A stretch of 64,000 nucleotides of DNA from Dysidea avara (Eukaryota > Porifera > Demospongiae > Dictyoceratida > Dysideidae). Position numbers and translations under genes: made by a program. The notes under the pieces are model-generated. The model searched no databases. It was not told the DNA's origin and saw only the letters and a list, made by a program, of their open reading frames with translations. Shown here one piece after another: positions 1-64,000 of the stretch. The DNA is taken from contig NC_089278.1 in assembly GCF_963678975.1 (NCBI RefSeq), positions 14,427,959 through 14,491,958 on the forward strand. Reading direction: 5' to 3'. Each line of letters opens with the position of its first letter. Within the stretch, counting starts at the first letter, position 1.

Positions 1-221
1 TTTGTTTACAATAAGGAAAGAAAATTATTGTTTTGTAAAGGATAACACAATCAAGTGTCCTACTATCAGAAGTAAAGGTAGACCTCATCCCAAGATTACC
101 AGAAGAACTGCAGATATTCTGATGAAATTCTATGAACCTTACAATAAAGAACTTTTATGAAATCACAGGGGAAGATTATGGATGGGATTACAACTATGAT
201 GAAATAGACATTATAGATTAG
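1..221 (+). pseudogene. Decayed 3' end of a heparan-sulfate 3-O-sulfotransferase-like gene
   Basis: The window opens inside a copy of the C-terminal part of the sulfotransferase found intact at 7449-8395 on the other strand. Recognisable pieces are FVYNKERK, GRPHPKIT and EDYGWDYNYD, followed by TAG at 219-221. Relative to the intact copy, the frame is lost just after the NKERK segment and again near 155, where an extra T follows the codons for NKEL. The upstream part is outside the window, so whether the rest is intact is unknown. The two visible shifts make this stretch a pseudogene. Confidence 0.8.
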
Positions 222-1345
222 TTGTAATAGAAAGTTGTGTATAATTATAGTTGTACCAGAGTTGTGAATCTTATTCAATGCTTCATCACAGTGGTAATTT
301 TAATGCATTAATCACTTAGATTGATAGTGTGTGTGACTGATACCTTGCTCCTCAAAATTTCTATGGCTGTTTCAAGCCTGGCTGTGCAGAACTTCCATAT
401 GTAAAATATGATTACTTTATTCTGATAATTGTGCAAATAATACTTTTCACTCCTTGTTTACATTACATAGCTAAATGATGACAGCTGCGGTGAAATAAAT
501 TTAATGCAGTGTATATATTGTCTGCATATATGTGTGCACATACTACAGGAACACTAGCTATACATTACGCTCTAAACATGCACACACACAAAGTATAAGT
601 AAAGCCTTCAGTTACCATGGTAACCAGCACTAGGGCACCTGTGTGCTTTGTGAGTCAGTGCAGGAAAATCCTCCTGGGGTAGGAGACAGTACCATGTCTC
701 ACAGGTGAAGGTGTGCATGGGCATCCAAAGTCCTACCTGGACCTTCAACACACACAGATACACACACACACACACACATACATACTGCATGCATGGTACA
801 TGTGTGCAGTTACTGTAAGGCTATTTAATTTAGGACTGAAATAAATACTAATACTCGGAGAGTGTATTTGGTACTCAAATAGTAAAATTGGTACTTGAGT
901 ACTCGTTAACATCACGTGACTTAGCTCACATGATGTATTTGTCATCAGGGAGTGACACAATGAAGGCTATAGAGTTTTGACTAGCATTTTTTTTGTCAGG
1001 GACACTAGCATCAGTACAGTGTGTATCATTGTTGTTACTTGAAAAGCTGTAAATTGTTTAAGGTTGTCACAAAACATGTCAAATGACTACAAGTAGCTAG
1101 TATTCGTGAGTACTCAATCGTTAACTCTAGAGAGTACTTGAATACTAAAAAACCATAATTTTTTCAGCCCTAATTTAATTATACTGTATAATATCCCACA
1201 CATGCATACTTATATAGAATTCTGTGTATGCATTTTAGCTGACATAAAATAAACTGTTTAGATAAATCTAGATTATGTTATTTCATGGTTATTTTAAGAA
1301 TTAATCTTTTCAGTTTTTTTATAAATTATGTATATTATTTTCCAG
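222..1345. other. Intergenic, no gene seen; CA-type simple repeats
   Basis: No supported gene. CA/TG-rich simple repeats occur near 580-592 and 750-785, so short reading frames full of VCVCV or HTHTH are artefacts. Part of this stretch is presumably the upstream intron of the pseudogene that starts at 1346. Confidence 0.6.
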
Positions 1346-2301
1346 ATCTACAGACTGCATTGCTAATAGTGACACTTACATTCATTATCAGTAACTTTCT
1401 ACACTATTTGTACTGGTCCAATACTGTCATCAAGTCACACTGTAGTATCGACAGATACAATGTCACTAATTTTCAAAGAAGAAAATTTCCTCATATGATT
1501 ATCACTGATCGGTTTTATGAAGAGTGGAACTTATGCACTTACTACATCTCTACAGATGCACCCCAATATTATTGGAAATCACACACAGGAAGTGAAGTTC
1601 TTTGATAACTATCATGCAAATGGGTTGTGCTGGTACATTGATCAAATGCGGGACCCCGGTCCTTCACAAGTTATGATGGAGGATAGCCCAGCTTATGTGC
1701 TCTATTGTCCAGTAGTTTTCCCACGATTGATTAAATTTCTTCACTATTTTGGGTTGAAACTTAGTGAACTGTAGTTCATTGTGATAGTACAACATCCAAT
1801 TGTACAGGCATTGTCTGATTTTGTGCACTGGAAAGTTCACCATTTAAACTCAACTAGCACATTTGATGAAATGGCTATAAACTCTACCGGACAACCAAAT
1901 CTTGAGTTCAGTTCAGTTTCCACCACCCGATATTCCTATTACATTAAACAGTGTTTGGAGTTTGTACCTTCCAACCAAATATGTTTTGTTAATGGAGATA
2001 TGCTGAGGACCAACTCTGTACCATTGATGAATAAACTGGAAAAGTGTTTAGGACTACCTCCAAGCATTTCTTCAAGTAATTTTGTTTACAATAAGGAAAG
2101 AAAACTATACTGTTTGTGATAGATAACAAGGTCAAATATCCTAGTACTGTAAAGAAGGGTAGACCTCATCCCAAGATTACTAAAAGAACTGCAGATATTC
2201 TGATGAAATTCTATGGACCTTACAATAAAGAACTTTATGAAATCACAGGGGAAGATTATGGTTGGGATTACAACTATGGTGATATTGACATTGCTGATTA
2301 G
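1346..2301 (+). pseudogene. HS3ST-like sulfotransferase pseudogene, nearly full-length last exon
   Basis: This corresponds along its whole length to the intact minus-strand exon at 7449-8395. A 3' splice site (TTTTCCAG, ending at 1345) is kept where the intact copy also has one, so the copy arose at DNA level rather than by retroposition. Three lesions are visible. A frame change near 1515-1520 falls in the PAPS-binding loop, so FPHMIIT is in one frame and KSGT in another. An in-frame TAG at 1772-1774 interrupts the counterpart of the LKFIIIV strand. A frame change near 2110-2118 follows the NKERK segment. The arginine of the intact IVRHP motif has become Gln (IVQHP). The end, EDYGWDYNYGDIDIAD plus TAG, is intact. 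Confidence 0.88.
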
Positions 2302-2717
2302 TTGTAAATGATAAGTTTATGTAAGTTAGTGAATATTCATGTAGAGCACATAACAAGAAGGTTTCCAGATATAGCTAGTAACGTAGTCCATATATAGCTG
2401 CACGTTAAAATTGTTAAAGTTTAGAAGAATCATGATTCAAACTTAATATTTGAAATACTTTTTACTTCCTTAACATCAGAAATGAATGTTTATAATAGTG
2501 TAGTGGCATAGCATGACAATTGTGCATTTTGTGATAAAAGCACAAAATTTGGCACAGAAGTAGTTAATTGTTTTACAAACAGATTTGGATATTGGCCATT
2601 GCAGACCACGCCCCTTTGATGGATACTGCCCACTCTTTGATTTAGTCATAAACTATCCAATCATTGCCAACCTTCGGTAGTCATAACGCTATCACAAAAA
2701 GATGTATTGAAGACATA

Positions 2718-3724
2718 CCATATAGCGGGTTTTTATTGTGAGGACTTTAATGTTGCAATTTGGGCACTTCGCAATATTAAAATTCGCGACATTTTATCAC
2801 GTGGAGTTTTGTTGATCATGAGTTTTTAGCACTTGTAAAACTGCCGCGTTAGAACATTCGCCAACCAACCAGGTGCTTGTCTATGTACATAACAGCTTGC
2901 TGATTGTTTATAACTGCTCAATCAGTGTGCTCGTTCCCCTACACAACACGTGTTTCTTCACTAAACCGGCATCGCTGAAGATGGCTGCCCTACCCGTTTA
3001 ACTTCAGGCACCTACATTAATTCATTGTGGATACAAGTATAGATACAAAGAAACATAGCTAACATGACAAAATTCCACTGCTTTCACAGGCGGATCCAGG
3101 AGCTGGCAAGGGGAGAGGCACAAAAAGGCTAAGTTGTAGGTGGTTGGGGAGAACCAGATTCTCTTGTTAGTTGCTGCATTTTGAAGCAGCAAATAATCAC
3201 CTCTTAGTAGTGTCTCACAGTTGAATTTTGCCATTCTGGCCTTTTTGGATGATTGTGAAGTCTTAAAAGCTATTTAAAAGGCTCTGAACATCTTTTTAAT
3301 AGCAATACGATAATTACTTTTAGAGGCGCTTAGTACGCATGAAGGTGCTGGGTGACAATTTTACAGCTAGTTTGACTGGTTTGCTTTGGTTTCAAGTGAA
3401 TTTGTAATTTATGCTAGTAAAATGTGCACATTTTCATGAGTTAATAAACTGATCTTGGCCTGACACAAAGTTTAGTAGCTATTTTAATCACAAGCATGGC
3501 TCAAGTGGCATGGCTCCTCCACAAGGTGGGGGGGGAGGGCATTTGTCCCAAATGCCCCATGCTGGATCCGCCATTGGCTTTCCATCTTGTATGCGAACAT
3601 TTATTACGAGTAACAAATTTGCACGAAGAATTTAATATTGCGAATTTATCACCTCGCAAGATTAAGTGTTGCATGATTTTATTTTCGTAGGTAAATTTGT
3701 CTGCAAGAAAAACCCACTATATGG
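2718..3724. mobile_element. TA-flanked terminal-inverted-repeat element, non-autonomous
   Basis: The ends are inverted repeats: CCATATAGCGGGTTTTT at the left, and the reverse complement of CCATATAGTGGGTTTTT at the right. Both are flanked by TA (2716-2717 and 3725-3726). The match continues loosely inward, with AATATT and CGCGA/GCGAA motifs. About 1 kb with no transposase frame, so it is a MITE-like, mariner-type element by its TA target. A second element is nested inside at about 3087-3574. Confidence 0.65.
3087..3574. mobile_element. Nested element with GGCGGATCCAG inverted ends
   Basis: GGCGGATCCAG at 3089-3099 is repeated inverted as CTGGATCCGCC at 3562-3572, with G-rich tracts just inside the right end. 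It lies inside the TA-flanked element at 2718-3724. No target duplication could be read with confidence. A similar G-rich segment near 30380-30420 may be a distant relative. Confidence 0.5.
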
Positions 3725-4045
3725 TATGGGAATGTAAATATAAGGCAACATAGCACAGCAGTGAATAGAGTGCTACTGCTGAATAGCATCAAAAGTTGTT
3801 AGCCACCTAATACTATCTCATTTAGCATTAGAAAACTAGAAAAGTTCAGCTGCTTAAGCCTGGCAATTTAATTAATAAATAATATTATATTTCCAATACA
3901 AATTGTATAATACTACTGCATTGCATACAGGTAAAAACATTTCAAGCTACGAATAGCATCTAATCTGAACTGTGGTCACGTAAACATCAAAATTATATCT
4001 GACTTTAGCTGATTTGATATTGACATAGGCTGGCAAATTTTAGTT

Positions 4046-4680
4046 ACCTGAATTTGAAAGCCACAATTTTCAATTAACAACATAATAAAGCCTCGAAGGA
4101 CTACCTGTCCACAGGAGTTTCGGCTATCGAGAACAAAGTCATAAGATCTGCTGATACACCACATAATCAGGGGAATTCTCTGCGTATAAGCTTTTAATAC
4201 ATCTGTTTAGTGTTTTTTTTTTGTTTGTTTTTTATTCAGTGTACATGTGTGTGTGTTGTTTTGTATGTGCTTTTTGTGAAGGGGAGCACGTTTACAGGCT
4301 TAGCCTTTTGTGTACCCTTGTCTTTTGACAAAAATGGATAATCTAATCTAATCTAATCTAATTTAACCAAACACAGTAGTTAGCTTTATTACTCTGTCTC
4401 CATGTCTAGGCTCTCTCTCTCACAGACACACTGTTTAAATATTCAACTTTCTTGTAGATATAGCTAAATTACCAATTATCAAAAAAAAAAAAAAAAAAAA
4501 ACTTACCACCGCTGGTAATACGCAGAATCTAGTTCATTCTAATCTTTTTTCACTTTTACTGACACTTGTACAACTTCTCGGCACGGTGAATGACTTCCTC
4601 GCCTTGTAACATAACCCATAGATTACGGAGATCTGCACGGAATTGGTTTCCGCGATTGTTACAAAGGATTAAGGCGGGAA
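4046..4680 (-). other. Possible unrecognised minus-strand gene fragments (exon-like)
   Basis: Two exon-like pieces are seen on the minus strand. At 4046-4148, a frame following a CAGCAG acceptor ends at a good donor (CAG/GTAACT) and reads SYDFVLDSRNSCGQVV and onward. At about 4560-4660, a frame containing RADLRNLWVMLQGEEV ends at a possible GTAAAAG donor. Nothing shows that they belong together and I do not recognise the protein. A poly(A) run of about 22 lies at 4480-4500. Treat as a hint only. Confidence 0.2.
4190..4365 (+). repeat. LINE 3' tail with TAATC repeats
   Basis: A segment with GGGGAGCACG, GGCTTAGCCTTTTGTGTACC and CTTGTCTTTTGACAAAAATGG runs into a short (TAATC)n tail at 4338-4362. 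This is the usual layout of the 3' untranslated end of CR1/L2-like LINEs: a hairpin-forming segment followed by a short tandem tail. No coding remnant is visible upstream, so it is a heavily 5'-truncated insertion. Confidence 0.55.
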
Positions 4681-4748
4681 ATAATCAATTAATTAATTTT
4701 TATTACTGTGCAGGCCTCCCGGGGGAACATATATGCACAAAGTAGTTA

Positions 4749-5232
4749 GTCTCGCGTGGCCAGACCCTTTTCGCGCAGCCGCTTATTGATTGGAAATTAT
4801 AAGCGCCGCGCTACAAGGGTCTGGAATAGTTCACGTATTTAAAAAATCTACAATCCCCAGTGGTTGGGGAGTGTAAATTGGCTCACGCGATCCCTTAATC
4901 CCCCAAAGTAATCTGATTACTGAAGAATGAACTGAAGAAGGCCTCTGGGGATGACGAGTATCGACCTGTGTAGGTTTTTCCTTCTACCTACTACTGAATC
5001 TTCAACAAGTACGGCTGAATAAAGACAAACAAGCTCAGTTCATCTCGAGTTACAGGGAAAGTAGGCGAAAGGTTTTAAGTGGATTTGCCGATCAAAACAG
5101 ACTAAAGCTTCAAGGGAACACACGTTGCATTTTGTACATCTTAGGTGTTACCCAATCAATCAATTGTCACCAATACCGGCGTGTCGAAAAATTTCATGTT
5201 CATGAACTATTCCAGACCCTTGTAGCGCGGCG
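4749..5232. repeat. Degenerate inverted-repeat element with GTCTCGCG end
   Basis: The left end (TA then GTCTCGCGTGGCCAGACCC) matches the ends of the well-preserved element at 33561-34004. An inner inverted pair, centred on CTATTCCAGACCCTTGTAGC, lies at about 4804-4834 and 5203-5231. The intervening 370 bp has somewhat higher GC but no recognised gene. The right outer end was not found, so the limits are approximate. Confidence 0.4.
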
Positions 5233-6104
5233 TACCAATTACTGTCGGATATATAGCCTTTCTGGGGACTTTGTTACACAACTTTGGGCACTTGTATACA
5301 TAGCTATTATGGGTCAAATTAGAAAAGATTCTGATTAGGTTGAGCTGTAATTGTGATGAGTGCACATGCAGAAAAGCATCTGAGTACATGTATGGCTAGT
5401 TGAGATAACCATTTCAAAAGTTATACATTACCATCTTTGGGTGTACGGCAAGGGACATGGTTAAAAGGTTACAAAACACTCTAATATAGCGCATGCCTTG
5501 GCATAATCATTATCCGTGTCTCTTTCTAATTTTTGCTGGTATTATTGTCATGTCTGGTACCTTCAGTAGTGATGGCATATACAATTAGCCATGGATTTAA
5601 TTAATTAATTAATCTATTTATTTACTTGTATGCTGACAACTGTGTTGCTTTTACAGTACGTGCTGTGATGTTATGCACTGTATGCATGCGTGCATTCGTG
5701 TGTGTTGTGTGTGTATATGTTCATGTGCCTGCATGCATGTATTAGTATAATAATGTTTTAAAGTAACATATTTTGACTTTTTATAGGGAAAGATATTGAA
5801 GAAAACTAAGTTACTGATGACTGAACTATTAATACAATGTGTGTAAATTGTTAAAAATTTTATCACATAGTCATGTGATTTCACGTGATGTGTTTGAAAT
5901 CACACTTGTGGGTTGGGGGAGGGGCTGATGTGGGGTGGGTGGCACAATTTCTGGTACTGCTGCCCAACCAGCTGATGGTGTAGCTACATCCTCTGTATGT
6001 GTAACAGTGTTACAAAATCCTTCCTCTTTTTTTGTAAAGAAAAAAGGCATGGGTTTCAGCTAACTACCTTACCAAATCTTTTATACCCAAAGAGTGCTGA
6101 ATAA
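5233..6104. other. Intergenic, no gene seen
   Basis: AT-rich sequence with a short TTAATTAA run and TG/CA-type simple repeats near 5690-5750. No coding signal or clear repeat ends. Confidence 0.5.
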
Positions 6105-7260
6105 ATGTACTTAGTTGGATTGAGCTCTGGAAGGATAGTGATTCAAACCCTAGAGTCTGTGCAAAGGAGGTCTGCTAGATTTGTATTCAACGACTACTCA
6201 CCTTATGACAGTGTATCCAACATGCTTACTAATCTTGGCTGGAGTCCTCTTGCTGATAGACAAAATCCAACTCTAAATAGGAAGGTGCTTCCTTTTGTTG
6301 TTTCTGATGATTTTCACACAGATTGACCTTTAAGATAAAGCAAACAAGTGCTAATTTATTATTGGATTGCTTGTATCAGCATAAATTTAACACACAAAAA
6401 CATACAAAAAGTGGTCACGTGACCAAAAATATCACAATAGTTAAATTGGGCAGCTTAGTATAAAATCACTACATTTTAGGATGACTAAAGTCACAATTAG
6501 TGTATTTTCTTGCCTTATAATGAAGACTTTTACATCTTGTAGTGCTAAAGCACATTCTTTATAGCTGTAATGGGATTGTTGGCCACGTGATCACTTTTTG
6601 GGTATTTACAATTAAAACTGCATTGATATTGAAAGTAATAAACAGTTTAATAATATATTAGCACTTGTTTTTTTATATTAAGGTCAGCCTGCATAAAAAT
6701 CATCAGAAACAATGAAAAAGGCTGAGGCATCATCTTATTTTGCAGTGGAAATCCTATATGAAGGGAATTTTGGTCACGTGACCACTTTTTGGATATTTAC
6801 ACATGTTAAAATTGTGCTGATAGTGACTGCTGCAAACATTCCAATAACAAATTAGCACTTGTTTGCTTTATCTTAAAGGTAAATCTGTGTGAAAATCTCC
6901 AGAAACAACAAAATAAAGCACCTTCCTATTTTGAGTGGAAACCCTAATATTATTTACTGTCATAGATTAATAATGCTATTCAAAATAATTCATCACATTG
7001 TAGACATTAACGCTGACGTACGCGTTTTACCCCCACCTAGCCCTTGTATCCACTCTACACGCGGATACTCAAAGAGATTCTTACAGGATTACCAGCAAGA
7101 ACTAATGCCTACTCAAACTCTTCTTCCAAGCAGTATTAAGCTATGGAACTCTTTACCAGATGATGTTGTAATTGTTTCAGACCTCAATCATTTCAACTTT
7201 TGTGAGATTCTGCCTAGATCCTACTTATTATGCTGTAGACATATTCTTTGCCTTTACTAG
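6105..7260 (+). pseudogene. LINE reverse-transcriptase C-terminal fragment, split by an insertion
   Basis: Two blocks of one LINE ORF are recognisable. Block 1 (about 6130-6262) has LESVQRRSARFVFNDYS and LGWSPLADRQ. Block 2 (about 6945-7230) has HRLIMLFKIIHHIVDI, the HSTRGYSKRF region and SSIKLWNSLPDDVV. This is the conserved C-terminal tail of jockey/CR1-type non-LTR retrotransposon ORF2, after the RT domain: an arginine-rich segment, then a charged segment, then the WNSLP motif. The inserted inverted-repeat element at about 6267-6943 separates the blocks. No RT core remains, so the copy is 5'-truncated and dead. Confidence 0.75.
6267..6943. mobile_element. Inverted-repeat element inserted in a LINE ORF
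   Basis: The ends form a long imperfect inverted repeat of about 90 bp. The left has AAATAGGAAGGTGCTT and later TAAGATAAAGCAAACAAGTG. The right has the reverse complement of both. Inside, a unit of roughly 190 bp, carrying GGTCACGTGACC and a GTGGAAACCC-like end, occurs once inverted (left) and twice direct (right, ending near 6770 and 6943). It has no ORF of its own. The insertion point is clear because the LINE protein resumes on the far side. Outer limits are good to a few bases. Confidence 0.65.
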
Positions 7261-7448
7261 GCCAGAAATTACATAATAAACAGTGCATGCATGGATTGGT
7301 TATGTTCATAACTAATTCAGCTACTCAAAAATGTTTAGTACGTATTAACTTGTGGATGAAAGTAACAATAGCATCATTATATTCTCTTGGTATTATCCTG
7401 CTAACTAGATGGTGGTGTGTAGATTATATGACATTTATACACATACAA

Positions 7449-8395
7449 CTAATCCACTATGCCAATATCAGTATAGTTGTAATCCCATCCATAGTCTTCC
7501 CCTGTGATTTCATAAAGTTCTTTATTGTAAGGTTCATAGAACTTCATCAGAACATCTGCAGTTCTTCTGGTAATCTTGGGATGAGGTCTACCTTTACTTT
7601 TGATACTAGGACAATTGACATTGTTATCTTCCACAAAACAAAAGAGTTTTCTCTCCTTATTATATACAAAATTACTTGAAGAAATATTTGATGGCAGTCC
7701 TAAACACTTTTCCAATCTATTCATCAATAGTACAGGGTCGGTCCTCAGCATGTCTCCATTAACAAAACAAATTTGATTAGAAGGTACAAACTCCAAACAT
7801 TGCTTAATGTAGTAGGAGTATCTGCTTTTTTTGATTGGTCTATACCCAACGTTAGCTTGACCTGTGGAATCCATAGCCAGTTTATCAAACGGTTTCGTTG
7901 AACGACGTTGCAAGTACTCTGATATTGCATGTACAATTGGATGTCGAACTATTATAATGAATTTCAGGTCATTTAATTTCAAATTAAATTGTTCAAGAGA
8001 TTTGATTAGTCGTGGGAAAACTATTCTAGGAGCCAGTACATAACCCGGACTGTCCTCCAATACAACTTGTGATGGTCCAGGAGTCTCCACCTTGTTAATG
8101 TACCAACACAATCCTCTAGCATAGTTCAAATCAAAGAATCTTAGTTCACATCTACACCCCTTAATGCTAGGATGCATCAATAAAGATGACCTAAGTGCTG
8201 AAGTTCCAGATTTTGCAAAACCAAGTATTATTATATGAGGATATCTACTTTTTTGTGCACTAGTTGAATCAAATTTATCAATAGCACAACTTGACGATGA
8301 CTTGCTGTCCAGATTTGATTGATCCTGATATACATAATATGTGTTTATGTAGTGATACAGGAAATCAAAGATGAGCAATGCTGTCAATGCTATAC
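7449..8395 (-). CDS. Heparan sulfate glucosamine 3-O-sulfotransferase-like enzyme, long last exon
   Basis: Likely a Golgi type II membrane sulfotransferase that moves sulfate from PAPS to a glycan. The exon opens with a hydrophobic segment (about IALTALLIFDFLYHYI), read as the membrane anchor. The 5'-phosphosulfate loop is present as GFAKSGTSALRSSLL, and a Glu (CELRFFD) sits where the HS3ST catalytic Glu lies. The 3'-phosphate motif is IVRHPIVHAISEY, with the Arg and Ser kept. The C-terminal KGRPHPKI and EDYGWDYNY match the HS3ST tail pattern (KGRTHP, GxDFGW). The exon begins after a CAG acceptor at 8396-8398. The frame stays open to an ATG at 8459, but that part overlaps a foldback element, so an upstream exon supplying the true start is more likely; I cannot see it. 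Two decayed relatives lie on + at 1-221 and 1346-2301. The exact acceptor sugar is unknown. Confidence 0.82.
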
Positions 8396-8448
8396 CTGAA
8401 CATGGAACAGTTATGTAAAGAAAAATACACACCCACATGTATACATGA

Positions 8449-9902
8449 AACACTTTCACACCTCAGATCAAAGGAACCGCCCGGGCTACATTTCGTATGT
8501 AGCCCAGCTAGCCGGGCTACATACGAAATGTAGCCGGGCTACAACTAGGCAGTGATTATATAGACGTTGAGGCCGAAATTGATTGTGGGGATCGATTAAT
8601 ACTCACGTGATTAGGATGGACGACTTGGATTTCGCCATGAAAACCACTCAGATAGAGAGTGTTTTGTTATCCTCGCCATTCTACAAGTTGAAAAACATTG
8701 GACTAAAGTAAGAACTAGTGCTATAGCTTACTCACTGATCATTTCCACACATTTTTGAATATGGACACACCCCCATCATGAAACTTCCACTCTGCATGGA
8801 GTAACCACTCTACAAGCAAGCTTACCTATCTAGGCCTTTAGTGAACTCTATACTTTCCCCATAAATGATTCAATAGCACTGATTAAAACATTAAACGCGT
8901 GTAACCAAAATTCTCTATGATATCTCTACGATATGTCCATTCATTGTAACCAAAGCGTACTAGCTGCTGACCCATAATCGAAAATTTTAGGTATGCATAT
9001 ATAATACATCCATTGGCTGCACTTGTATTGGCTTGGGTGATTAAACGCCCTGTACAGGCTATCAGCCTATTAAGTGTTACATATTAGCTGTAACACAGGG
9101 CATTCGGGCTTTGTATGCCCTTGGGTCTGCCGCCCTCAGGCAGTTGGGCATACATATCAAGCAAAGCCCGAATGCCCGTGTTACAAGTAATAGTTGTAAC
9201 ACGGGCATGAGGGCATACATATCAGGCAAAGCCCGAATGCCCCATGTTACAGCTAATATGTAACACTTATTAGGCTGATAGCCTGTACAGGGGGATCAAT
9301 CACCCAATCCAATACGAGTGCAGCCACTGGATGTATTATATATCCATACCTACAATTTTCGATTATGGGTCAGCAGCTAGTATGTTCTGGTTACGTTCGG
9401 TTATGATAAACGGACATATCCTAGAGATATCACGGAGAATTTCTGTTATGCTAGTTTAATGTTTTAATCAGTGTTATTGAATCGTTTATGGGAAAACTAT
9501 GCAGTTCACTAAAGGCCTAGACAGGTAAGCTTGCTTGTAGAGTGGTTAACCCGTGCAGAGTGGTAGCTTCATGATGGGTGTGTGTCAGTATTCGAAAACG
9601 TGTGGAAACAATCGAATGAATAAGCTATAGCACTAGTTTTCACCTTAGCCCAACGTTTTTCAACTCGTAGGATGGCGAGGATAACAAAACGCTCTCCGTC
9701 TATGTGGTTTTCATGGCGAAATCCAAGTTGTGCAGCCTAATCACGTGAGTATTATTCGATCCCCCCAACTGATTTCGGCATCAACGTCTATATAATCAGT
9801 GCCCAGTTGTAGCCCAGCTACATTTCGTATGCAGCCCGGCTAGCTGGGCTATATATGAAATGTAGCCTGGGCGGTTCCTTTGATCTGAGGTGTGAAAGTG
9901 TT
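8449..9902. mobile_element. 1.45 kb foldback (snap-back) element
   Basis: The whole segment is one long imperfect palindrome. AACACTTTCACACCTCAG at the left is matched inverted at 9902. The arms then agree for about 600 bp, through GTAGCCCGGCTAC-type motifs, TAATCACGTGAGTATTA and the AGGCTATCAGCC region. The centre (about 9050-9300) is a nested hairpin of CATTCGGGC and GGGCATACATATCA-type repeats. The arms differ at scattered sites, so the hairpin is old. No coding frame. It sits next to the acceptor of the sulfotransferase exon, probably inside its intron. Confidence 0.82.
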
Positions 9903-10023
9903 ACATACATACATGCAGCATACATACGTATGTACGTACGTACCTACATACAAAAAAGTGTATATTTGGTAGTCACTCCCGCCTGCATGACCCAACTTAA
10001 CCCTGGTTTCCACAAGCAGCATT

Positions 10024-10246
10024 ATCATGAACCACAACAGTGGGTTCATAATAGGGATCGCCCATGTTTTTTGCAAAAATCCTAATAGAACACACACCTA
10101 AAAACCACCTTGAAAAGCATCCTTCAACTCAAAACAACCCTCTGGTGGTTCTTTGCAATGAGTATAGGTCCACTAGTAAGTATCAAGTAAAAAGGAAACA
10201 GTATGTGTATTTCAGACAAAACTGAAATATGCCTGTTTGTTCATAT
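10024..10246. repeat. 223-bp dispersed repeat, copy 1
   Basis: Nearly identical to 21284-21506 (same length, few mismatches seen by eye). It begins with a small hairpin (ATGAACC...GGTTCAT) and ends with another (ATTTCAG...CTGAAAT). It contains the motif CCTAATAGAACACACACC. No coding potential. Confidence 0.8.
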
Positions 10247-12229
10247 CTATATAATAATTCTATAACTCTTTTCCGGCACTGTCCCGTCGTTCTTGGTCAC
10301 ATTCCAATCGGATCGGTACCATTCAAAACTAAAATTTGAGGCGAATCTTTTGATCCGGGATTGGTGGCGATTCGTTGAACTGTGGGAAATATCCTTTAAA
10401 CCACCGTAGCTACCCGAGGAAGACACGAATGTGTCCAAAACTTTCTGGAGACCTTTATCGTGTTACCAGTCTTCCCCATCCCAGCTTACACCAGACGTTT
10501 CTCTCCCCCTGTGGACGACAGAACGAGAAACGGAAAATCGAGGCCATAAAATTTTTAAACAAAAACTCCTCCCTGGTTTTTCCCCCGATTAGCTTCAAAC
10601 TCGCTAGACCAACTACCCGTCCAAAACAGTGTGTCATAAGATGGTTTTCGTGTCTGTCCTTACGTGCTAACCTTGGTTGCGAGATACTTATCACTGTCAA
10701 TGGCCATTATAAGTTTACGATACGCGTGTACAGCGTTCCGGTATACACGCGTTGCCAATAGAAAATCAGATGACGTATTGGTCTAAAAGCTTACAATGAA
10801 ATAAGATCAATCACTTTTTCATGATTTAACCAATCACATCAGCAAATTTGATCATGTGATCTGGTGTGTACGCTATCATCCGGCAACTAAAAAAAAAATT
10901 TTTAACACACCCACCAGTATAAAAGGAGAGTTTCGTAGTGGGTGTGGCAAGTCTACGAGCTATGATCGGGCTACTTGACAGTCTACAGAGGGAAGACTCG
11001 CCAGGAATACACACTCTGCACCCTGCTGTGCTGTCCACTACAAGGATAGAGAAGTGTCAGCTACTGCGACATGAATATAAGCAGGTCAGGGACTACAGAC
11101 AGACCTAAAACGGAGGATTACCAGCAACACCACTGTAAGGGAGAAGGATACAGTTGTAGTAGGTGTGGCAATTTAACTAACTATGATCACTCCAATCAGG
11201 CTACCTAACAGACTAAACAAGGAAGATTCGCCATTATGAGAGATGAAGAAAGGAAGATTACGTTCAACTACTCTAATAAAACATACATCTATCTTAACAG
11301 GATATGGAATCGTGGACAACATCATGAAGTGACTGTTGCAGTCTTCAATGTGTAGGGAGACATAAGATACGTTTTCACTCCTTGGTAACTCCACAGGGAC
11401 AGCTGAAACTTCTAGAAGCTCCGTTGAACTACCCTAATAGAACATACATCGCGATATCTACCCTAATAGAACACACAGAACCTCTCTACCAACAGTCAAT
11501 CTCTCTCTCAACCTCTCTAGAGTAACCACTCTTTATATGAAGGATTCATCTTGGTAATGCACCTTGATTCAGAAAGCAACAAAAGAACTCTTCTCTATCC
11601 AAATCCACATGGTTGTGTTGACCTTGCTCAGTACAGCTGATAAACTTGAATACCCATACTCAATACTGTACTGCATACATGCTTGGTCTTGCGATAAGTA
11701 AACATTACATTACCATTATAGGATGTGGAAATGGAACTACAATTCAGTTACTCAAATTGACTACATAAATATACAAAATGAATGTGCCAAATGCAAGTTG
11801 AATTAGAACATAGCTCATTGTGGTGATGCACCAACTATTGGTAAATTGATCCTCATACCACACTCAAAGACTTTATGTTAGTTCATGCAACATCATCAAA
11901 ATGAAGTTGAGTACATCCCTGCCATTCAAAACTAATCTTTTTCATGTATGTGCATGGTTGTAATGGGACACATCTTGATACGCCACCTTCATGAGAACTG
12001 TGTTCTGCATGAGTACTGTACAGATGTGCAGAAATTCCAGTGCACAAGGCCACCAACATTACACACAATTGAGGAAATTATGTATGCACATCAGTAGCTA
12101 TGCGTAATCATGTCTGTTGGTATATAATGATGTGAAGTAATGTTCAAATTCAAGTGTATTCACACAATAGGACATAACAGTTGTCTTAGTATCACGCGCA
12201 TTTTGCGCGGGTGCCACTAGTTATTATTA
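10247..12229. other. About 2 kb without a recognisable gene
   Basis: 10250-10760 is GC-richer than its surroundings and holds open frames of 128 aa (+) and 81 aa (-), neither recognised. Two direct repeats of about 70 bp (GGTGTGGCAA...AAGATTCGCCA type) lie near 10940-11005 and 11160-11235. CCCTAATAGAACA motifs recur at about 11430 and 11460. No splice-consistent gene model could be built. Confidence 0.4.
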
Positions 12230-13260
12230 TTATTCTTATTATCTAGGACCAACCAAGTACATACACCAACGTGACAGCTCTCTGGTGAGGCTATTAGGTG
12301 GTGAAGGCACAATCCCCAAATCAACTCAATATGTCACAGTAGTGACAGATACAACGCAATAGTGGCATCGTAACTAAAGGCCACCAGTAGCTAAGTGCCA
12401 GTACATCATTGGTGTGGTAATGGCACAGTGATGTGTACACAGTATATGTAATTATGTATACAAAACACACAGGAGAGAACTATACATTATAGCAGTATTG
12501 TATGCAGCAATACATTATAGGCAACATCAACAGATAAAAAATTATTAGCCAATATACAGTATATTGGCTAATAATTACAGAATTAAATAAGGTTCATCAG
12601 TGGTGTAGCAATGGCACAGTGACGGGTGACACACTATAATTATGCATACACAACTTGCAGGAGATAGCTACACAATACTGTAGGAGTATGCAAGCCAGAT
12701 GAACCAGATAAAGGAAGACAGCCAAGCCAACCAGAACCTAGTAGCTAAGCCAGGTGAAGGCAAAAAGATTAAGCATGTATTGAATTGCCTGACACCAACA
12801 CAAAGGAAGCTCGCCATGCCAGCTGCACAAAACAAGATTGTTTACTTGTATTTTATATTGTAAAGAGCATGGCATGTGTTTTAATGTTTTCTTATATTCC
12901 GGTTAATTAATTACATATTTTATGTGACTGGCAGCTGGCATGGAGACTTGAGACGTTACAAACATAAAAACTTACTTGTAATCTTCTTGCTTACGTGTAA
13001 AGTAGCCTCTCGCTCTCCTGAAGTCACTTCACGGACATTCGCTAATCTTCTCCTTCGTGCAATCTGTAATCATAGATATTAAATATCTATGCTGTAATTA
13101 AGCAAGGGTGTGGTACTGGGTGTTATATAGAATTACACGTATGGTCCAAGTCATCAGCATGAACAGGCGTAACGATTATATGTTTGTGCCTTCGTTCACA
13201 GGCGAATCGATCCCCTGTTAGTTTATGTCTCTAGGCCTAGTAGTTTTCTCAAACTTTAAT
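12230..13260. repeat. Dispersed repeat family R, older copy
   Basis: Shares blocks with the copies at 13280-14145 and 20341-21255. These include the ACCAAGTACATACACCAACG block, repeated CACAGTGA/ATTATGCATAC segments, GCAAGGGTGTGGTACTGGGT, and a terminal block with TCATGCTGATG-type sequence and TCTCTAGGCCTAG. A near-perfect short palindrome centred at about 12553 (ATTAGCCAATATAC and its complement) is unique to this copy. Non-coding. Confidence 0.55.
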
Positions 13261-13279
13261 TATTTATTCATTATTATTT

Positions 13280-14145
13280 ATTATCTAGGACCGCGTCACA
13301 TACAACCAAGTACATACACCAACGTTGCAACCTACCCATTGGGCAAGTATAAACAGTGCCATAGGCAGCACTCAGAGCAGTGTGCGTGTACCAGTGAAAA
13401 TGATACATAGGCACATGTACACAGGCAAGGGAGTTTAACTGGCATCAGAAAATCACAATACTAAAACACAACCTACACAAAAACCAAGCTATATTGAAAG
13501 TAGCTATATATTGTAGGTGTGACGTGTCTCTCAAGATGATTCAGCAGTGAAATGAGGCTATGCAGAACAAGGGACATGGTGAAGGCACAATTAACAATTG
13601 ATCCCAATCTAGCCAATATGGCACAACAGACTCTGTTGTAACTAGAGGCCACAGGTGATGTGCCAGTATATCAGCAGTGTGGCATTGGCACAGTGATCAC
13701 AGTCTATAATATTATGCATACAGCCATGCACAACATACAGGAGATAGTTACACATTGTTGTATATGCAGCACTGCATCGGCTTCTAGTTTAGCTATTATA
13801 CAGACTCACAGTAGAGTAGTAGTAGGTAAGTCTAGTGGAAAATAATTCAAGCCGCTAGCAACCAGATGAAGGATGAAGATGTATAATACAACTACCGGTA
13901 CAAGTACTTGATTACATTACTCATTACCTTGTTGTTCCAGCTGGTTGTTTAAGAGCGCATCAGCTGGTATCCCAACTGGTCATCAGCTGGTTATTCACTG
14001 CATGACGCCTGGAGCGCATATCCTGCACACAAAATACACAGTTACAAACATTTAAACATACTTGTAATGTTATTGTTTACCAGTAAAGTGGCCTCTGGCC
14101 TCTCCACGAATGTTTACTAATCTTCTCCTTCGAGCAATCTGTAAT
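13280..14145. repeat. Repeat family R, copy A, left part (interrupted)
   Basis: From about 13480 it matches 20341-21005 nearly base for base, e.g. TATATTGTAGGTGTGACGTG, CAGAACAAGGGA and AACTAGAGGCCAC. At 14145 it stops because of insertions. Its sequence resumes at 17243-17281 and again at 20081-20335. Non-coding. Confidence 0.7.
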
Positions 14146-14431
14146 AGACCTTATTCACTGAATTAATTTCGTAGCGCTTATAACCCGTTGTGAAGGAGTT
14201 GTCCGCCAATGTTCACCATTTGCAGTACTTAAACCATGGTAACATCACAATTCTCTGCCAAGCTCGCCATTTGCAGTACCATAACTATGGTAACATGATA
14301 GCAACCGACGTGCTCGCCTAGTTTTAGAACTCAAAATGGCGTCCGAAACACTATCGTCATGGTGAATATGGATCCTTGTATGGCTTCATGTGACATCAGT
14401 GGGCACTTACTGTTGTAAATGAATAAGGTCT
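14146..14431. mobile_element. 286-bp MITE, AGACCTTATTCA ends, copy 1
   Basis: The ends AGACCTTATTCA and TGAATAAGGTCT are inverted repeats. Inner segments (GTACT/CCATGGTAACATCAC and ACTATGGTAACATGATAG) form a tandem pair. The uninterrupted site in the sister repeat at about 21012 (CTGTAATTAAAC) fits insertion with a 2-bp AT duplication. A second copy lies at 44468-44859 in the opposite orientation. Confidence 0.8.
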
Positions 14432-16011
14432 ATTAAACCATAGATACAATATACTTTACAACGGGATTGGAAACGGAAGTAACTCACATGACGTCTCTGT
14501 ACAAATTCCCAATGTGATGTAACAAGCTCCAAGAACCATCCGTGTTTCGCTTGCGCTAAACAGTCACCGTCCGTAGTTACGGGCGCAAGCTTATGTTCAA
14601 CGCCCTTTTTTGTCAATTGGTTGTGAATTTGTCGACTAGTAATGTAACGAATTGGTGAACTAGCCACGAACACGATAACAGGAATGCGTGTGTGACCACA
14701 GGAGCCTGTAGTTGTTAATGCACAAAACCACTAGTAGGTCACCAGGTAAGCAAATTGTGTTATGGTCACACCCTCTCATGCTTGTCAGCTTTTCACAAAA
14801 TTTCTGTGTTGGGAAGCAGCTCAGCTAGTTTTGTTTCAATATCTATGTACAGTGTGTGGTGTAAAGGGCATCTTTGATTTATTGTATTAATTGTCACACT
14901 GTATAAATTCACTACTTATCACTTTTCACTTGTTCACTTTTAGTGGACTTCTACGCAATGCCAGATATCAATTTACCATATCATCAACTACTACCACACT
15001 AGGGAAGTGGAATGGGTGTGTTGGATTGCTCTGAAACCAGTGCCATATAGTATGGGGATGAAAGGCAGAATGTTCTGATAAGACACAAATTTTTGAAGAA
15101 ATCACCCAAGCCACATGATTATACATCAATCAAAGAACAGCAAATGACAGTGTACTGATGACCAACAAGCAAGAACTCAAGATGCACTACCAAATTATAC
15201 ATTTAAACAGTCGGATTACCTTCAAAAGAACTGATGTAAAACACAATAGTTACATTGCACACTTGTAATTCATAATCAATGTACACATATTGCACTGTAA
15301 TTGGGTCAGCACGCGGGAATGGCAAGGAAAAGAAAGACTATTTACACACATACATACAGAACAAGTTGATGTTGTGCTACTTCTAAAAACCAGGCGCCAT
15401 GCAGCTAGCTAACTCATCTGGAATAACTATAGACAGTATTGAATTAACCAACTATGTATTACTACTTTACAATAGGGTAGTTTGGGTTGTGCAATAATAT
15501 AATTAGCTATTTCTCGTATTTCATAAGTCATGAAATATTCGTAATTCGTTCAATTACGTTGCTATGCACTGCTAAGGAAGCGTTTGTTAAATAAACCGCT
15601 TTACCAACATATTACGCACAAAACTATCTTCTAAACTGTTTTATAGTGTGACTAACGTGTTTTTTCCCACAAATTCTCTTGACAAAGCCTCAAAGCTGCT
15701 CTTCATTTTCGTTCGCGTACGTAAGGGATACGCCTCCTTTCAACTCGAAGCGATAGGCTATTCCTGGCAGTGTACGAGGCCTGCACCGTTGTTTTTCAGT
15801 TGCTAAATGCCTGAAAACCTCAAGGGGAAGGTAGTCTGAGGAAAGTCACCACACCCGTATTTCAGTCCGCCGAAAAGAAACCACCTCAGAGCAAAGTTCA
15901 CCTGTGCAGAAGTTTAATACAGACTTCATTTCACTTTTACTTCTTACGTAAAAACTGCTTTTACTGTTATTAAACGATTTTGCTCACGTGGGTGCGTACG
16001 GACAAACATAG

Positions 16012-16054
16012 GTAGATAGGTAGATAGGTAGATAGATAGGTACACACACACACT
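16012..16054. repeat. GATA and CA microsatellites
   Basis: Runs of TAGATAGG followed by TACACACACACAC. Simple sequence only. Confidence 0.8.
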
Positions 16055-16073
16055 TTTACGAAAACAATTTCAA

Positions 16074-16132
16074 TAAACCAGGCGCACGCCCACAGCCGGC
16101 CTTCGGCCGGCTGTGGGCGTGCGCCTGGTTTA
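16074..16132. repeat. Perfect 28-bp GC-rich hairpin with 3-nt loop
   Basis: The left stem 16074-16101 and right stem 16105-16132 are exact reverse complements around TTC. The stem is strongly GC-rich (core GGCGCACGCCCACAGCCGG) in AT-rich surroundings. No T-run tail of bacterial terminator type follows. Its function is unknown. Confidence 0.9.
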
Positions 16133-16381
16133 AAAATTAATTACAAAACAGATTTAGTAAATTTAAAAGCAGTCTGGGTTGACAGTCCATTCCCTTGAGC
16201 TTCGACCAAAGAATATCTGCTGAGAAGCAGATATTGAGGCTCTGGCCATCTCATTCAAAAGTCCTCTAATAACTAGCTTTAGACAAAGAAAATACTTGCT
16301 GGGTGAAACAAGTTATGTCTTTACACGATTACAGTGACCCAAATCACTGACTTCTACAGTTCTATATCAGGTAGAAATATT

Positions 16382-16715
16382 CTAACGATCTAGCTCAGCC
16401 AAAAGTTGCTGATATTCTGGTTTAAACCGTTTGCGGTCACGAGCTGATTCGATGAGCTGAACTGAGTCGAGTGGACATGTGAGTTCTACAATACCCATCA
16501 ATGAGGAATGGACATTGTAGATAACAACATCAGGTCTATAGGGGGGTGACTAAGACAGATGAAGGAATGGTTTCAGGTGGAGAATCATTGGAGCGAAATC
16601 CCTGTAGGTCAGCGTGGACCTTGACAACATGACAGTCAGCGAAGAGGGTTGTTAGCTTGGATGCCAGAATATGTAAAACTTTATTATGTCTATAGGTGTA
16701 CTGTTGCTGCGATAG
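16382..16715 (-). pseudogene. Retroelement-associated PD-(D/E)XK-like endonuclease fragment
   Basis: Read on the minus strand, TYRHNKVLHILASKL and ADCHVVKVHADLQGF lead into a second frame with RPDVVIYN, GIVELTCPLDSVQLIESARD and RFKPEYQQLLAELDR, then a stop at 16382. The RPD...ELT spacing resembles the short restriction-like domain that follows some invertebrate retroelement polyproteins. That assignment rests on memory of the family. The frame shift falls at a G/C run near 16541-16546. It lies inside the 2.8 kb TTAA element. Confidence 0.5.
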
Positions 16716-17538
16716 AGCGACTGGACAGCTTCTTTATTGGTGTGTAGCTAACCACTGAAATAAGTCATAACTGGGACCAATCAATTATATGTTTATCCAC
16801 TCCATAGTCTGGAATGTAAGGCTTCCGTACAGGTCTCCTGGCCTAATCATACGACTGGGAATTGAACGTGGCCTGGTGGTGTCCGATAGTTGCGGACACT
16901 TGCAGTACAGTAAGGAATAGATTAAGTTCCGTTTCCACGACTATAAGGCCACGGGTAGCTCAAAATCAGTCACTAAACAGACACTGTCACACTGATAAAT
17001 CACCAGCGTCCAATGTGTCACTACCACAAATTCGCCGAAACATGGTTCTTGCAAACTCTTCAAACTTTTGTTACTATTCTGGGAGATTCATCCTGAAGTG
17101 AGGTTAGCCACAAACAGATAAGCTACAGGCACACCTGCTCGCCATCTCGTCCTTAGTAACCGCATGGTGACGCAAACCGAAACACGGATGTTTTAGTGCG
17201 CGAGTTCCGTTTCCAATCCCTATGTGTATAGTATATCTATGATTAAACAAGGGTGTGGTGCCAAGCGTTATATAGAATTACCTCCAGGTATAGTCAAATT
17301 CCAAAATTGGATGCTTTTTGACCTCACATTTTCATCCAAATATGGATGATGCTTCACTAAATCATCCATTTTGGATGATTATTACTCATCTCTCTTATAG
17401 TTACATAAGCAAACATCATCCAAAAGTGGATGATTATTGCTTGATTCTCTATATAGTGAGTGCTTATGTAAGCAAATATCATCCAAAAGTGGATGATATT
17501 TGCTTGATTCACTATATAGTGAGAGATGTATGCAAGAA

Positions 17539-18136
17539 GCATCCAAAATCGGATGTTTCTAACCATCCAATATTGGAATGTAAACTTAGCCTTCCAAAAT
17601 CGGATGTTTCTAACCATCCAATATTGGAATGTAAACTTTGCCTTCCAAAATCGGATGTTTCTTGCCATCCAATATTGGAATGTAATTTCTGTCGTCCAAA
17701 ATTGGATGTTTCTTGCCATCCAATATTGGAATGTAACTTCAGCCTTCCAAAATTGGATGTTTCTTGCCATCCAATATTGGAATGCAATTTCTGTCGTCCA
17801 AAATCGGATGTTTCTTGCCATCCTATATTGGAATGTAATTTCTGTCGTCCAAAATTGGATGTTTCTTGCCATCCTATATTGGAATGTAATTTCTGCCTTC
17901 CAAAATTGGATGTTTCTTGCCATCCAATATTGGAATGTAATTTCTGTCGTCCAAAATTGGATGTTTCTTGCAATCCAATATTGGAATGTAACTTCCGCCT
18001 TCCAAAATCGCATGGTTTTTGCCATCCAATATTGAAATATAAGTTTTGCTTTCCAAAAATGGATGTTTCTTACTATCCATTATTGGAATGTAAGTTTTGC
18101 TTTCCAAAATTAGATGGTTCTTGCCATCCAATATAG
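17539..18136. repeat. Left array, about 11-12 units of 51 bp
   Basis: Each unit carries two palindromes, CCAATATTGG and CCAAAATTGG (or CCAAAATCGG), set in ATGTTTCTTGCCAT and AATTTCTGTCGT-type spacers. Since 51 is 17 codons, several frames stay open on both strands. Those frames show only the period and are not genes. Longer variants (17318-17540) contain ATCATCCAAAAGTGGATGAT and CACTATATAGTG palindromes. Confidence 0.92.
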
Positions 18137-19517
18137 ACTATTTCCGAAATGACGTCTTGCAAACTCTATTTAGGGGACTCTTACGTTTTCGAGTACAGCT
18201 TCCCACGAAGAATACTTCTAAGGACCTATCATGCGACTTCTAGAGATAATTTCGAAATGAAATCACCAGGTATTGTTAAAGAAATGCTAATTTACCTCTA
18301 CTCGGAAAAACAGGCGAAAAATTTAAACCCGAGTAAAAAAAATTGTGTTATTGCCTTATAGCTGTACCTGTTAGTTTTAGCTCGATATCTTCTTCCTGTA
18401 GTACACTAACAAGTCGACCTCCATTTACGGCCCATAGAAACAGTACTCAAAAACATTGGAGTCCCCCAAATAGAGGTTATTGAAACCTCAATTATTTTAA
18501 GTGAGATTGGTAGCATACAGCTGCAGATGATCAGTTTCTGTGGAATTTTCAGTATGTGTAGGGATCACAATAATAAAAGCACTGAAACAAGAAGATAGCA
18601 ACACAGTGCCACTGAGTGCATTCTACTTCAAAATGGCCCAAAAAGCATCCTATGAGTTTCTCCAACTTTTTGGATTAGAAATTTTTCACCATGAGTAGGG
18701 ATCACAATAATGAAACAAGAAGATACTGGTAGTAGCACAATGCCACTGAGTGCATACATTTTAGTTCCCATTATAGCCACACACACATGTACACAAAATA
18801 TGGGCGGAATCGTGCTTAACTTTAGTCATACAATGCTGCTGAATCTATTTATTTTAATGCTTTACAGCACTTAACAAGTGCTGAAGGTCTGTAAGACACC
18901 TGGCTCCACAGCCTGGTTAAAGATGTTTTGAAAAAGTACAGAAAGGTGAAAAAGTCCATGATTAGGCCTAGACAGGCAATCAAGATGTCTTTCTCCCTGC
19001 TAATTTCATGTATTTACATTCAGAAGAGTGACTTACTATCTTTTAGAACTACATAATGGAATGACGCAATGAGTTTGCAAGTCTGTTTTTGATGCGTATT
19101 TTTGGCAAGAATCATGAACCTTGACAATCACTGCCATGAACCTACCGCACTTAATAAACCTACATGAAAAAAGACAATTTTGTGTTTCATATCAAGCTGT
19201 TTCTTGCATTAACAAACAATAGAAAGCAACGAAAACAGCAAAATTACTATCCATGACCCTACCACACTTAATGATATTGCTTCTTATTCTACTAGTAGAA
19301 TATAAACACTTGAGAAATGGTTTTGTGGTGACAAAAACTAAAACGCTCCTCTAAGGAAGGTGTCGATACAGAAAATTAGTGCATGAATATGGTTTCCTTG
19401 CTTGAAGAAGACAACCATGTGATTGAAGAGGAGAAGAGAAGCAAAGTGCAGAAGGTGGATATTCTTTGTAACCAGAAAAGGCACATGCTACCGGTGAGCT
19501 AACTGTTGTGAAATAAA
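18137..19517. other. Central region of the foldback element
   Basis: About 1.4 kb between the arms. A 70-aa open frame on + at 18149-18361 (starts MTSCKLYLGDSYVF) is unrecognised and has no domain I can name. A block with GGGATCACAATAAT, GAAACAAGAAGATA and TGCCACTGAGTGCAT occurs twice in direct order (about 18560-18635 and 18695-18765). No transposase signature. Confidence 0.5.
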
Positions 19518-19915
19518 ATGTATTCCATTATTGGATGGCAAGAAACATCCAAATTTGGATGGCAAGGAATGTATTCCAATATTGGATGGCAAGAAACATC
19601 CAAATTTGGATGGCAACAAATGTATTCCAATATTGGATGGCAAGAAACATCCAAATTTGGATGGCAACAAATGTATTCCAATATTGGATGGCAAGAAACA
19701 TCCAAATTCGGATGACCAGAAATGTATTCCAATATTGGATGGCAAGAAACATCCGAATTTGGATGACCAGAAATGTATTCCAATATTGGATGGCTAGAAA
19801 CATCCAAATTTGGATGGCGACAAATGTATTCCAATATTGGAGGGCAAGAAACATCCAAATTTGGATAGCGACAAATGTATTCCAATATTGGATGGCAAGA
19901 AACATCCAAATTTGG
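19518..19915. repeat. Right array, about 8 units of 51 bp, inverted to the left array
   Basis: The unit reads as the reverse complement of the left array: TTCCAATATTGGATGGCAAG then AAACATCCAAATTTGGATGG. The period is exactly 51 over several units. Divergent units continue to about 20045. The right arm is shorter than the left, so unit number has changed since the arms were made. Confidence 0.92.
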
Positions 19916-20080
19916 ATGATTGTTGCATAAATCTCTCACTATATAGAGATATGAGCAATAATCATCCACTTTTGGATGATTTTGTTCCTTTGCAATAATC
20001 ATCCAATTGTGGATGAAAATGTGAGGTCAATAAACATCCAAAAATGGAAACGAACCATACCTCCGAGGCAGGAGAATTAC

Positions 20081-20335
20081 ACATATGGTAAAGTCATCAG
20101 CACGAACAGGCGTACTTATTATACAGTTGTTCCTTCATTCACAGGCGAATCTATCCTCATGTCTCTAGGCCTCGTAGTTTTCTCAAACATTATTTATTTC
20201 TTTTTAATATTTATTCATTCATTATTAATGATGTAATTTTAACCGCATTTCGTATTATTCTTAGTACTTGGTTGTATGACATAATTTTAACCGCATTTCG
20301 TATTATTCTTAGTACTTGGTTGTATAATTATCAAA
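20081..20335. repeat. Repeat family R, copy A, right part
   Basis: Continues copy A after the foldback insertion, with AAAGTCATCAGCACGAACAG, TTCACAGGCGAATCTATCC and TCTCTAGGCCTCGTAG. A 48-bp stretch containing GACATAATTTTAACCGCATT is tandemly doubled at about 20233-20330. Confidence 0.7.
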
Positions 20336-20340
20336 ACCAA

Positions 20341-21255
20341 GTTAAGTTAGCTATATTGAAAGTAACTATATATTGTAGGTGTGACGTGTCTCTGAAGATG
20401 ACTCAGCAGTGAAGTGAGGCTATGCAGAACAAGGGATGTGGTGAAGGCACAATTAGCAATTGATCCCAATCAAGCCAATATGGCACAACAGACTCTGTTG
20501 TAACTAGAGGCCACTGGTGATGTGCCAGTTAATCAGTGGTGTGGCATTGGCACAGTGATCACAGTCTATAATTATAATATTATGCATACAGCCATGCACA
20601 ACATACAGGAGATAGTTACACATTGTTGTATATGCAGTACTGCATCGGCTTCTCATTTAGCTATTACAGACTCACAGTAGAGTAGTACTTAAGCTGAGTG
20701 GAAAATAATTCCAGCTGCTAGCAAGCCAGATGAAGGATGAAGATGTATAATACAACTACCAGTACAAGTATTACATTACTCATTACCTTGTTGTTCCAGC
20801 TGGTTGTTTACCAGTGCATCAGCTGGTATCCCAAATGGTCATCAGCTGGTAGTTCACTGCATGACACCTGGATCACATATCCTTCATACAAAATACACAG
20901 TTACAAACATTTAAACATACTTGTAATGTTGTTGTTTACATGTAAGGTGGCCTCTGGCTCTGCTGTAGTCACTTCACCGACGTTTACTAATCTTCTCCTT
21001 CGAGAAATCTGTAATTAAACAAGGGTGTGGTGCTGGGTGTTATATAGAATTACACATACAGTAAAGTCATCAGCACGAACAGGCGTACTTATTACACGGT
21101 TGTGCCTTCATTCACAGGCGAATCTATCCCCACTTAGTTCATGTCTCTAGGCCTCGTACTTTTCTCAAACATTATTTATTTATTTATTTATTTCATTCAT
21201 TATTAATGACGTAATTTTAACCGTATTTTGTATTATTCTTAGTACTTGGTTGTAT
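20341..21255. repeat. Repeat family R, copy B (uninterrupted)
   Basis: The intact sister of copy A. It preserves, in about 40 bases at 21010-21050, the empty sites of the three insertions in copy A: CTGTAATTAAAC, the single TTAA, and TAGAATTACACATAC. Copies A and B lie head to tail, so they look like a tandem duplication that predates the insertions. Confidence 0.75.
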
Positions 21256-21283
21256 AACATTATTATTATTATTATTATTATTC

Positions 21284-21506
21284 ATCATGAACCACGATAG
21301 TGGGTTCATAATAGGGATCGCCCATGTTTTTTGCAAAAATCCTAATAGAACGCACACCTAAAAACCACCTTGAAAAGCATCCTTCAACTCAAAACAACCC
21401 TCTGGTGGTTCTTTGCAATGAGTATAGGCCCACTAGTAAGTATCAAGTGAAAAAGAAACAGTATGTGTATTTCAGACAAAACTGAAATATGCCCGTTTGT
21501 TCATAT
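21284..21506. repeat. 223-bp dispersed repeat, copy 2
   Basis: Matches 10024-10246 with very few differences and the same end hairpins. Here it sits within an ATT trinucleotide run (ATTATTATTC on the left, ATTATTATTC to the right), which suggests insertion into a microsatellite. Confidence 0.8.
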
Positions 21507-21549
21507 TATTATTCTTCTTATTATTCATATTATTATTATTCATAATATT

Positions 21550-22120
21550 ATTATTCTTTCACAGGCATAGCGAAGTTTACAAGGAGAATCCTGGGATAAA
21601 AAGTAGCAAGGCTCGCTGAATGGATCATTGTGCATGTCCATGACCTATTTTTCATTTCGTTTTCGGATAGAAACAGCCCAAACTGGGCCGTTTCTTCTTG
21701 CCAAAATGCCATTACGCTTGAGAAGTCATACAAGATCACACTCAGAGTTAAGACTTTTGGTGTGCACTACTTGTGGCTAATAGAATCTGTTTTTATTAAA
21801 CTTAGTATAGGCCAGGAAGCTTAATCTGGGCTGATTACTTTGTTGCAAGGTGGTTTTTTTTGCTCCATGATTATTGTACGTGGGCGTGTTATCCAGATTA
21901 AATACTCTAATAGAGCAGTCATGTAAATACTCTAATAATGCAGTCAAGTGTATAACAACAATCCTTGCACTGAATTTGACAGCTATTAAAGGCACCAGTA
22001 ATGTAAATTGTAGCTCATATTGGGAGACTCTCAGTCTGTATGTTCATTGTAATTTGATCAGTTTCATGTTTGTACTGAAACGTTGACAGCATTACTATAC
22101 ATAATGCAAAATTACACTAT
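21550..22120. repeat. Direct duplication, copy 1
   Basis: Matches 22865-23440 over about 570 bp, e.g. CCTGGGATAAAAAGTAGCAA, GGCCAGGAAGCTTAATCTGG and ACAACAATCCTTGC. The last 200 bp recur a third time at about 22340-22560. Non-coding; it contains the CTCTAATAGAGCAGTCA motif. Confidence 0.75.
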
Positions 22121-22139
22121 TCACCACAGTTTTCATTAT

Positions 22140-22345
22140 CAATCAAAGAAATCCATGTTAATTTGTACACATGATATTGTAGTCAATAGAGTGAGAAGAT
22201 ATTGCTGAGGAGATGATGTGTTCCAACAACTTGCAGCAAATGATATAGGTCTATAGTTTGATGGATTAGTACACGGGCCTTTCTTGTACACTGGTGTTAC
22301 ATATGCCCTCTTCCAGTCTGAAGGGAGTTCACCCTGATGTATAAT
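22140..22345 (-). pseudogene. LINE reverse-transcriptase N-terminal fragment
   Basis: On the minus strand, HQGELPSDWKRAYVTPVYKK and then NPSNYRPIS form the conserved start of a non-LTR reverse transcriptase domain (the PxxWK...PIxKKG...NYRPIS pattern). After NYRPIS the expected continuation moves to another frame, so it is broken. The fragment sits between duplicated non-coding blocks and is a dead piece of a LINE unlike those at 36 and 38 kb. Confidence 0.7.
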
Positions 22346-22567
22346 GCAGTCAAGTGTATAACAACAATCCTTGCACTGAATTCGACAGCTATTAAAGGCA
22401 CCAGTAATGTACATTGTAGGAGACTCTCAGTCTGTATGCACATTGCAATTTGACCAGTTTCATGTGTGTACTGAAATGTTGACGGTGTTACTATGCAGAA
22501 TGCAAAATTACACAATTCACAACAGTCTTCTTCATAATCCATTACTGAATTAATAAAAAGTACACAA

Positions 22568-22844
22568 ACTAGATGAATAAAAAAATTGGAAATTTTAAAA
22601 TAGGAATAGGGATCGCTGAAAAAAGCCACAAAACAAGAAGGGATCGCTGGGGTGGTAATGTAAACCACAAATCCCTATTTTGACTTACCTCAAAATGACA
22701 GAGCATGTAAGAAAAGATTTATGACAGAGTCAAAACAGGGATTTGTGGTTTACATTACCACCCCAGCGATCCCTTCTTGTTTTGTGGCTTTTTTCAGCGA
22801 TCCCTATTCCTATTTTAAAATTTCCAATTTTTTATTCATCTAGT
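22568..22844. mobile_element. 277-bp hairpin MITE, copy 1
   Basis: A near-perfect palindrome. ACTAGATGAATAAAA and GGATCGCTGAAAAAAGCC on the left are repeated inverted on the right, ending TTTTATTCATCTAGT. Only about 60 bp in the middle is unpaired. It gives the empty site for the insertion in copy 2 (23486-24013). Confidence 0.88.
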
Positions 22845-22864
22845 AATAATATAATATTATTATT

Positions 22865-23440
22865 ATTCTTTCACAAGCAGCGAAGTTTACACGGAGATTC
22901 CTGGGATAAAAAGTAGCAAGGCTTGCTGAATGGATCATTGTGCGTGTCCATGACCTATTTTTAATTTCGTTTTCAGATGGAAACAGCCCAAACCAGGACG
23001 TTTCTTCTTGCCAAAACGCCATTACGCTTGAGAAGCCAAACAAGATAGTGGTCAAAGTTAAGGTTTTTGGTGTGCACTGCTTGTAGCTAATAGAATCTGT
23101 CTTTATTAAACTCAGTATAGGCCAGGAAGCTTAATCTGGGCTGATGACTTTGTTGAAAGGTGGTTTTTTCGCTCCATGATTATTGTACATGGGCGGATTA
23201 TCCAGATTAAATACTCTAATAGAACAGTCATGTAAATATTCTAATAATGCAGTCAAGTGTATAACAACAATCCTTGCGCTGAATTTGACAGTTATTAAAG
23301 GCACCAGTAATGCAAAATGTAGCTCATATTAGGAGACTCTCAGTCTGTATGCACATTACAATTTGATCAGTTTCATGTGGGTGTAGTACTGAAATGTTGA
23401 CAGTGTTACTATGCAGAATGTAAAATTACACTATCCAAAA
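22865..23440. repeat. Direct duplication, copy 2
   Basis: Second copy of the block at 21550-22120, about 1.3 kb downstream in the same orientation. Both are followed by the hairpin MITE (copies 1 and 2), so duplicated block plus MITE probably moved as one segment. Confidence 0.75.
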
Positions 23441-23485
23441 CAGTCTTCTTCATAATCCATTACTGGATTAATAAAAAGTACACAA

Positions 23486-24013
23486 ACTAGATGAATAAAA
23501 AATTGGAAATTTTAAAATAGGAATAGGGATCGTTGAAAAAAGCCATGAAACAAAGAAGGGATCGCTGGGGTGGTAATATAAACCACAAATCCCTATTTGT
23601 GACCGAATTTTGGAAAATCACCCTTATGGGTGCATTTGACACATTAAATATTTAGTTCTGAAACGCAGCATTATAAGTTAAAGTCCTACCCATTTAAGGG
23701 CAGAATAAACCATAGATACCTTGAATTACAAGAAAAAAATTGAAATATTTGAAAAGTGTTTCTGCTATTAACAGTACCTTGCTAGTTTAAAAATTCTAAT
23801 TATTTCAGGCACGACCATAAGGGTGATTTTCCAAAATTCGGTCACATTTTGACTCACTTCAAAATGACAAAGCATAACTAAAGATTTATGACAGAGAGTC
23901 AAAATAGGGATTTGTGGTTTACATTACCATCCCAGCGATCCCTTCTTGTTTTGTGGCTTTTTTCAGTAATCCTTATTTCTATTTTAAAATTTCCAATTTT
24001 TTATTCATTTAGT
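23486..24013. mobile_element. Hairpin MITE, copy 2, carrying another MITE
   Basis: Same palindrome as 22568-22844 but interrupted at 23599-23845. Ends ACTAGATGAATAAAA and TTTTATTCATTTAGT. Confidence 0.85.
23599..23845. mobile_element. 247-bp MITE, GTGACCGAATTTTGG ends
   Basis: The inverted repeats are GTGACCGAATTTTGGAAAAT and its complement, extending to CACCCTTATGG. Compared with copy 1 (AATCCCTATTTTGAC), the insertion left ATTT on both sides, i.e. a 4-bp target duplication. Confidence 0.88.
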
Positions 24014-26314
24014 ATTACTTGATTCTTCCACAATCTACTTTTTCTTTTTGATTGTTGTTTTTTTTTAGTATATGACTGTTCTATTAGAGTACCTTCTCAA
24101 TCTTAAAAGGTGTAAGGCTTTGCACCCTGTGAAACAAGAGTGAAGATGCAGAACTGATGGTCATTCTGTGCCTCTTTCTAGTGTGTTCACATGATGTACA
24201 ATTAAATAATTGTGACCCACTGAGCAAAAACCTAATTTTTGAAATAAATTGCATTGCGTGAGACGTGTGCTATACAAAAATAATTTTATGCATGTTTAGT
24301 CAGTAAACAGTCAAACAGTACTAGAATTGGTATATAACTTCTATACCATCAGATTTTCCTCTACATGTAGATTAAGAACATTTTTGCTTCGTTTCTGTAT
24401 GTGCCACAAAGCAAATGTGTACCAACCAAATGTGAGTTATGTGCTTGCAGTAAAATGTAACTTTATCATCACTGTTTCTAAGCTTGAACAGCCTTCTTGC
24501 TTGAAACCATAGGTGGATATAGACCAAAATCTGTACCTTGATAGTTCATGGTTAACACAGTGAGATCACCATAGTCTGTAGTACTCGTGACTTATAAAAG
24601 AGCACTTGTAATTTATTTTCAGTTATAGTCACTTGATTGCTTTCCTCTTCCTGCTATCACTATAACTCCAAACATATTCAACAGATGCTGAAACTTTAAC
24701 AGCCTATTGTATTTTACCTCCAGATAACAAAGAAGTCATAAAATAAACTATCCAGGATTTTGCTAATCATGAAGGCTTGCACTTTCTCACAACAAAAAAA
24801 AAGTTGTCTACAAACCAGCCTCACAATACCTTCATGGAGCTTTGGCAGGAATTATCAAGCCCAAAAATGCCTTCTGCCAATAGGTCACTATGTTGCCACA
24901 AAATTAGAAAAAAATTATTCAGTGGAATTTTGTACTGACTGACCAACTAACAAACAAGTGTAACTCAATAACAGCATAGATACTATACTAATAACAAATT
25001 GGAAGCTCTGTTTCGTGTGCTGGCACTCCTCATTGTACCACATCTAGAAGTAATTAATTTGACAGATGCGTCATGTTATTAGTTACATGGCAAACTTGGT
25101 TGCTATGCTCTGTTATCAAGGACGGGATTTGGCACTTGAACTATGGTAAGTGCCTAGGATGAAATATAAGTGAGTAGTTTTATACTATTTAACTACAGTT
25201 GTCTCGTAGTACAATGTTATGCAAGGAAACCATATTGTATGCCTTGCCATGTCTTTGAAGATATAACAGTAAAACTAGTGGCATTGTATTAAATTTCAAT
25301 TGGTTTGTGCTACACGCTGGTACGGTTCAACGCTTTCTCCAAATGTTTTTTTTAGTGCTAACCAAGCCAGAAGTCAGTACCTGTTTTGGGCATTTCTAAG
25401 TATCATCCAGACACTTGCTGAAATTATGGCAAAGTTAAGTGATTGAAGAGTGGCTAAGTGTAGCAATTACAGTTCTTTGTTTTCTACAGATGAACTTGCA
25501 GCTTGCACAACCCTTAGCGAAGCGAGCGTTTAAATAACCAGACTTTTAAAACCTTTTGCAGCTGTTCACAAACCGAAAGATAATGTGCAAAACTATGAAG
25601 AGTGTGTACCTAGAATGTACACATTATATTGAGTCCGCAAATAGAGCTTTCAATCCCATGTATCTATGATAACAGCTAAGGCTACGGCCTACGAGCTTGA
25701 TTTTTTTTCACTGTTAGATGCTACTTCAGTCCAACAGGTGCTTTTGGCATACCGTAGTATGTACAATGCATGCATCATGGACTTACTTTGTGCCGCATTT
25801 CTTTTTACAAGTCCTGGTTGCATATAATACCTTCTATTGGCCATCACATTTATAACAAGAATCATCATAGTGACTGGATTAATTGGAGAGACGTTTCTTG
25901 CATCGCTCTTCATTTGTAATGCTATACAGCTGATAACAAGGAAAGCACACAGGAGAATTCAGATAGATGCTTGAAGCAGCTGGTCAGAGGGCGGTACATA
26001 CTAAGTGGCCAGTTATCCAAAATGACACTGTATTAACTTGTTTCTGTATTAATACTGGGATATACATAACACAAGTATAGCATGCAGCAACTAAGTATAA
26101 TTAGCTACGTATATACAGTCTAACTTGTAACTCACTAAATTTCTTTAAAATCTGTGTGTACATCTTTAGTGGTGAACTGGTCCTATGCTCTCTAAGCCAG
26201 TGGGAATTGTAAGTCCTGGGAAGTGTCTTGAATAATATCTCTCAGTCAAATCAGTCTTATCTGTTGAAATAATCAAATGTACTGCTGGTCCTGCGCAGTA
26301 ATATAGATCCATGT
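24014..26314. other. About 2.3 kb without a recognisable gene
   Basis: Contains a GACTGTTCTATTAGAGTA motif at about 24076. A solo element end, CAATCCCATGTATCTATGATAAC, lies near 25650 and resembles the right end of the TTAA family. A possible minus-strand exon ends at a GTAAGT donor near 25795. No protein recognised. Confidence 0.4.
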
Positions 26315-26577
26315 AAAAACAGCCAAGCTGTAGAAAAAGGGTGCAGCCTTCAAAAGCCTGTGTGAAAAAAGTTGTAAGATCAAAGGTGGCAGCCAAGAAA
26401 TGGGTGCAATTATGTTAATGTCAATCAGTTGTAATAATGGCCAGAGCATTACTTTTAACTGATTGGCAATTTGGCATTAACATCACTGCAGCTGCTTCTT
26501 GGCCACCACTTTCAATTTCACAACATTTTCACCTAGGCTTTAAAGTTGCACTCTTTTTTTACAGCTTAGCTGTTTTT
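26315..26577. mobile_element. 263-bp foldback repeat, copy 1
   Basis: AAAAACAGCCAAGCTGT at the left is inverted as ACAGCTTAGCTGTTTTT at the right. The arms agree through GGTGCAGCC, GTGTGAAAAAAGTTGT and GGTGGCAGCCAAGAA. A related copy lies at 26950-27195. Confidence 0.75.
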
Positions 26578-26949
26578 GCATGGATTTCACTTATTTTTGT
26601 ACTTTAAATACCCCCAAACCCAACTATGAACTGGCTTTGGAACTTGTAATATCCTCTTATATAGCACAATGATGTATGGAACACAGAAGTTACAATAGTA
26701 TTATAGTGTGGATTGTATTTTATTACTAATACTTTATTATTTTAAATATACCAAACCCAGCCATGAACTGGTTTTAGGGATTGTTTTTTTTACCAAATTT
26801 TTTCTTGTCTACATGAACAGAAAATACAATAGTATTGTATTGTAGATTTTATACCGATGTGAATTTTTGTAATACTCTAATAAAGCACACATTTTTGAGG
26901 ACTTATAATAGAACACACAGAGAATGTTCTAGAGCAATATAGTCCGTAT

Positions 26950-27195
26950 AAAAACAGCCAAGCTGTGAATAAAGGTGCAGCCTTAAAACGCCTGGGTGAT
27001 AAAAGTTATGAAATCAAAAGTGGCCGCCAAGAAATGGCTGCAATGATGCTAATACTAATAAGTTTCAACAATGCAAAAACAGCCATTATTAAATTTATAA
27101 ACATTAACATCATTGCAGTTGATTTCACCTTTGATTTCACAACTTTTTTCGCCCAGGCTTTTTAAGACCATACCTTTTTTCATAGCTTGTGCAGA
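26950..27195. mobile_element. Foldback repeat, copy 2
   Basis: Same family as 26315-26577: AAAAACAGCCAAGCTGTG at the left, then CGCCTGGGTGATAAAAGTTA, with the matching inverted arm ending around CATAGCTTGTGCAG. Arms more diverged than in copy 1. Confidence 0.7.
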
Positions 27196-27594
27196 TATCA
27201 ATTCTTTTTGTAATTGCAAGTTCCAAAGCCAGCCTACGGTTGGTCTTGACACTTCCTTTCAACTTCCCCCCTTTATTACAGGAATCATCAAAGACAATGT
27301 AGCTATATGTGTGTACAAAGAACTGAAAATAAGACAAATTTTGAAGGTGCAATGATAGCTGGGCAGATTCGACTCAAATTAGGAATGGGACCCTGAGAAA
27401 GTTTCCACAAAAGAAATGATTAATTACTGTTCAAGCACTATTAAACTACGGATACATGAAAACAGTATTTTCTTGGTTTCGTACAATGAGTATGTCACCT
27501 GCCTGCACCGTTCTAGAATTTCCACTGATAGATCTACAAGTTATCATTCTGGTGTACTAAACCAAAGCCTCCATTTATAAGGTAGAAATTAAGT

Positions 27595-27740
27595 GAGGTG
27601 AGCAACTGACAGGAGTGACAGAGTAGTAAAGGGCTTGGGTATATAGGTGTGGAGGTTCCTGGTTCGAAACCTGGAGTGTTTTCTTGCACACAGATTTTAC
27701 TTTTCAGTGACTGTTCTATTAGAGTATCTGGATCACGCTT
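27595..27740 (+). repeat. tRNA-derived SINE-like copy
   Basis: Contains a perfect RNA polymerase III B-box core, GGTTCGAAACC (about 27660-27670), about 35 bases after an A-box-like TAGTAAAGGGC. It is followed by GACTGTTCTATTAGAGTA. A second, more decayed copy with the same order of blocks is at 28395-28500. It does not fold as a complete tRNA, so it is a SINE head rather than a tRNA gene. Confidence 0.5.
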
Positions 27741-28394
27741 TTTCCACATGTTTGCTAGCTCTTTAGCTAATACTCTCAGTACTTTCAAACCACAAAAGAT
27801 TTGTACAACAACAGTAACTTCATGTAGACTAATTTTCTCAAGTTATTCCATCAAGCAGATTATCCTGTAGGCGTGACAACAAATTGCTTTTGCAATTTTC
27901 AAAATCACGCATAATTCCATTGTTCTTAGTTCAATCTGTTTGAAAACTGGGCTGTAAATGTGCTGCATTATGCTCTTACTGCCCTCCAAATTTAAGTCAA
28001 TCAACTAAAGCATGCATGAGGTATAGTGAGTGGAGCAAAAAGAAAAAGCAAAAGATGAAGAAAAATACAAAGAAAATAAGACAAACTTTGAAGGCACATA
28101 TCTCGGTGATGGCTGGGCAGATTCAACTCAAATTTGGAATAGGAGGTATCTTACCCCGATGGAGTTTCTGCTGGTTGATTTCCGTTCAGGAACTATTGAA
28201 CTACGAATGCGTGAAAACAGGATTTCTTGATTCCTGTAAAGTACACACTTGTCCGTCGTATGTCTGCATTAGCTGTACTTGGCTGCACAACACACTATCG
28301 TGTGTCCTGATTTCCTTTAGTAGATCTATGAAATAAGAACTCTAACATTGAGTAGATTTAAACTAGAATTTTCATTTATAATTTAGAAATTATA

Positions 28395-28500
28395 TGAGCT
28401 GAGCAGCTAACAATGATTCAGTGGTTAATGGTTTGGGAGTTAGGTATGGAGGTCCCTGGTTTGTGCTTTAACTACTTGGTGACTGTTCTATTTGAGTATT
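28395..28500 (+). repeat. tRNA-derived SINE-like copy, decayed
   Basis: CAGTGGTTAATGGTTTGGGA (A-box-like) and GGAGGTCCCTGGTTT (damaged B box) precede GTGACTGTTCTATTTGAGTA. Upstream, 28078-28230 also matches 27330-27480, so both SINE copies lie in a larger direct duplication of roughly 0.6-0.7 kb. Confidence 0.45.
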
Positions 28501-28692
28501 TTGACCCCACAATTTTACTATGTTGCATCTCTCACAGTGACTTCCTCTTTAAACCACAAAAGGTTTGAGCTATGATGGCAAACCTACAATCAGACTGATT
28601 TTCAAGCTATTCCCTTACATGGTTTACTTTGCAGGTGTGACAAAAAATAGTCTTTTTATGCAAATAATAGTTCATAATTCCATGGATATATA

Positions 28693-29150
28693 CCATATAT
28701 GACCGTATTAAAGCCGGGCTCAAATACATGCAGGGGCTCATTTAAACGCCGGGGTGCTAATGACATGCACTGAAATAAATGCCGGGGTTCTAAACTCATG
28801 TCAGCTGCTACACAGTAATGTCTCGTCACCAGTCTTATGATGTCTTGTCTTGTTCGACTATGCCTTCTCTTCTGGTGATGGCCATAGCGTATAATTTTAT
28901 TGTGGTAATTGTCACCTTTCTGCCCGACTTCCAATGTTTCACCCAGCAGAGGAGTCCAAATGGTTTTATGTATGTGATGGGCTATGGATTTCGTATTTCG
29001 TAGGTACTTGTACTGGCACCTGTCATTCTCAACAAGTGGCTAGTAAGAAATAAACGCCTGGGTCCAAATTAATGCCAGTCTCGTTTAAATGCCGGGTCAA
29101 AAATGATTTATAGGAAATAAATTCCTGGGCTTCTATACGGTCATATACGG
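28693..29150. mobile_element. 458-bp TA-flanked MITE
   Basis: The inverted ends are CCATATATGACCGTAT at the left and the complement of CCGTATATGACCGTATAG at the right. TA lies on both sides (28691-28692 and 29151-29152). Inner segments AAAGCCGGGCTC and TAAACGCCGGGG recur inverted as GCCGGGTC and CCTGGGCTTC. No ORF. A mariner-like TA target. Confidence 0.75.
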
Positions 29151-29632
29151 TACTTGGTAATTAAATTCACCTCAATATTTAATGTCACGGCAATTGAGTT
29201 TCACATTTCTGTTTTATACTGGTTTTTGTAATGTGCACAAAAAGAAGAAAAATTAAGCCCCCGGAAAAATGAAAAAATTGTGTGGTGCACCAGCTTTCTT
29301 GGCCACATGACACACTACCACGTGTCTTGATACAGTGTAATTTCCTAATGTACTATACTCATGTTCTAATAAACAGAAATATACTGACTTTTACTGAAAA
29401 AGTAAAAATATCTATAGGTCCCTTTTCCCATGTCCCTCCTCACATTATTTTGATGTTTAATGTTAATGCTTCTTGGTACATAGGTGTCCGACATTTAAAA
29501 CGCGAGAAAGAGAGCAATGTATGACATTGAAATGAACTCATATACCTTTTAAAAACTTTTGGTTGTGTGGGTTATGCTGCTGCTGTGTTCTACAAAACTT
29601 CCTTGTCTCTCTCCAGAAGAGGTTGTCATCAG

Positions 29633-30316
29633 CATTGAAACTGGTCACTACTGCTGACCTGGATGACCTGCTGATCTGGATAGCAATTCGGGCCACACCC
29701 AAATGTGATCTGGATTAATTACCTGAGGTGTACAACAAGAGTTACATTTTGGGCGTTTGACTAGCGTGAAAACTTTAGGTTTATAATTACTCGGTGGGCA
29801 TGGTTTCATGTAAAGTTACAGACAGCACGATACATTTACTGTAAGTGTGTGTGGCTTTGTGCATACCTACACACTTCAACACACCGTACTGATAAATTGG
29901 CATGGCTCTGCGTATGCTTATTATCAGTTATTATAGTGGGCATGGTTCATGAAAGAAGCTGGTCTACCACAAGTCTAGACTATGTCTCGTACAATAACAA
30001 CTGATTAGTTGGCATGGCTCCACATAAGCTGCAGACAGCAACAGGCATGGATTCATGCATACCTATGGACTTCATTACTATTGATTAATGGGCATGGCTG
30101 CATGTATCCCTACAGACAGTAATCCTGAGAAGTGGGAATGGCTCACAAAAGAAGCTAGGTTGCAGCAGGAGTAGAATACGACGTGTTAATAATATGTTTC
30201 CACATTGTCAAACTAATAAAATTAATTCATTTCACATGTGATCTAATCTGGGTCATAATCTATAAAGCAGGATGACCCACCGCACAAAATATGATCAATT
30301 GACTGCAGTTTCAATA
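29633..30316. mobile_element. Inverted-end element A
   Basis: CATTGAAACTGGTCACTACT at the left is answered by GCAGTTTCAATACTGG at the right. The interior holds many variants of GGGCATGGCTC and CAGACAGCA spaced about 50-100 bp. Related to the element at 34660-36863. Non-coding. Confidence 0.55.
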
Positions 30317-30877
30317 CTGGTTTCCATATAGTTCTGTGATATATGGTTACACTAGGATTAGTTGTTCCATTATGCTCCAGTGGCGTAGCCAAGAGGGGCG
30401 AGGGGGGGCATTTGCCTCCCCATCACCGTAGTGTTTTTTTTAAAACTTCTGTTACAAGCTTACCAGTAACTGACATGCAACCCAAATTATTGTTTGTGCA
30501 CTACTACGTGAGTGCACATAACATTCAACTCGTTTGTGAATCGTGTAATAATACGATGATTTCTGCATGTTACAAGTAATGAATAATACGATGTGCTAAT
30601 GCCAGAATCCCCAGGGGTTTCCCCCGTATAGATACTATGCCTTCACCGAATGAAAATATTAGACACACAATTCTATATATTTACTCACGCGATAGTGCAT
30701 TTTTAGAACCTAAAAGACAGGTGACCCGCTCAAAGTGACTTCGCAAGAGTCGTAACTTAGAAATGACAAGTGACGCTACAAGCCTACTGCCTACAAGGTG
30801 ATAAAGTGTTAAATAGACCAACTTTATTTTCCCGAGTTATTCACACTGGATCTTCGTACAGTGTAGTGGCATGCCAG

Positions 30878-31378
30878 CAGTGTTGGGAATAAGTAACGTG
30901 TTACGTAATATTATTACTTTTGTGGTAACTAAGTAATATAATGAAATACGCTATAAAAACGGGTAATATAACTCAAGTTACTTTACTTACAAATGTAACG
31001 CGTTACCTAAGTAATATAGTTACTGTAATGAGCCTAATATTACGTAATATTATTACTACAAGTAACAAAGTTACTAATCTCGTTAGTAATCCACTGAGTA
31101 ACGCCTAGCCACAACAAAGTAACGAAGCCTACCGAATGAAGCTTATTCACCAGCTTCTTACTTATAACCAAGATTTGCACATTGTCCAACAACGCAATCA
31201 TTTCACGTGATAAAGTGGTAGTTTCACACGTGACAGCTTAAGGCTGTGGACACAAAGTAATATAATATGTAATATTATTATAGTTATGGGTAATATGTAA
31301 CTGTAACTAAATAGTTCAGTTGCAAGTAATATGTAATATGTAACTAGTTGCTTTTACAAAGTAACTTGCCCAACACTG
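30878..31378. mobile_element. 501-bp hAT-type MITE, copy 1
   Basis: Ends CAGTGTTGGG and CCAACACTG, with a perfect 8-bp target duplication CATGCCAG at 30870-30877 and 31379-31386. The interior is rich in GTAACTTAG/ACTAGTTAC-type sequence. The CAGTGTTGG termini plus the 8-bp duplication identify a non-autonomous hAT element. Copy 2, inverted, is at 39671-40169. Confidence 0.93.
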
Positions 31379-32301
31379 CATGCCAGCTAATTTTTTTTTT
31401 TACTTTATCAGTCAGTCAGACGATCCGTCACAAGGTTACAAATACTGCTAGCAGGAGGTGTAGAGCTCGGATTTCGTGCCAATACGTGGCGTTTGAATTT
31501 CGCCTGCTGAAGTGAGTGAGCTCGTCATACTGTGCCAATGTACTAGGACTGCAGCACAGTGACGTAAGTAACTGTGACACAGTGTATTTGCACTAAAGTA
31601 TTCACAATGTAGTTCTACTAAATTGTGGGCGAATTTGTTGGAGTACAGTTGTGGCACATGCGATTGATGATGCTCGACAGTGATAACTGGTAATGAAGTA
31701 GTGTTGTAGCTAGTTACAAAAGCTGTAATAATACAACACCACATGTTGGCTAGCCCATCATTGGGTCATTAGCCTTGTGCAATTATGAAGAATGTCGAAT
31801 GTTTTGTGGGGGATACCTGCCCCCCCCCCCCCCCCCCCCCCCCGCTACCACCTTCTGGCTATAAATATAGCTACGTCCCTGTGCTCATATCAGGAATGTC
31901 AGAAGCACTTGACCTTGTACTAGCTGAGGATCAAGTGGCTCATTAACATCTCAGTGCTAGGGGTGCTGGTTACCCCAGCAAAAAAAATTCACAGAAAAAT
32001 ATAATGGGAGATACCTGTACACAATGGAGACTTTTTGTTGTTGAATTCCTCAGCTCTGTGCAGAGGGTGGGGCATTACATAATTGATACCAACGTAACAG
32101 ATGTATGCAATGCTAACCGATTTTCATTACGATAAATTGATTCTATCTCCTAACTCGGCAAGTTTCCAACTGAACATTAGCTATCAGTAGTCGGAATTCG
32201 CATGGTCTAAGTTACGCGAAAATAACGCATTTGTATTGTATTTTAAGGATAAAGGCTTATGCCTGTACATCCATAAACAAAATTAATTACGTACTTAGCT
32301 A
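31379..32301. other. Intergenic; poly(C) tract
   Basis: A run of about 24 C at 31820-31843, near CTATAAATATAGC. No gene. A small open frame of 98 aa on - (31448-31744) is unrecognised and unsupported. Confidence 0.5.
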
Positions 32302-33251
32302 TAGAGCAGTTTCAAAACCATGGTAACCAAAAATTACGTAATGGACCACACCCAAATCGCCATGTTTTTGTACCAGATTGCTAGATGTTGCAAGTTGAAT
32401 TCCTCGCTAAATCCATGCCAAGACTTATTAATACGTGAGTAAAATAGATGCCAGTGATAGAATAAAATGTGCAGGTGAGTTATTAGGCATTAAAAGATAC
32501 GTACTGCCTCCCAACAGGGCAGTTTCGAAGGAAAGAGAAATGCGTAAAAATGGATTTGGCCAAATTACGACCTATTCACCGCCCAAAGGTGGTTAAAACT
32601 AGGGGAAAACTTACAGTATACGTCTTTACCCAGCACCACAGCAGCGTACAGCCACATCCAGCTATCCCAGGATTAGCCAGAGCTCCTGAAAGGCACGAGA
32701 CCGGTAATGGCGTACTACCAAACTGTGATAAAACGCCAGAAAAAGAAGACTCTTAGTGGTGAATTTTGCTAGAGTTAAGTTTTATTGTCGAAATCAACCA
32801 TCAGTTAAACTTTAGCGGTCTTATTTTGCTGTCTGCTTTTTCACACGAAGTGGGAATCCCAGCACATGAGCGATTCTGGCTAACTCGGGGATAGCTCGAT
32901 GTGGCTGTACGATGCTGTGGTGCTGGATAAAGACCTATACTGCAGGTTTCCCCTAGTTTTAACCACCTTTGGGCGGTGAATAGGTCGCAATTTGGCCAAA
33001 TCCATCTTTACGCATTTCTCCTTCCTACGAAACTGCCCTCTTGGGAGGCAGTACGGATCTTTTAATGCGTAATAACTCACCTACATACTTTATTCTATCA
33101 CTGGCATCTCTTTTCCTTACGTATTAATAATCTTGGCATGAATTTAGCGAGGAATTCAACTTGCAACATGAAACAGTCTGGTACAAAAACATGGCGATTT
33201 GGGTGTGTCCATTGCGTAATTTTTGGTTACCATGGTTTTGAAACTGCTCTA
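32302..33251. mobile_element. 950-bp foldback element carrying a coding-like segment in both arms
   Basis: Inverted ends TAGAGCAGTTTCAAAACC. The arms agree for about 430 bp, with a 70-100 bp middle. Each arm encodes, reading inward, a frame with KCVKMDLAKLRPIHRPKVV. On the left (+) it starts near 32550, on the right (-) it is read from about 33006, and both are open. On the minus arm the frame reaches back through ALKDPYCLPRGQFRRKE. The segment may be a captured piece of a host exon. I do not recognise it. Confidence 0.75.
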
Positions 33252-33560
33252 TTCTAATTACTATACACGCATGTAACGTAATGCCTATTTTATGATACTT
33301 CTAATATGCATATATTGCTTTACAGAATATGGGATTACTCTCTCTACAATGCATACATATGGGTAATTAGTGTACCTGTGCAAGTGCCTTCGTTGTCCAA
33401 AGCAACCTCCATATACTCACTCCTTGTCTCACAACAATGGCGAGTGCAGTATCCTAAACTCCGCATATTGGTTAGTAAACTGTTTTTTAATTTTTTCTAT
33501 CAGTGACTACGTGCCAGTGGCTATGTGGTGAAAATAATTGAGCCAATTGTAGCATATATA

Positions 33561-34004
33561 GTCTCGCGTAGCCAGGCCCTTTTCTTTCTTTTGTGTAAGG
33601 GCGGGGAAAGAAAAGGGCCTGGTGAACATGGTATAGCATCGTCGTTGGCCTATCCTGAGATTGTGGGGATTCAACTGCGCAGCTTCCGGATTGTTTGTGG
33701 GTGCGAATGACGTGTGTTGTTAACCGTTGCGTCATTTGCGTCCTGTTGCCATAGATATAAAGCGTGATCAGCATCATTTGCGTTCTATTACCATAGCTAC
33801 TGCTTTTATATCTATGGCAACGGGATGCAAACGGTGTAATAGTTAGCAAATCACGGCATTCGCACCCACAAACAATCCGGAAGCTGCGCAGTAGAATCCC
33901 CACAATCTCGGGATAGGCCAACGACGATGCTATACTATGTTCACCAGACCCTTTTCTTTCCCGCCCCCACAAAAAAGAAAGAAAAGGGTCTGGCTACGCG
34001 AGAC
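33561..34004. mobile_element. 444-bp foldback MITE with GTCTCGCGTAGCC ends
   Basis: Near-perfect palindrome flanked by TA (33559-33560, 34005-34006). Ends GTCTCGCGTAGCCAGGCCC and complement. Inner arms TTCCGGATTGTTTGTGGGTG and GTTGGCCTATCC also repeat inverted. An end of the same family lies at 4749. Confidence 0.88.
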
Positions 34005-34659
34005 TAGCACATATATTCAGTATAAACTGTTAATTTTCCCACTACAGATTCCCAAGAACTGGGTTAGGCTGAAAAATCCATGAGCTCACTGATGCGGAAA
34101 ACAGTTTCTTTGGCTGATGCAGTCACCTATTAAATCATTTAAAATGTTGACATTGAAATTCTGATCCTATGGGTGGCGACAGACATGTGGCTCAACTTGC
34201 AATCTGCTGCTAGGCACTAAAGTGGACCTATTGTTTGATCTCTCTGGCCTACAAACATCAGTTTCAATACTTTAGCCAACTTTAAGTCCAAGTACGTGAC
34301 AAGGTGAGTGATGTCTATCCTAAATTACTTTGTATCCGTGGTAGCTACGTATCTTTGAATCAACGCAACAGTGGCTATAGCACAAAATATTTTCGAACTT
34401 TCCCCTTGTTCTTGATTAATTTTATTTTTTACAGCCATGTGCTGCTCACTTTGTGCAGTTGCCAACTGACTCTAATCCACCAAAATGTTCTACTGCCTGA
34501 TTCACCAGCTGATAAGAAGCCACTCCAAGCTTACAACAATATTGCATATTGTTATCAAAAAGCAGGGGCATAGGGCCAGAGGGAGATTTACTGTGGTTAC
34601 AGAAAGACCCCCTCTAAAATTTAGAAGTGTACACTAACAGGAATCCTGTTTGCAAGTCA

Positions 34660-36863
34660 GCGTTGAAACCGGGTCACTACTGCTGACCCGGATGACCCAC
34701 TGACCCGGATAGCAATCCGGACCCGGATTAATTAAAGCCGAGGCGTGCGATAAGAGCTATTATGTTTCGGGTAGCGAGCAAGACTACGTTAGGCCACACC
34801 AAGTCAAACCTTAGTTTCTGGTCACCCGCCCGCATGGTAAACCTGGAACCCTAGTTTATGAGGACTATTATTAATATTACAGGTGCTTAAGTGCATGTGA
34901 CCCAGCAAGAAACTTATTTTTTACTGCAAAAGATCGATATACTCTAATAGAGCAGTCAGGGATTCCAATAGAGCAGTCACACTACTCTTAACTCTAATAT
35001 TAGGTATATATGCGACACTAATAAAATGTTTCTAACTATAGCTAGTTTTGTCGTTGATTATATAGCTGTTCAGATTATAACTGTTACTAATACTTTTGTA
35101 ACCAAAGAAATTTCAGTAGCATTAACTACTAGCCCATCATGTGCAGATGGGCCATAGCTTTAACTTTATAATTCAAATGTAGTCCTCTAATGATTAGTCT
35201 AGTAACTTCAAATTCCTTATCACTGAACACTGCAGGGGTATGGAAAGCCGGCAACATTCGGTGAGCTTAAACTTAAACTTTTCCATAACTAAAATTAGAT
35301 TGGCAAGTAGAAACCCTTATAGTTTAAACATTCCCATGCAGATGATCACTAAAAAACACTAGTCTGGAGCGCTCAATGACTCAAAACTTTGACAGTTACT
35401 TTTCTCAAGATTACTGAATAGAAGGCTGGAAACACATAGCTAGTGGGCTAAGACTTCACATTTGAATGAAGAATTTCTGATGTGATGATAGAAGTTAAAT
35501 TTCATTTTGGATCATGATCATTTGAACAACTTAGCTATAAGTCATAGTAATACTTTCCTGACATAGCTAATGAGACATTTATTTCACTTGGAAAGCATAA
35601 GTAGCTACATGAGCAAAACATTTCCTATAGTATATTCTAAATAAATAAATAAATATACTTAAATGCTATACATCAGTGTATAGCTAGCCATGATCCATCG
35701 TGTATAGCTAGCCATGATCCATCAACAACTTCCCTAGTGCATTTTTTGCCGAAGCACAACTACTTCTGTTGTTGGTTAAGTTTGACTAAAAACAAAATCA
35801 ACATGAATTTGCTAAATTGAGCAAATAATAATACCATACAGTATACTGTCACAGTAGAGTCTATATATAGTCCTGAACTCCTGATCATCCGCCCGCCCGC
35901 ATCCATTTGTAGGCTTGGGAGTGACCAGAAACTAAGGTATGACTTGGAGTGGCCTTATATACGTTTTGAGCGTTCGATTCGTGTTGAGTAAACGAGTAGA
36001 CTAGTTATGTGATAACTAAGCTGGTAAGTTTATAATTTAAAATCAGTCAGTGGGTTTTGGTTCCACGTAGCTACTTTTTTTTTTTTAACGTAGTACTACT
36101 GCGAGTTTACAGACAGCAATTGGGTTTGGCTTCGTGCATACCCAGTATTAAAATTTCTCGATATATTGAAGTGGGTGTGGCTCACTAAAGTACTTATCCT
36201 GCTGCAAGACTTGACTATATACAACTCTTACAATAATCAATTAGTGAGCGTGGCTCCACGTAAGCTTGCAGGCAGCCAACGGACACAGTTTCGTGCTACA
36301 GACTGCACTTACTACTAAATGGGCGTGGCTGAGCGTATGTTTGTAACACTTAACTTACCCCCTTTACAACAAAGAAGAGAGAGAGCTAAACTTATAATGA
36401 TGTATAAAATTATTAATGATCTTATTGATATCCCCAAAGAGTACTTTACCCCTAATGATTCGCGATTAAGAAAAGGATACTACAGGCAACTGACGACAAA
36501 CATTGACTCGTATAAATTTTCCTTTTTCCCCTCTGCAATTAAACTTTGGAACCCCCTTCCCCCCTACATAATTAATTCCCCTTCCCTGGATAATTTTTGT
36601 AACAACTTAAGTAATTATATCTGTGCATTATAATCATTTGTGATTTCTGCACAGTAAAAACAAATAATAATAATAACGCGATAAGTGGGTGTGGCTCACG
36701 AAAGAGCTACGCGATAGCATAGATAGAGCGTTTATAAGTTTCCACGTCATCAAACGAACAATTTCGTTTCTCACATGATCCAATCCGGGTCAGACTCGGA
36801 TAATTTGTAAACCGAGTTGGAACAAAGAAAATGTGACCTGGATGACCCAACCCGGTTTCAACG
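34660..36863. mobile_element. Inverted-end element B with nested insertions
   Basis: CGTTGAAACCGGGTCACTAC at the left is inverted as ACCCGGTTTCAACG at the right, with GACCCGGATGACCC-type repeats next to each end. Inside, CCTTAGTTTCTGGTCAC and its complement occur at about 34812 and 35920. The 35-36.3 kb part has GGGTGTGGCTC repeats as in element A. The LINE fragment at about 36340-36672 interrupts it. About 1 kb between 34960 and 35870 is featureless apart from a 27-bp tandem pair (35676-35730). Confidence 0.55.
36319..36672 (+). pseudogene. LINE C-terminal fragment, + orientation
   Basis: LNLPPLQQRRERAKLIMMYK, then YYRQLTTNIDSYKFSFFPSA and IKLWNPLPP, ends NNLSNYICAL with a stop at 36633. 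An A/T-rich (AATAAT)n tail follows. It is a 5'-truncated CR1/jockey-like LINE. The host repeat (GGCGTGGCTGAGCGTATG...GTGGGTGTGGCTCAC) resumes on both sides, so the insertion runs from about 36340. Confidence 0.75.
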
Positions 36864-36888
36864 TAGTCTGGCAGCGCCCGCCCCTTCG

Positions 36889-36971
36889 CATATATTATAT
36901 TATATTTATTACTGTGCAGCAATCAAAAGATTATAACGCACAGGTGTGATCGTAAAAGTTACTTAAGTTAT
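36889..36971 (-). repeat. Extreme 5'-truncated LINE 3' end
   Basis: About 83 bp matching the last part of the LINE at 38325-38670 (TTACTGTGCAGCAATCAAAA, GTGATCGTAAAAGTTACTTA). The right repeat copy at about 44990-45005 keeps the empty site: CTTCCTCTTTATGCGAAGG, with no insert. Confidence 0.75.
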
Positions 36972-37337
36972 TATAGAGGAAGGGTCTGGTCACTTTAGCA
37001 TTACGGAGCTGTAACAATGGAATGCAATTAAACAATGATGTCACAATAATGGCAGCAAGAATGGCACGTCTAACAGCCACACAAAGTAAGCAGTTCGCGA
37101 GATAGATTAATGAAAGGCTGCTAACATATAACCGAGATTCTTTCCATATTGATTAGGCAGCTTTACGAGTACATCAATTCTAACTACAAGGCTCTTTCAC
37201 TACCTCCATCTTTTGTTCTTTTAAAGAACATCCTATTGGCGACTACAAGCAGCCTCAATCATATCGCATCTTCACGAAAACTCTTTCACGCATTATGGTA
37301 TCTATGGTAACTCCAAAACAAACGTCAGAAATATTTA

Positions 37338-38193
37338 GTAATGGATGAATTTCATAATAACTTAAGTTGCCCCTAGCAACCTAAATTTTACAATATTTGT
37401 AGGGGTAAATGGCTATAGTAACATCAAGAGTACATAATAAAAATAGGAAGGGAGAGTGTCTAACTGCCAATACAGCCTGTACAAAATCACTGCGTATTAT
37501 TGAAAAGACCATGATCTTTGAACAAATCAACACTTTTACTGACTATAGAGATCTGTTGATAGGTGTTGAGTGCTGTTGATAGGTGTTGAATAAAGTAAAG
37601 CCTTTGCTCTACCAATGTGTGGATGCTCTATAATACGCAGTGATTTTGGCTGAAGGTGTCCTAGTTAGACACTCTCCCTCCCTATTTTTATTATGTACTC
37701 TTGGTAACATCTAAAAGGATAGCATGCATAGGTCGCTGATGAGATATAACATTTTAAAGTTTGTCATTTTTCCATACATTGTCTATGAGAGGGGGCAACA
37801 GTTGCCCCTTCTGGGCAATCACACAAATAATGTATGGGAAAACAACAAATTCAATTAATGTCATTTCTCAATTTAGCATTATTTGTAGCTGTGAATCTCA
37901 CAATTAACCTCTCCAAATTTTAAAATTATGGAGTATATAGATCATGAGATATGACATTTTGAAATTTGTGGTTTTCTCATACATTATCCATGTGATTGCC
38001 CAGAAGGGGCAACTTCCCATAGATAATGTATGGGAAAACTGCAAACTTTAGAATGTCATATCTCATGACCTATATATGCTACCCTTTTAAAATTGGAGAT
38101 GTTACTTTTGACATTCACACCTACAAAATAATGTAAATTCAGGTTGCTAGGGGCAACGGTTTAAAATTCCTTATTATGAAATTCATCTATTAC
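37338..38193. mobile_element. Foldback element with a nested MITE
   Basis: GTAATGGATGAATTTCATAA at the left and the complement of GTAATAGATGAATTTCATAA at the right. The arms share GTTGCCCCTAGCAACCT. The middle carries a second inverted pair, TTTCCATACATTGTCTATG/CATAGATAATGTATGGGAAA, with GTTGCCCCTTCTGGGCAA. A 279-bp MITE is nested at 37425-37703. Confidence 0.8.
37425..37703. mobile_element. 279-bp MITE, CAAGAGTACATAAT ends
   Basis: Inverted ends CAAGAGTACATAATAAAAAT, then AGGGAGAGTGTCTAACT. The flanking duplication GTAACAT lies at 37418-37424 and 37704-37710 (7 bp, or 8 depending on where the end is placed). CA...TG ends with a 7-8 bp duplication fit hAT. Confidence 0.85.
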
Positions 38194-38324
38194 CAACAAC
38201 GCAATCTGATTGGTGTTACCTGTTTTCGGTAACGTGCTACAAATTTTGAAGAATCCCGATATGCGACTGGAAGCAGGCGCTTATTCCCATAGAATCCCGA
38301 TGTGCGACGGGAAGCAGGCACTTA

Positions 38325-38670
38325 TATTATTATATTATATTTATTACTGTGCAGCAATCAAAAGATTATAACGCACAGGTGTGATCATAAAAGTTACTTA
38401 AGTTATTACAAAACTCATTAGGGGGGAGTTGGTTCCATAATTTGATGGTTGATGGGAAAAAGGAAAATTTGTATGCATCAATTAGAGTCATTGGTTGGTG
38501 ATAGTAGCCACTCCTTAAACTTGAAAGTTTAGGGGTAAGATCATCTGTAGGCACAATCAAATATCCGTTAATTATTTTGTAAAAAGTACTTAATTTAGCT
38601 TGGGTTCTTCTTGCCTGTAACAATGGTAGATTAAGAGAAGACAACATGTTAGTAACACTTGAATATCTTG
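38325..38670 (-). pseudogene. LINE C-terminal fragment, - orientation
   Basis: On the minus strand: RYSSVTNMLSSLNLPLLQAR, FYKIINGYLIVPTDDLTP, YKFSFFPSTIKLWNQLPP and a short C-terminus ending HTCAL. The 3' tail ends in CACAGTAATAAATATAATA. The related repeat at about 44915-44945 has the empty site, CGGTTGCTATGGTTATAAGC. The LINE thus inserted with 5' truncation into an existing repeat. Confidence 0.8.
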
Positions 38671-38689
38671 AAACCATAGCAACCGCGTG

Positions 38690-39482
38690 TTTAAGTGCTT
38701 CTTTAATTCACCCATCCTGCCCATGGATAATAAACGTTCTCTTGGCGTCTTCCTTGTTACTCCAGCTGGTTGTCTGTGAGTTATAATTATATGTTGCATT
38801 GCTCTGGGCACCATAGATAATAGGGGTCCTTTATCTATGCATGCAGTTATCAATGTCATGGCCCCACCCCAGGATCATATCATTTAATAATTATGGGACA
38901 ACACTGGCTAGTGTCAAACTCCCCAGTACTGGGGTAAAGAATGTTGCCAAACCCCTTCCTCCTCCTGAGAAGTGTTTATTTGTTCTATATTGATGACCTT
39001 ATAAAATCACTTTGAGCTGTCATTGTCCCAGGGGGTGTAATCTCTCTCACCCTAGACCACAAGGGTCTGGTGACATGCAATGCAAAATCTTGTTAGACAC
39101 ATACAACTGAGGAATTTATTGGTTGCCAATCAGATTCTAGAAAGCCTCTTGTGTCAGTTATTTTGGTATGACTAGAATTCACTTTGTTCTTTATTGTTGT
39201 CTTCTGTACTGGTCACAGTCTTCCTACCCTTTTTTCAGTGTACTGGTCATAATCTTAAGCTTCTGACACTTTTATCAGACCCTATGCAAGCTCCATCATC
39301 AATTTACGCCACACAAATTTGCAATGTGTAGCTGATGTCATATACTGTAATTACAGCCAAGTATTTCTATTGCATGTCACCAGACACTTATTGTCAGGAG
39401 GTGACATAGCCATGGTCATTATGTAGGCTGTGGTCATTATGTAGATCACTAGCTGTGGTCATTATATAGATTCTAAATCCCT
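38690..39482. repeat. Inverted duplication, left copy
   Basis: Reverse complement of about 43752-44465, with GGATCATATCATTTAATAAT, AACACTGGCTAGTGTCAAAC and CCAATCAGATTCTAGAAAGC in both. The same repeat continues leftward, interrupted by the LINE at 38325-38670 and the elements at 37-38.2 kb, to CGCCCGCCCCTTCGCATA near 36880. Ends in a (GT)n(G)n tract at 39485-39525. Non-coding. Confidence 0.75.
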
Positions 39483-39484
39483 TT

Positions 39485-39488
39485 GTGT

Positions 39489-39519
<31 letters not shown>

Positions 39520-39525
39520 GGGGGG
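39485..39525. repeat. (GT)n and poly(G) tract
   Basis: About 9 GT units followed by about 23 G. Simple repeat at the boundary of the inverted duplication. Confidence 0.9.
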
Positions 39526-39670
39526 ACTTAAGTGTTGATGCACCATACAACAGGAAATTTGCCAGAAGGAAAAGCAGATAAATCCACACTTCATCAGCTT
39601 TGACAAAACGTCACTTTTAAAAGGTGCTTTTCGAAGTTTAACTAATTCATACTAATACATGTATGTTAAA

Positions 39671-40169
39671 CAGTGTTGGGCAAGTTACTTTTTAAAAGTA
39701 ACTAGTTACATATTACATATATACTTGCTACAATACTATTTAGTTACAGTTACATATTACCCATAAAATAAAGTAACTATAATAATTATATTACTTTGTG
39801 TCCACAGCCTTAAGCTGTCACATGTGAAACTACCACCTTATCATGTGACATGATTTCGTTGTTTGGCAATGTGCAAATCTTGGTTATAAGTAAGAAGCTG
39901 GTGAATAAGTTTCATTCAGTAGGCTTCAATACTTCGTTGTGGCTAGGCGTTACTCAGTGGATTACTAACGAGATTAGTAACTTTGTTACTTGTAGTAATA
40001 ATATTACGTAATATTAGACTTGTTACAGTAACTATATTACTTAGGTAACGTGTTACATTTGTAAGTAAAGTAACTTGAGTTATATTACCTGTTTTTATAG
40101 TGTATTTCGTTATATTACTTAGGTACCACAAAAGTAATAATATTATGTAACACGTTACTCCCACAACTG
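39671..40169. mobile_element. 499-bp hAT-type MITE, copy 2
   Basis: Ends CAGTGTTGGG and CCACAACTG (one end slightly decayed), with a perfect 8-bp duplication ATGTTAAA at 39663-39670 and 40170-40177. Inverted relative to copy 1 at 30878-31378 and recognisably the same along its length. Confidence 0.93.
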
Positions 40170-40899
40170 ATGTTAAATTCGTCAGATTTTTCTTCTGTGC
40201 AAAATTTCTGTCATATGATATCTGTCTAGTAAGGTTGCAAATATTTTACCTGAAGGTAGCCATTATAGGCACATTTTATTGAGTAAGTGTGATTGCTCGT
40301 CCACAGAGCTACTGTATTTTATTCAAGCAGTGCATCTGCATGATCTAATGGAACCCTTGATGTCTACCAATGGTGCATTTGTAGTAAATTGTTTCCTATG
40401 TGTGTGTGGCACAATTGTTATAACCGTACATGCACTTTTGCACACACAGAGGAGTATATACTGTATGTAAATCATTACCATGTGGAAATTAAGATTCTTT
40501 CTCTGTTGGGTCCTTTACTTTCATATGTATATGTGTAATACAAAATTCTCAATGAATATAAATGGTATTGTGTAGTAGCGTAATGGTGGAGCCTTGTACA
40601 TATTTGTATATTTCCTAAAGAGTCATGTAGTGTTACATTTCATCATTACAAAATCTGTATGTAATGCATATGTAATTCTTGCCTCCTAACAAAAACCTGA
40701 TTGGAAGCTACAGGACCAGTAATGTCTGCGGTGCCAGTAGCAGCAGCAACAGTCCCAAGTATGATGTGTATATATGTACACACACATGTATAAGTTTGTC
40801 TACACATGTATGTACGTATTTGTTCGGCTAAGAAGGTACAGGATACAGTATGTGTGTACTGTACCTATGTGCATGTACGTATGTGTGTATAATGTGTGT

Positions 40900-41110
40900 G
40901 TGAGTGAAGCAGCATAGTGAAGTGGTTAAAGTGAGCACAGGGATGGTAATTTAAGATCTATTTCCAGTTACTTTGTCATTCCCTTGAGCAAGAAACTGTC
41001 TCACATTGCTCCAGCTGTTTAAATGGGGACCTGGTATTAACTAGGTGAGTAGTACACAGTTTCCCAGTCAACTGGGTAGGTGTGACCATCTATAGACTAG
41101 GGCAGCCAAA
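40900..41110 (+). repeat. SINE-like element
   Basis: AGTGAAGTGGTTAAAGTGAG (A-box-like), a weak B-box-like stretch, then CCCTTGAGCAAGAAACTGTC, CACATTGCTCCAGCTG and AAATGGGGACCTGGTA. This order of tRNA-like head, CCTTGAGCAAG...TTGCTCC core and AATGGG.ACCTGG recurs in tRNA-derived SINEs of several animal groups. The family is not certain. Confidence 0.5.
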
Positions 41111-43751
41111 GGCTCTGCTTTGTGTGTATAGTGTACAGCATGTATGTGTATGCATTACAGCATGTATGTGTATGCATGCCTTTACATCAGAATGTTTGTG
41201 TCTTCTGCCTAAATACTGTAACTTTTATTAGATAATAAACCCAAGGACCTAGGATGAGGTAGTGTGATGTCTGAACTGAATGCTATAAGTATATACTGTA
41301 TTTCATTGTAATAATTATTGTGAGTGCATGTGTGTGTGTGCATAGATAATATAGTAAAATAGGGATTCGCAATGGGGACGTCACTGAAGATAATCCTTGT
41401 TACGGGTTTGACTTGTCCTGGTTACAGGTTCAGTAGTTGACATGCAGAATCAGCCTCGTTTTATAACCTTCATCAAATCTTCATTCATTGTGGACTCTGA
41501 AAAATTCTTGTACCTTGTCATGGTCCTTAGCAATAGTACCAGAAAATTATTGGTGCCACCACAGCAATGAGGTTTGAGACAAACTGTCTACATGCTGCTG
41601 TGATTTGACAACACCTATGTACGGACCTTGCAAAATCCACAAAAATTTAACTCCCACGTAAAAAACCGGCATGCAATAGATATTAATAGTAAAATAGGGA
41701 TTTGCAACAGTTACATTATTCCCATAAATTAAGGACTAATAGTTATGTATAAGCAATTCTCATTATGTGCCAAGACTTCAAGTAATTACCCATATATCTC
41801 TATTGTCTTTTTATTCATGACTTTATCTTGGCAGTTACCTATTCACTACTATATCATGAAAATTTATTCTATTTCAGTACACATGTGCTGTAGCAATACT
41901 AATACTCCCAAGTACATACTGGGCAGTGTTGGAAATTGTCGTGTCTCTAAAAAAAAAAAAGCCAGTCAAAAAAATTGCCTAGCAATGGAGAACTTTCGGC
42001 CACTGTTGCCGTTTCACCTTAAGCATTACTAAGCAATTCAAGAGGCCACAATCAAGGAAGTCTCCCCAACTTCTCTTCTTTGTGGTAGATCTCATGAATA
42101 GCATCTACTCCCAGTTACAAGACAACCGATTGCAAAATATTACAAACACACTGCTGAAATTTTCTAAGCTCTGTTATAATTATTAAAGGAGCTGGCAGCC
42201 TCAGGCAAATCTCAACCTTCTCAATAGACCTCTCCCAAAGGTATTTGAGGTCTCTGGGGCATTGTTGTCTGGTCATCAACTGTGGCTTCATCGGTTTCCG
42301 TATCTAGAGGTGACAATTGCATAAAAGGCATAAAACTCTGATGCAATCATATTTATTTTATGTATGTATACAGAACCCACAATAATGTTTGAATGCTGAA
42401 AAAATAATTCTGTATTAGTGACAAAGAATTTTTTGTTTTATTTTTTTACAAAATATATGATCATTTGCTATCTCTTATTGTGAGTTCTGATTTGGGAGGT
42501 TGTGTGTGTGTGTGTGTGTGTGTGGTGAAAGAAAAAAATGTTGTACTCTGTTCAGTCAGAGCGAACTTTATGACTGTTACATTTGTAATGAGTCTAGTCA
42601 CATAGAAAAGAACAGTTTTGATCAGCTACAATACATATTTCTGATTCATCATGTGATGATATGTTCTTATTTTCAGATTTGGAGACGAAGGACAAGACAG
42701 CAGAGAGAGAGAGAGAGACATTTGTGCTGAAATGGGTGTATGTGTTGATGCTAAGAGTTACGTTTAAGGTATAAACTATTGTACAAGTAAAATATACTTA
42801 CATGATGTGTTATTCCTAGGACAGATGGGAATTGGTTACTTTGAAAAATACTCTATAGTAGAATGGACAGGTTTTATTTATGAAAGTAAATTTTATGTGA
42901 AACTTGCATGTATTGTTAGTCAAATGGTGTTTGGTTTAGCATGGAGTAGTGGGTTCTTTTTACAAAGGCTGTAAGGTTGGGTACAACATGTTGTAACCAC
43001 TACCAACAATTTGTGGTCAGCTTACTATATAGTCAGTTAATGTGAGGCGTGCGTCATCTGCAAATGGAGGAGTGACTTTTAACGATGTAATGAGCTGTGC
43101 TTGGTTTCATGGCTAAAAAGGGAAAGAGGGCGTGTAGGCAAAGTTTTAAAAGGGAATGAAGGCTTACCTAGTTGAGAAATTGCAGGTTGACATTTTGTTG
43201 TAAGTACATGTGCCATACCATCAGTTTTACTGGTACCTCACTATGTGACAACCATGTTTCTTTGGCCCACTATAATAGTAATAATAGTAGTCTACAATCA
43301 TAAGTACATTAGTGTTGCAATATAGAAGTCGGCTTTGCCCCATGCTGTATTAGTCTCTCAACACACCACACATGTCCACACTCCCTAATGCTGTGTTTCC
43401 ATATACACGTCCAATGGTATTTTGACTACAATGTAATCGACATTTGCTAGTATGTAGTAATGACTCTAGTTTCCAATTAAGGATACTACTGAGTCCAAAT
43501 ACAGTAGAACATGCCTATAACCGCCACCTTCAGGCTGCAGCCTTAAGAGACAGGTACTATACAACAGAAAATTTGACAGAAGAAAAACATGATGAGAACA
43601 AATACTGTCAAATCTGATGAAGTGTCAGCTTTTCTTTCTGCCATGACTAAGGGCCACCTGTTCACATCAGCACTTTAGTATATCATGATCTTTCCCCATG
43701 TCTTCCCAATAGGACCGTCAGTCACCCCCCCCCCCCTTCATACATACGTAC
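41111..43751. other. 2.6 kb without a recognisable gene
   Basis: Contains two direct copies of TAGTAAAATAGGGATT(C/T)GC at about 41348 and 41688, a (TG)n tract at 42502-42524, and a C12 run at about 43722-43736. The small frames are low-complexity or unrecognised. Confidence 0.45.
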
Positions 43752-44465
43752 ATACACAGGGATTTGATATCTACATAATGACCACAACCTACATAATGAC
43801 CATGGCTAGTGTCACCTCCTGACAATAAGGGTCTGGTGCCATGCAATAGAAATACTTGGCTGTAATTACAGTATATAACATCAGTTACACATCACAAATT
43901 TGTGTGGCGTAAATGGAGCTTTGCATAGGGTATGATAAAGTGTTGGAAGCTTAAGATTATGACCAGTACACTGAAAAAAGGGTAGGAAGACTGACCAGTA
44001 CAGGAGACAACAATAAAGAACAAACTTAATTCTATTCATACCAAAATAACTGACACGAGAGGCTTTCTAGAATCTGATTGGCAACCAATGAATTCCTCAG
44101 TTGTATGTGTCTACCAAGATTTTGTATTTCGTGTCACCAGACCCTTGTGAGAGAGATTACACCCCCTGGGACAATGACAGCTCAAAGTGATTTTATAAGG
44201 TCATCAATATAGAACAAATAAACACTTCTCAGGAGGAGGAAGGGGTTTGGCAACATTCTTTACCCCAGTACTGGGGAGTTTGACACTAGCCAGTGTTGTC
44301 CCATAATTATTAAATGATATGATCCTGGGGTGGGGCCATGACATTGATAACTGCATACATAGATAAAGGACCCCTATTATCTATGGTGCCCAGAGCAATG
44401 CAACATATAATTATAACTCACAGACAACCAGCTGGAGTAACAAGGAAGACGCCAAGAGAAAGTTT
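43752..44465. repeat. Inverted duplication, right copy
   Basis: Reverse complement of the block at 38750-39482. The repeat continues at 44860-45015, after the MITE insertion, through CCATGGGCAGGATGGGTGAA to CCAGACCCTTCC and TGCGAAGGGG. That is the mirror of 36880-36990. Confidence 0.75.
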
Positions 44466-44467
44466 AT

Positions 44468-44859
44468 AGACCTTATTCATTTAGAACAGTAAGCGCCCTC
44501 TGATGTCACGCAAAGCCATACAAGGGTCCATATTCACCATGACGATAGTGTTTCGGACGCCATATTATTATTATATTTATTACTGTGCAGCAATCAAAAG
44601 ATTATAACGCACAGGTGTGATCATAAAAGTTACTTAAGTTATTACAAAACTCATTAGGGGTAGAGGAATTTTGAGTTCTAAAACTGGGCGAGCACGACGG
44701 TTGCTATCATGTTACCATAGATATGGTACTGCAAATGGCGAATTTGGCGGAGAATTGTGATGTTACTATGGTTTTGGTACTGCAAATGACGAATATTGGC
44801 GGACAACTACTTCGCAACGAGTTATAAGCGCTATGAAATCAATTCAGTGAATAAGGTCT
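44468..44859. mobile_element. AGACCTTATTCA MITE, copy 2, with a LINE end inside
   Basis: Same element as 14146-14431, opposite orientation. It inserted in GTTTATTATCCATGG, whose empty form is read at about 38728-38742. About 100 bp of LINE 3' end (44564-44667) interrupts it. Confidence 0.85.
44564..44667 (-). repeat. 5'-truncated LINE 3' end inside a MITE
   Basis: TTACTGTGCAGCAATCAAAA and AAGTTACTTAAGTTATTACA match the tail of the LINE at 38325-38670. The uninterrupted MITE at 14320-14340 provides the empty site (CAAAATGGCGTCC on the opposite strand). Confidence 0.8.
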
Positions 44860-45110
44860 ATTATCCATGGGCAGGATGGGTGAATTAAAGAAGCGCTTAA
44901 ACACGCGGTTGCTATGGTTATAAGCGCCTGCTTCCCGTAGCATATCGGGATTCAATTTGAATAATTTTGAATGCTAGAGTGACCAGACCCTTCCTCTTTA
45001 TGCGAAGGGGTGGGCGAGTTTCAACGCTGTTGCAAGTTGCAGGCAGCCAGGAACTCCGACCTGTTTGGAAGCAGTGCAGTTAGGTATAGCTAGCAGAAAA
45101 CTTGTAATGA

Positions 45111-45302
45111 TTAATTGTGAAGGAAGAAACTTAAAAATTCGGCGGCATCGACTCTACCTGATGGTGCTACTATTGCCAGGCACTCAACAACGTCCTTGGC
45201 AAATGACTTCGGGGACATAGGCTTCTTCTTGGGGGTCTCACCAATGATATCTGCAGACACATCCAGGAGACTACTATCCATGTCTTCAATAATGCTTGTC
45301 AT
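45111..45302 (-). CDS. Unrecognised small ORF or exon
   Basis: 63 codons on the minus strand: starts MTSIIEDMDSSLLDVSADII, then PKKKPMSPKSFAKDVVECLA and IVAPSGRVDAAEFLSFF, then a stop. A good donor (CAG/GTAGAG) lies within it, right after IVAPS, so the true exon may end at about 45174. The composition (acidic start, lysine patch, amphipathic helix) looks like coding sequence, but I cannot name a family or find partner exons. Confidence 0.3.
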   Translation of the reverse strand: MTSIIEDMDSSLLDVSADIIGETPKKKPMSPKSFAKDVVECLAIVAPSGRVDAAEFLSFFLHN

Positions 45303-46115
45303 GTCATGTATGATGGTAAAGCAATTAAAATTATACTCAAATCATACAAATAGAAAAGTCATATAGAGTTGCTCTATTTCTTTGAAATGGCCAAGTCTTT
45401 CAAATTTAGTAGCATGGATAGACATCCACTAACACAAACTATATATATATAAGGTATAACATTACAGGAAGCAGCCATGCAAGTATTTATGTATATATAT
45501 ATATGGATCTAGTAAATTTACTGTTCAAAATTCTGTCAACTGCTGGGTGGGGAGGTGGGGGTTGACTACCTAGTTTAAAGCCACTTTTGAAAAATCCTAG
45601 CAACACTACTAGTTGTATTAATCATTCAGTTCTTTTATTTTCTACGGGAAAGGATCAGTGCTTGAATTTATTTGTGCTTATTCCTGGGCCTATAGCTATA
45701 TGCAGTGGCATAGTCAAAAATTACATAACAATCAAATTAATGTTTCCAATGTTCATCTACTAGGCAGATGCTAGCAGCATCGTGGGGCGAGCCTGAAGGG
45801 AATAAGTGTTTTATATTAGTATAGGTCATAATTGAATGTTGGTCTTATTATCTAGCCATTCATGCTAATGGAAGATATGCACATTATATAAAAGTATGGG
45901 GTTGAAATGTGGTTTGAGCACCAGTAGGAAAAAGGACAGGAAAAGCACAGGTATTGTACCGTTCACATTGTAATTCATTTAAGGGATTTTCTCCTCTGGC
46001 TGGTCATGTTACTGTAGTTGATTGCAATGAATGTCTGATATTTTGCACCTCGGTTACATACGTATATCTGGATTGTTGTGATCTTCTGTTATGTTTGTAG
46101 GTGAATCAGGTTGCT
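45303..46115. other. Intergenic, no gene seen
   Basis: AT-rich, with short TATATATA runs near 45440 and 45500. It may include decayed Helitron sequence downstream of the relic at 46116-47042, but nothing is recognisable. Confidence 0.5.
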
Positions 46116-47042
46116 TTACATGTGTAGGTCAGATGGCACGGATACTGTAGGTACATTTGTAAGATGATCATTTTCAGGTAAAGCTGATATATTATCATGA
46201 TTGATTGTAATATTACTGAAGTATACATTATTTGTTATCAACCACTGCAAGGCAGTCAGTATCTTTGATCGTCGCACACATATAACTGGTGAAATTAACA
46301 TTTGTTCTACTTTTGACAATCCCTACAAAGGAAGTGTTAAATGGTTATTAGACATCATGTGTGTGAGGAACATAACTTACAATAAGTTCTGGACCAGGAT
46401 CCATATTATTAGCAGCAGAAAATAGCTTTAGGACATGGCTATCATTGTGACAACGCCTACAGGGATACTTATGCCAATTATTGAAATGCTTGGGAATTTT
46501 TCAAGACATATTGAACAGTGTCAATTCAGCATGAAATTCTGTAATCTTGGCAATGACTGCAGGGTCACTAATGTCAACTGGCACATGACGTTGGACATGT
46601 TGTGATTGGTCCACATTCACATCAGTATTTGCTACTACACCAACATTTGAAGCACTATCAATATAAACACATCATGAAAATGAGTCACAATAGTTGTTAG
46701 TATGATATGCACATATAAACCATCTGCAAGAATGTGGTAGTGAATTTAGACCATAATCAGTTCTATTTTTTTTATCAGTTGCATAGGATTCAGTCTAATA
46801 TTTTATGAATACTCAAATATTTAGTGAGTCTTACAAATTTATATATAACAAACATACTAATTCTGCCTTCTCTGCTGTATGATTGTGTCCTTTACTCTTT
46901 TTGAAAATTGAGCACGTCTTCTCTGATATTCTCTGTCTCTCCTTCGTCTTTCTTCTGCTACCTGTGAAGTTTCTCGATCTCTTCTCAATCTATAGCTACT
47001 GCTCTCTTCTCTAAGGCGTTCTTCTCTGTCCATCATGGACAA
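46116..47042 (-). pseudogene. Helitron Rep-helicase N-terminal relic
   Basis: Read on the minus strand. 47042-46857 encodes an Arg/Glu-rich start (MSMMDREERLREESSSYRL, then RRRDREYQRRRAQF) typical of the front of Helitron proteins. About 46670-46420 holds VPVDISDPAVIAKITEFHAE and KLFSAANNMDPGPELI, with stops between. 46319-46116 holds SKVEQMLISPV and VRRSKILTALQWLITNN. The FSA.NNMDPG, VE.MLI and VRR..VL.AL.WL..NN patterns are those of Helitron-encoded proteins upstream of the HUH nuclease. The nuclease and helicase themselves are absent. Confidence 0.6.
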
Positions 47043-47046
47043 CCAA

Positions 47047-47330
47047 GTTTATTTCATGGTCGACAACACGTGCCGCGACGTGGTAGACGAGATGAGCAGT
47101 GCTGTAATCTACGCCGCTTATTTTCCGTGACATGGTTGATGACACGAGCATATATGGAAGTGCCGTAGTCTACGCCGTTTATTTTTCCGTGACATGGTCG
47201 ATGACACGAGCATATATGGAAGTGCTGTAATCTACACCGTTTATTTTCCGTTACATGGTCGATGACACGAGCATATATGTTAGTGCTGTAATCTTCGCCG
47301 TTTACTGTACCGTGGCATGGAGTATAGTGG
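47047..47330. repeat. Minisatellite, about 62-bp unit, about 4 copies
   Basis: The unit has GACATGGTCGATGACACGAG, CATATATGGAAGTG and TAATCTACGCCGTTTATTTT, with starts at 47128, 47191, 47252 and 47314, plus a shorter first unit from about 47077. It begins at the start codon of the Helitron relic on the other strand. Confidence 0.85.
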
Positions 47331-47454
47331 GCATTAATTCGGTAAGTTTTCCGATTTCTTTTGTAATTGTTTGCGCATGGTTGATGACACGAATTTACGT
47401 GGGTGACTCGCTAGTGTGGGGCTCGCTCAGGCTCGCCCCAACAATAAGAGCCGG

Positions 47455-47745
47455 ACTTAAAACTATTAATTTTTGGAGCATTAATAACAGTGTACGGTAA
47501 ATTGTTCCAGTCATTTATGACTTGAACTACAGCTGGTGTGAGACTTGAAAATCTTATCCTGGGTGATATCAGTTAATGCAGGTAAGAAAATAATTGAGGG
47601 GTTGACATCAATTAAACCATGAAAAATTTGATGAACTAAAATTATGTCTCCTCTCTTACAACGATAGTATATAAACTTGTGATGCTTGCTTCTATAATAT
47701 AAATTTGTAGCAAACTTTAAAGGCTATATAAAGCATTTGGGAATA
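47455..47745 (-). pseudogene. LINE C-terminal fragment, a different family
   Basis: On the minus strand, RCKRGDIILVHQIFHGLIDV and then VVQVINDWNNLPYTVINAPK, with a frame change between. This is the C-terminal RT tail of a jockey/CR1-like LINE (WNNLP motif). It differs from the copies at 36 and 38 kb. Truncated at both sides. Confidence 0.6.
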
Positions 47746-47760
47746 CTAAGGTATAAACTG

Positions 47761-48248
47761 ACAAGACGGGTTGCCTATTTAGGGCGTGTCCCTTGTGTAA
47801 CGCGAGAAAACGCGACTTTCCGTTTTACGCATGATTACAATGTTGGTCAAGTCAACAAAAAACCCATTTTTTAAAATAGTTTGACAAACGGTTTTGGTTC
47901 TTCAAAGGTACAAGATGAGTTAAAATCATCCATTCTATGATTCTAAGTAGTAGCAAAGTCTTACAAAGAATGTTTTCAGCGAGTTTTATCGCTTTCCAAA
48001 AACCCAAGATTGAGAGAAAATCATCTTCTCGTTCAGCCTTCACCTTACACGTTGGATATGTTATAGCTCGAACCTTTCTCTATAACATACTTTCTGTTCT
48101 GAAGGCTGGCTAACTCTTGCTCGCTAAAGCTAACCGAAACGTTCATTTTCTCCAATAGCCGTAATACATTTTTGACTTAGCGAACTCGGAAAGCATGTGG
48201 AAAATTTACGGTAAAACGACCACGCCTTAAAAAGGCAACCCGTCTTGT
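47761..48248. mobile_element. 488-bp MITE with ACAAGACGGGTTGCC ends
   Basis: Left ACAAGACGGGTTGCCTATTT with GGGCGTG. Right GCAACCCGTCTTGT preceded by CACGCCTTAAAAAG. No target duplication read with confidence. It lies between the LINE fragment and the BEL element. Non-coding. Confidence 0.7.
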
Positions 48249-48410
48249 GAAATTCTAGCCTCTGGTTTATGCCTTGGTGAATTATGCACAGCTAACTCTG
48301 GTAAAGCTGGTGGAGGCAGTTGTATACTTCCCTTGATTATTAGTAATGATTTGGCAGTCAAAATTCACAATGTTAAATTTCCTTTACAAATATCTTGAGT
48401 TCTCTTACAT

Positions 48411-48659
48411 TGAGACGGATGCGGGAGTGTCTCCAAATACCGGTCGTCTCAGCTACCAGGTTCTCTTGCTGGAATGTTTGACGAAAGCCACTTGACTTCT
48501 ATCACCATGCACCACGAGGCGGGAAAGATTCCATATAACGCACACACACACACAGCTCACGTGTACAACCGCAATTGAAAATACCTATAGCCTAACCTAG
48601 TACAATAAGATAAAACATAAACTTGCTATATAAGAGTCAGTCAGTCTTCATTCTCGACA
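48411..48659 (-). repeat. BEL element 3' LTR
   Basis: 249 bp, TG...CA ends. Differs from the other LTR only at 48502 (T, versus A at 54513). The pol frame ends 19 bp inside this LTR (stop at 48641-48643). Confidence 0.95.
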
Positions 48660-50941
48660 TCCTCCGGGCGGCGGCGTAGTATTTCAGTCCATTCACTTAA
48701 CTGCCTCCTTGCTCTTAAGGCTGCTCCCCTGGGATGTCTGTGAGAGATCTGGTTATTCTGTTGTGCTGGCAGCTCAGGTTCTTGCTCAAGTGTTTCCACG
48801 TCTGTTGGAGAATGTGTCACTTCCAAGGGATATAGACGTGCAATTGGACGATTAGTGCGTCCACTTGTCGTGCGCAATGTCACTGATCTGATAAATCCAT
48901 CCTTCCCCTTCACAACTTCTTCAACCACTCCAAGTCTCCACTGGTTTCTAGGACAATCATCATGTATTTGCACCACATCGCCTGTCTTGACTGTTTGTTC
49001 TGTGGTGCCTGTTGTGCGGTGCACTTCTCGTAACGAAGTCAGATATTCCTTCTTCCATCGTGATTGAAAGTGCTGTAATAGCAGGCCTTGTCGGTCTATC
49101 TTACTTCTCAACTGGTCTGCAGAGTGGTAATCAGGGTCAGATATCTCTTCATCTGTAACATTTGGATGTGGTAGAGGAACAATTCGGCGCCCACACAACA
49201 AATGAGAGGGTGTTAATGGCTCAAGGTCTCCAGTGGCAGATGAGAGGTGTGTTAGAGGTCGATCATTGAGCACTGCTTCGACTTCAACAATGGTGGTTTG
49301 GAGGACAGTGAGTGTGATAAAGGCACGGCCTAAGGTCTTCTTCAGAGACATCTTCACCATTCCAACCAGCCTCTCCCAAAAGCCCCCATACCAGGGAGCT
49401 CTCTTGGGAATGAATTGCCATGTTGTGCCCTTGTGCATAAGAGCAGACTTCAGTGTAGGTGACTGGAACAATTCATGTAACTCCTTTGCTGCTGATGTAT
49501 AAGTTGAAGCATTGTCTGATAAGATCAGACGGGGCAATGACCTGCGGGCAGCAAACCTTCGGAAAGCCTGTAGAAAGGTTTCTTCTGTAAGGTCAGTTAC
49601 AACTTCAAGGTGCACAGCCCGGGTACTAGCGCAGGTGAACAAGCACACATACACCTTATACTCACCGACCATTCCTTCCCTCTTCACGTACATCGCTCCC
49701 GTAAAATCAACTCCAGTCACACTGAAGGGAGGGCCATCTTGTACTCTGGCCTGTGGCAGCGGTGGTGGATCAGGGACAGGGAATGGTTTTCCAGCAACTC
49801 TACGACAGATCACACACTTCCGAAGCAACCTCGCCACTACTCTCCGTGCTGCAGGAATCCAGAAACGTTGCCTCAGAGCAGTCACTGTAGTATCTGTGCC
49901 CCCATGTAGTTGAGTGGCATGAGTAGCATACACAATCAAGGCGGTTAGTCTGTGATTGGGGGGGAGAAGATAGGGGAACTTGGTATTGTGGTGAACTGGA
50001 GCATTATGTATCCTCCCACCACAACGGAGGAAATTGTCAGAGTCTAAAAACAACCTGAGCTGTCTGACAAGTGGGAGACGTCTACTGGATGTCCGTCCCC
50101 TGTGTAAAGAGTGGATTTCCTTCAGGTAAGTTGAATGTTGGCAGCTTTGGATCCACACATTCTGGGCATTACTTATTGCACTGGCAGTGATCGGTCCTAC
50201 AGGCTTGGATCCATGTGATTTGATACACTCAATAAATCGCAACACGTATGCAGTGATGTACAACAGTTTAGACAGAGTACCATACCTCTCTATGTCAATG
50301 ACGGCTGCCACAGTAGGGTGCTGATCGCCTTTGGTTGTTTCTTCAACTGGGTCCGGTGATTGCAACTCAGCATCTGTAACAGTAAGTTGAACATTTAGTA
50401 TGTCAGTAGCACTCCATGTTGGCCTTAATTCTTCATGAACAATCCACTCTGGTCCATGTGTCCACATAGTTGAGGCTTGTAAAGCTGAGAACGAAATGCC
50501 TCTAGTTAACAAGTCCGCAGGATTGTCTGCAGATGGACAGTAACCCCACCATTGGACAGGGCAAGCTTTAGTGATTGCTGACACACGATTGGAAACAAAC
50601 TGCTTCAGTTTCTTATCACTGTTGAGCCAATGAAGTACGATTTGGCTGTCACACCACATATGGACTGAGTTGATCCTGTGATGAATTGACGAACTGATCC
50701 AAGTAAACATCTGAGCTGCAGTAGTGGCACCCATCAGTTCTAGTCTAGGAAGTGTGAGTTGTTTCAGGGGGGCCACTCTGGATTTCGAGATCACAAATGA
50801 TGTTTCACTGCCTTGACAAAAGTATGCCACTGCTCCATAAGCCTTAGTGCTTGCGTCACAGAATACGTGTAGTTCAATTGGAGCATCTGTACTTAATCCA
50901 TCCTTAAAGTAACACCTAGGAAAGGAGATTGCGTGTAGTTG
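48641..50941 (-). CDS. BEL/Pao pol, 3' part: RNase H, integrase, C-terminal domain
   Basis: The frame continues directly from the upstream ORF after the TGA; the first ATG in it is at 50828-50830. RNase H region: IELHVFCDASTKAYGAVAYF, LPRLELMGA, MWCDSQIVLHWL and NPADLLTRG. Zinc-binding H2C2 region: HGGTDTTVTALRQRFW to CVICRR. The integrase core has the DDE residues in VTGVDFTGAM, LILSDNAST and WYGGFWERLVGMVK. The C-terminal domain, with RWKKEYLTSLREVH, GDVVQIHDD and RNQWRLGVVEEV, matches the domain that ends BEL/Pao polyproteins. All motifs are intact. The stop lies in the 3' LTR. Without read-through or reversion, this part would lack translation from the upstream start. Confidence 0.9.
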   Translation of the reverse strand, partial: QLHAISFPRCYFKDGLSTDAPIELHVFCDASTKAYGAVAYFCQGSETSFVISKSRVAPLKQLTLPRLELMGATTAAQMFTWISSSIHHRINSVHMWCDSQIVLHWLNSDKKLKQFVSNRVSAITKACPVQWWGYCPSADNPADLLTRGISFSALQASTMWTHGPEWIVHEELRPTWSATDILNVQLTVTDAELQSPDPVEETTKGDQHPTVAAVIDIERYGTLSKLLYITAYVLRFIECIKSHGSKPVGPITASAISNAQNVWIQSCQHSTYLKEIHSLHRGRTSSRRLPLVRQLRLFLDSDNFLRCGGRIHNAPVHHNTKFPYLLPPNHRLTALIVYATHATQLHGGTDTTVTALRQRFWIPAARRVVARLLRKCVICRRVAGKPFPVPDPPPLPQARVQDGPPFSVTGVDFTGAMYVKREGMVGEYKVYVCLFTCASTRAVHLEVVTDLTEETFLQAFRRFAARRSLPRLILSDNASTYTSAAKELHELFQSPTLKSALMHKGTTWQFIPKRAPWYGGFWERLVGMVKMSLKKTLGRAFITLTVLQTTIVEVEAVLNDRPLTHLSSATGDLEPLTPSHLLCGRRIVPLPHPNVTDEEISDPDYHSADQLRSKIDRQGLLLQHFQSRWKKEYLTSLREVHRTTGTTEQTVKTGDVVQIHDDCPRNQWRLGVVEEVVKGKDGFIRSVTLRTTSGRTNRPIARLYPLEVTHSPTDVETLEQEPELPAQQNNQISHRHPRGAALRARRQLSEWTEILRRRPEDVENED

Positions 50942-53900
50942 TCAGAGATCATCTAGAAGGGTCTGCCATTGTTGTTGGCTCTCTGCCGGGAGTGGACTGT
51001 CCCATGATAACTTGTTCTGCCATAGTTGTTGTTGCAGTAATTTGGCACTAATCATAACTGGGGACGCAAAACCCAATGGGTCAAAAATCATGGAGGATTG
51101 CTGCAACACTTTGCGCTTTGTGGCTGGAGAATTGTCAAGTGGTAAGGCCTTCTGAGAGAGTGACAAATTGTCATTGGCAGTGTCCCACACAAGTCCAAGT
51201 GTGTTTATCTGTTTGCCACTATCCATAACTTGATCCTTCTCTGCTGCAGTAGTCAATTGTACACTGTTAGATGCCCAGCTTCTTAAATTAAAGTTGGCGT
51301 CAGATAGTGCCTTTCTGGCCTCAGTGTAGTACACAATGGACTCTTCTTCAGTAGAACACCCTGACAGAATATTGTCCACATACAGATTCTGAAGAAGATC
51401 CTTGGATGTTGTCGAACTACAATGTGTGAGATGACAATGAAGGGCAGCATACAGCATAAATGGCGAGCTGGCCGATCCAAACAGGACAACTTTGAATCGG
51501 TATGTTTGAAGTGGGCTATTGGGATCATCAGGACAGCAGGGCCAGAGAAAACGAGTGTAGTCACGGTCCTTGGCGTGCAACTGAACATGTAGGAATGCCT
51601 TTTCAATGTCAGCGCTAATACCAAACTTGTGGCAACGGAATCGGATGAGGATAGCTGGTAGTTCTTGTAGAAAGGGAGGCCCAGTTTCTAGACAGTCATT
51701 GAGACTTGCCAAATGCTTGGCTTCACGGCTGCTGCAGTCATACACAATCCTGAGCGGTGTTGTTGCTGAATCCTTGTGCACACCGTGATGTGGTATGTAA
51801 TGGCATGGCTTGACTAATTCTGAGATTGGTACCTGCTCAATGAATCCACGTCTCAGTTGTTCCTCTATTATGCTGTGGTAAACTTTAAGCATGCCAGTAG
51901 TGTTGCTTAGTTTACGAGTAAGGAACCTCACACGTCGTTCACAAGTGGACTTGTTTGTAGGTAGCACGGGGTGGCTGGATTTCCATGGAAAGCTCACAAT
52001 GTATGTGCCATCACTCTGCCGACTTACTGAGTTGTGAAGGTACTCCTGTAGGAAGTCAAATGATTCCTTACTCAGCCCAAAGTGTGTGCTTTCTACTGGG
52101 GTGATACCACTTGAGTCGAACAGTGATGCTGAACTAAGATGAAATACACTGGATGCTATAGAGCTGGTGTAGTTGTATAGTGGTCCTGAAAGTAAGTACC
52201 CAATCTTAGTCTGAACAGCAGTAGGACCTGGTCCTCGAACTATGGCTTCTTGCACAATGGACCAGTAAGCATCGGCTCCTATAAGCATTGAGATGTTGAT
52301 TGCATCACTGTCTGAGATTGCATGGTTAAGGTGTAGTCCCTTCAAATATGGCAGTTGCTTAATATAGGAAAAGGGAAGGTTACGGAGTGGCTGAGCGATT
52401 CTTGAAGTGACAAGAACATTGATAGGAATCTGAATGCCTTCTGTAGTTTCTAGGTAGATTGTGGCAACAGGAAGAGTCTGGTTGGAAACCTCTGATGCTC
52501 CAAATGCAGCAATTGCAACTGATTCTCTTCTTTGAACATTAAGGTGCAGAGAGTTGGCGAGAGTTTGTGTGATAAATGAGCGTTGTGCTCCCTCGTCTAG
52601 TAATATGTTTGCTTGTGCAGAAAAGTTGTTAGCTCTCACTGTAGCAACAGCTGTCTTCAGAAAGCATACCTTGGTTGGCTGAGGATGTGATATCGTGGAA
52701 TTTATCAAATTCTGTGCAGTTTGAGTTGGGGGAGTAGATTGCTGTTCTGAAGTTGGTCTCTGTGTGTTAGGAGGATTCTGTTGGTGATGTGTCCCTCGAC
52801 ACAAGCTGGTATGATGTCGCTCCTTGCAGTGTTTGCAGCGGCCCTTCGACTGACATTGACCAACTCTGTGGTGACCAAGGCAATTAAAACAAAGCTTATC
52901 ACGCTTGACAATGTCCATGCGTTTAGACTGGTCTGGGATAGTGTCACACTGTGTAGCTGGGTGTGGTCCCTTGCAAAATACACACTTAAGCTTCCTAGGT
53001 TCAGGTTTGCTCATGGCTCCTGTGTGAAATGAAGCTGTGGAGTGGTGTTCGTCTGACTGAGATGGAGAAACTAGGGCACCAGCTTCAAGGACTCTTATCT
53101 CTGTGGCAATTGATTTCCTTAGCTTGTCAAGGGTCCACTCTAGGCTGCTGTGCTCTCTGGCCAGGTTTTTTCTCACATCAGCAGGAAGTCTCCCTAGTAC
53201 CATAGGAACTAACAGGGCCCCATAACTCGTTGTTGATTGACCCAAGGCTGACAGACCACGCACATGATTTTCAATGGCATCATGGAAGGCCCTCAAACCA
53301 GTTATGTTGTGACTAGCACGTGGCAAGTTCATCAGTGAATGCATATGGGCATTAATGATTCTCTGTTGATCACCAAACCTGTCCTTCAACAGATCTAAGG
53401 ATTGCTGGTAATTAACACTGGTCAAGGGAAAGCCAGCAATTGCCCTTGCAGCTTCACCTTCAAGGTGTGCCCTCAGATAGTTCAGTTTCTGAACATTAGT
53501 CAACACATTGTTGGAGTGCACAGCAGAATCAAAGGAGTCCCAAAATGTCTGCCACTTCAATGGGTCGCCTCCAAATGTGGGTAATGTTAGCTTGGGGAGG
53601 CGGCTGACATTCTGGGACATACCAGCAAAGGTGTTAACATACCCCTGAGCCTGAGCGAGATTTGCTCCTTCGTTGGATTCAGTTCGCTGCTGTTGTTGAG
53701 GGGTGTCAGTCACAGATGCATCTTCATTTGATGGTTGAACAATGGCTGAATGACTTGCTGATTGATCACTAACTGTATGGCTTGATGGCTGATCACTGAT
53801 AGTGTGATTTGATGGCTGATCACTGACGGTGTGATTGGATGGTCGGTCACTAACCGAATGACTTGACAATTGATCACTGATTGAGTTACTGGATGGTGGG

Positions 53901-54259
53901 ATCATGACACTCTGCGGTTGAAAGGGTAGAGCTTGAATATTGAGTGGCTTTGGTCTGGCCAACACTGCTTTGACTAATGTAATTTTCTCAGCCACATTGA
54001 ATATTATTCCCTCGGAGTCCAAAATTTCTGATTCAAGTGCTTCTGGATCCTCAATTGTAGCAACAATTTTTGTGTCAAGTTCCGCAATGGTACATTTCTT
54101 GGCTTCGAGTTGCTCTAACGATGTTTGAAGGGTGGCAGTGTTTCTCTCATCAGGAGCATCGTTGCTCTCCAGAATGGCGTCAATCTTCCCAAAAACTCGA
54201 GTGAGGTGAGCGCGATGAGCTCTTCGTGACGCTCGGAGGTGTGAAACTTCCATCGTCAT
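50942..54259 (-). CDS. BEL/Pao gag-protease-RT, 1105 codons
   Basis: Residues 1-110 are charged and helical. About 125-175 is a run of 9-residue repeats (NHTVSDQPS type). About 215-370 is the gag-like domain (LPKLTLPTFGGDPLKWQTFW). Zinc knuckles follow at about 426-480 (CVFCKGPHPATQC, CFNCLGHHRVGQC, CKHCKERHHTSLC). An aspartic-protease-like segment is at about 550 (ILLDEGAQRSF; the Asp is kept, and Glu-Gly replaces the usual Ser/Thr-Gly). The RT spans about 740-1000, with ISADIEKAFLHVQL near 885 and YVDNILSG near 963. YVDN instead of YVDD is, from memory, found in part of the BEL group. The frame ends at TGA 50942-50944, right after the RT/connection region (QQQWQTLLDDL). The start ATG at 54259 is the first in frame after the LTR. 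Confidence 0.92.
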   Translation of the reverse strand: MTMEVSHLRASRRAHRAHLTRVFGKIDAILESNDAPDERNTATLQTSLEQLEAKKCTIAELDTKIVATIEDPEALESEILDSEGIIFNVAEKITLVKAVLARPKPLNIQALPFQPQSVMIPPSSNSISDQLSSHSVSDRPSNHTVSDQPSNHTISDQPSSHTVSDQSASHSAIVQPSNEDASVTDTPQQQQRTESNEGANLAQAQGYVNTFAGMSQNVSRLPKLTLPTFGGDPLKWQTFWDSFDSAVHSNNVLTNVQKLNYLRAHLEGEAARAIAGFPLTSVNYQQSLDLLKDRFGDQQRIINAHMHSLMNLPRASHNITGLRAFHDAIENHVRGLSALGQSTTSYGALLVPMVLGRLPADVRKNLAREHSSLEWTLDKLRKSIATEIRVLEAGALVSPSQSDEHHSTASFHTGAMSKPEPRKLKCVFCKGPHPATQCDTIPDQSKRMDIVKRDKLCFNCLGHHRVGQCQSKGRCKHCKERHHTSLCRGTHHQQNPPNTQRPTSEQQSTPPTQTAQNLINSTISHPQPTKVCFLKTAVATVRANNFSAQANILLDEGAQRSFITQTLANSLHLNVQRRESVAIAAFGASEVSNQTLPVATIYLETTEGIQIPINVLVTSRIAQPLRNLPFSYIKQLPYLKGLHLNHAISDSDAINISMLIGADAYWSIVQEAIVRGPGPTAVQTKIGYLLSGPLYNYTSSIASSVFHLSSASLFDSSGITPVESTHFGLSKESFDFLQEYLHNSVSRQSDGTYIVSFPWKSSHPVLPTNKSTCERRVRFLTRKLSNTTGMLKVYHSIIEEQLRRGFIEQVPISELVKPCHYIPHHGVHKDSATTPLRIVYDCSSREAKHLASLNDCLETGPPFLQELPAILIRFRCHKFGISADIEKAFLHVQLHAKDRDYTRFLWPCCPDDPNSPLQTYRFKVVLFGSASSPFMLYAALHCHLTHCSSTTSKDLLQNLYVDNILSGCSTEEESIVYYTEARKALSDANFNLRSWASNSVQLTTAAEKDQVMDSGKQINTLGLVWDTANDNLSLSQKALPLDNSPATKRKVLQQSSMIFDPLGFASPVMISAKLLQQQLWQNKLSWDSPLPAESQQQWQTLLDDL

Positions 54260-54401
54260 AATTTGCTTTCGGTAACTGAAATAAAACCAACAAGAACAGA
54301 ATCAAGATAATGAGTCGCTTGCCTTACTGGGTACCGTTCTCCTTTGCCACGGTACCACGACTTTTAAGCGGCGGGTTAGAAAGTGTAAGGCTAACGACTT
54401 G

Positions 54402-54420
54402 CGACTGCGTCACAGCACCA
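54402..54420 (-). promoter_or_regulatory. Putative primer-binding site of the BEL element
   Basis: One base after the 5' LTR, the minus strand reads TGGTGCTGTGACGCAGTCG. TGG is the complement of a tRNA CCA end. I cannot name the tRNA without comparing to this organism's tRNA set. Confidence 0.6.
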
Positions 54421-54421
54421 A

Positions 54422-54670
54422 TGAGACGGATGCGGGAGTGTCTCCAAATACCGGTCGTCTCAGCTACCAGGTTCTCTTGCTGGAATGTTTGACGAAAGCC
54501 ACTTGACTTCTAACACCATGCACCACGAGGCGGGAAAGATTCCATATAACGCACACACACACACAGCTCACGTGTACAACCGCAATTGAAAATACCTATA
54601 GCCTAACCTAGTACAATAAGATAAAACATAAACTTGCTATATAAGAGTCAGTCAGTCTTCATTCTCGACA
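54422..54670 (-). repeat. BEL element 5' LTR
   Basis: 249 bp, ends TGAGACGG and TTCTCGACA as read on the + strand. One difference from the partner LTR. It should carry the promoter; TATATAAG is read at about 54640 on +, but a minus-strand TATA box was not located with confidence. Confidence 0.95.
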
Positions 54671-54845
54671 TACATTGTGGATACTGCCAGATAATCAGCC
54701 GTACTATTCAGTGTTATGCTAGAATGGAGAACATTAGGCAAATGCCCTGAAGCCGGGTTACTGTGTAAAGTCTGTATAATAAAGCATGTTACATGGCTGA
54801 GGTGTTGAATTGTGCTGTACATTTCTTTCATTGTAGCAACCTGAA

Positions 54846-55071
54846 TGGCCACATTAGTCTTGCGTGCCAGATGGTTTATGTGGAGACAGCAAATAAACCA
54901 TCTGGTTATATATCTATGACAGAGGTGATTAGAACGATTATTAAATCATCCTTGGTGCAAAACAATTCTGTGATGTAATCTAGTTGTTCCAGTGAGTTCA
55001 TGGAGTGTGCAGTCACCCGATGGTTTATTTACTGCCCACACAAACCATCTGGCATGCAAGACTATGGCCAC
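54846..55071. mobile_element. Small foldback repeat downstream of the RRM gene
   Basis: TGGCCACATTAGTCTTGCGT at the left is inverted as GCATGCAAGACTATGGCCA at the right. The arms also share GCCAGATGGTTTATGTG and AAATAAACCATC. About 226 bp. Non-coding. Confidence 0.75.
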
Positions 55072-55240
55072 ACCTACAACCAAGAGTATATACAAAACAA
55101 CATGTGCACATTTTGCATTGTAATTTCTTTATAATGTACTAATTGAAATTTACTAAAAAAAAAAATCACAAGCAATAAAATAATGAAAGTGCATATTACT
55201 AAAGTGTGTGCACAATGTAATGTCTGTTAGTTGGCAGGTT

Positions 55241-56792
55241 TTAGTAATAATCTCGACCACCTCCATAGCTCCTGTCACCTCTATAGCCACCACCACCACC
55301 ACCTCTGCCGCCGCCACCACCATAGCCCCGGTCCCTTCCATAACCGCGGCCACCACCTCCCCCTCGTCCATAGCCACCATATCCCCTGTCATCGCGACCA
55401 CCACCATACCCTCTGTCATCGCGGCCACCACCATAACTACCACCTGTAGTATGAAAGATTAAACCAGTTGTTTTTAATTAATGCCCACCTCCACTTCGCC
55501 TGTCTCTTCCACCGCCGCCGCCACCACCACTTCCCTTTGGTTGAGCATAACTGACTTTTAGTGTCCGCCCATCCAACTCCATCTGGTCTTGCTTAATGGC
55601 ATCTTCTGCAGCTACTTCTTCCTCAAACTCCAAAAATGCAAACCTACACAACAAAAGGACTTGAGTATAACAAAGTACAAACACATCTAAGTTCCTTAGA
55701 CAAGATAATCATGCACTGTAACCACATGACTTTGAATGCATCACTGTAAAGCTGTTTTGAAACTACAGGCTGTATTTGTGAATAATGAATGTATAGCAAA
55801 CTAATAGATCAGCATCCCTAGGTATTGGAATTGGCTTGTAATGCACCATACAGTGTGTATCAGTACTATTCAGTAGCACACACCACATAGTACACACGTA
55901 CCCTCGTGGCTTGCCACTTTCACGATCAGTTGGAATCTTAACATTCACAACTCCGGGAAATGTATCCCTCAAGGTTCGTTCATCAGTGTCATACGACATG
56001 TTCCCAACATAGATAGTCAAGGAAGGTTCATCATTACCTGTACATCAGCAAAAAGGAACAAATCACAACCTCAAATATTGTCACACTGTAAAAGTATTGC
56101 ACGAGTCTGATGCCCATTTACGGACTTTTGATGTTTATACTAAATATATCAGTACTTGTTGCAAAGCTACTCCAGTCACTAGTTTATAAAGACTTTATTC
56201 TGGTACAATGTATTTATGTACATGCATCAAACAGAAAATATTGTTCCATGTATAAATGGATTGTGATGTGTTGGAAACAACAAAGTTTGGAAAATGACTA
56301 GGGATCAACCTTCAGAAGACAATTAGTGGCTAAGTCATTCCCAACATGCACAAAGTTTGGTTGATGTTGGACATAAAATTCCAGTTACTGATGATAAAAT
56401 ACTGGTAGACTGCCATGGACATGCAAATTCTGTGGTTGTTTGAAATTTCCCTCCAGGCCATAAAATTCACCAGAAGTTAACCTCAACAATGACAAGTGAA
56501 GCATCAAGCCATAAAACTGTTCCCTTTTAAAAACTTCTACATGTGTATTGAAACTGATGCTGCAGTCCTACGCAAGCAAAAGTGTAACAGCATTCTACAA
56601 GATTATCATAGAAGTCAACTTGTTACAGTCAGGCAGAAGGACCAGTAGAGCAATAGTTAGCTCTGATGTATAACAGTGTCATATACAATAATCTCTCTGT
56701 GTGCACAACTCAATTGAACAGAACAATGCTGGGTTTGTCCACAGCGATCACTTTATCGTACCTCCTGAAGATCTGTAGTTCCGACCGGCCAT
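55241..56792 (-). CDS. Single-RRM, RGG-box RNA-binding protein (four coding exons, 174 aa)
   Basis: Exons on the minus strand are 56792-56762, 56037-55902, 55643-55489 and 55443-55241, all with GT-AG introns and consistent phases (31+136+155+203 nt = 174 codons plus TAA). It begins MAGRNYRSSGGNDEPSL. The RRM has RNP2 as IYVGNMSY and RNP1 as RGFAFLEF, formed across the exon 2-3 junction. The tail is Gly/Arg/Tyr-rich, with RDDRGYGG repeats, ending GGGRDYY. The RRM (LRDTFPGVVNVKIPTDRESG and YAQPKGSGGGG) most resembles the last RRM of nucleolin followed by its GAR tail, but the protein is short, like glycine-rich or cold-inducible RNA-binding proteins. Expected to bind RNA in the nucleus. It diverges from the transporter gene upstream. 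Confidence 0.88.
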
Positions 56793-56889
56793 ATTAGCAC
56801 TTTATGATAGAACAACAATAGCACACACTGATTAATGTCAACCAAATAATCACATCATTGTAGCAATTGAACCATAAAATATACCAATG

Positions 56890-57130
56890 TAACTTTGTTG
56901 GGCAACCGTGACTTTAAAAACTTTGTTGGGCAACTGGATTTTTGTTGTTGTAACTTTGATGAGCAATCGTGTCTTTTGTTTGTAGGAAAATTGTGTCCAT
57001 TGTGTAACTTTCTATTTTTAGGGGAAGGTAACTGTATCTTCTTGAATAGCCATGTCTTTTTTTTTTTGTAACTCTGTATTGTAACTGCTGGTTTTGCAAC
57101 TTCATTGGGTAACCATGTCAAAATTACATT
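56890..57130. repeat. Degenerate tandem repeat upstream of the RRM gene
   Basis: Repeated variants of GTAACTTTGTTGGGCAACCGTG at irregular spacing of about 22-40 bp. The minus-strand frames through it (with KVTKKKRHG-type runs) reflect the repeat and are not convincing genes. Confidence 0.5.
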
Positions 57131-57599
57131 CTCACTGCAAATGGCCAACCATTTAAGAAGGCCTGATTACACTGGCTACATGCACATACATGTTCACCAT
57201 TAACTAGTTTCATGCTTTCAGTTACTATCCCACAGACACACTGCTAAACATTGCAATTGTGTTAAATAGGCCACTTTACATCAAGTGTGTAGTGTTAACG
57301 TATCCTCAAATCAGCCAACATATCTGATGTACCACTGTAGGCTTTCCTACACTAGACACTCAACAAGGCTTCTATTCAAGCTCAACATTTCTTGTTTTTG
57401 TTACACTCCACCACAATATCAAGGAGTTAGCATAGTAGCTGTCAAACTACTGGATAATCAACAGTACAGATTAATCAATAAATTCCATTTAACGCACATA
57501 GTAAAAAAACAACCAAAGTTCTATTTAACGCACATGTTGCCTTTGTTACATTTTAAACACGTTCTTGCCATTTAGTATACATACACACACTAAATTGTT

Positions 57600-57835
57600 A
57601 CCTTTTTCCTCAAAAATCAACTTTATCAACGGCAATCCGAACAGCAGTAGTACCAACACGTGCTACAAGCACAAACAAAACAAAAAGCACATTAGCAAGA
57701 GTAATACTCAATATTCACCAGTATTTAGTAGTGATTACAACTTGTGTCCATTTACTGGTACTGTACACACGAATCAACTCACTTTGTCGACCACGAGGCT
57801 TTCCACCGCAAATGTCCCGCTTTAGAACCAAACAA
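57600..57835 (-). other. Possible 5' untranslated exons of the RRM gene
   Basis: On the minus strand, a segment ending GGTCGACAAA/GTGAGT (donor at about 57784) and a second between an acceptor (TTGTAG, about 57662) and a donor (AAAAAG/GTAACA, about 57604) look like small spliced exons. No ATG opens a long frame, so they would be untranslated leaders of the gene at 55241-56792. Evidence is splice-site shape and position only. Confidence 0.3.
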
Positions 57836-57849
57836 TTAGAGTTAATTAA

Positions 57850-58250
57850 ACCATAGATATACAGACAAGTACCCGGGATTGGAATCATCCGGTTTTTCGT
57901 GCCGGATCATTGTTACCGGAAGTAGCAATATCTTCGAATTTATCGCACAGAAGACTACTTCTACTCTTGTGAGTACTTCCTAAAACATTAATACTTAGTT
58001 GCCGTGCGCTATAAGTCTGGTTCCCTGGATAATGGTGGCTACGCATCGAGGGACACACCTACAAACCAGGCCCTACCGCTAATTAACCACCCCCTTTCGC
58101 GAGGAAGGCTTACCAACGACTAAACAAACACTCTCACATATTGACATTTTACAGAAACGTGTTGTGAATGGCGTATTTCATTAACAATGATCCGGCGAAC
58201 GCGTTTGTATTGATGATTCCAATCCCGGGTACTTGTCTGTATATCTATGA
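57850..58250. mobile_element. 401-bp TTAA-flanked MITE between two divergent genes
   Basis: Ends ACCATAGATATACAGACAAG and CTTGTCTGTATATCTATGA, with GGGATTGGAATCATC and its complement further in. TTAA lies on both sides (57846-57849 and 58251-58254). Same family as the 2.8 kb element at 14437-17242. Confidence 0.88.
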
Positions 58251-58379
58251 TTAAACAAGTAAGGGCGCGGTGAGCGCAAGGAAGGGCGCGGTGAGCGGAC
58301 TTGGCCGGAACCTGAAAGTGACGGAATATCTATGGTGACAGCTGAGCATTTGACCAGCCTGATTAGCTAACATTCAAGT
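58251..58379 (+). promoter_or_regulatory. Probable promoter and untranslated first exon of the transporter gene
   Basis: A GC-rich, CpG-containing stretch with a tandem GGGCGCGGTGAGCG. It is followed by sequence ending at a strong donor (CATTCAA/GTAAGTT, about 58379). A 12-codon upstream frame (ATG at about 58333) closes before the donor. The next + acceptor that leads into coding sequence is at 60591-60595. This link is inferred, not shown. Confidence 0.35.
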
Positions 58380-59603
58380 AAGTTATTTATAACCATTGTC
58401 CCATCCTGCGTAATTTAGCTATGTAGAAGCAGGGGGGTCACTGCAACGATGGTCACGGACAGTTTAATAGCTGCGGGATAGCTGTATACTAGCAGCAGAA
58501 TGTGTTAGTCTCTTTTACTTCAGGTTGCGATGCTGCACTGTGCTGATTGTTGAATGGTCACATATAATCCATACAGTACTGCGGGCGGCTCTCCGCGCCA
58601 CTGCCGATGACCCGGGCGGGAGCACCAGCAGACCTTAACAAGTGTACTTTTACGCTTGTTTTATGAATGAAGAACACCATTTTTTACCCGCGAAGGTATT
58701 ATGGGTCAGCTTTGCCAGCTGCAATAACAACCGTGAGGTCATTTTTTTGCAGCTGCACTGAGGTATTGTTCGACCACAGCCCACAACTTAACTGACGTGG
58801 TAATGGAAGTAGAAAACCAGAAACCTACAGAAAATGGAGATAATTAGTGGTGCATGGATATCCAACTCAGTAGCTTAAGTTTAATATAAAAATATTTTTA
58901 AAAACTGCTGGACTCGCGCCAGTCACGGTGTAGCTACCAGTGAAAGCTGACTCACTGGCATTATCATGGCCATCATGGCGGTACTATCACAATGTAGAGG
59001 GGAAATTTATGCACAGGAATTGAATAGTTTGTCACAGTGCATTTTCTCATCAGTACAGTGGCAATTACAAAACTTTTACTGGATAATTCACTTCAAGAAA
59101 GAGATCAACTACATGTGTTTAGTTGTTTTCTTTCAGTTTAGCTACTTCCTCCGCAGTATTGACCGGCCAAAAGAACGTATATAGCTAGCTATTTATAGAT
59201 TTTGCAAAAAAGCTGAACCGTATACCTATATGTAGCCTAAGATCCTTACGTACTTCACAATATTTATACATTCTATCTTGTACTAAATACCTATGCAAGT
59301 CACAGTGGCTAGCCTCAAATAGCCTATAGATCACTCTTTCTCTGTCCTGTCAACATGATGGTTCCTTGCACAATGCCTAGAAATTATAAGTGCCTCGCAG
59401 GCCACTCATTCTTCATGCCTTCAGTAACTGTAGTATTAATCAAGGGCTTATTTCTGACAGGTTGTTGCCTTCATGTGCTGCATGACACGAAGCCTGTTTA
59501 TCGAGCTGCTGGTGTACCTTTCAGTAGTCACTTCACTTGCATGAAGCCATTTTCATGTGCACTAAACTGGCAACACATTATTATAAATTATTAATTTAAA
59601 AAT
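58380..59603. other. Probable first intron of the transporter gene
   Basis: No coding signal. Includes a GC-rich patch at about 58580-58625. The open frame at 58966-59184 (+, 72 aa) is unrecognised. Confidence 0.35.
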
Positions 59604-59790
59604 AAAGTAGGGATTTCAGTAATAAAAAGTAGTGAAACAATAGGTATTACAGCATAGTTTGGTGAGAAAATCCCTAAATTTAACAATCATTTTGTTCAAT
59701 GCCAAAGTAGGGATTTTCCCACTGAGCTATGCTGTAATATCATCATTCATCTCTTGTTTCACTACTTTTTATTACTTGGATCCCTACTTT
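59604..59790. mobile_element. 187-bp hairpin MITE
   Basis: AAAGTAGGGATTTCAGTAAT and AAAAAGTAGTGAAACAA at the left are inverted at the right, ending CCCTACTTT. Its AAAAAGTA(G/C)TGAAACAA stretch resembles that of the larger element at 63207-63963, so the two may be related. Confidence 0.8.
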
Positions 59791-60184
59791 AATATACTAG
59801 CTTGTTTGGTTTTTTTGTTATAGCATTCTATTAGGATGACCTCTGTATTAGAGTATCTCGACCAGGGGGTGTGTCACTATTTTTATGAATACAGCTAGGC
59901 CAATAATAACAGGGTGTGTCATCATGATAGATTGTTAGGAGGTGTGGTCTTGGTGCTCGATCGTTAGCATTCAACCTATCGTGAAGTTATAGGTATCTAT
60001 CGAGCATAAGTGCTTCAACAAGTGTTGGTCACTGTAAAGCATTAATACAATAATACAACAAGTTTGCGGCATCTAAATATGTCATGGAAAGTGTTGATAG
60101 GAAAAATTAATGCCTCGATATGTGTAGAAGATTGCCCAACTGTAGAACAAGATTGGCGAGCATGTAATAAAAAAAAATGAGCTT

Positions 60185-60285
60185 GAGTTGGCTGAAAAGG
60201 TTGAGTTGGCTGAAAAGGTTGAGTTGGCTGAAAAGGTTGAGTTGGCTGAAAAGGTTGAGTTGGCTGAAAAGGTTGAGTTGGCTAT
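60185..60285. repeat. 18-bp minisatellite, about 5.5 copies
   Basis: Exact tandem copies of GAGTTGGCTGAAAAGGTT, starting at 60185, 60203, 60221, 60239, 60257 and 60275 (partial). As 18 is 6 codons, a minus-strand frame reading SQLNLF repeats stays open; this is not a gene. Confidence 0.95.
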
Positions 60286-60298
60286 TCTCTTTGAAGCC

Positions 60299-60416
60299 AG
60301 CCTGCATGATGTAAATTCTTGGCCTCACCACCTGAGCTTTGGTTAGTTGTAGTCCCTAGCCTGTATGATGTAAATTCTTGACCTCATCACCTGAGCTTTG
60401 GTTAGTTATAGTTGCC
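60299..60416. repeat. 59-bp tandem duplication
   Basis: AGCCTGCATGATGTAAATTC to TTTGGTTAGTTGTAGT, repeated once with a few changes from 60358. It lies just upstream of the transporter coding exon. Confidence 0.9.
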
Positions 60417-60650
60417 AGTCCCTTGCAGTTTCATACATGTATTTTTTCAATATAGCCAAAATATTTTTGCATGGAGTACAAGTAAACACACAATTTGTTG
60501 TCAAAATGTGTACACTTTTAATGTTGCAATCATTGTGAGTATATGAAAGTGTTATAAAGATGATTGCTATATAATAACTGTTTTTTCTTATTTAGACAAA
60601 CAAGCTCTACAAGGAGATGTGTTACTGCATCTCAGCAGGACAGTTTAAGT

Positions 60651-62022
60651 ATGGCGGAGAATGTTGAAGCCAGTGGAAACAGAATAGCTAAACAGCAGCA
60701 ACAGCAGCCTTGTGATAAGTACAACGTAGTACTGTGGATTATGGTCATTCAGGGTCTTGGAAGTATACTACCATTCAACATGTTTAGTCATGCATATGAT
60801 TATTTCAGTGACAAGTTTAATGGAACAGATGTTTCTTACAGTGACAGTTTTGAAAGCTACTTTTCTATCACTGCGATGGTCCCAGTTTTACTGGGATCAG
60901 GCTTTGCTGTATGGCTACAAGCAAGAATAGCGATCAAGTTTCGTTACATTGTTTCTACTACAATGATTATAATCCTTTTAGCTGTGACTGCTTTATTTGT
61001 TAAGGTGCCCACTGAGAACTGGGTGAGAGGTTTCTTCATTTTCACTTTAATAACACTATTTGTGCTTAACTGTTTTGCGTCTGTGTACCAAAGCAGCATA
61101 CTTGGTCTGGCTGGCATATTAGGAAGACGCTATGTTAGTGCTGTGATGAGCGGGCAATCAGTGGCTGGCTTATTCTCTACAATTGCAGCAATCATATCAG
61201 CAGCAATTGATCCAATTACTTCTGGCCGTTGTAAAACTGACAATGCTGAAAACATTGCTCTTGGTTATTTTCTTTCTGCAGTCATTATCATGACAGTGTG
61301 CCTCGTCACTTTCCTGATACAAATGAGAATGGGATTCACTCAGTATTACCTGCAGATCTACAGCACAGCAAATCAGAAACCTGTTTCAACATCACAAGAA
61401 GCATCTAGGACTGAGAAAACACCACTAATTGTAAAGCGGAATAATGAGTCTGAAAGGTTCGAAGGTTTGCTAAGTGTTATCAATCAAATATGGTTCTACG
61501 CTATCAGTGTCTTTATGATATTTGCTGTTACCCTAAGTGTATTCCCTGCAGTATTGACAAACATTCGTAGTGTCAGTTATCAGAAGAAAAATCCAGAAGA
61601 TCATCCTTGGAGTGATTGCCTGTTTGTACCCCTAACATGTTTCCTTGTATTCAACACTGGTGATTTGGTAGGACGAATTATTCCCCAGTGGATAATCTGG
61701 CCCAGGAACAAATATGCCATTCTTGTACTAGCACTGTGTAGGAGTGCATTTATCCCTCTATTTCTGATGTGTTATCACAAGGATGCCAATAAAGATGATG
61801 TTATATTTAGAAGTGACATTTTCCCAGTGGCATTCAATGCTGTATTGTCAGTTAGCAATGGATACCTAGCTACCTTGTGTATGGTGTTGGCCCCAAGAGC
61901 TGTGAACAGCAGGAGCGCTGAAAGTGCTTCAGCAATCATGACCTTCTTCCTCAGCAGTGGACTAACAGTCGGAGCTTTTCTGTCTTTCGTCATGTTAACA
62001 ATTAATGGAGTGGATGTCATGG

Positions 62023-62027
<5 letters not shown>
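60651..62027 (+). CDS. Equilibrative nucleoside transporter (SLC29 family), 458 aa
   Basis: Predicted multi-pass carrier for nucleosides by facilitated diffusion at the plasma or an inner membrane. About 11 hydrophobic segments are visible. Family marks are ILPFNMFSHAYDYF in TM1, RRYVSAVMSGQSVAGLFSTI in TM5, the large loop with TEKTPLIVK, FLVFNTGDLVGRIIPQW in TM8, and SNGYLATLCMVLAPRAV near TM10. I chose ATG 60651 (MAENVEASGN): it gives 458 aa, the usual ENT1/ENT2 size. The frame is open further up to 60564, but that ATG lies before a splice acceptor (TTTTTTCTTATTTAG, ending 60595). The whole coding region is one exon. A (TG)n run follows the stop immediately. Confidence 0.92.

Positions 62028-62062
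<35 letters not shown>
62028..62062. repeat. (TG)n microsatellite in the transporter 3' UTR
   Basis: About 17 TG units directly after the stop codon. Confidence 0.95.
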
Positions 62063-62064
<2 letters not shown>

Positions 62065-62331
62065 TGTAGTAGTAGCAGTGTGCGAGGTAGAGTGTGTTTA
62101 CTGAAGTGCATAGTCTGTTGCACATGTTAAAGTCACACTTTAATTATATATTACTTATCTACTTTTGTATTTATAGTCTATACCACTTTTACATTAATGA
62201 ACATATGCTTACCACTTGAAGGGCCACCGACTCAACTTGGTAGTTTTGATTGTGGTATTTTCATTGTTTATTCTAATTAACGGCACGAATTTATTTATTT
62301 GGAGTTGGATTGCCACAAAGTCCATGTCGCA

Positions 62332-62400
62332 ATGTCGGAGCCAACTAAACAAGAGATTTCTCAGGTTTTTAAGAAGTTGCGTGCTCTTGGGCCTAACAAA
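62332..62400 (+). CDS. First coding exon of an ARFGAP2/3-type Arf GTPase-activating protein (partial)
   Basis: 23 codons, MSEPTKQEISQVFKKLRALG then PNK, ending at a clean donor (AAA/GTGAGT). This matches the start of ARFGAP2/3 proteins (MAxEPxKxEIxxLFKxLRAxxxNK), which precedes the zinc-finger CFDCGAKNP segment. The exon carrying that zinc finger is not in the remaining 1.6 kb, so the first intron is longer than 1.6 kb and the gene continues beyond the window. The product would stimulate GTP hydrolysis by Arf1 on COPI vesicles. An upstream overlapping ATG at 62324 is in another frame. Confidence 0.75.
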
Positions 62401-63206
62401 GTGAGTTGAAATGTTTACATTGTTGGAATTGCTGTTTAAATATCGCCACGAGACTAATACTGCTATCAAAGAGAGTTATAAGAACCCCCAGTATTCTGGT
62501 GTTAGTTATTGTGGTCCTCGATTGTGGTTAAAGTGATAGTGAAACCTTGTAACAAACTAAGGTGGACGTATTCAGCATTGCATGTTATTTCACCAGTGGC
62601 AAATTTAATGGAAATACATGCACATATTGCCAAGGAGTTTATGAGCCATTAGCTGTTGTTGGTTTACCAGCTTATCCACTGACGTCAAAATGAGTCAGAT
62701 TGATCAAGCTGTTTCCAATTTTGTGGCTTAAACATGACAAGTAGTTGGGTGCTTAATTCAGTTCCCTGCCATACCCAACAAAACTACCTCTTACCAGCAG
62801 AAATTTCGCCGCCAGGCCACCCATACCCATTGGTGGAATGCAGTACCTGACATTATTAAGGAGCAAACTTCATTCACCAACTTTTATAATGACTCAAGGC
62901 TTCACTTCTAATGTGTATTTACTGTGTTTTAATGTTATTTTTGGTAGTTTTTTGTTGTTGTTTTTATTGTTTTTGTACTCCAACAAGGAGTATGGCTTTA
63001 CTTTTATTACGTACAGGGGAGGCTTAGCAATGTTACAGTAGATGTATTTGCTTGAGACCACGTTATGCCTAGTATGAAAGCCTAATTTAATTTGGTGATG
63101 TAGACTGTGTAATTGATACCTTTTTAGGTGGTAGATTAATCTATTAATGTATTGTATGTATTAAGTAGAATGCTGGCTTTGCTGCAGCTTAATTTGTCGC
63201 ATTTAA
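62401..63206 (+). other. First intron of the Arf GAP gene, start
   Basis: No exon found. T-rich stretches and small unsupported frames only. Confidence 0.5.
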
Positions 63207-63963
63207 CAATACAAGTACACAAAGGAATTTTCAACTAGAGTAGGGACATAGCACATCGATAAAAAGTACTGAAACAAGCTGGAGTAGTGCATGGTATTAA
63301 ATCACAGTAAAACAATAAGAAGTGTTATATCCCTGCTGTGCTCAATATACCATAACGGAAATGCACAGTAGGGATATAACGCTTCTTATTGTTTTACTGT
63401 GATTTAATATCATGGACTATACCGTAAAGTCAGGTTGTTAAGCGCATGCGCTTATAATTTTTGGAGAAAACTTTTTGTAAAAATCATACTATCTGTTAGG
63501 CGCCTAATAAATAATTATGGTGCGTGTAACACAGAATCACTACATTGTAATAGAGTAGTTAATAGTTTGTGCCGGTCACCACACCAGTATGTAAGGATAT
63601 TTGACTCCATTTCTGGGTTAAAATTCTTCGTGATGAATGAGATTATCACTATCCAGATGGCTGATTTGCTGTATACATAGTGAAGAGAGACCTTAAGGGA
63701 GATGTAAGCGTTTGAGGAGACATTAATTTTTCAGTACTTTCTTGTCATTTCTTGCTGTGTGTGGCTTTATCGTTGCATTTTGCCATGTGCGCTTATCATC
63801 CATGGTTAATTACAAGAAATGTGTATGTGCTTAGCAAATAATATGCGTTTAATAGATACATGTGCTTAACAACCCGACTCTACAGTACTCCAACTTGTTT
63901 CAGTACTTTTTATCAATGCCCTACCCTAGTTGAAAATTCCAAAAATTTTTGTGTACTTGTTTG
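63207..63963. mobile_element. 757-bp TTAA-flanked foldback element with nested element
   Basis: Inverted ends CAATACAAGTACAC and the complement of CAAACAAGTACAC, then GGAATTTTCAACTAG. TTAA on both sides (63203-63206, 63964-63967). An inner hairpin at 63289-63413 (GGTATTAAATCACAGTAAAA arms) and a nested TA-flanked element (63422-63885) make up the interior. Confidence 0.75.
63422..63885. mobile_element. 464-bp TA-flanked MITE nested in the foldback element
   Basis: CCGTAAAGTCAGGTTGTTAA at the left and the complement of CTGTAGAGTCGGGTTGTTAA at the right, flanked by TA (63420-63421 and 63886-63887). Non-coding. Confidence 0.75.
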
Positions 63964-64000
63964 TTAACTTTTTTTGTAAATGATTATCATGACTGGTAAA

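Follow-up and report, generated by a model that had tools for sequence, protein, structure and literature searches.

A foldback-type DNA transposon with arms of arrayed palindromes in the sponge Dysidea avara, and larger relatives that encode an NRF1-like protein

The window analysed here, a stretch of 64,000 nucleotides of Dysidea avara contig NC_089278.1, contains at positions 17282-20072 an inserted DNA transposon flanked by an 8-bp duplication. A preliminary description, made from the sequence alone, had claimed a true insertion of this kind, and two paralogous copies of the host repeat that lack the element (at approximately 21007-21181 and 13083-13265) bear it out: each has AGAATTAC once only, the BLAST joins at these empty sites share an overlap of exactly 8 bp, and the alignments agree. 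The ends given at that time, 17282 and 20072, are indeed abutted by the duplication, but they are not those of the family. Other copies fix the family ends at 17285 (CAGGTATAGT) and 20063 (ACCATACCTC), so that CTC and CGAGGCAGG are extra bases between these ends and the duplication. The features of the locus are as follows.

17274..17281, plus strand: target duplication, left copy, AGAATTAC; exact repeat, single in the two empty paralogous sites
17282..17284, no strand: three additional bases (CTC) separating the duplication from the family end, outside the part common to most other copies
17285..20063, plus strand: transposon proper, 2779 bp, CAGGTATAGT...ACCATACCTC
17285..17541, plus strand: left subterminal part with spaced TCCA-N4-TGGA at 17300, 17335, 17419 and 17482 (palindrome listing)
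17446..17459, plus strand: second palindrome type TCTCTATATAGTGA, first left copy; motif also in the 10-kb copies
17509..17522, plus strand: second palindrome type TCACTATATAGTGA, second left copy; motif also in the 10-kb copies
17542..18134, plus strand: left array of 11.6 units of 51 bp, each unit with two palindromes at 24/27-bp spacing; 89% matches at period 51
18135..19515, no strand: middle, with no palindrome core and no recognised gene; left arm and middle together align collinearly with one end of the larger 10-kb element
19516..19520, no strand: deletion junction, from alignment to Lauto1, a 10-kb copy; 5-base overlap, about 7.1 kb missing
19516..19918, minus strand: right array, 7.9 x 51 bp, inverted, 94% matches at period 51
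19919..20063, minus strand: right subterminal part with spaced TCCA-N4-TGGA at 19965, 20002 and 20037 (palindrome listing)
19936..19949, minus strand: second palindrome type TCACTATATAGAGA, right arm (palindrome listing)
20064..20072, no strand: nine additional bases (CGAGGCAGG) separating the family end from the duplication, from comparison with other copies
20073..20080, plus strand: target duplication, right copy, 8 bp, AGAATTAC; exact repeat, single in the two empty paralogous sites

The architecture, with long inverted ends built of tandem subrepeats, is that of a foldback-type DNA transposon, as had been proposed, and the two arrays of a 51-bp unit do lie in opposite orientation. The repeat plan described for the arms thus stands, but the arms are not uniform: mean identity is 0.87 among the 11 whole units of the left array and 0.93 among the seven of the right, compared with 0.79 between arms. 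The longest ungapped pairing of the arms among those listed covers 474 nt with 81% complementarity. Of the 36 occurrences of TCCANNNNTGGA in the 64-kb window, 35 fall within the element; 100 shuffles average 1.25 occurrences and reach at most 6. The conserved core is TCCA-N4-TGGA, spaced alternately by 24 and 27 bp; it is also found beyond the arrays in the subterminal parts, and not in the middle. When a unit is folded as single-stranded DNA its two palindromes pair with one another: the left-type unit reaches -9.8 kcal/mol (z -4.5), which none of 200 shuffles matched, and the right-type unit -8.4 kcal/mol (z -2.9), matched by 2 of 200. The small cruciforms envisaged for single subrepeats in the preliminary description are putative. 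Because 51 is a multiple of three, at least four reading frames run uninterrupted through the left array. A coding role of the arrays was rejected; the codon at the centre of the motif is variable and the edges of the palindrome are constant, which fits a constraint on DNA. A proxy search for related arrays using the array frames yielded 43 predicted proteins (9 + 41, 7 common), whose codon counts are not independent evidence since the edges of the motif are fixed and the set was chosen by similarity. Scans of a viral contig collection and of a collection of prokaryotic genome contigs gave no match, nor did Rfam at gathering thresholds within the window.

Genome-wide, 25 copies with both ends were found, the window copy included. 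In 14 of these an 8-bp duplication is located at the ends; ten abut the ends directly, and four are 8 bp long when the right end's final C is counted as shared. Three further copies have duplications of 8-9 bp with extra bases, one sited in a microsatellite is ambiguous, and seven have no duplication, among them the 10-kb copy with the unbroken frame of 789 aa. An inverted satellite that lacks termini and duplications, the condition named in the preliminary description as fatal to a transposon, can be dismissed for the family, given the same termini in all 25 copies and the duplications in 14 and, with extra bases, in three more. The copies L002-L007, located at different genomic places, each have 1-3 substitutions relative to the window copy over 2779 bp, and L007 has 8 gap positions as well; this near-identity suggests recent activity in the sponge. 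With one mismatch allowed, the copies contain 37-63 palindrome sites each, the diverged copy L028 being set apart.

Two relatives of 9.9-10.0 kb, with an identity of 99.84% over 7 kb, contain a transposase gene (789 aa) and a second gene on the opposite strand. Family positions 1-2236 and 2232-2778 of the short element align to Lauto1 at 1-2236 and 9353-9899, respectively, and the middle corresponds collinearly to a part of the 10-kb element that lies past the end of its transposase frame. Judged from this alignment, the window copy is a non-autonomous internal-deletion derivative of the larger element; the junction borders a repeat array, and its exact place therefore depends on the alignment. 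Ten short frames of the middle were scanned against Pfam and gave no credible match.

The transposase of the larger relatives is likely the cutting enzyme. In family A, to which the window copy belongs, this protein matched nothing in Pfam and none of the PDB sequences up to an E value of 10. Among eight aligned transposase members, however, three match PF18758 (KDZ; best E 5.6e-5, 23.4 bits vs a cut-off of 26.6) and three the KDZ-associated cysteine cluster CxC4 (best 16.5 bits vs 26.9), all under the curated cut-offs. These matches of relatives point weakly to a kinship with the Kyakuja-Dileera-Zisupton (KDZ) group. The transposase may resemble HMGXB3. The preliminary description had likened the element to Galileo and suggested a search for an autonomous relative with a P/Galileo or hAT transposase; gene-bearing copies do exist, but the Pfam scans listed no such kinship, and what the 10-kb copies encode is an NRF1-like protein and a weakly KDZ-matching transposase. 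Neither THAP nor P domains match either 10-kb gene or the eight aligned members, hAT has no match up to E 10 (family A) or E 1 (aligned members) and has only the 8-bp duplication in common, and MULE matches neither the family A transposase nor the aligned members; in family A alone such absences count for little, since nothing at all matched that protein.

The second gene consists of two exons joined over a 49-nt intron. With the exons joined, its product contains an NRF1 domain by the curated cut-off of PF10491 (E 1.1e-7, 32.2 bits vs 23.5; the first exon alone scores 21.5 bits), and it matches the NRF1 structure 8k4l in the PDB (E 2e-6). A scan of the whole genome, in which 11 candidates were scored, gave seven PF10491 matches: one is the host gene, and the other six lie within about 1.5 kb of a transposase of this type. 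The domain is over the cut-off in six family B copies. Human NRF1 is described as binding a palindrome as a homodimer (PMC10810270, in part), and an NRF1-related protein may likewise recognise the sites of the arrays.

Conservation of these sites was compared across 22 transposase loci outside family A, which are 39-52% identical. TCCA-N4-TGGA is present in 11 of them (8-21 sites each) and GCCA-N4-TGGC in nine (2-10 sites each), against a simulated expectation of at most 0.2 per locus; two loci have neither palindrome. In the transposase tree, the TCCA loci are split from all others with a support of 0.987. An NRF1-like gene was found within 1.5-kb flanks at 10 of the 22 loci, namely beside nine of the 11 TCCA loci (none was seen in the flanks of L044 and L048) and beside one of the nine GCCA loci (L039). 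Family B, with a transposase about 49% identical, has retained TCCA-N4-TGGA at a different unit period of 24+37 bp, and the second palindrome type recurs as CCTATATAGTGA in one of its arms.

The explanation that we favour, and regard as probable, is that the window copy is a deletion derivative whose arrays are dense sites for a dimer encoded by the larger element, most likely the NRF1-like protein. An internal deletion of the two-gene element of 9.9-10.0 kb, with its KDZ-related transposase and its NRF1-type dimeric DNA-binding protein, would have produced this copy, probably a young non-autonomous member of a demosponge foldback family that would be mobilised in trans. The arms would owe their length to being arrays of palindromic sites for this dimer, with a CCA-N4-TGG core and a lineage-specific outer base. 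Loaded onto both ends, the dimer would assist the transposase in pairing and recognising them, and cut-and-paste movement with 8-bp target duplications would follow. The insertion with its termini and duplications, the copy series, both genes, their co-occurrence with the palindromes and the lineage-specific change of site are observed; binding, the identity of the binder, pairing of the ends and mobilisation in trans are inferred. Counting against this account are the seven copies without a duplication, the KDZ matches under the cut-offs and the scarcity of NRF1-like genes in the 1.5-kb flanks of the GCCA loci.

The suggestion of clustered transposase sites in the preliminary description is upheld as to clustered binding sites, in so far as conservation across lineages argues for them; the transposase as their binder is a rival reading to which we give a distinctly smaller chance. 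The transposon would be the same, but a DNA-binding part of the transposase itself, such as its cysteine cluster, would bind the palindromes, and the NRF1-like protein would be a passenger or a regulator of transcription. The site type follows the transposase tree, eight of the nine GCCA loci and two of the 11 TCCA loci have no NRF1-like gene in their 1.5-kb flanks, and the Galileo transposase is described as binding the repeats of its terminal inverted repeats (TIRs) with its own THAP domain (PMC3688188, in part), all of which this reading would accommodate. However, symmetric sites with a free 4-bp centre fit a dimeric binder such as NRF1, and the six non-host NRF1-domain matches in the genome all adjoin a transposase of this type. 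A selfish or neutral origin of the arms, in which slippage and unequal exchange enlarged tandem arrays from a chance duplication and the symmetry of the palindromes has no function, is improbable: the arms have been homogenised separately, units at the inner edge of the left array are decayed and site number varies among copies, as neutral arrays would allow, but TCCA-N4-TGGA is kept in family B despite its different period and divergent transposase, the same geometry with one base changed recurs in other lineages, and the same sites occur singly beyond the arrays. A mainly post-transcriptional role of the arrays, as a putative source of long double-stranded RNA that attracts silencing, is very improbable, because the arm pairing that would permit it does not need a palindrome conserved inside each short unit.

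To our knowledge, the reason for the long repetitive ends of foldback elements is still mostly conjecture. The binding-site explanation is directly testable in this family, as it unites the ends, the genes and several lineages whose site is identical or differs by one base. On this explanation the family would work in a way comparable to En/Spm, in which TNPA is a second element-encoded protein that binds clustered subterminal motifs; kinship with En/Spm was compared by Pfam scans. Among the KDZ elements, to which the PF18758 and CxC4 matches point, Zisupton in particular shares the 8-bp duplication (PMC12730594, in part), and for copies of Zisupton in a nematode the passages cited report inverted ends and no detected duplication (PMC9297572). 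The sponge family differs from KDZ elements in its foldback arms of palindrome arrays and its NRF1-like second gene; in fungal KDZ elements the extra gene described is a TET/JBP dioxygenase, and the name NRF1 is absent from the main text of that source (PMC12730594). Galileo, a foldback element of the Drosophila P superfamily, has long TIRs with tandem repeats holding additional THAP binding sites (PMC3688188), whereas the sites of the sponge element are far more numerous, palindromic and regularly spaced, and THAP or P matches are lacking. Muta1, like other MULEs of animals that have foldback TIRs, shares duplications of 8-9 bp, a long TIR with subterminal tandem repeats and non-autonomous copies of varied interior (PMC5225508, in part), but the unit there is 12 bp, compared with 51-61 bp and two palindromes in the sponge elements, for which the Pfam scans gave no MULE match. 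Tm1 of Meloidogyne and Tetris of Drosophila virilis are likewise foldback elements with tandemly repetitive TIRs and duplications of 8-10 bp; as far as the passages cited go, Tm1 differs in its Phantom/Mutator transposase (PMC3169594) and Tetris in that no transposase was found (PMC4079207).

The NRF1-like gene offers a specific starting point for asking how a domain of a major animal transcription factor arose, or how a transposon captured it. With less assurance than for the deletion derivative and its binding sites, we think it possible that an NRF1-type second protein has accompanied a KDZ-related clade of sponge transposons from before the divergence of its families, that this protein's homodimer co-evolved with the arrays of CCA-N4-TGG with a switching outer base, and that the animal factor NRF1 and these transposon proteins have a common origin by capture or domestication, in either direction. 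The second gene has the domain of NRF1, erect wing and P3A2 but appears to differ at base-contacting residues: those of human NRF1 include R206, N242 and R244 (PMC10810270, in part), and at the aligned positions the sponge host gene appears to have R, N and R, the family A protein K, S and T, and the family B protein K, N and T.

The element at window positions 17282–20072 carries inverted arrays of 51-bp units, as the preliminary description had claimed, and 1.4 kb lie between the two arrays.

Arrays of the window element (17282–20072)
Left array: 11.6 units of 51 bp
Right array: 7.9 units of 51 bp, inverted relative to the left array

The repeated feature of both arrays is the palindrome TCCA-N4-TGGA, spaced alternately by 24 and 27 bp. 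Thirty-five of the 36 exact matches in the window fall inside the element, compared with a mean of 1.25 in shuffled sequence. With one mismatch allowed, the element has 45 matches, none of them in its middle part, and the remaining window has 21. Two copies of a second palindrome, around CTATATAG, lie in the left subterminal part and one lies in the right. The two arms have been homogenised separately, a sign that intra-arm exchange also contributes to the evolution of array length. The middle also contains a 318-bp stretch (18161–18478) with inverted ends of 42 bp (81%); direct repeats of at least 6 bp were sought near the ends of this stretch and none was found.

AGAATTAC stands on both sides of the window element and is present once in each of two empty, paralogous host-repeat copies within the window, which bears out the earlier claim of a true insertion with an 8-bp duplication. 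A search of the 550.8-Mb assembly (108 contigs; 40 of 1856 candidates scored, 149 matches listed) gave at least 25 copies in which both ends are present, the window copy and two 10-kb copies among them; L027, with one end, was excluded. The copies share the ends CAGGTATAGT...ACCATACCTC, the exceptions being the diverged L028 and a single base in one of the 10-kb copies. This puts the ends of the family at 17285 and 20063, and the limits given earlier, 17282 and 20072, include 3 and 9 extra bases. An 8-bp duplication abuts the ends in 10 of the 25 copies, measures 8 bp when the last C is shared in 4, and has 8–9 bp plus extra bases in 3, the window copy included; one copy lies in a microsatellite. 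No duplication was found in the other seven (L004, L007, L014, L018, L019, L028 and the first 10-kb copy). The possibility that the arrays are a satellite lacking termini and duplications is thus countered by 25 copies with both ends, 17 of them with duplications of 8–9 bp. Copies L002–L007 differ from the window copy by 1–3 substitutions across 2779 bp, L007 additionally by 8 gap positions; the remaining short copies (1.70–3.87 kb) vary by internal deletions and unit number, and L028 measures 801 bp.

Some minor features were seen at the ends. The last bases of the right end, ACCTC, also precede the left end in 4 of the 25 copies (window, L015, L019 and the first 10-kb copy), as if the ends had been joined; this observation covers window positions 17282–17284 and 20064–20072 and loci L015, L019 and L009/L010. 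The 9 extra bases of the window copy include the sequences with which the two ends start, GAGG and CAGG, and the 4-bp repeats GCAT, GATA and GTAT stand exactly at the ends of L007, L014 and L018, which have no 8-bp duplication.

The two long copies, whose spans were assembled from pieces of search matches, show 99.84% identity across a compared stretch of 7 kb.

Gene-bearing relatives on contig C14
First 10-kb copy: C14:12066343–12076244, 9900 bp between ends
Second 10-kb copy: C14:3966795–3976789, 9993 bp between ends

Positions 1–2236 and 2232–2778 of the window copy align with 1–2236 and 9353–9899 of the first 10-kb copy, so that the window copy is an internal-deletion derivative lacking approximately 7.1 kb; at the junction, which borders a repeat array, the two aligned segments overlap by 5 bases. 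A 789-aa frame (gene 1) is unbroken in the 10-kb copy without target duplication and split in the copy that has one. The preliminary description had proposed looking for an autonomous relative with a P/Galileo or hAT transposase; gene-bearing relatives do exist, but their enzyme appears to be of another kind. The 789-aa protein had no matches in Pfam (E up to 10) or NCBIfam (E up to 1). Three of eight aligned relatives matched the Kyakuja-Dileera-Zisupton (KDZ) profile (best E 5.6e-5, 23.4 bits, under the cut-off of 26.6), and three of eight the KDZ-associated cysteine cluster CxC4 (best E 0.0079, 16.5 bits, under the cut-off of 26.9). The motifs YDN-C, DRFH and NSQ-NEQ are invariant in the alignment and would fit a D-D-E type enzyme. 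With the relatives' matches below cut-off, we regard the transposase as putatively KDZ-related and unconfirmed as a KDZ member.

Gene 2 lies on the strand opposite gene 1 in the 10-kb copy and has two exons with a 49-nt intron (GT...AG ends); the join was picked from four stop-free joins for keeping the NRF1 alignment. Its joined product matches the NRF1 DNA-binding and dimerisation domain (PF10491; E 1.1e-7, 32.2 bits, cut-off 23.5; the first exon unjoined, E 2.2e-4, 21.5 bits) and the solved NRF1 structure 8k4l (E 2e-6). Human NRF1 binds a palindrome as a homodimer and reads bases by R206, N242 and R244 (PMC10810270). By our reading of the alignments, family A (the window element's family) has K, S and T at these positions, the related family B and L043 have K, N and T, and the sponge host gene apparently keeps R, N and R; in L039 the first is C, the other two positions falling outside its alignment. 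The host gene (L060, G000 C7:9718391–9719029) is the sole strong PF10491 match. A genome scan for the domain (11 candidates scored) gave seven matches. One is the host gene (318 bits); the other six all belong to family B, each within ~1.5 kb of this transposase. Exons were scanned singly and the gene of family A was missed, so the scan is not exhaustive.

From the transposase search (57 of 142 candidates scored, 62 genome matches listed), 25 loci were chosen, three of them family A. Among the other 22, 11 have 8–21 exact TCCA-N4-TGGA sites and nine have 2–10 GCCA-N4-TGGC sites, where at most 0.2 per locus are expected (40 simulated sequences per locus); L051 and L053 have neither. The 11 TCCA loci are not independent, since many are near-identical members of a single family; nine have a single GCCA match, which falls within the transposase match and was excluded from array counts. 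In the transposase tree, TCCA loci separate from all others with a split support of 0.987, forming three lineages (A, B and L043), and the GCCA loci form four groups (L047/L049; L054; L045/L046/L050/L052; L039/L055), with L051 and L053 on the GCCA side. An NRF1-like gene was found beside seven of the 22 loci by tblastn, and at ten once three contig C8 loci from the domain scan are added: 9 of 11 TCCA loci against one of nine GCCA loci (L039, 39% identity), the other eight having none within 1.5-kb flanks, which counts against the NRF1-like protein always being the binder. L039, whose NRF1-like gene is diverged, also has a GCCA-N4-TGGC array of 25-bp period (~4265–4576).

Family B, whose transposase is ~49% identical, is a 6.5-kb element with inverted arms at both ends; it shares GAGGTATG at one end with family A, but its arm unit differs (spacing 24+37 bp). 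The second palindrome is present, and one of two copies with both flanks compared has a 9-bp duplication, the other none of 7 bp or more. With an open reading frame from the right array as proxy query, 43 predicted proteins from public contigs proved to be translations of related arrays, 41 with at least two motifs; the set was thus selected by its likeness to the query. Among 149 motif intervals, 59 are of 8 codons (24 bp) and 32 of 9 codons (27 bp), with further peaks at 20, 12 and 17 codons; 29 of the 43 match one of our hand-made second-palindrome peptide patterns.

These observations are best read as follows: a dimer encoded by the element, most likely of the candidate NRF1-like protein, would fill the arrays and help the KDZ-related transposase to locate the ends and bring them together. 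Movement may also occur in trans. Galileo is a tested precedent for binding sites within TIR repeats (PMC3688188). The one-base switch at the outer position between lineages, with CCA-N4-TGG constant, is the trace that protein-DNA co-evolution would leave. Taken one by one, foldback ends, KDZ enzymes and 8-bp duplications are known features; our literature searches, which combined at most two of KDZ, foldback arms and the NRF1 domain and covered sources in part, returned no report joining the three.

Elsewhere in the window, a large inverted repeat (8436–9915) comprises three arm pairs in succession (299, 218 and 168 nt; 85–92%) around a 113-nt loop; its ends are unlike those of family A, and a duplication was sought with none clear. 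Further long inverted repeats (32347–33207, 33578–33988, 22580–22833, 6270–6936) are perhaps MITE-like elements. The window also contains a BEL/Pao retrotransposon in two adjoining frames (48641–54301), a sulfotransferase-like frame (7449–8462) and an equilibrative nucleoside transporter gene (60564–62027).
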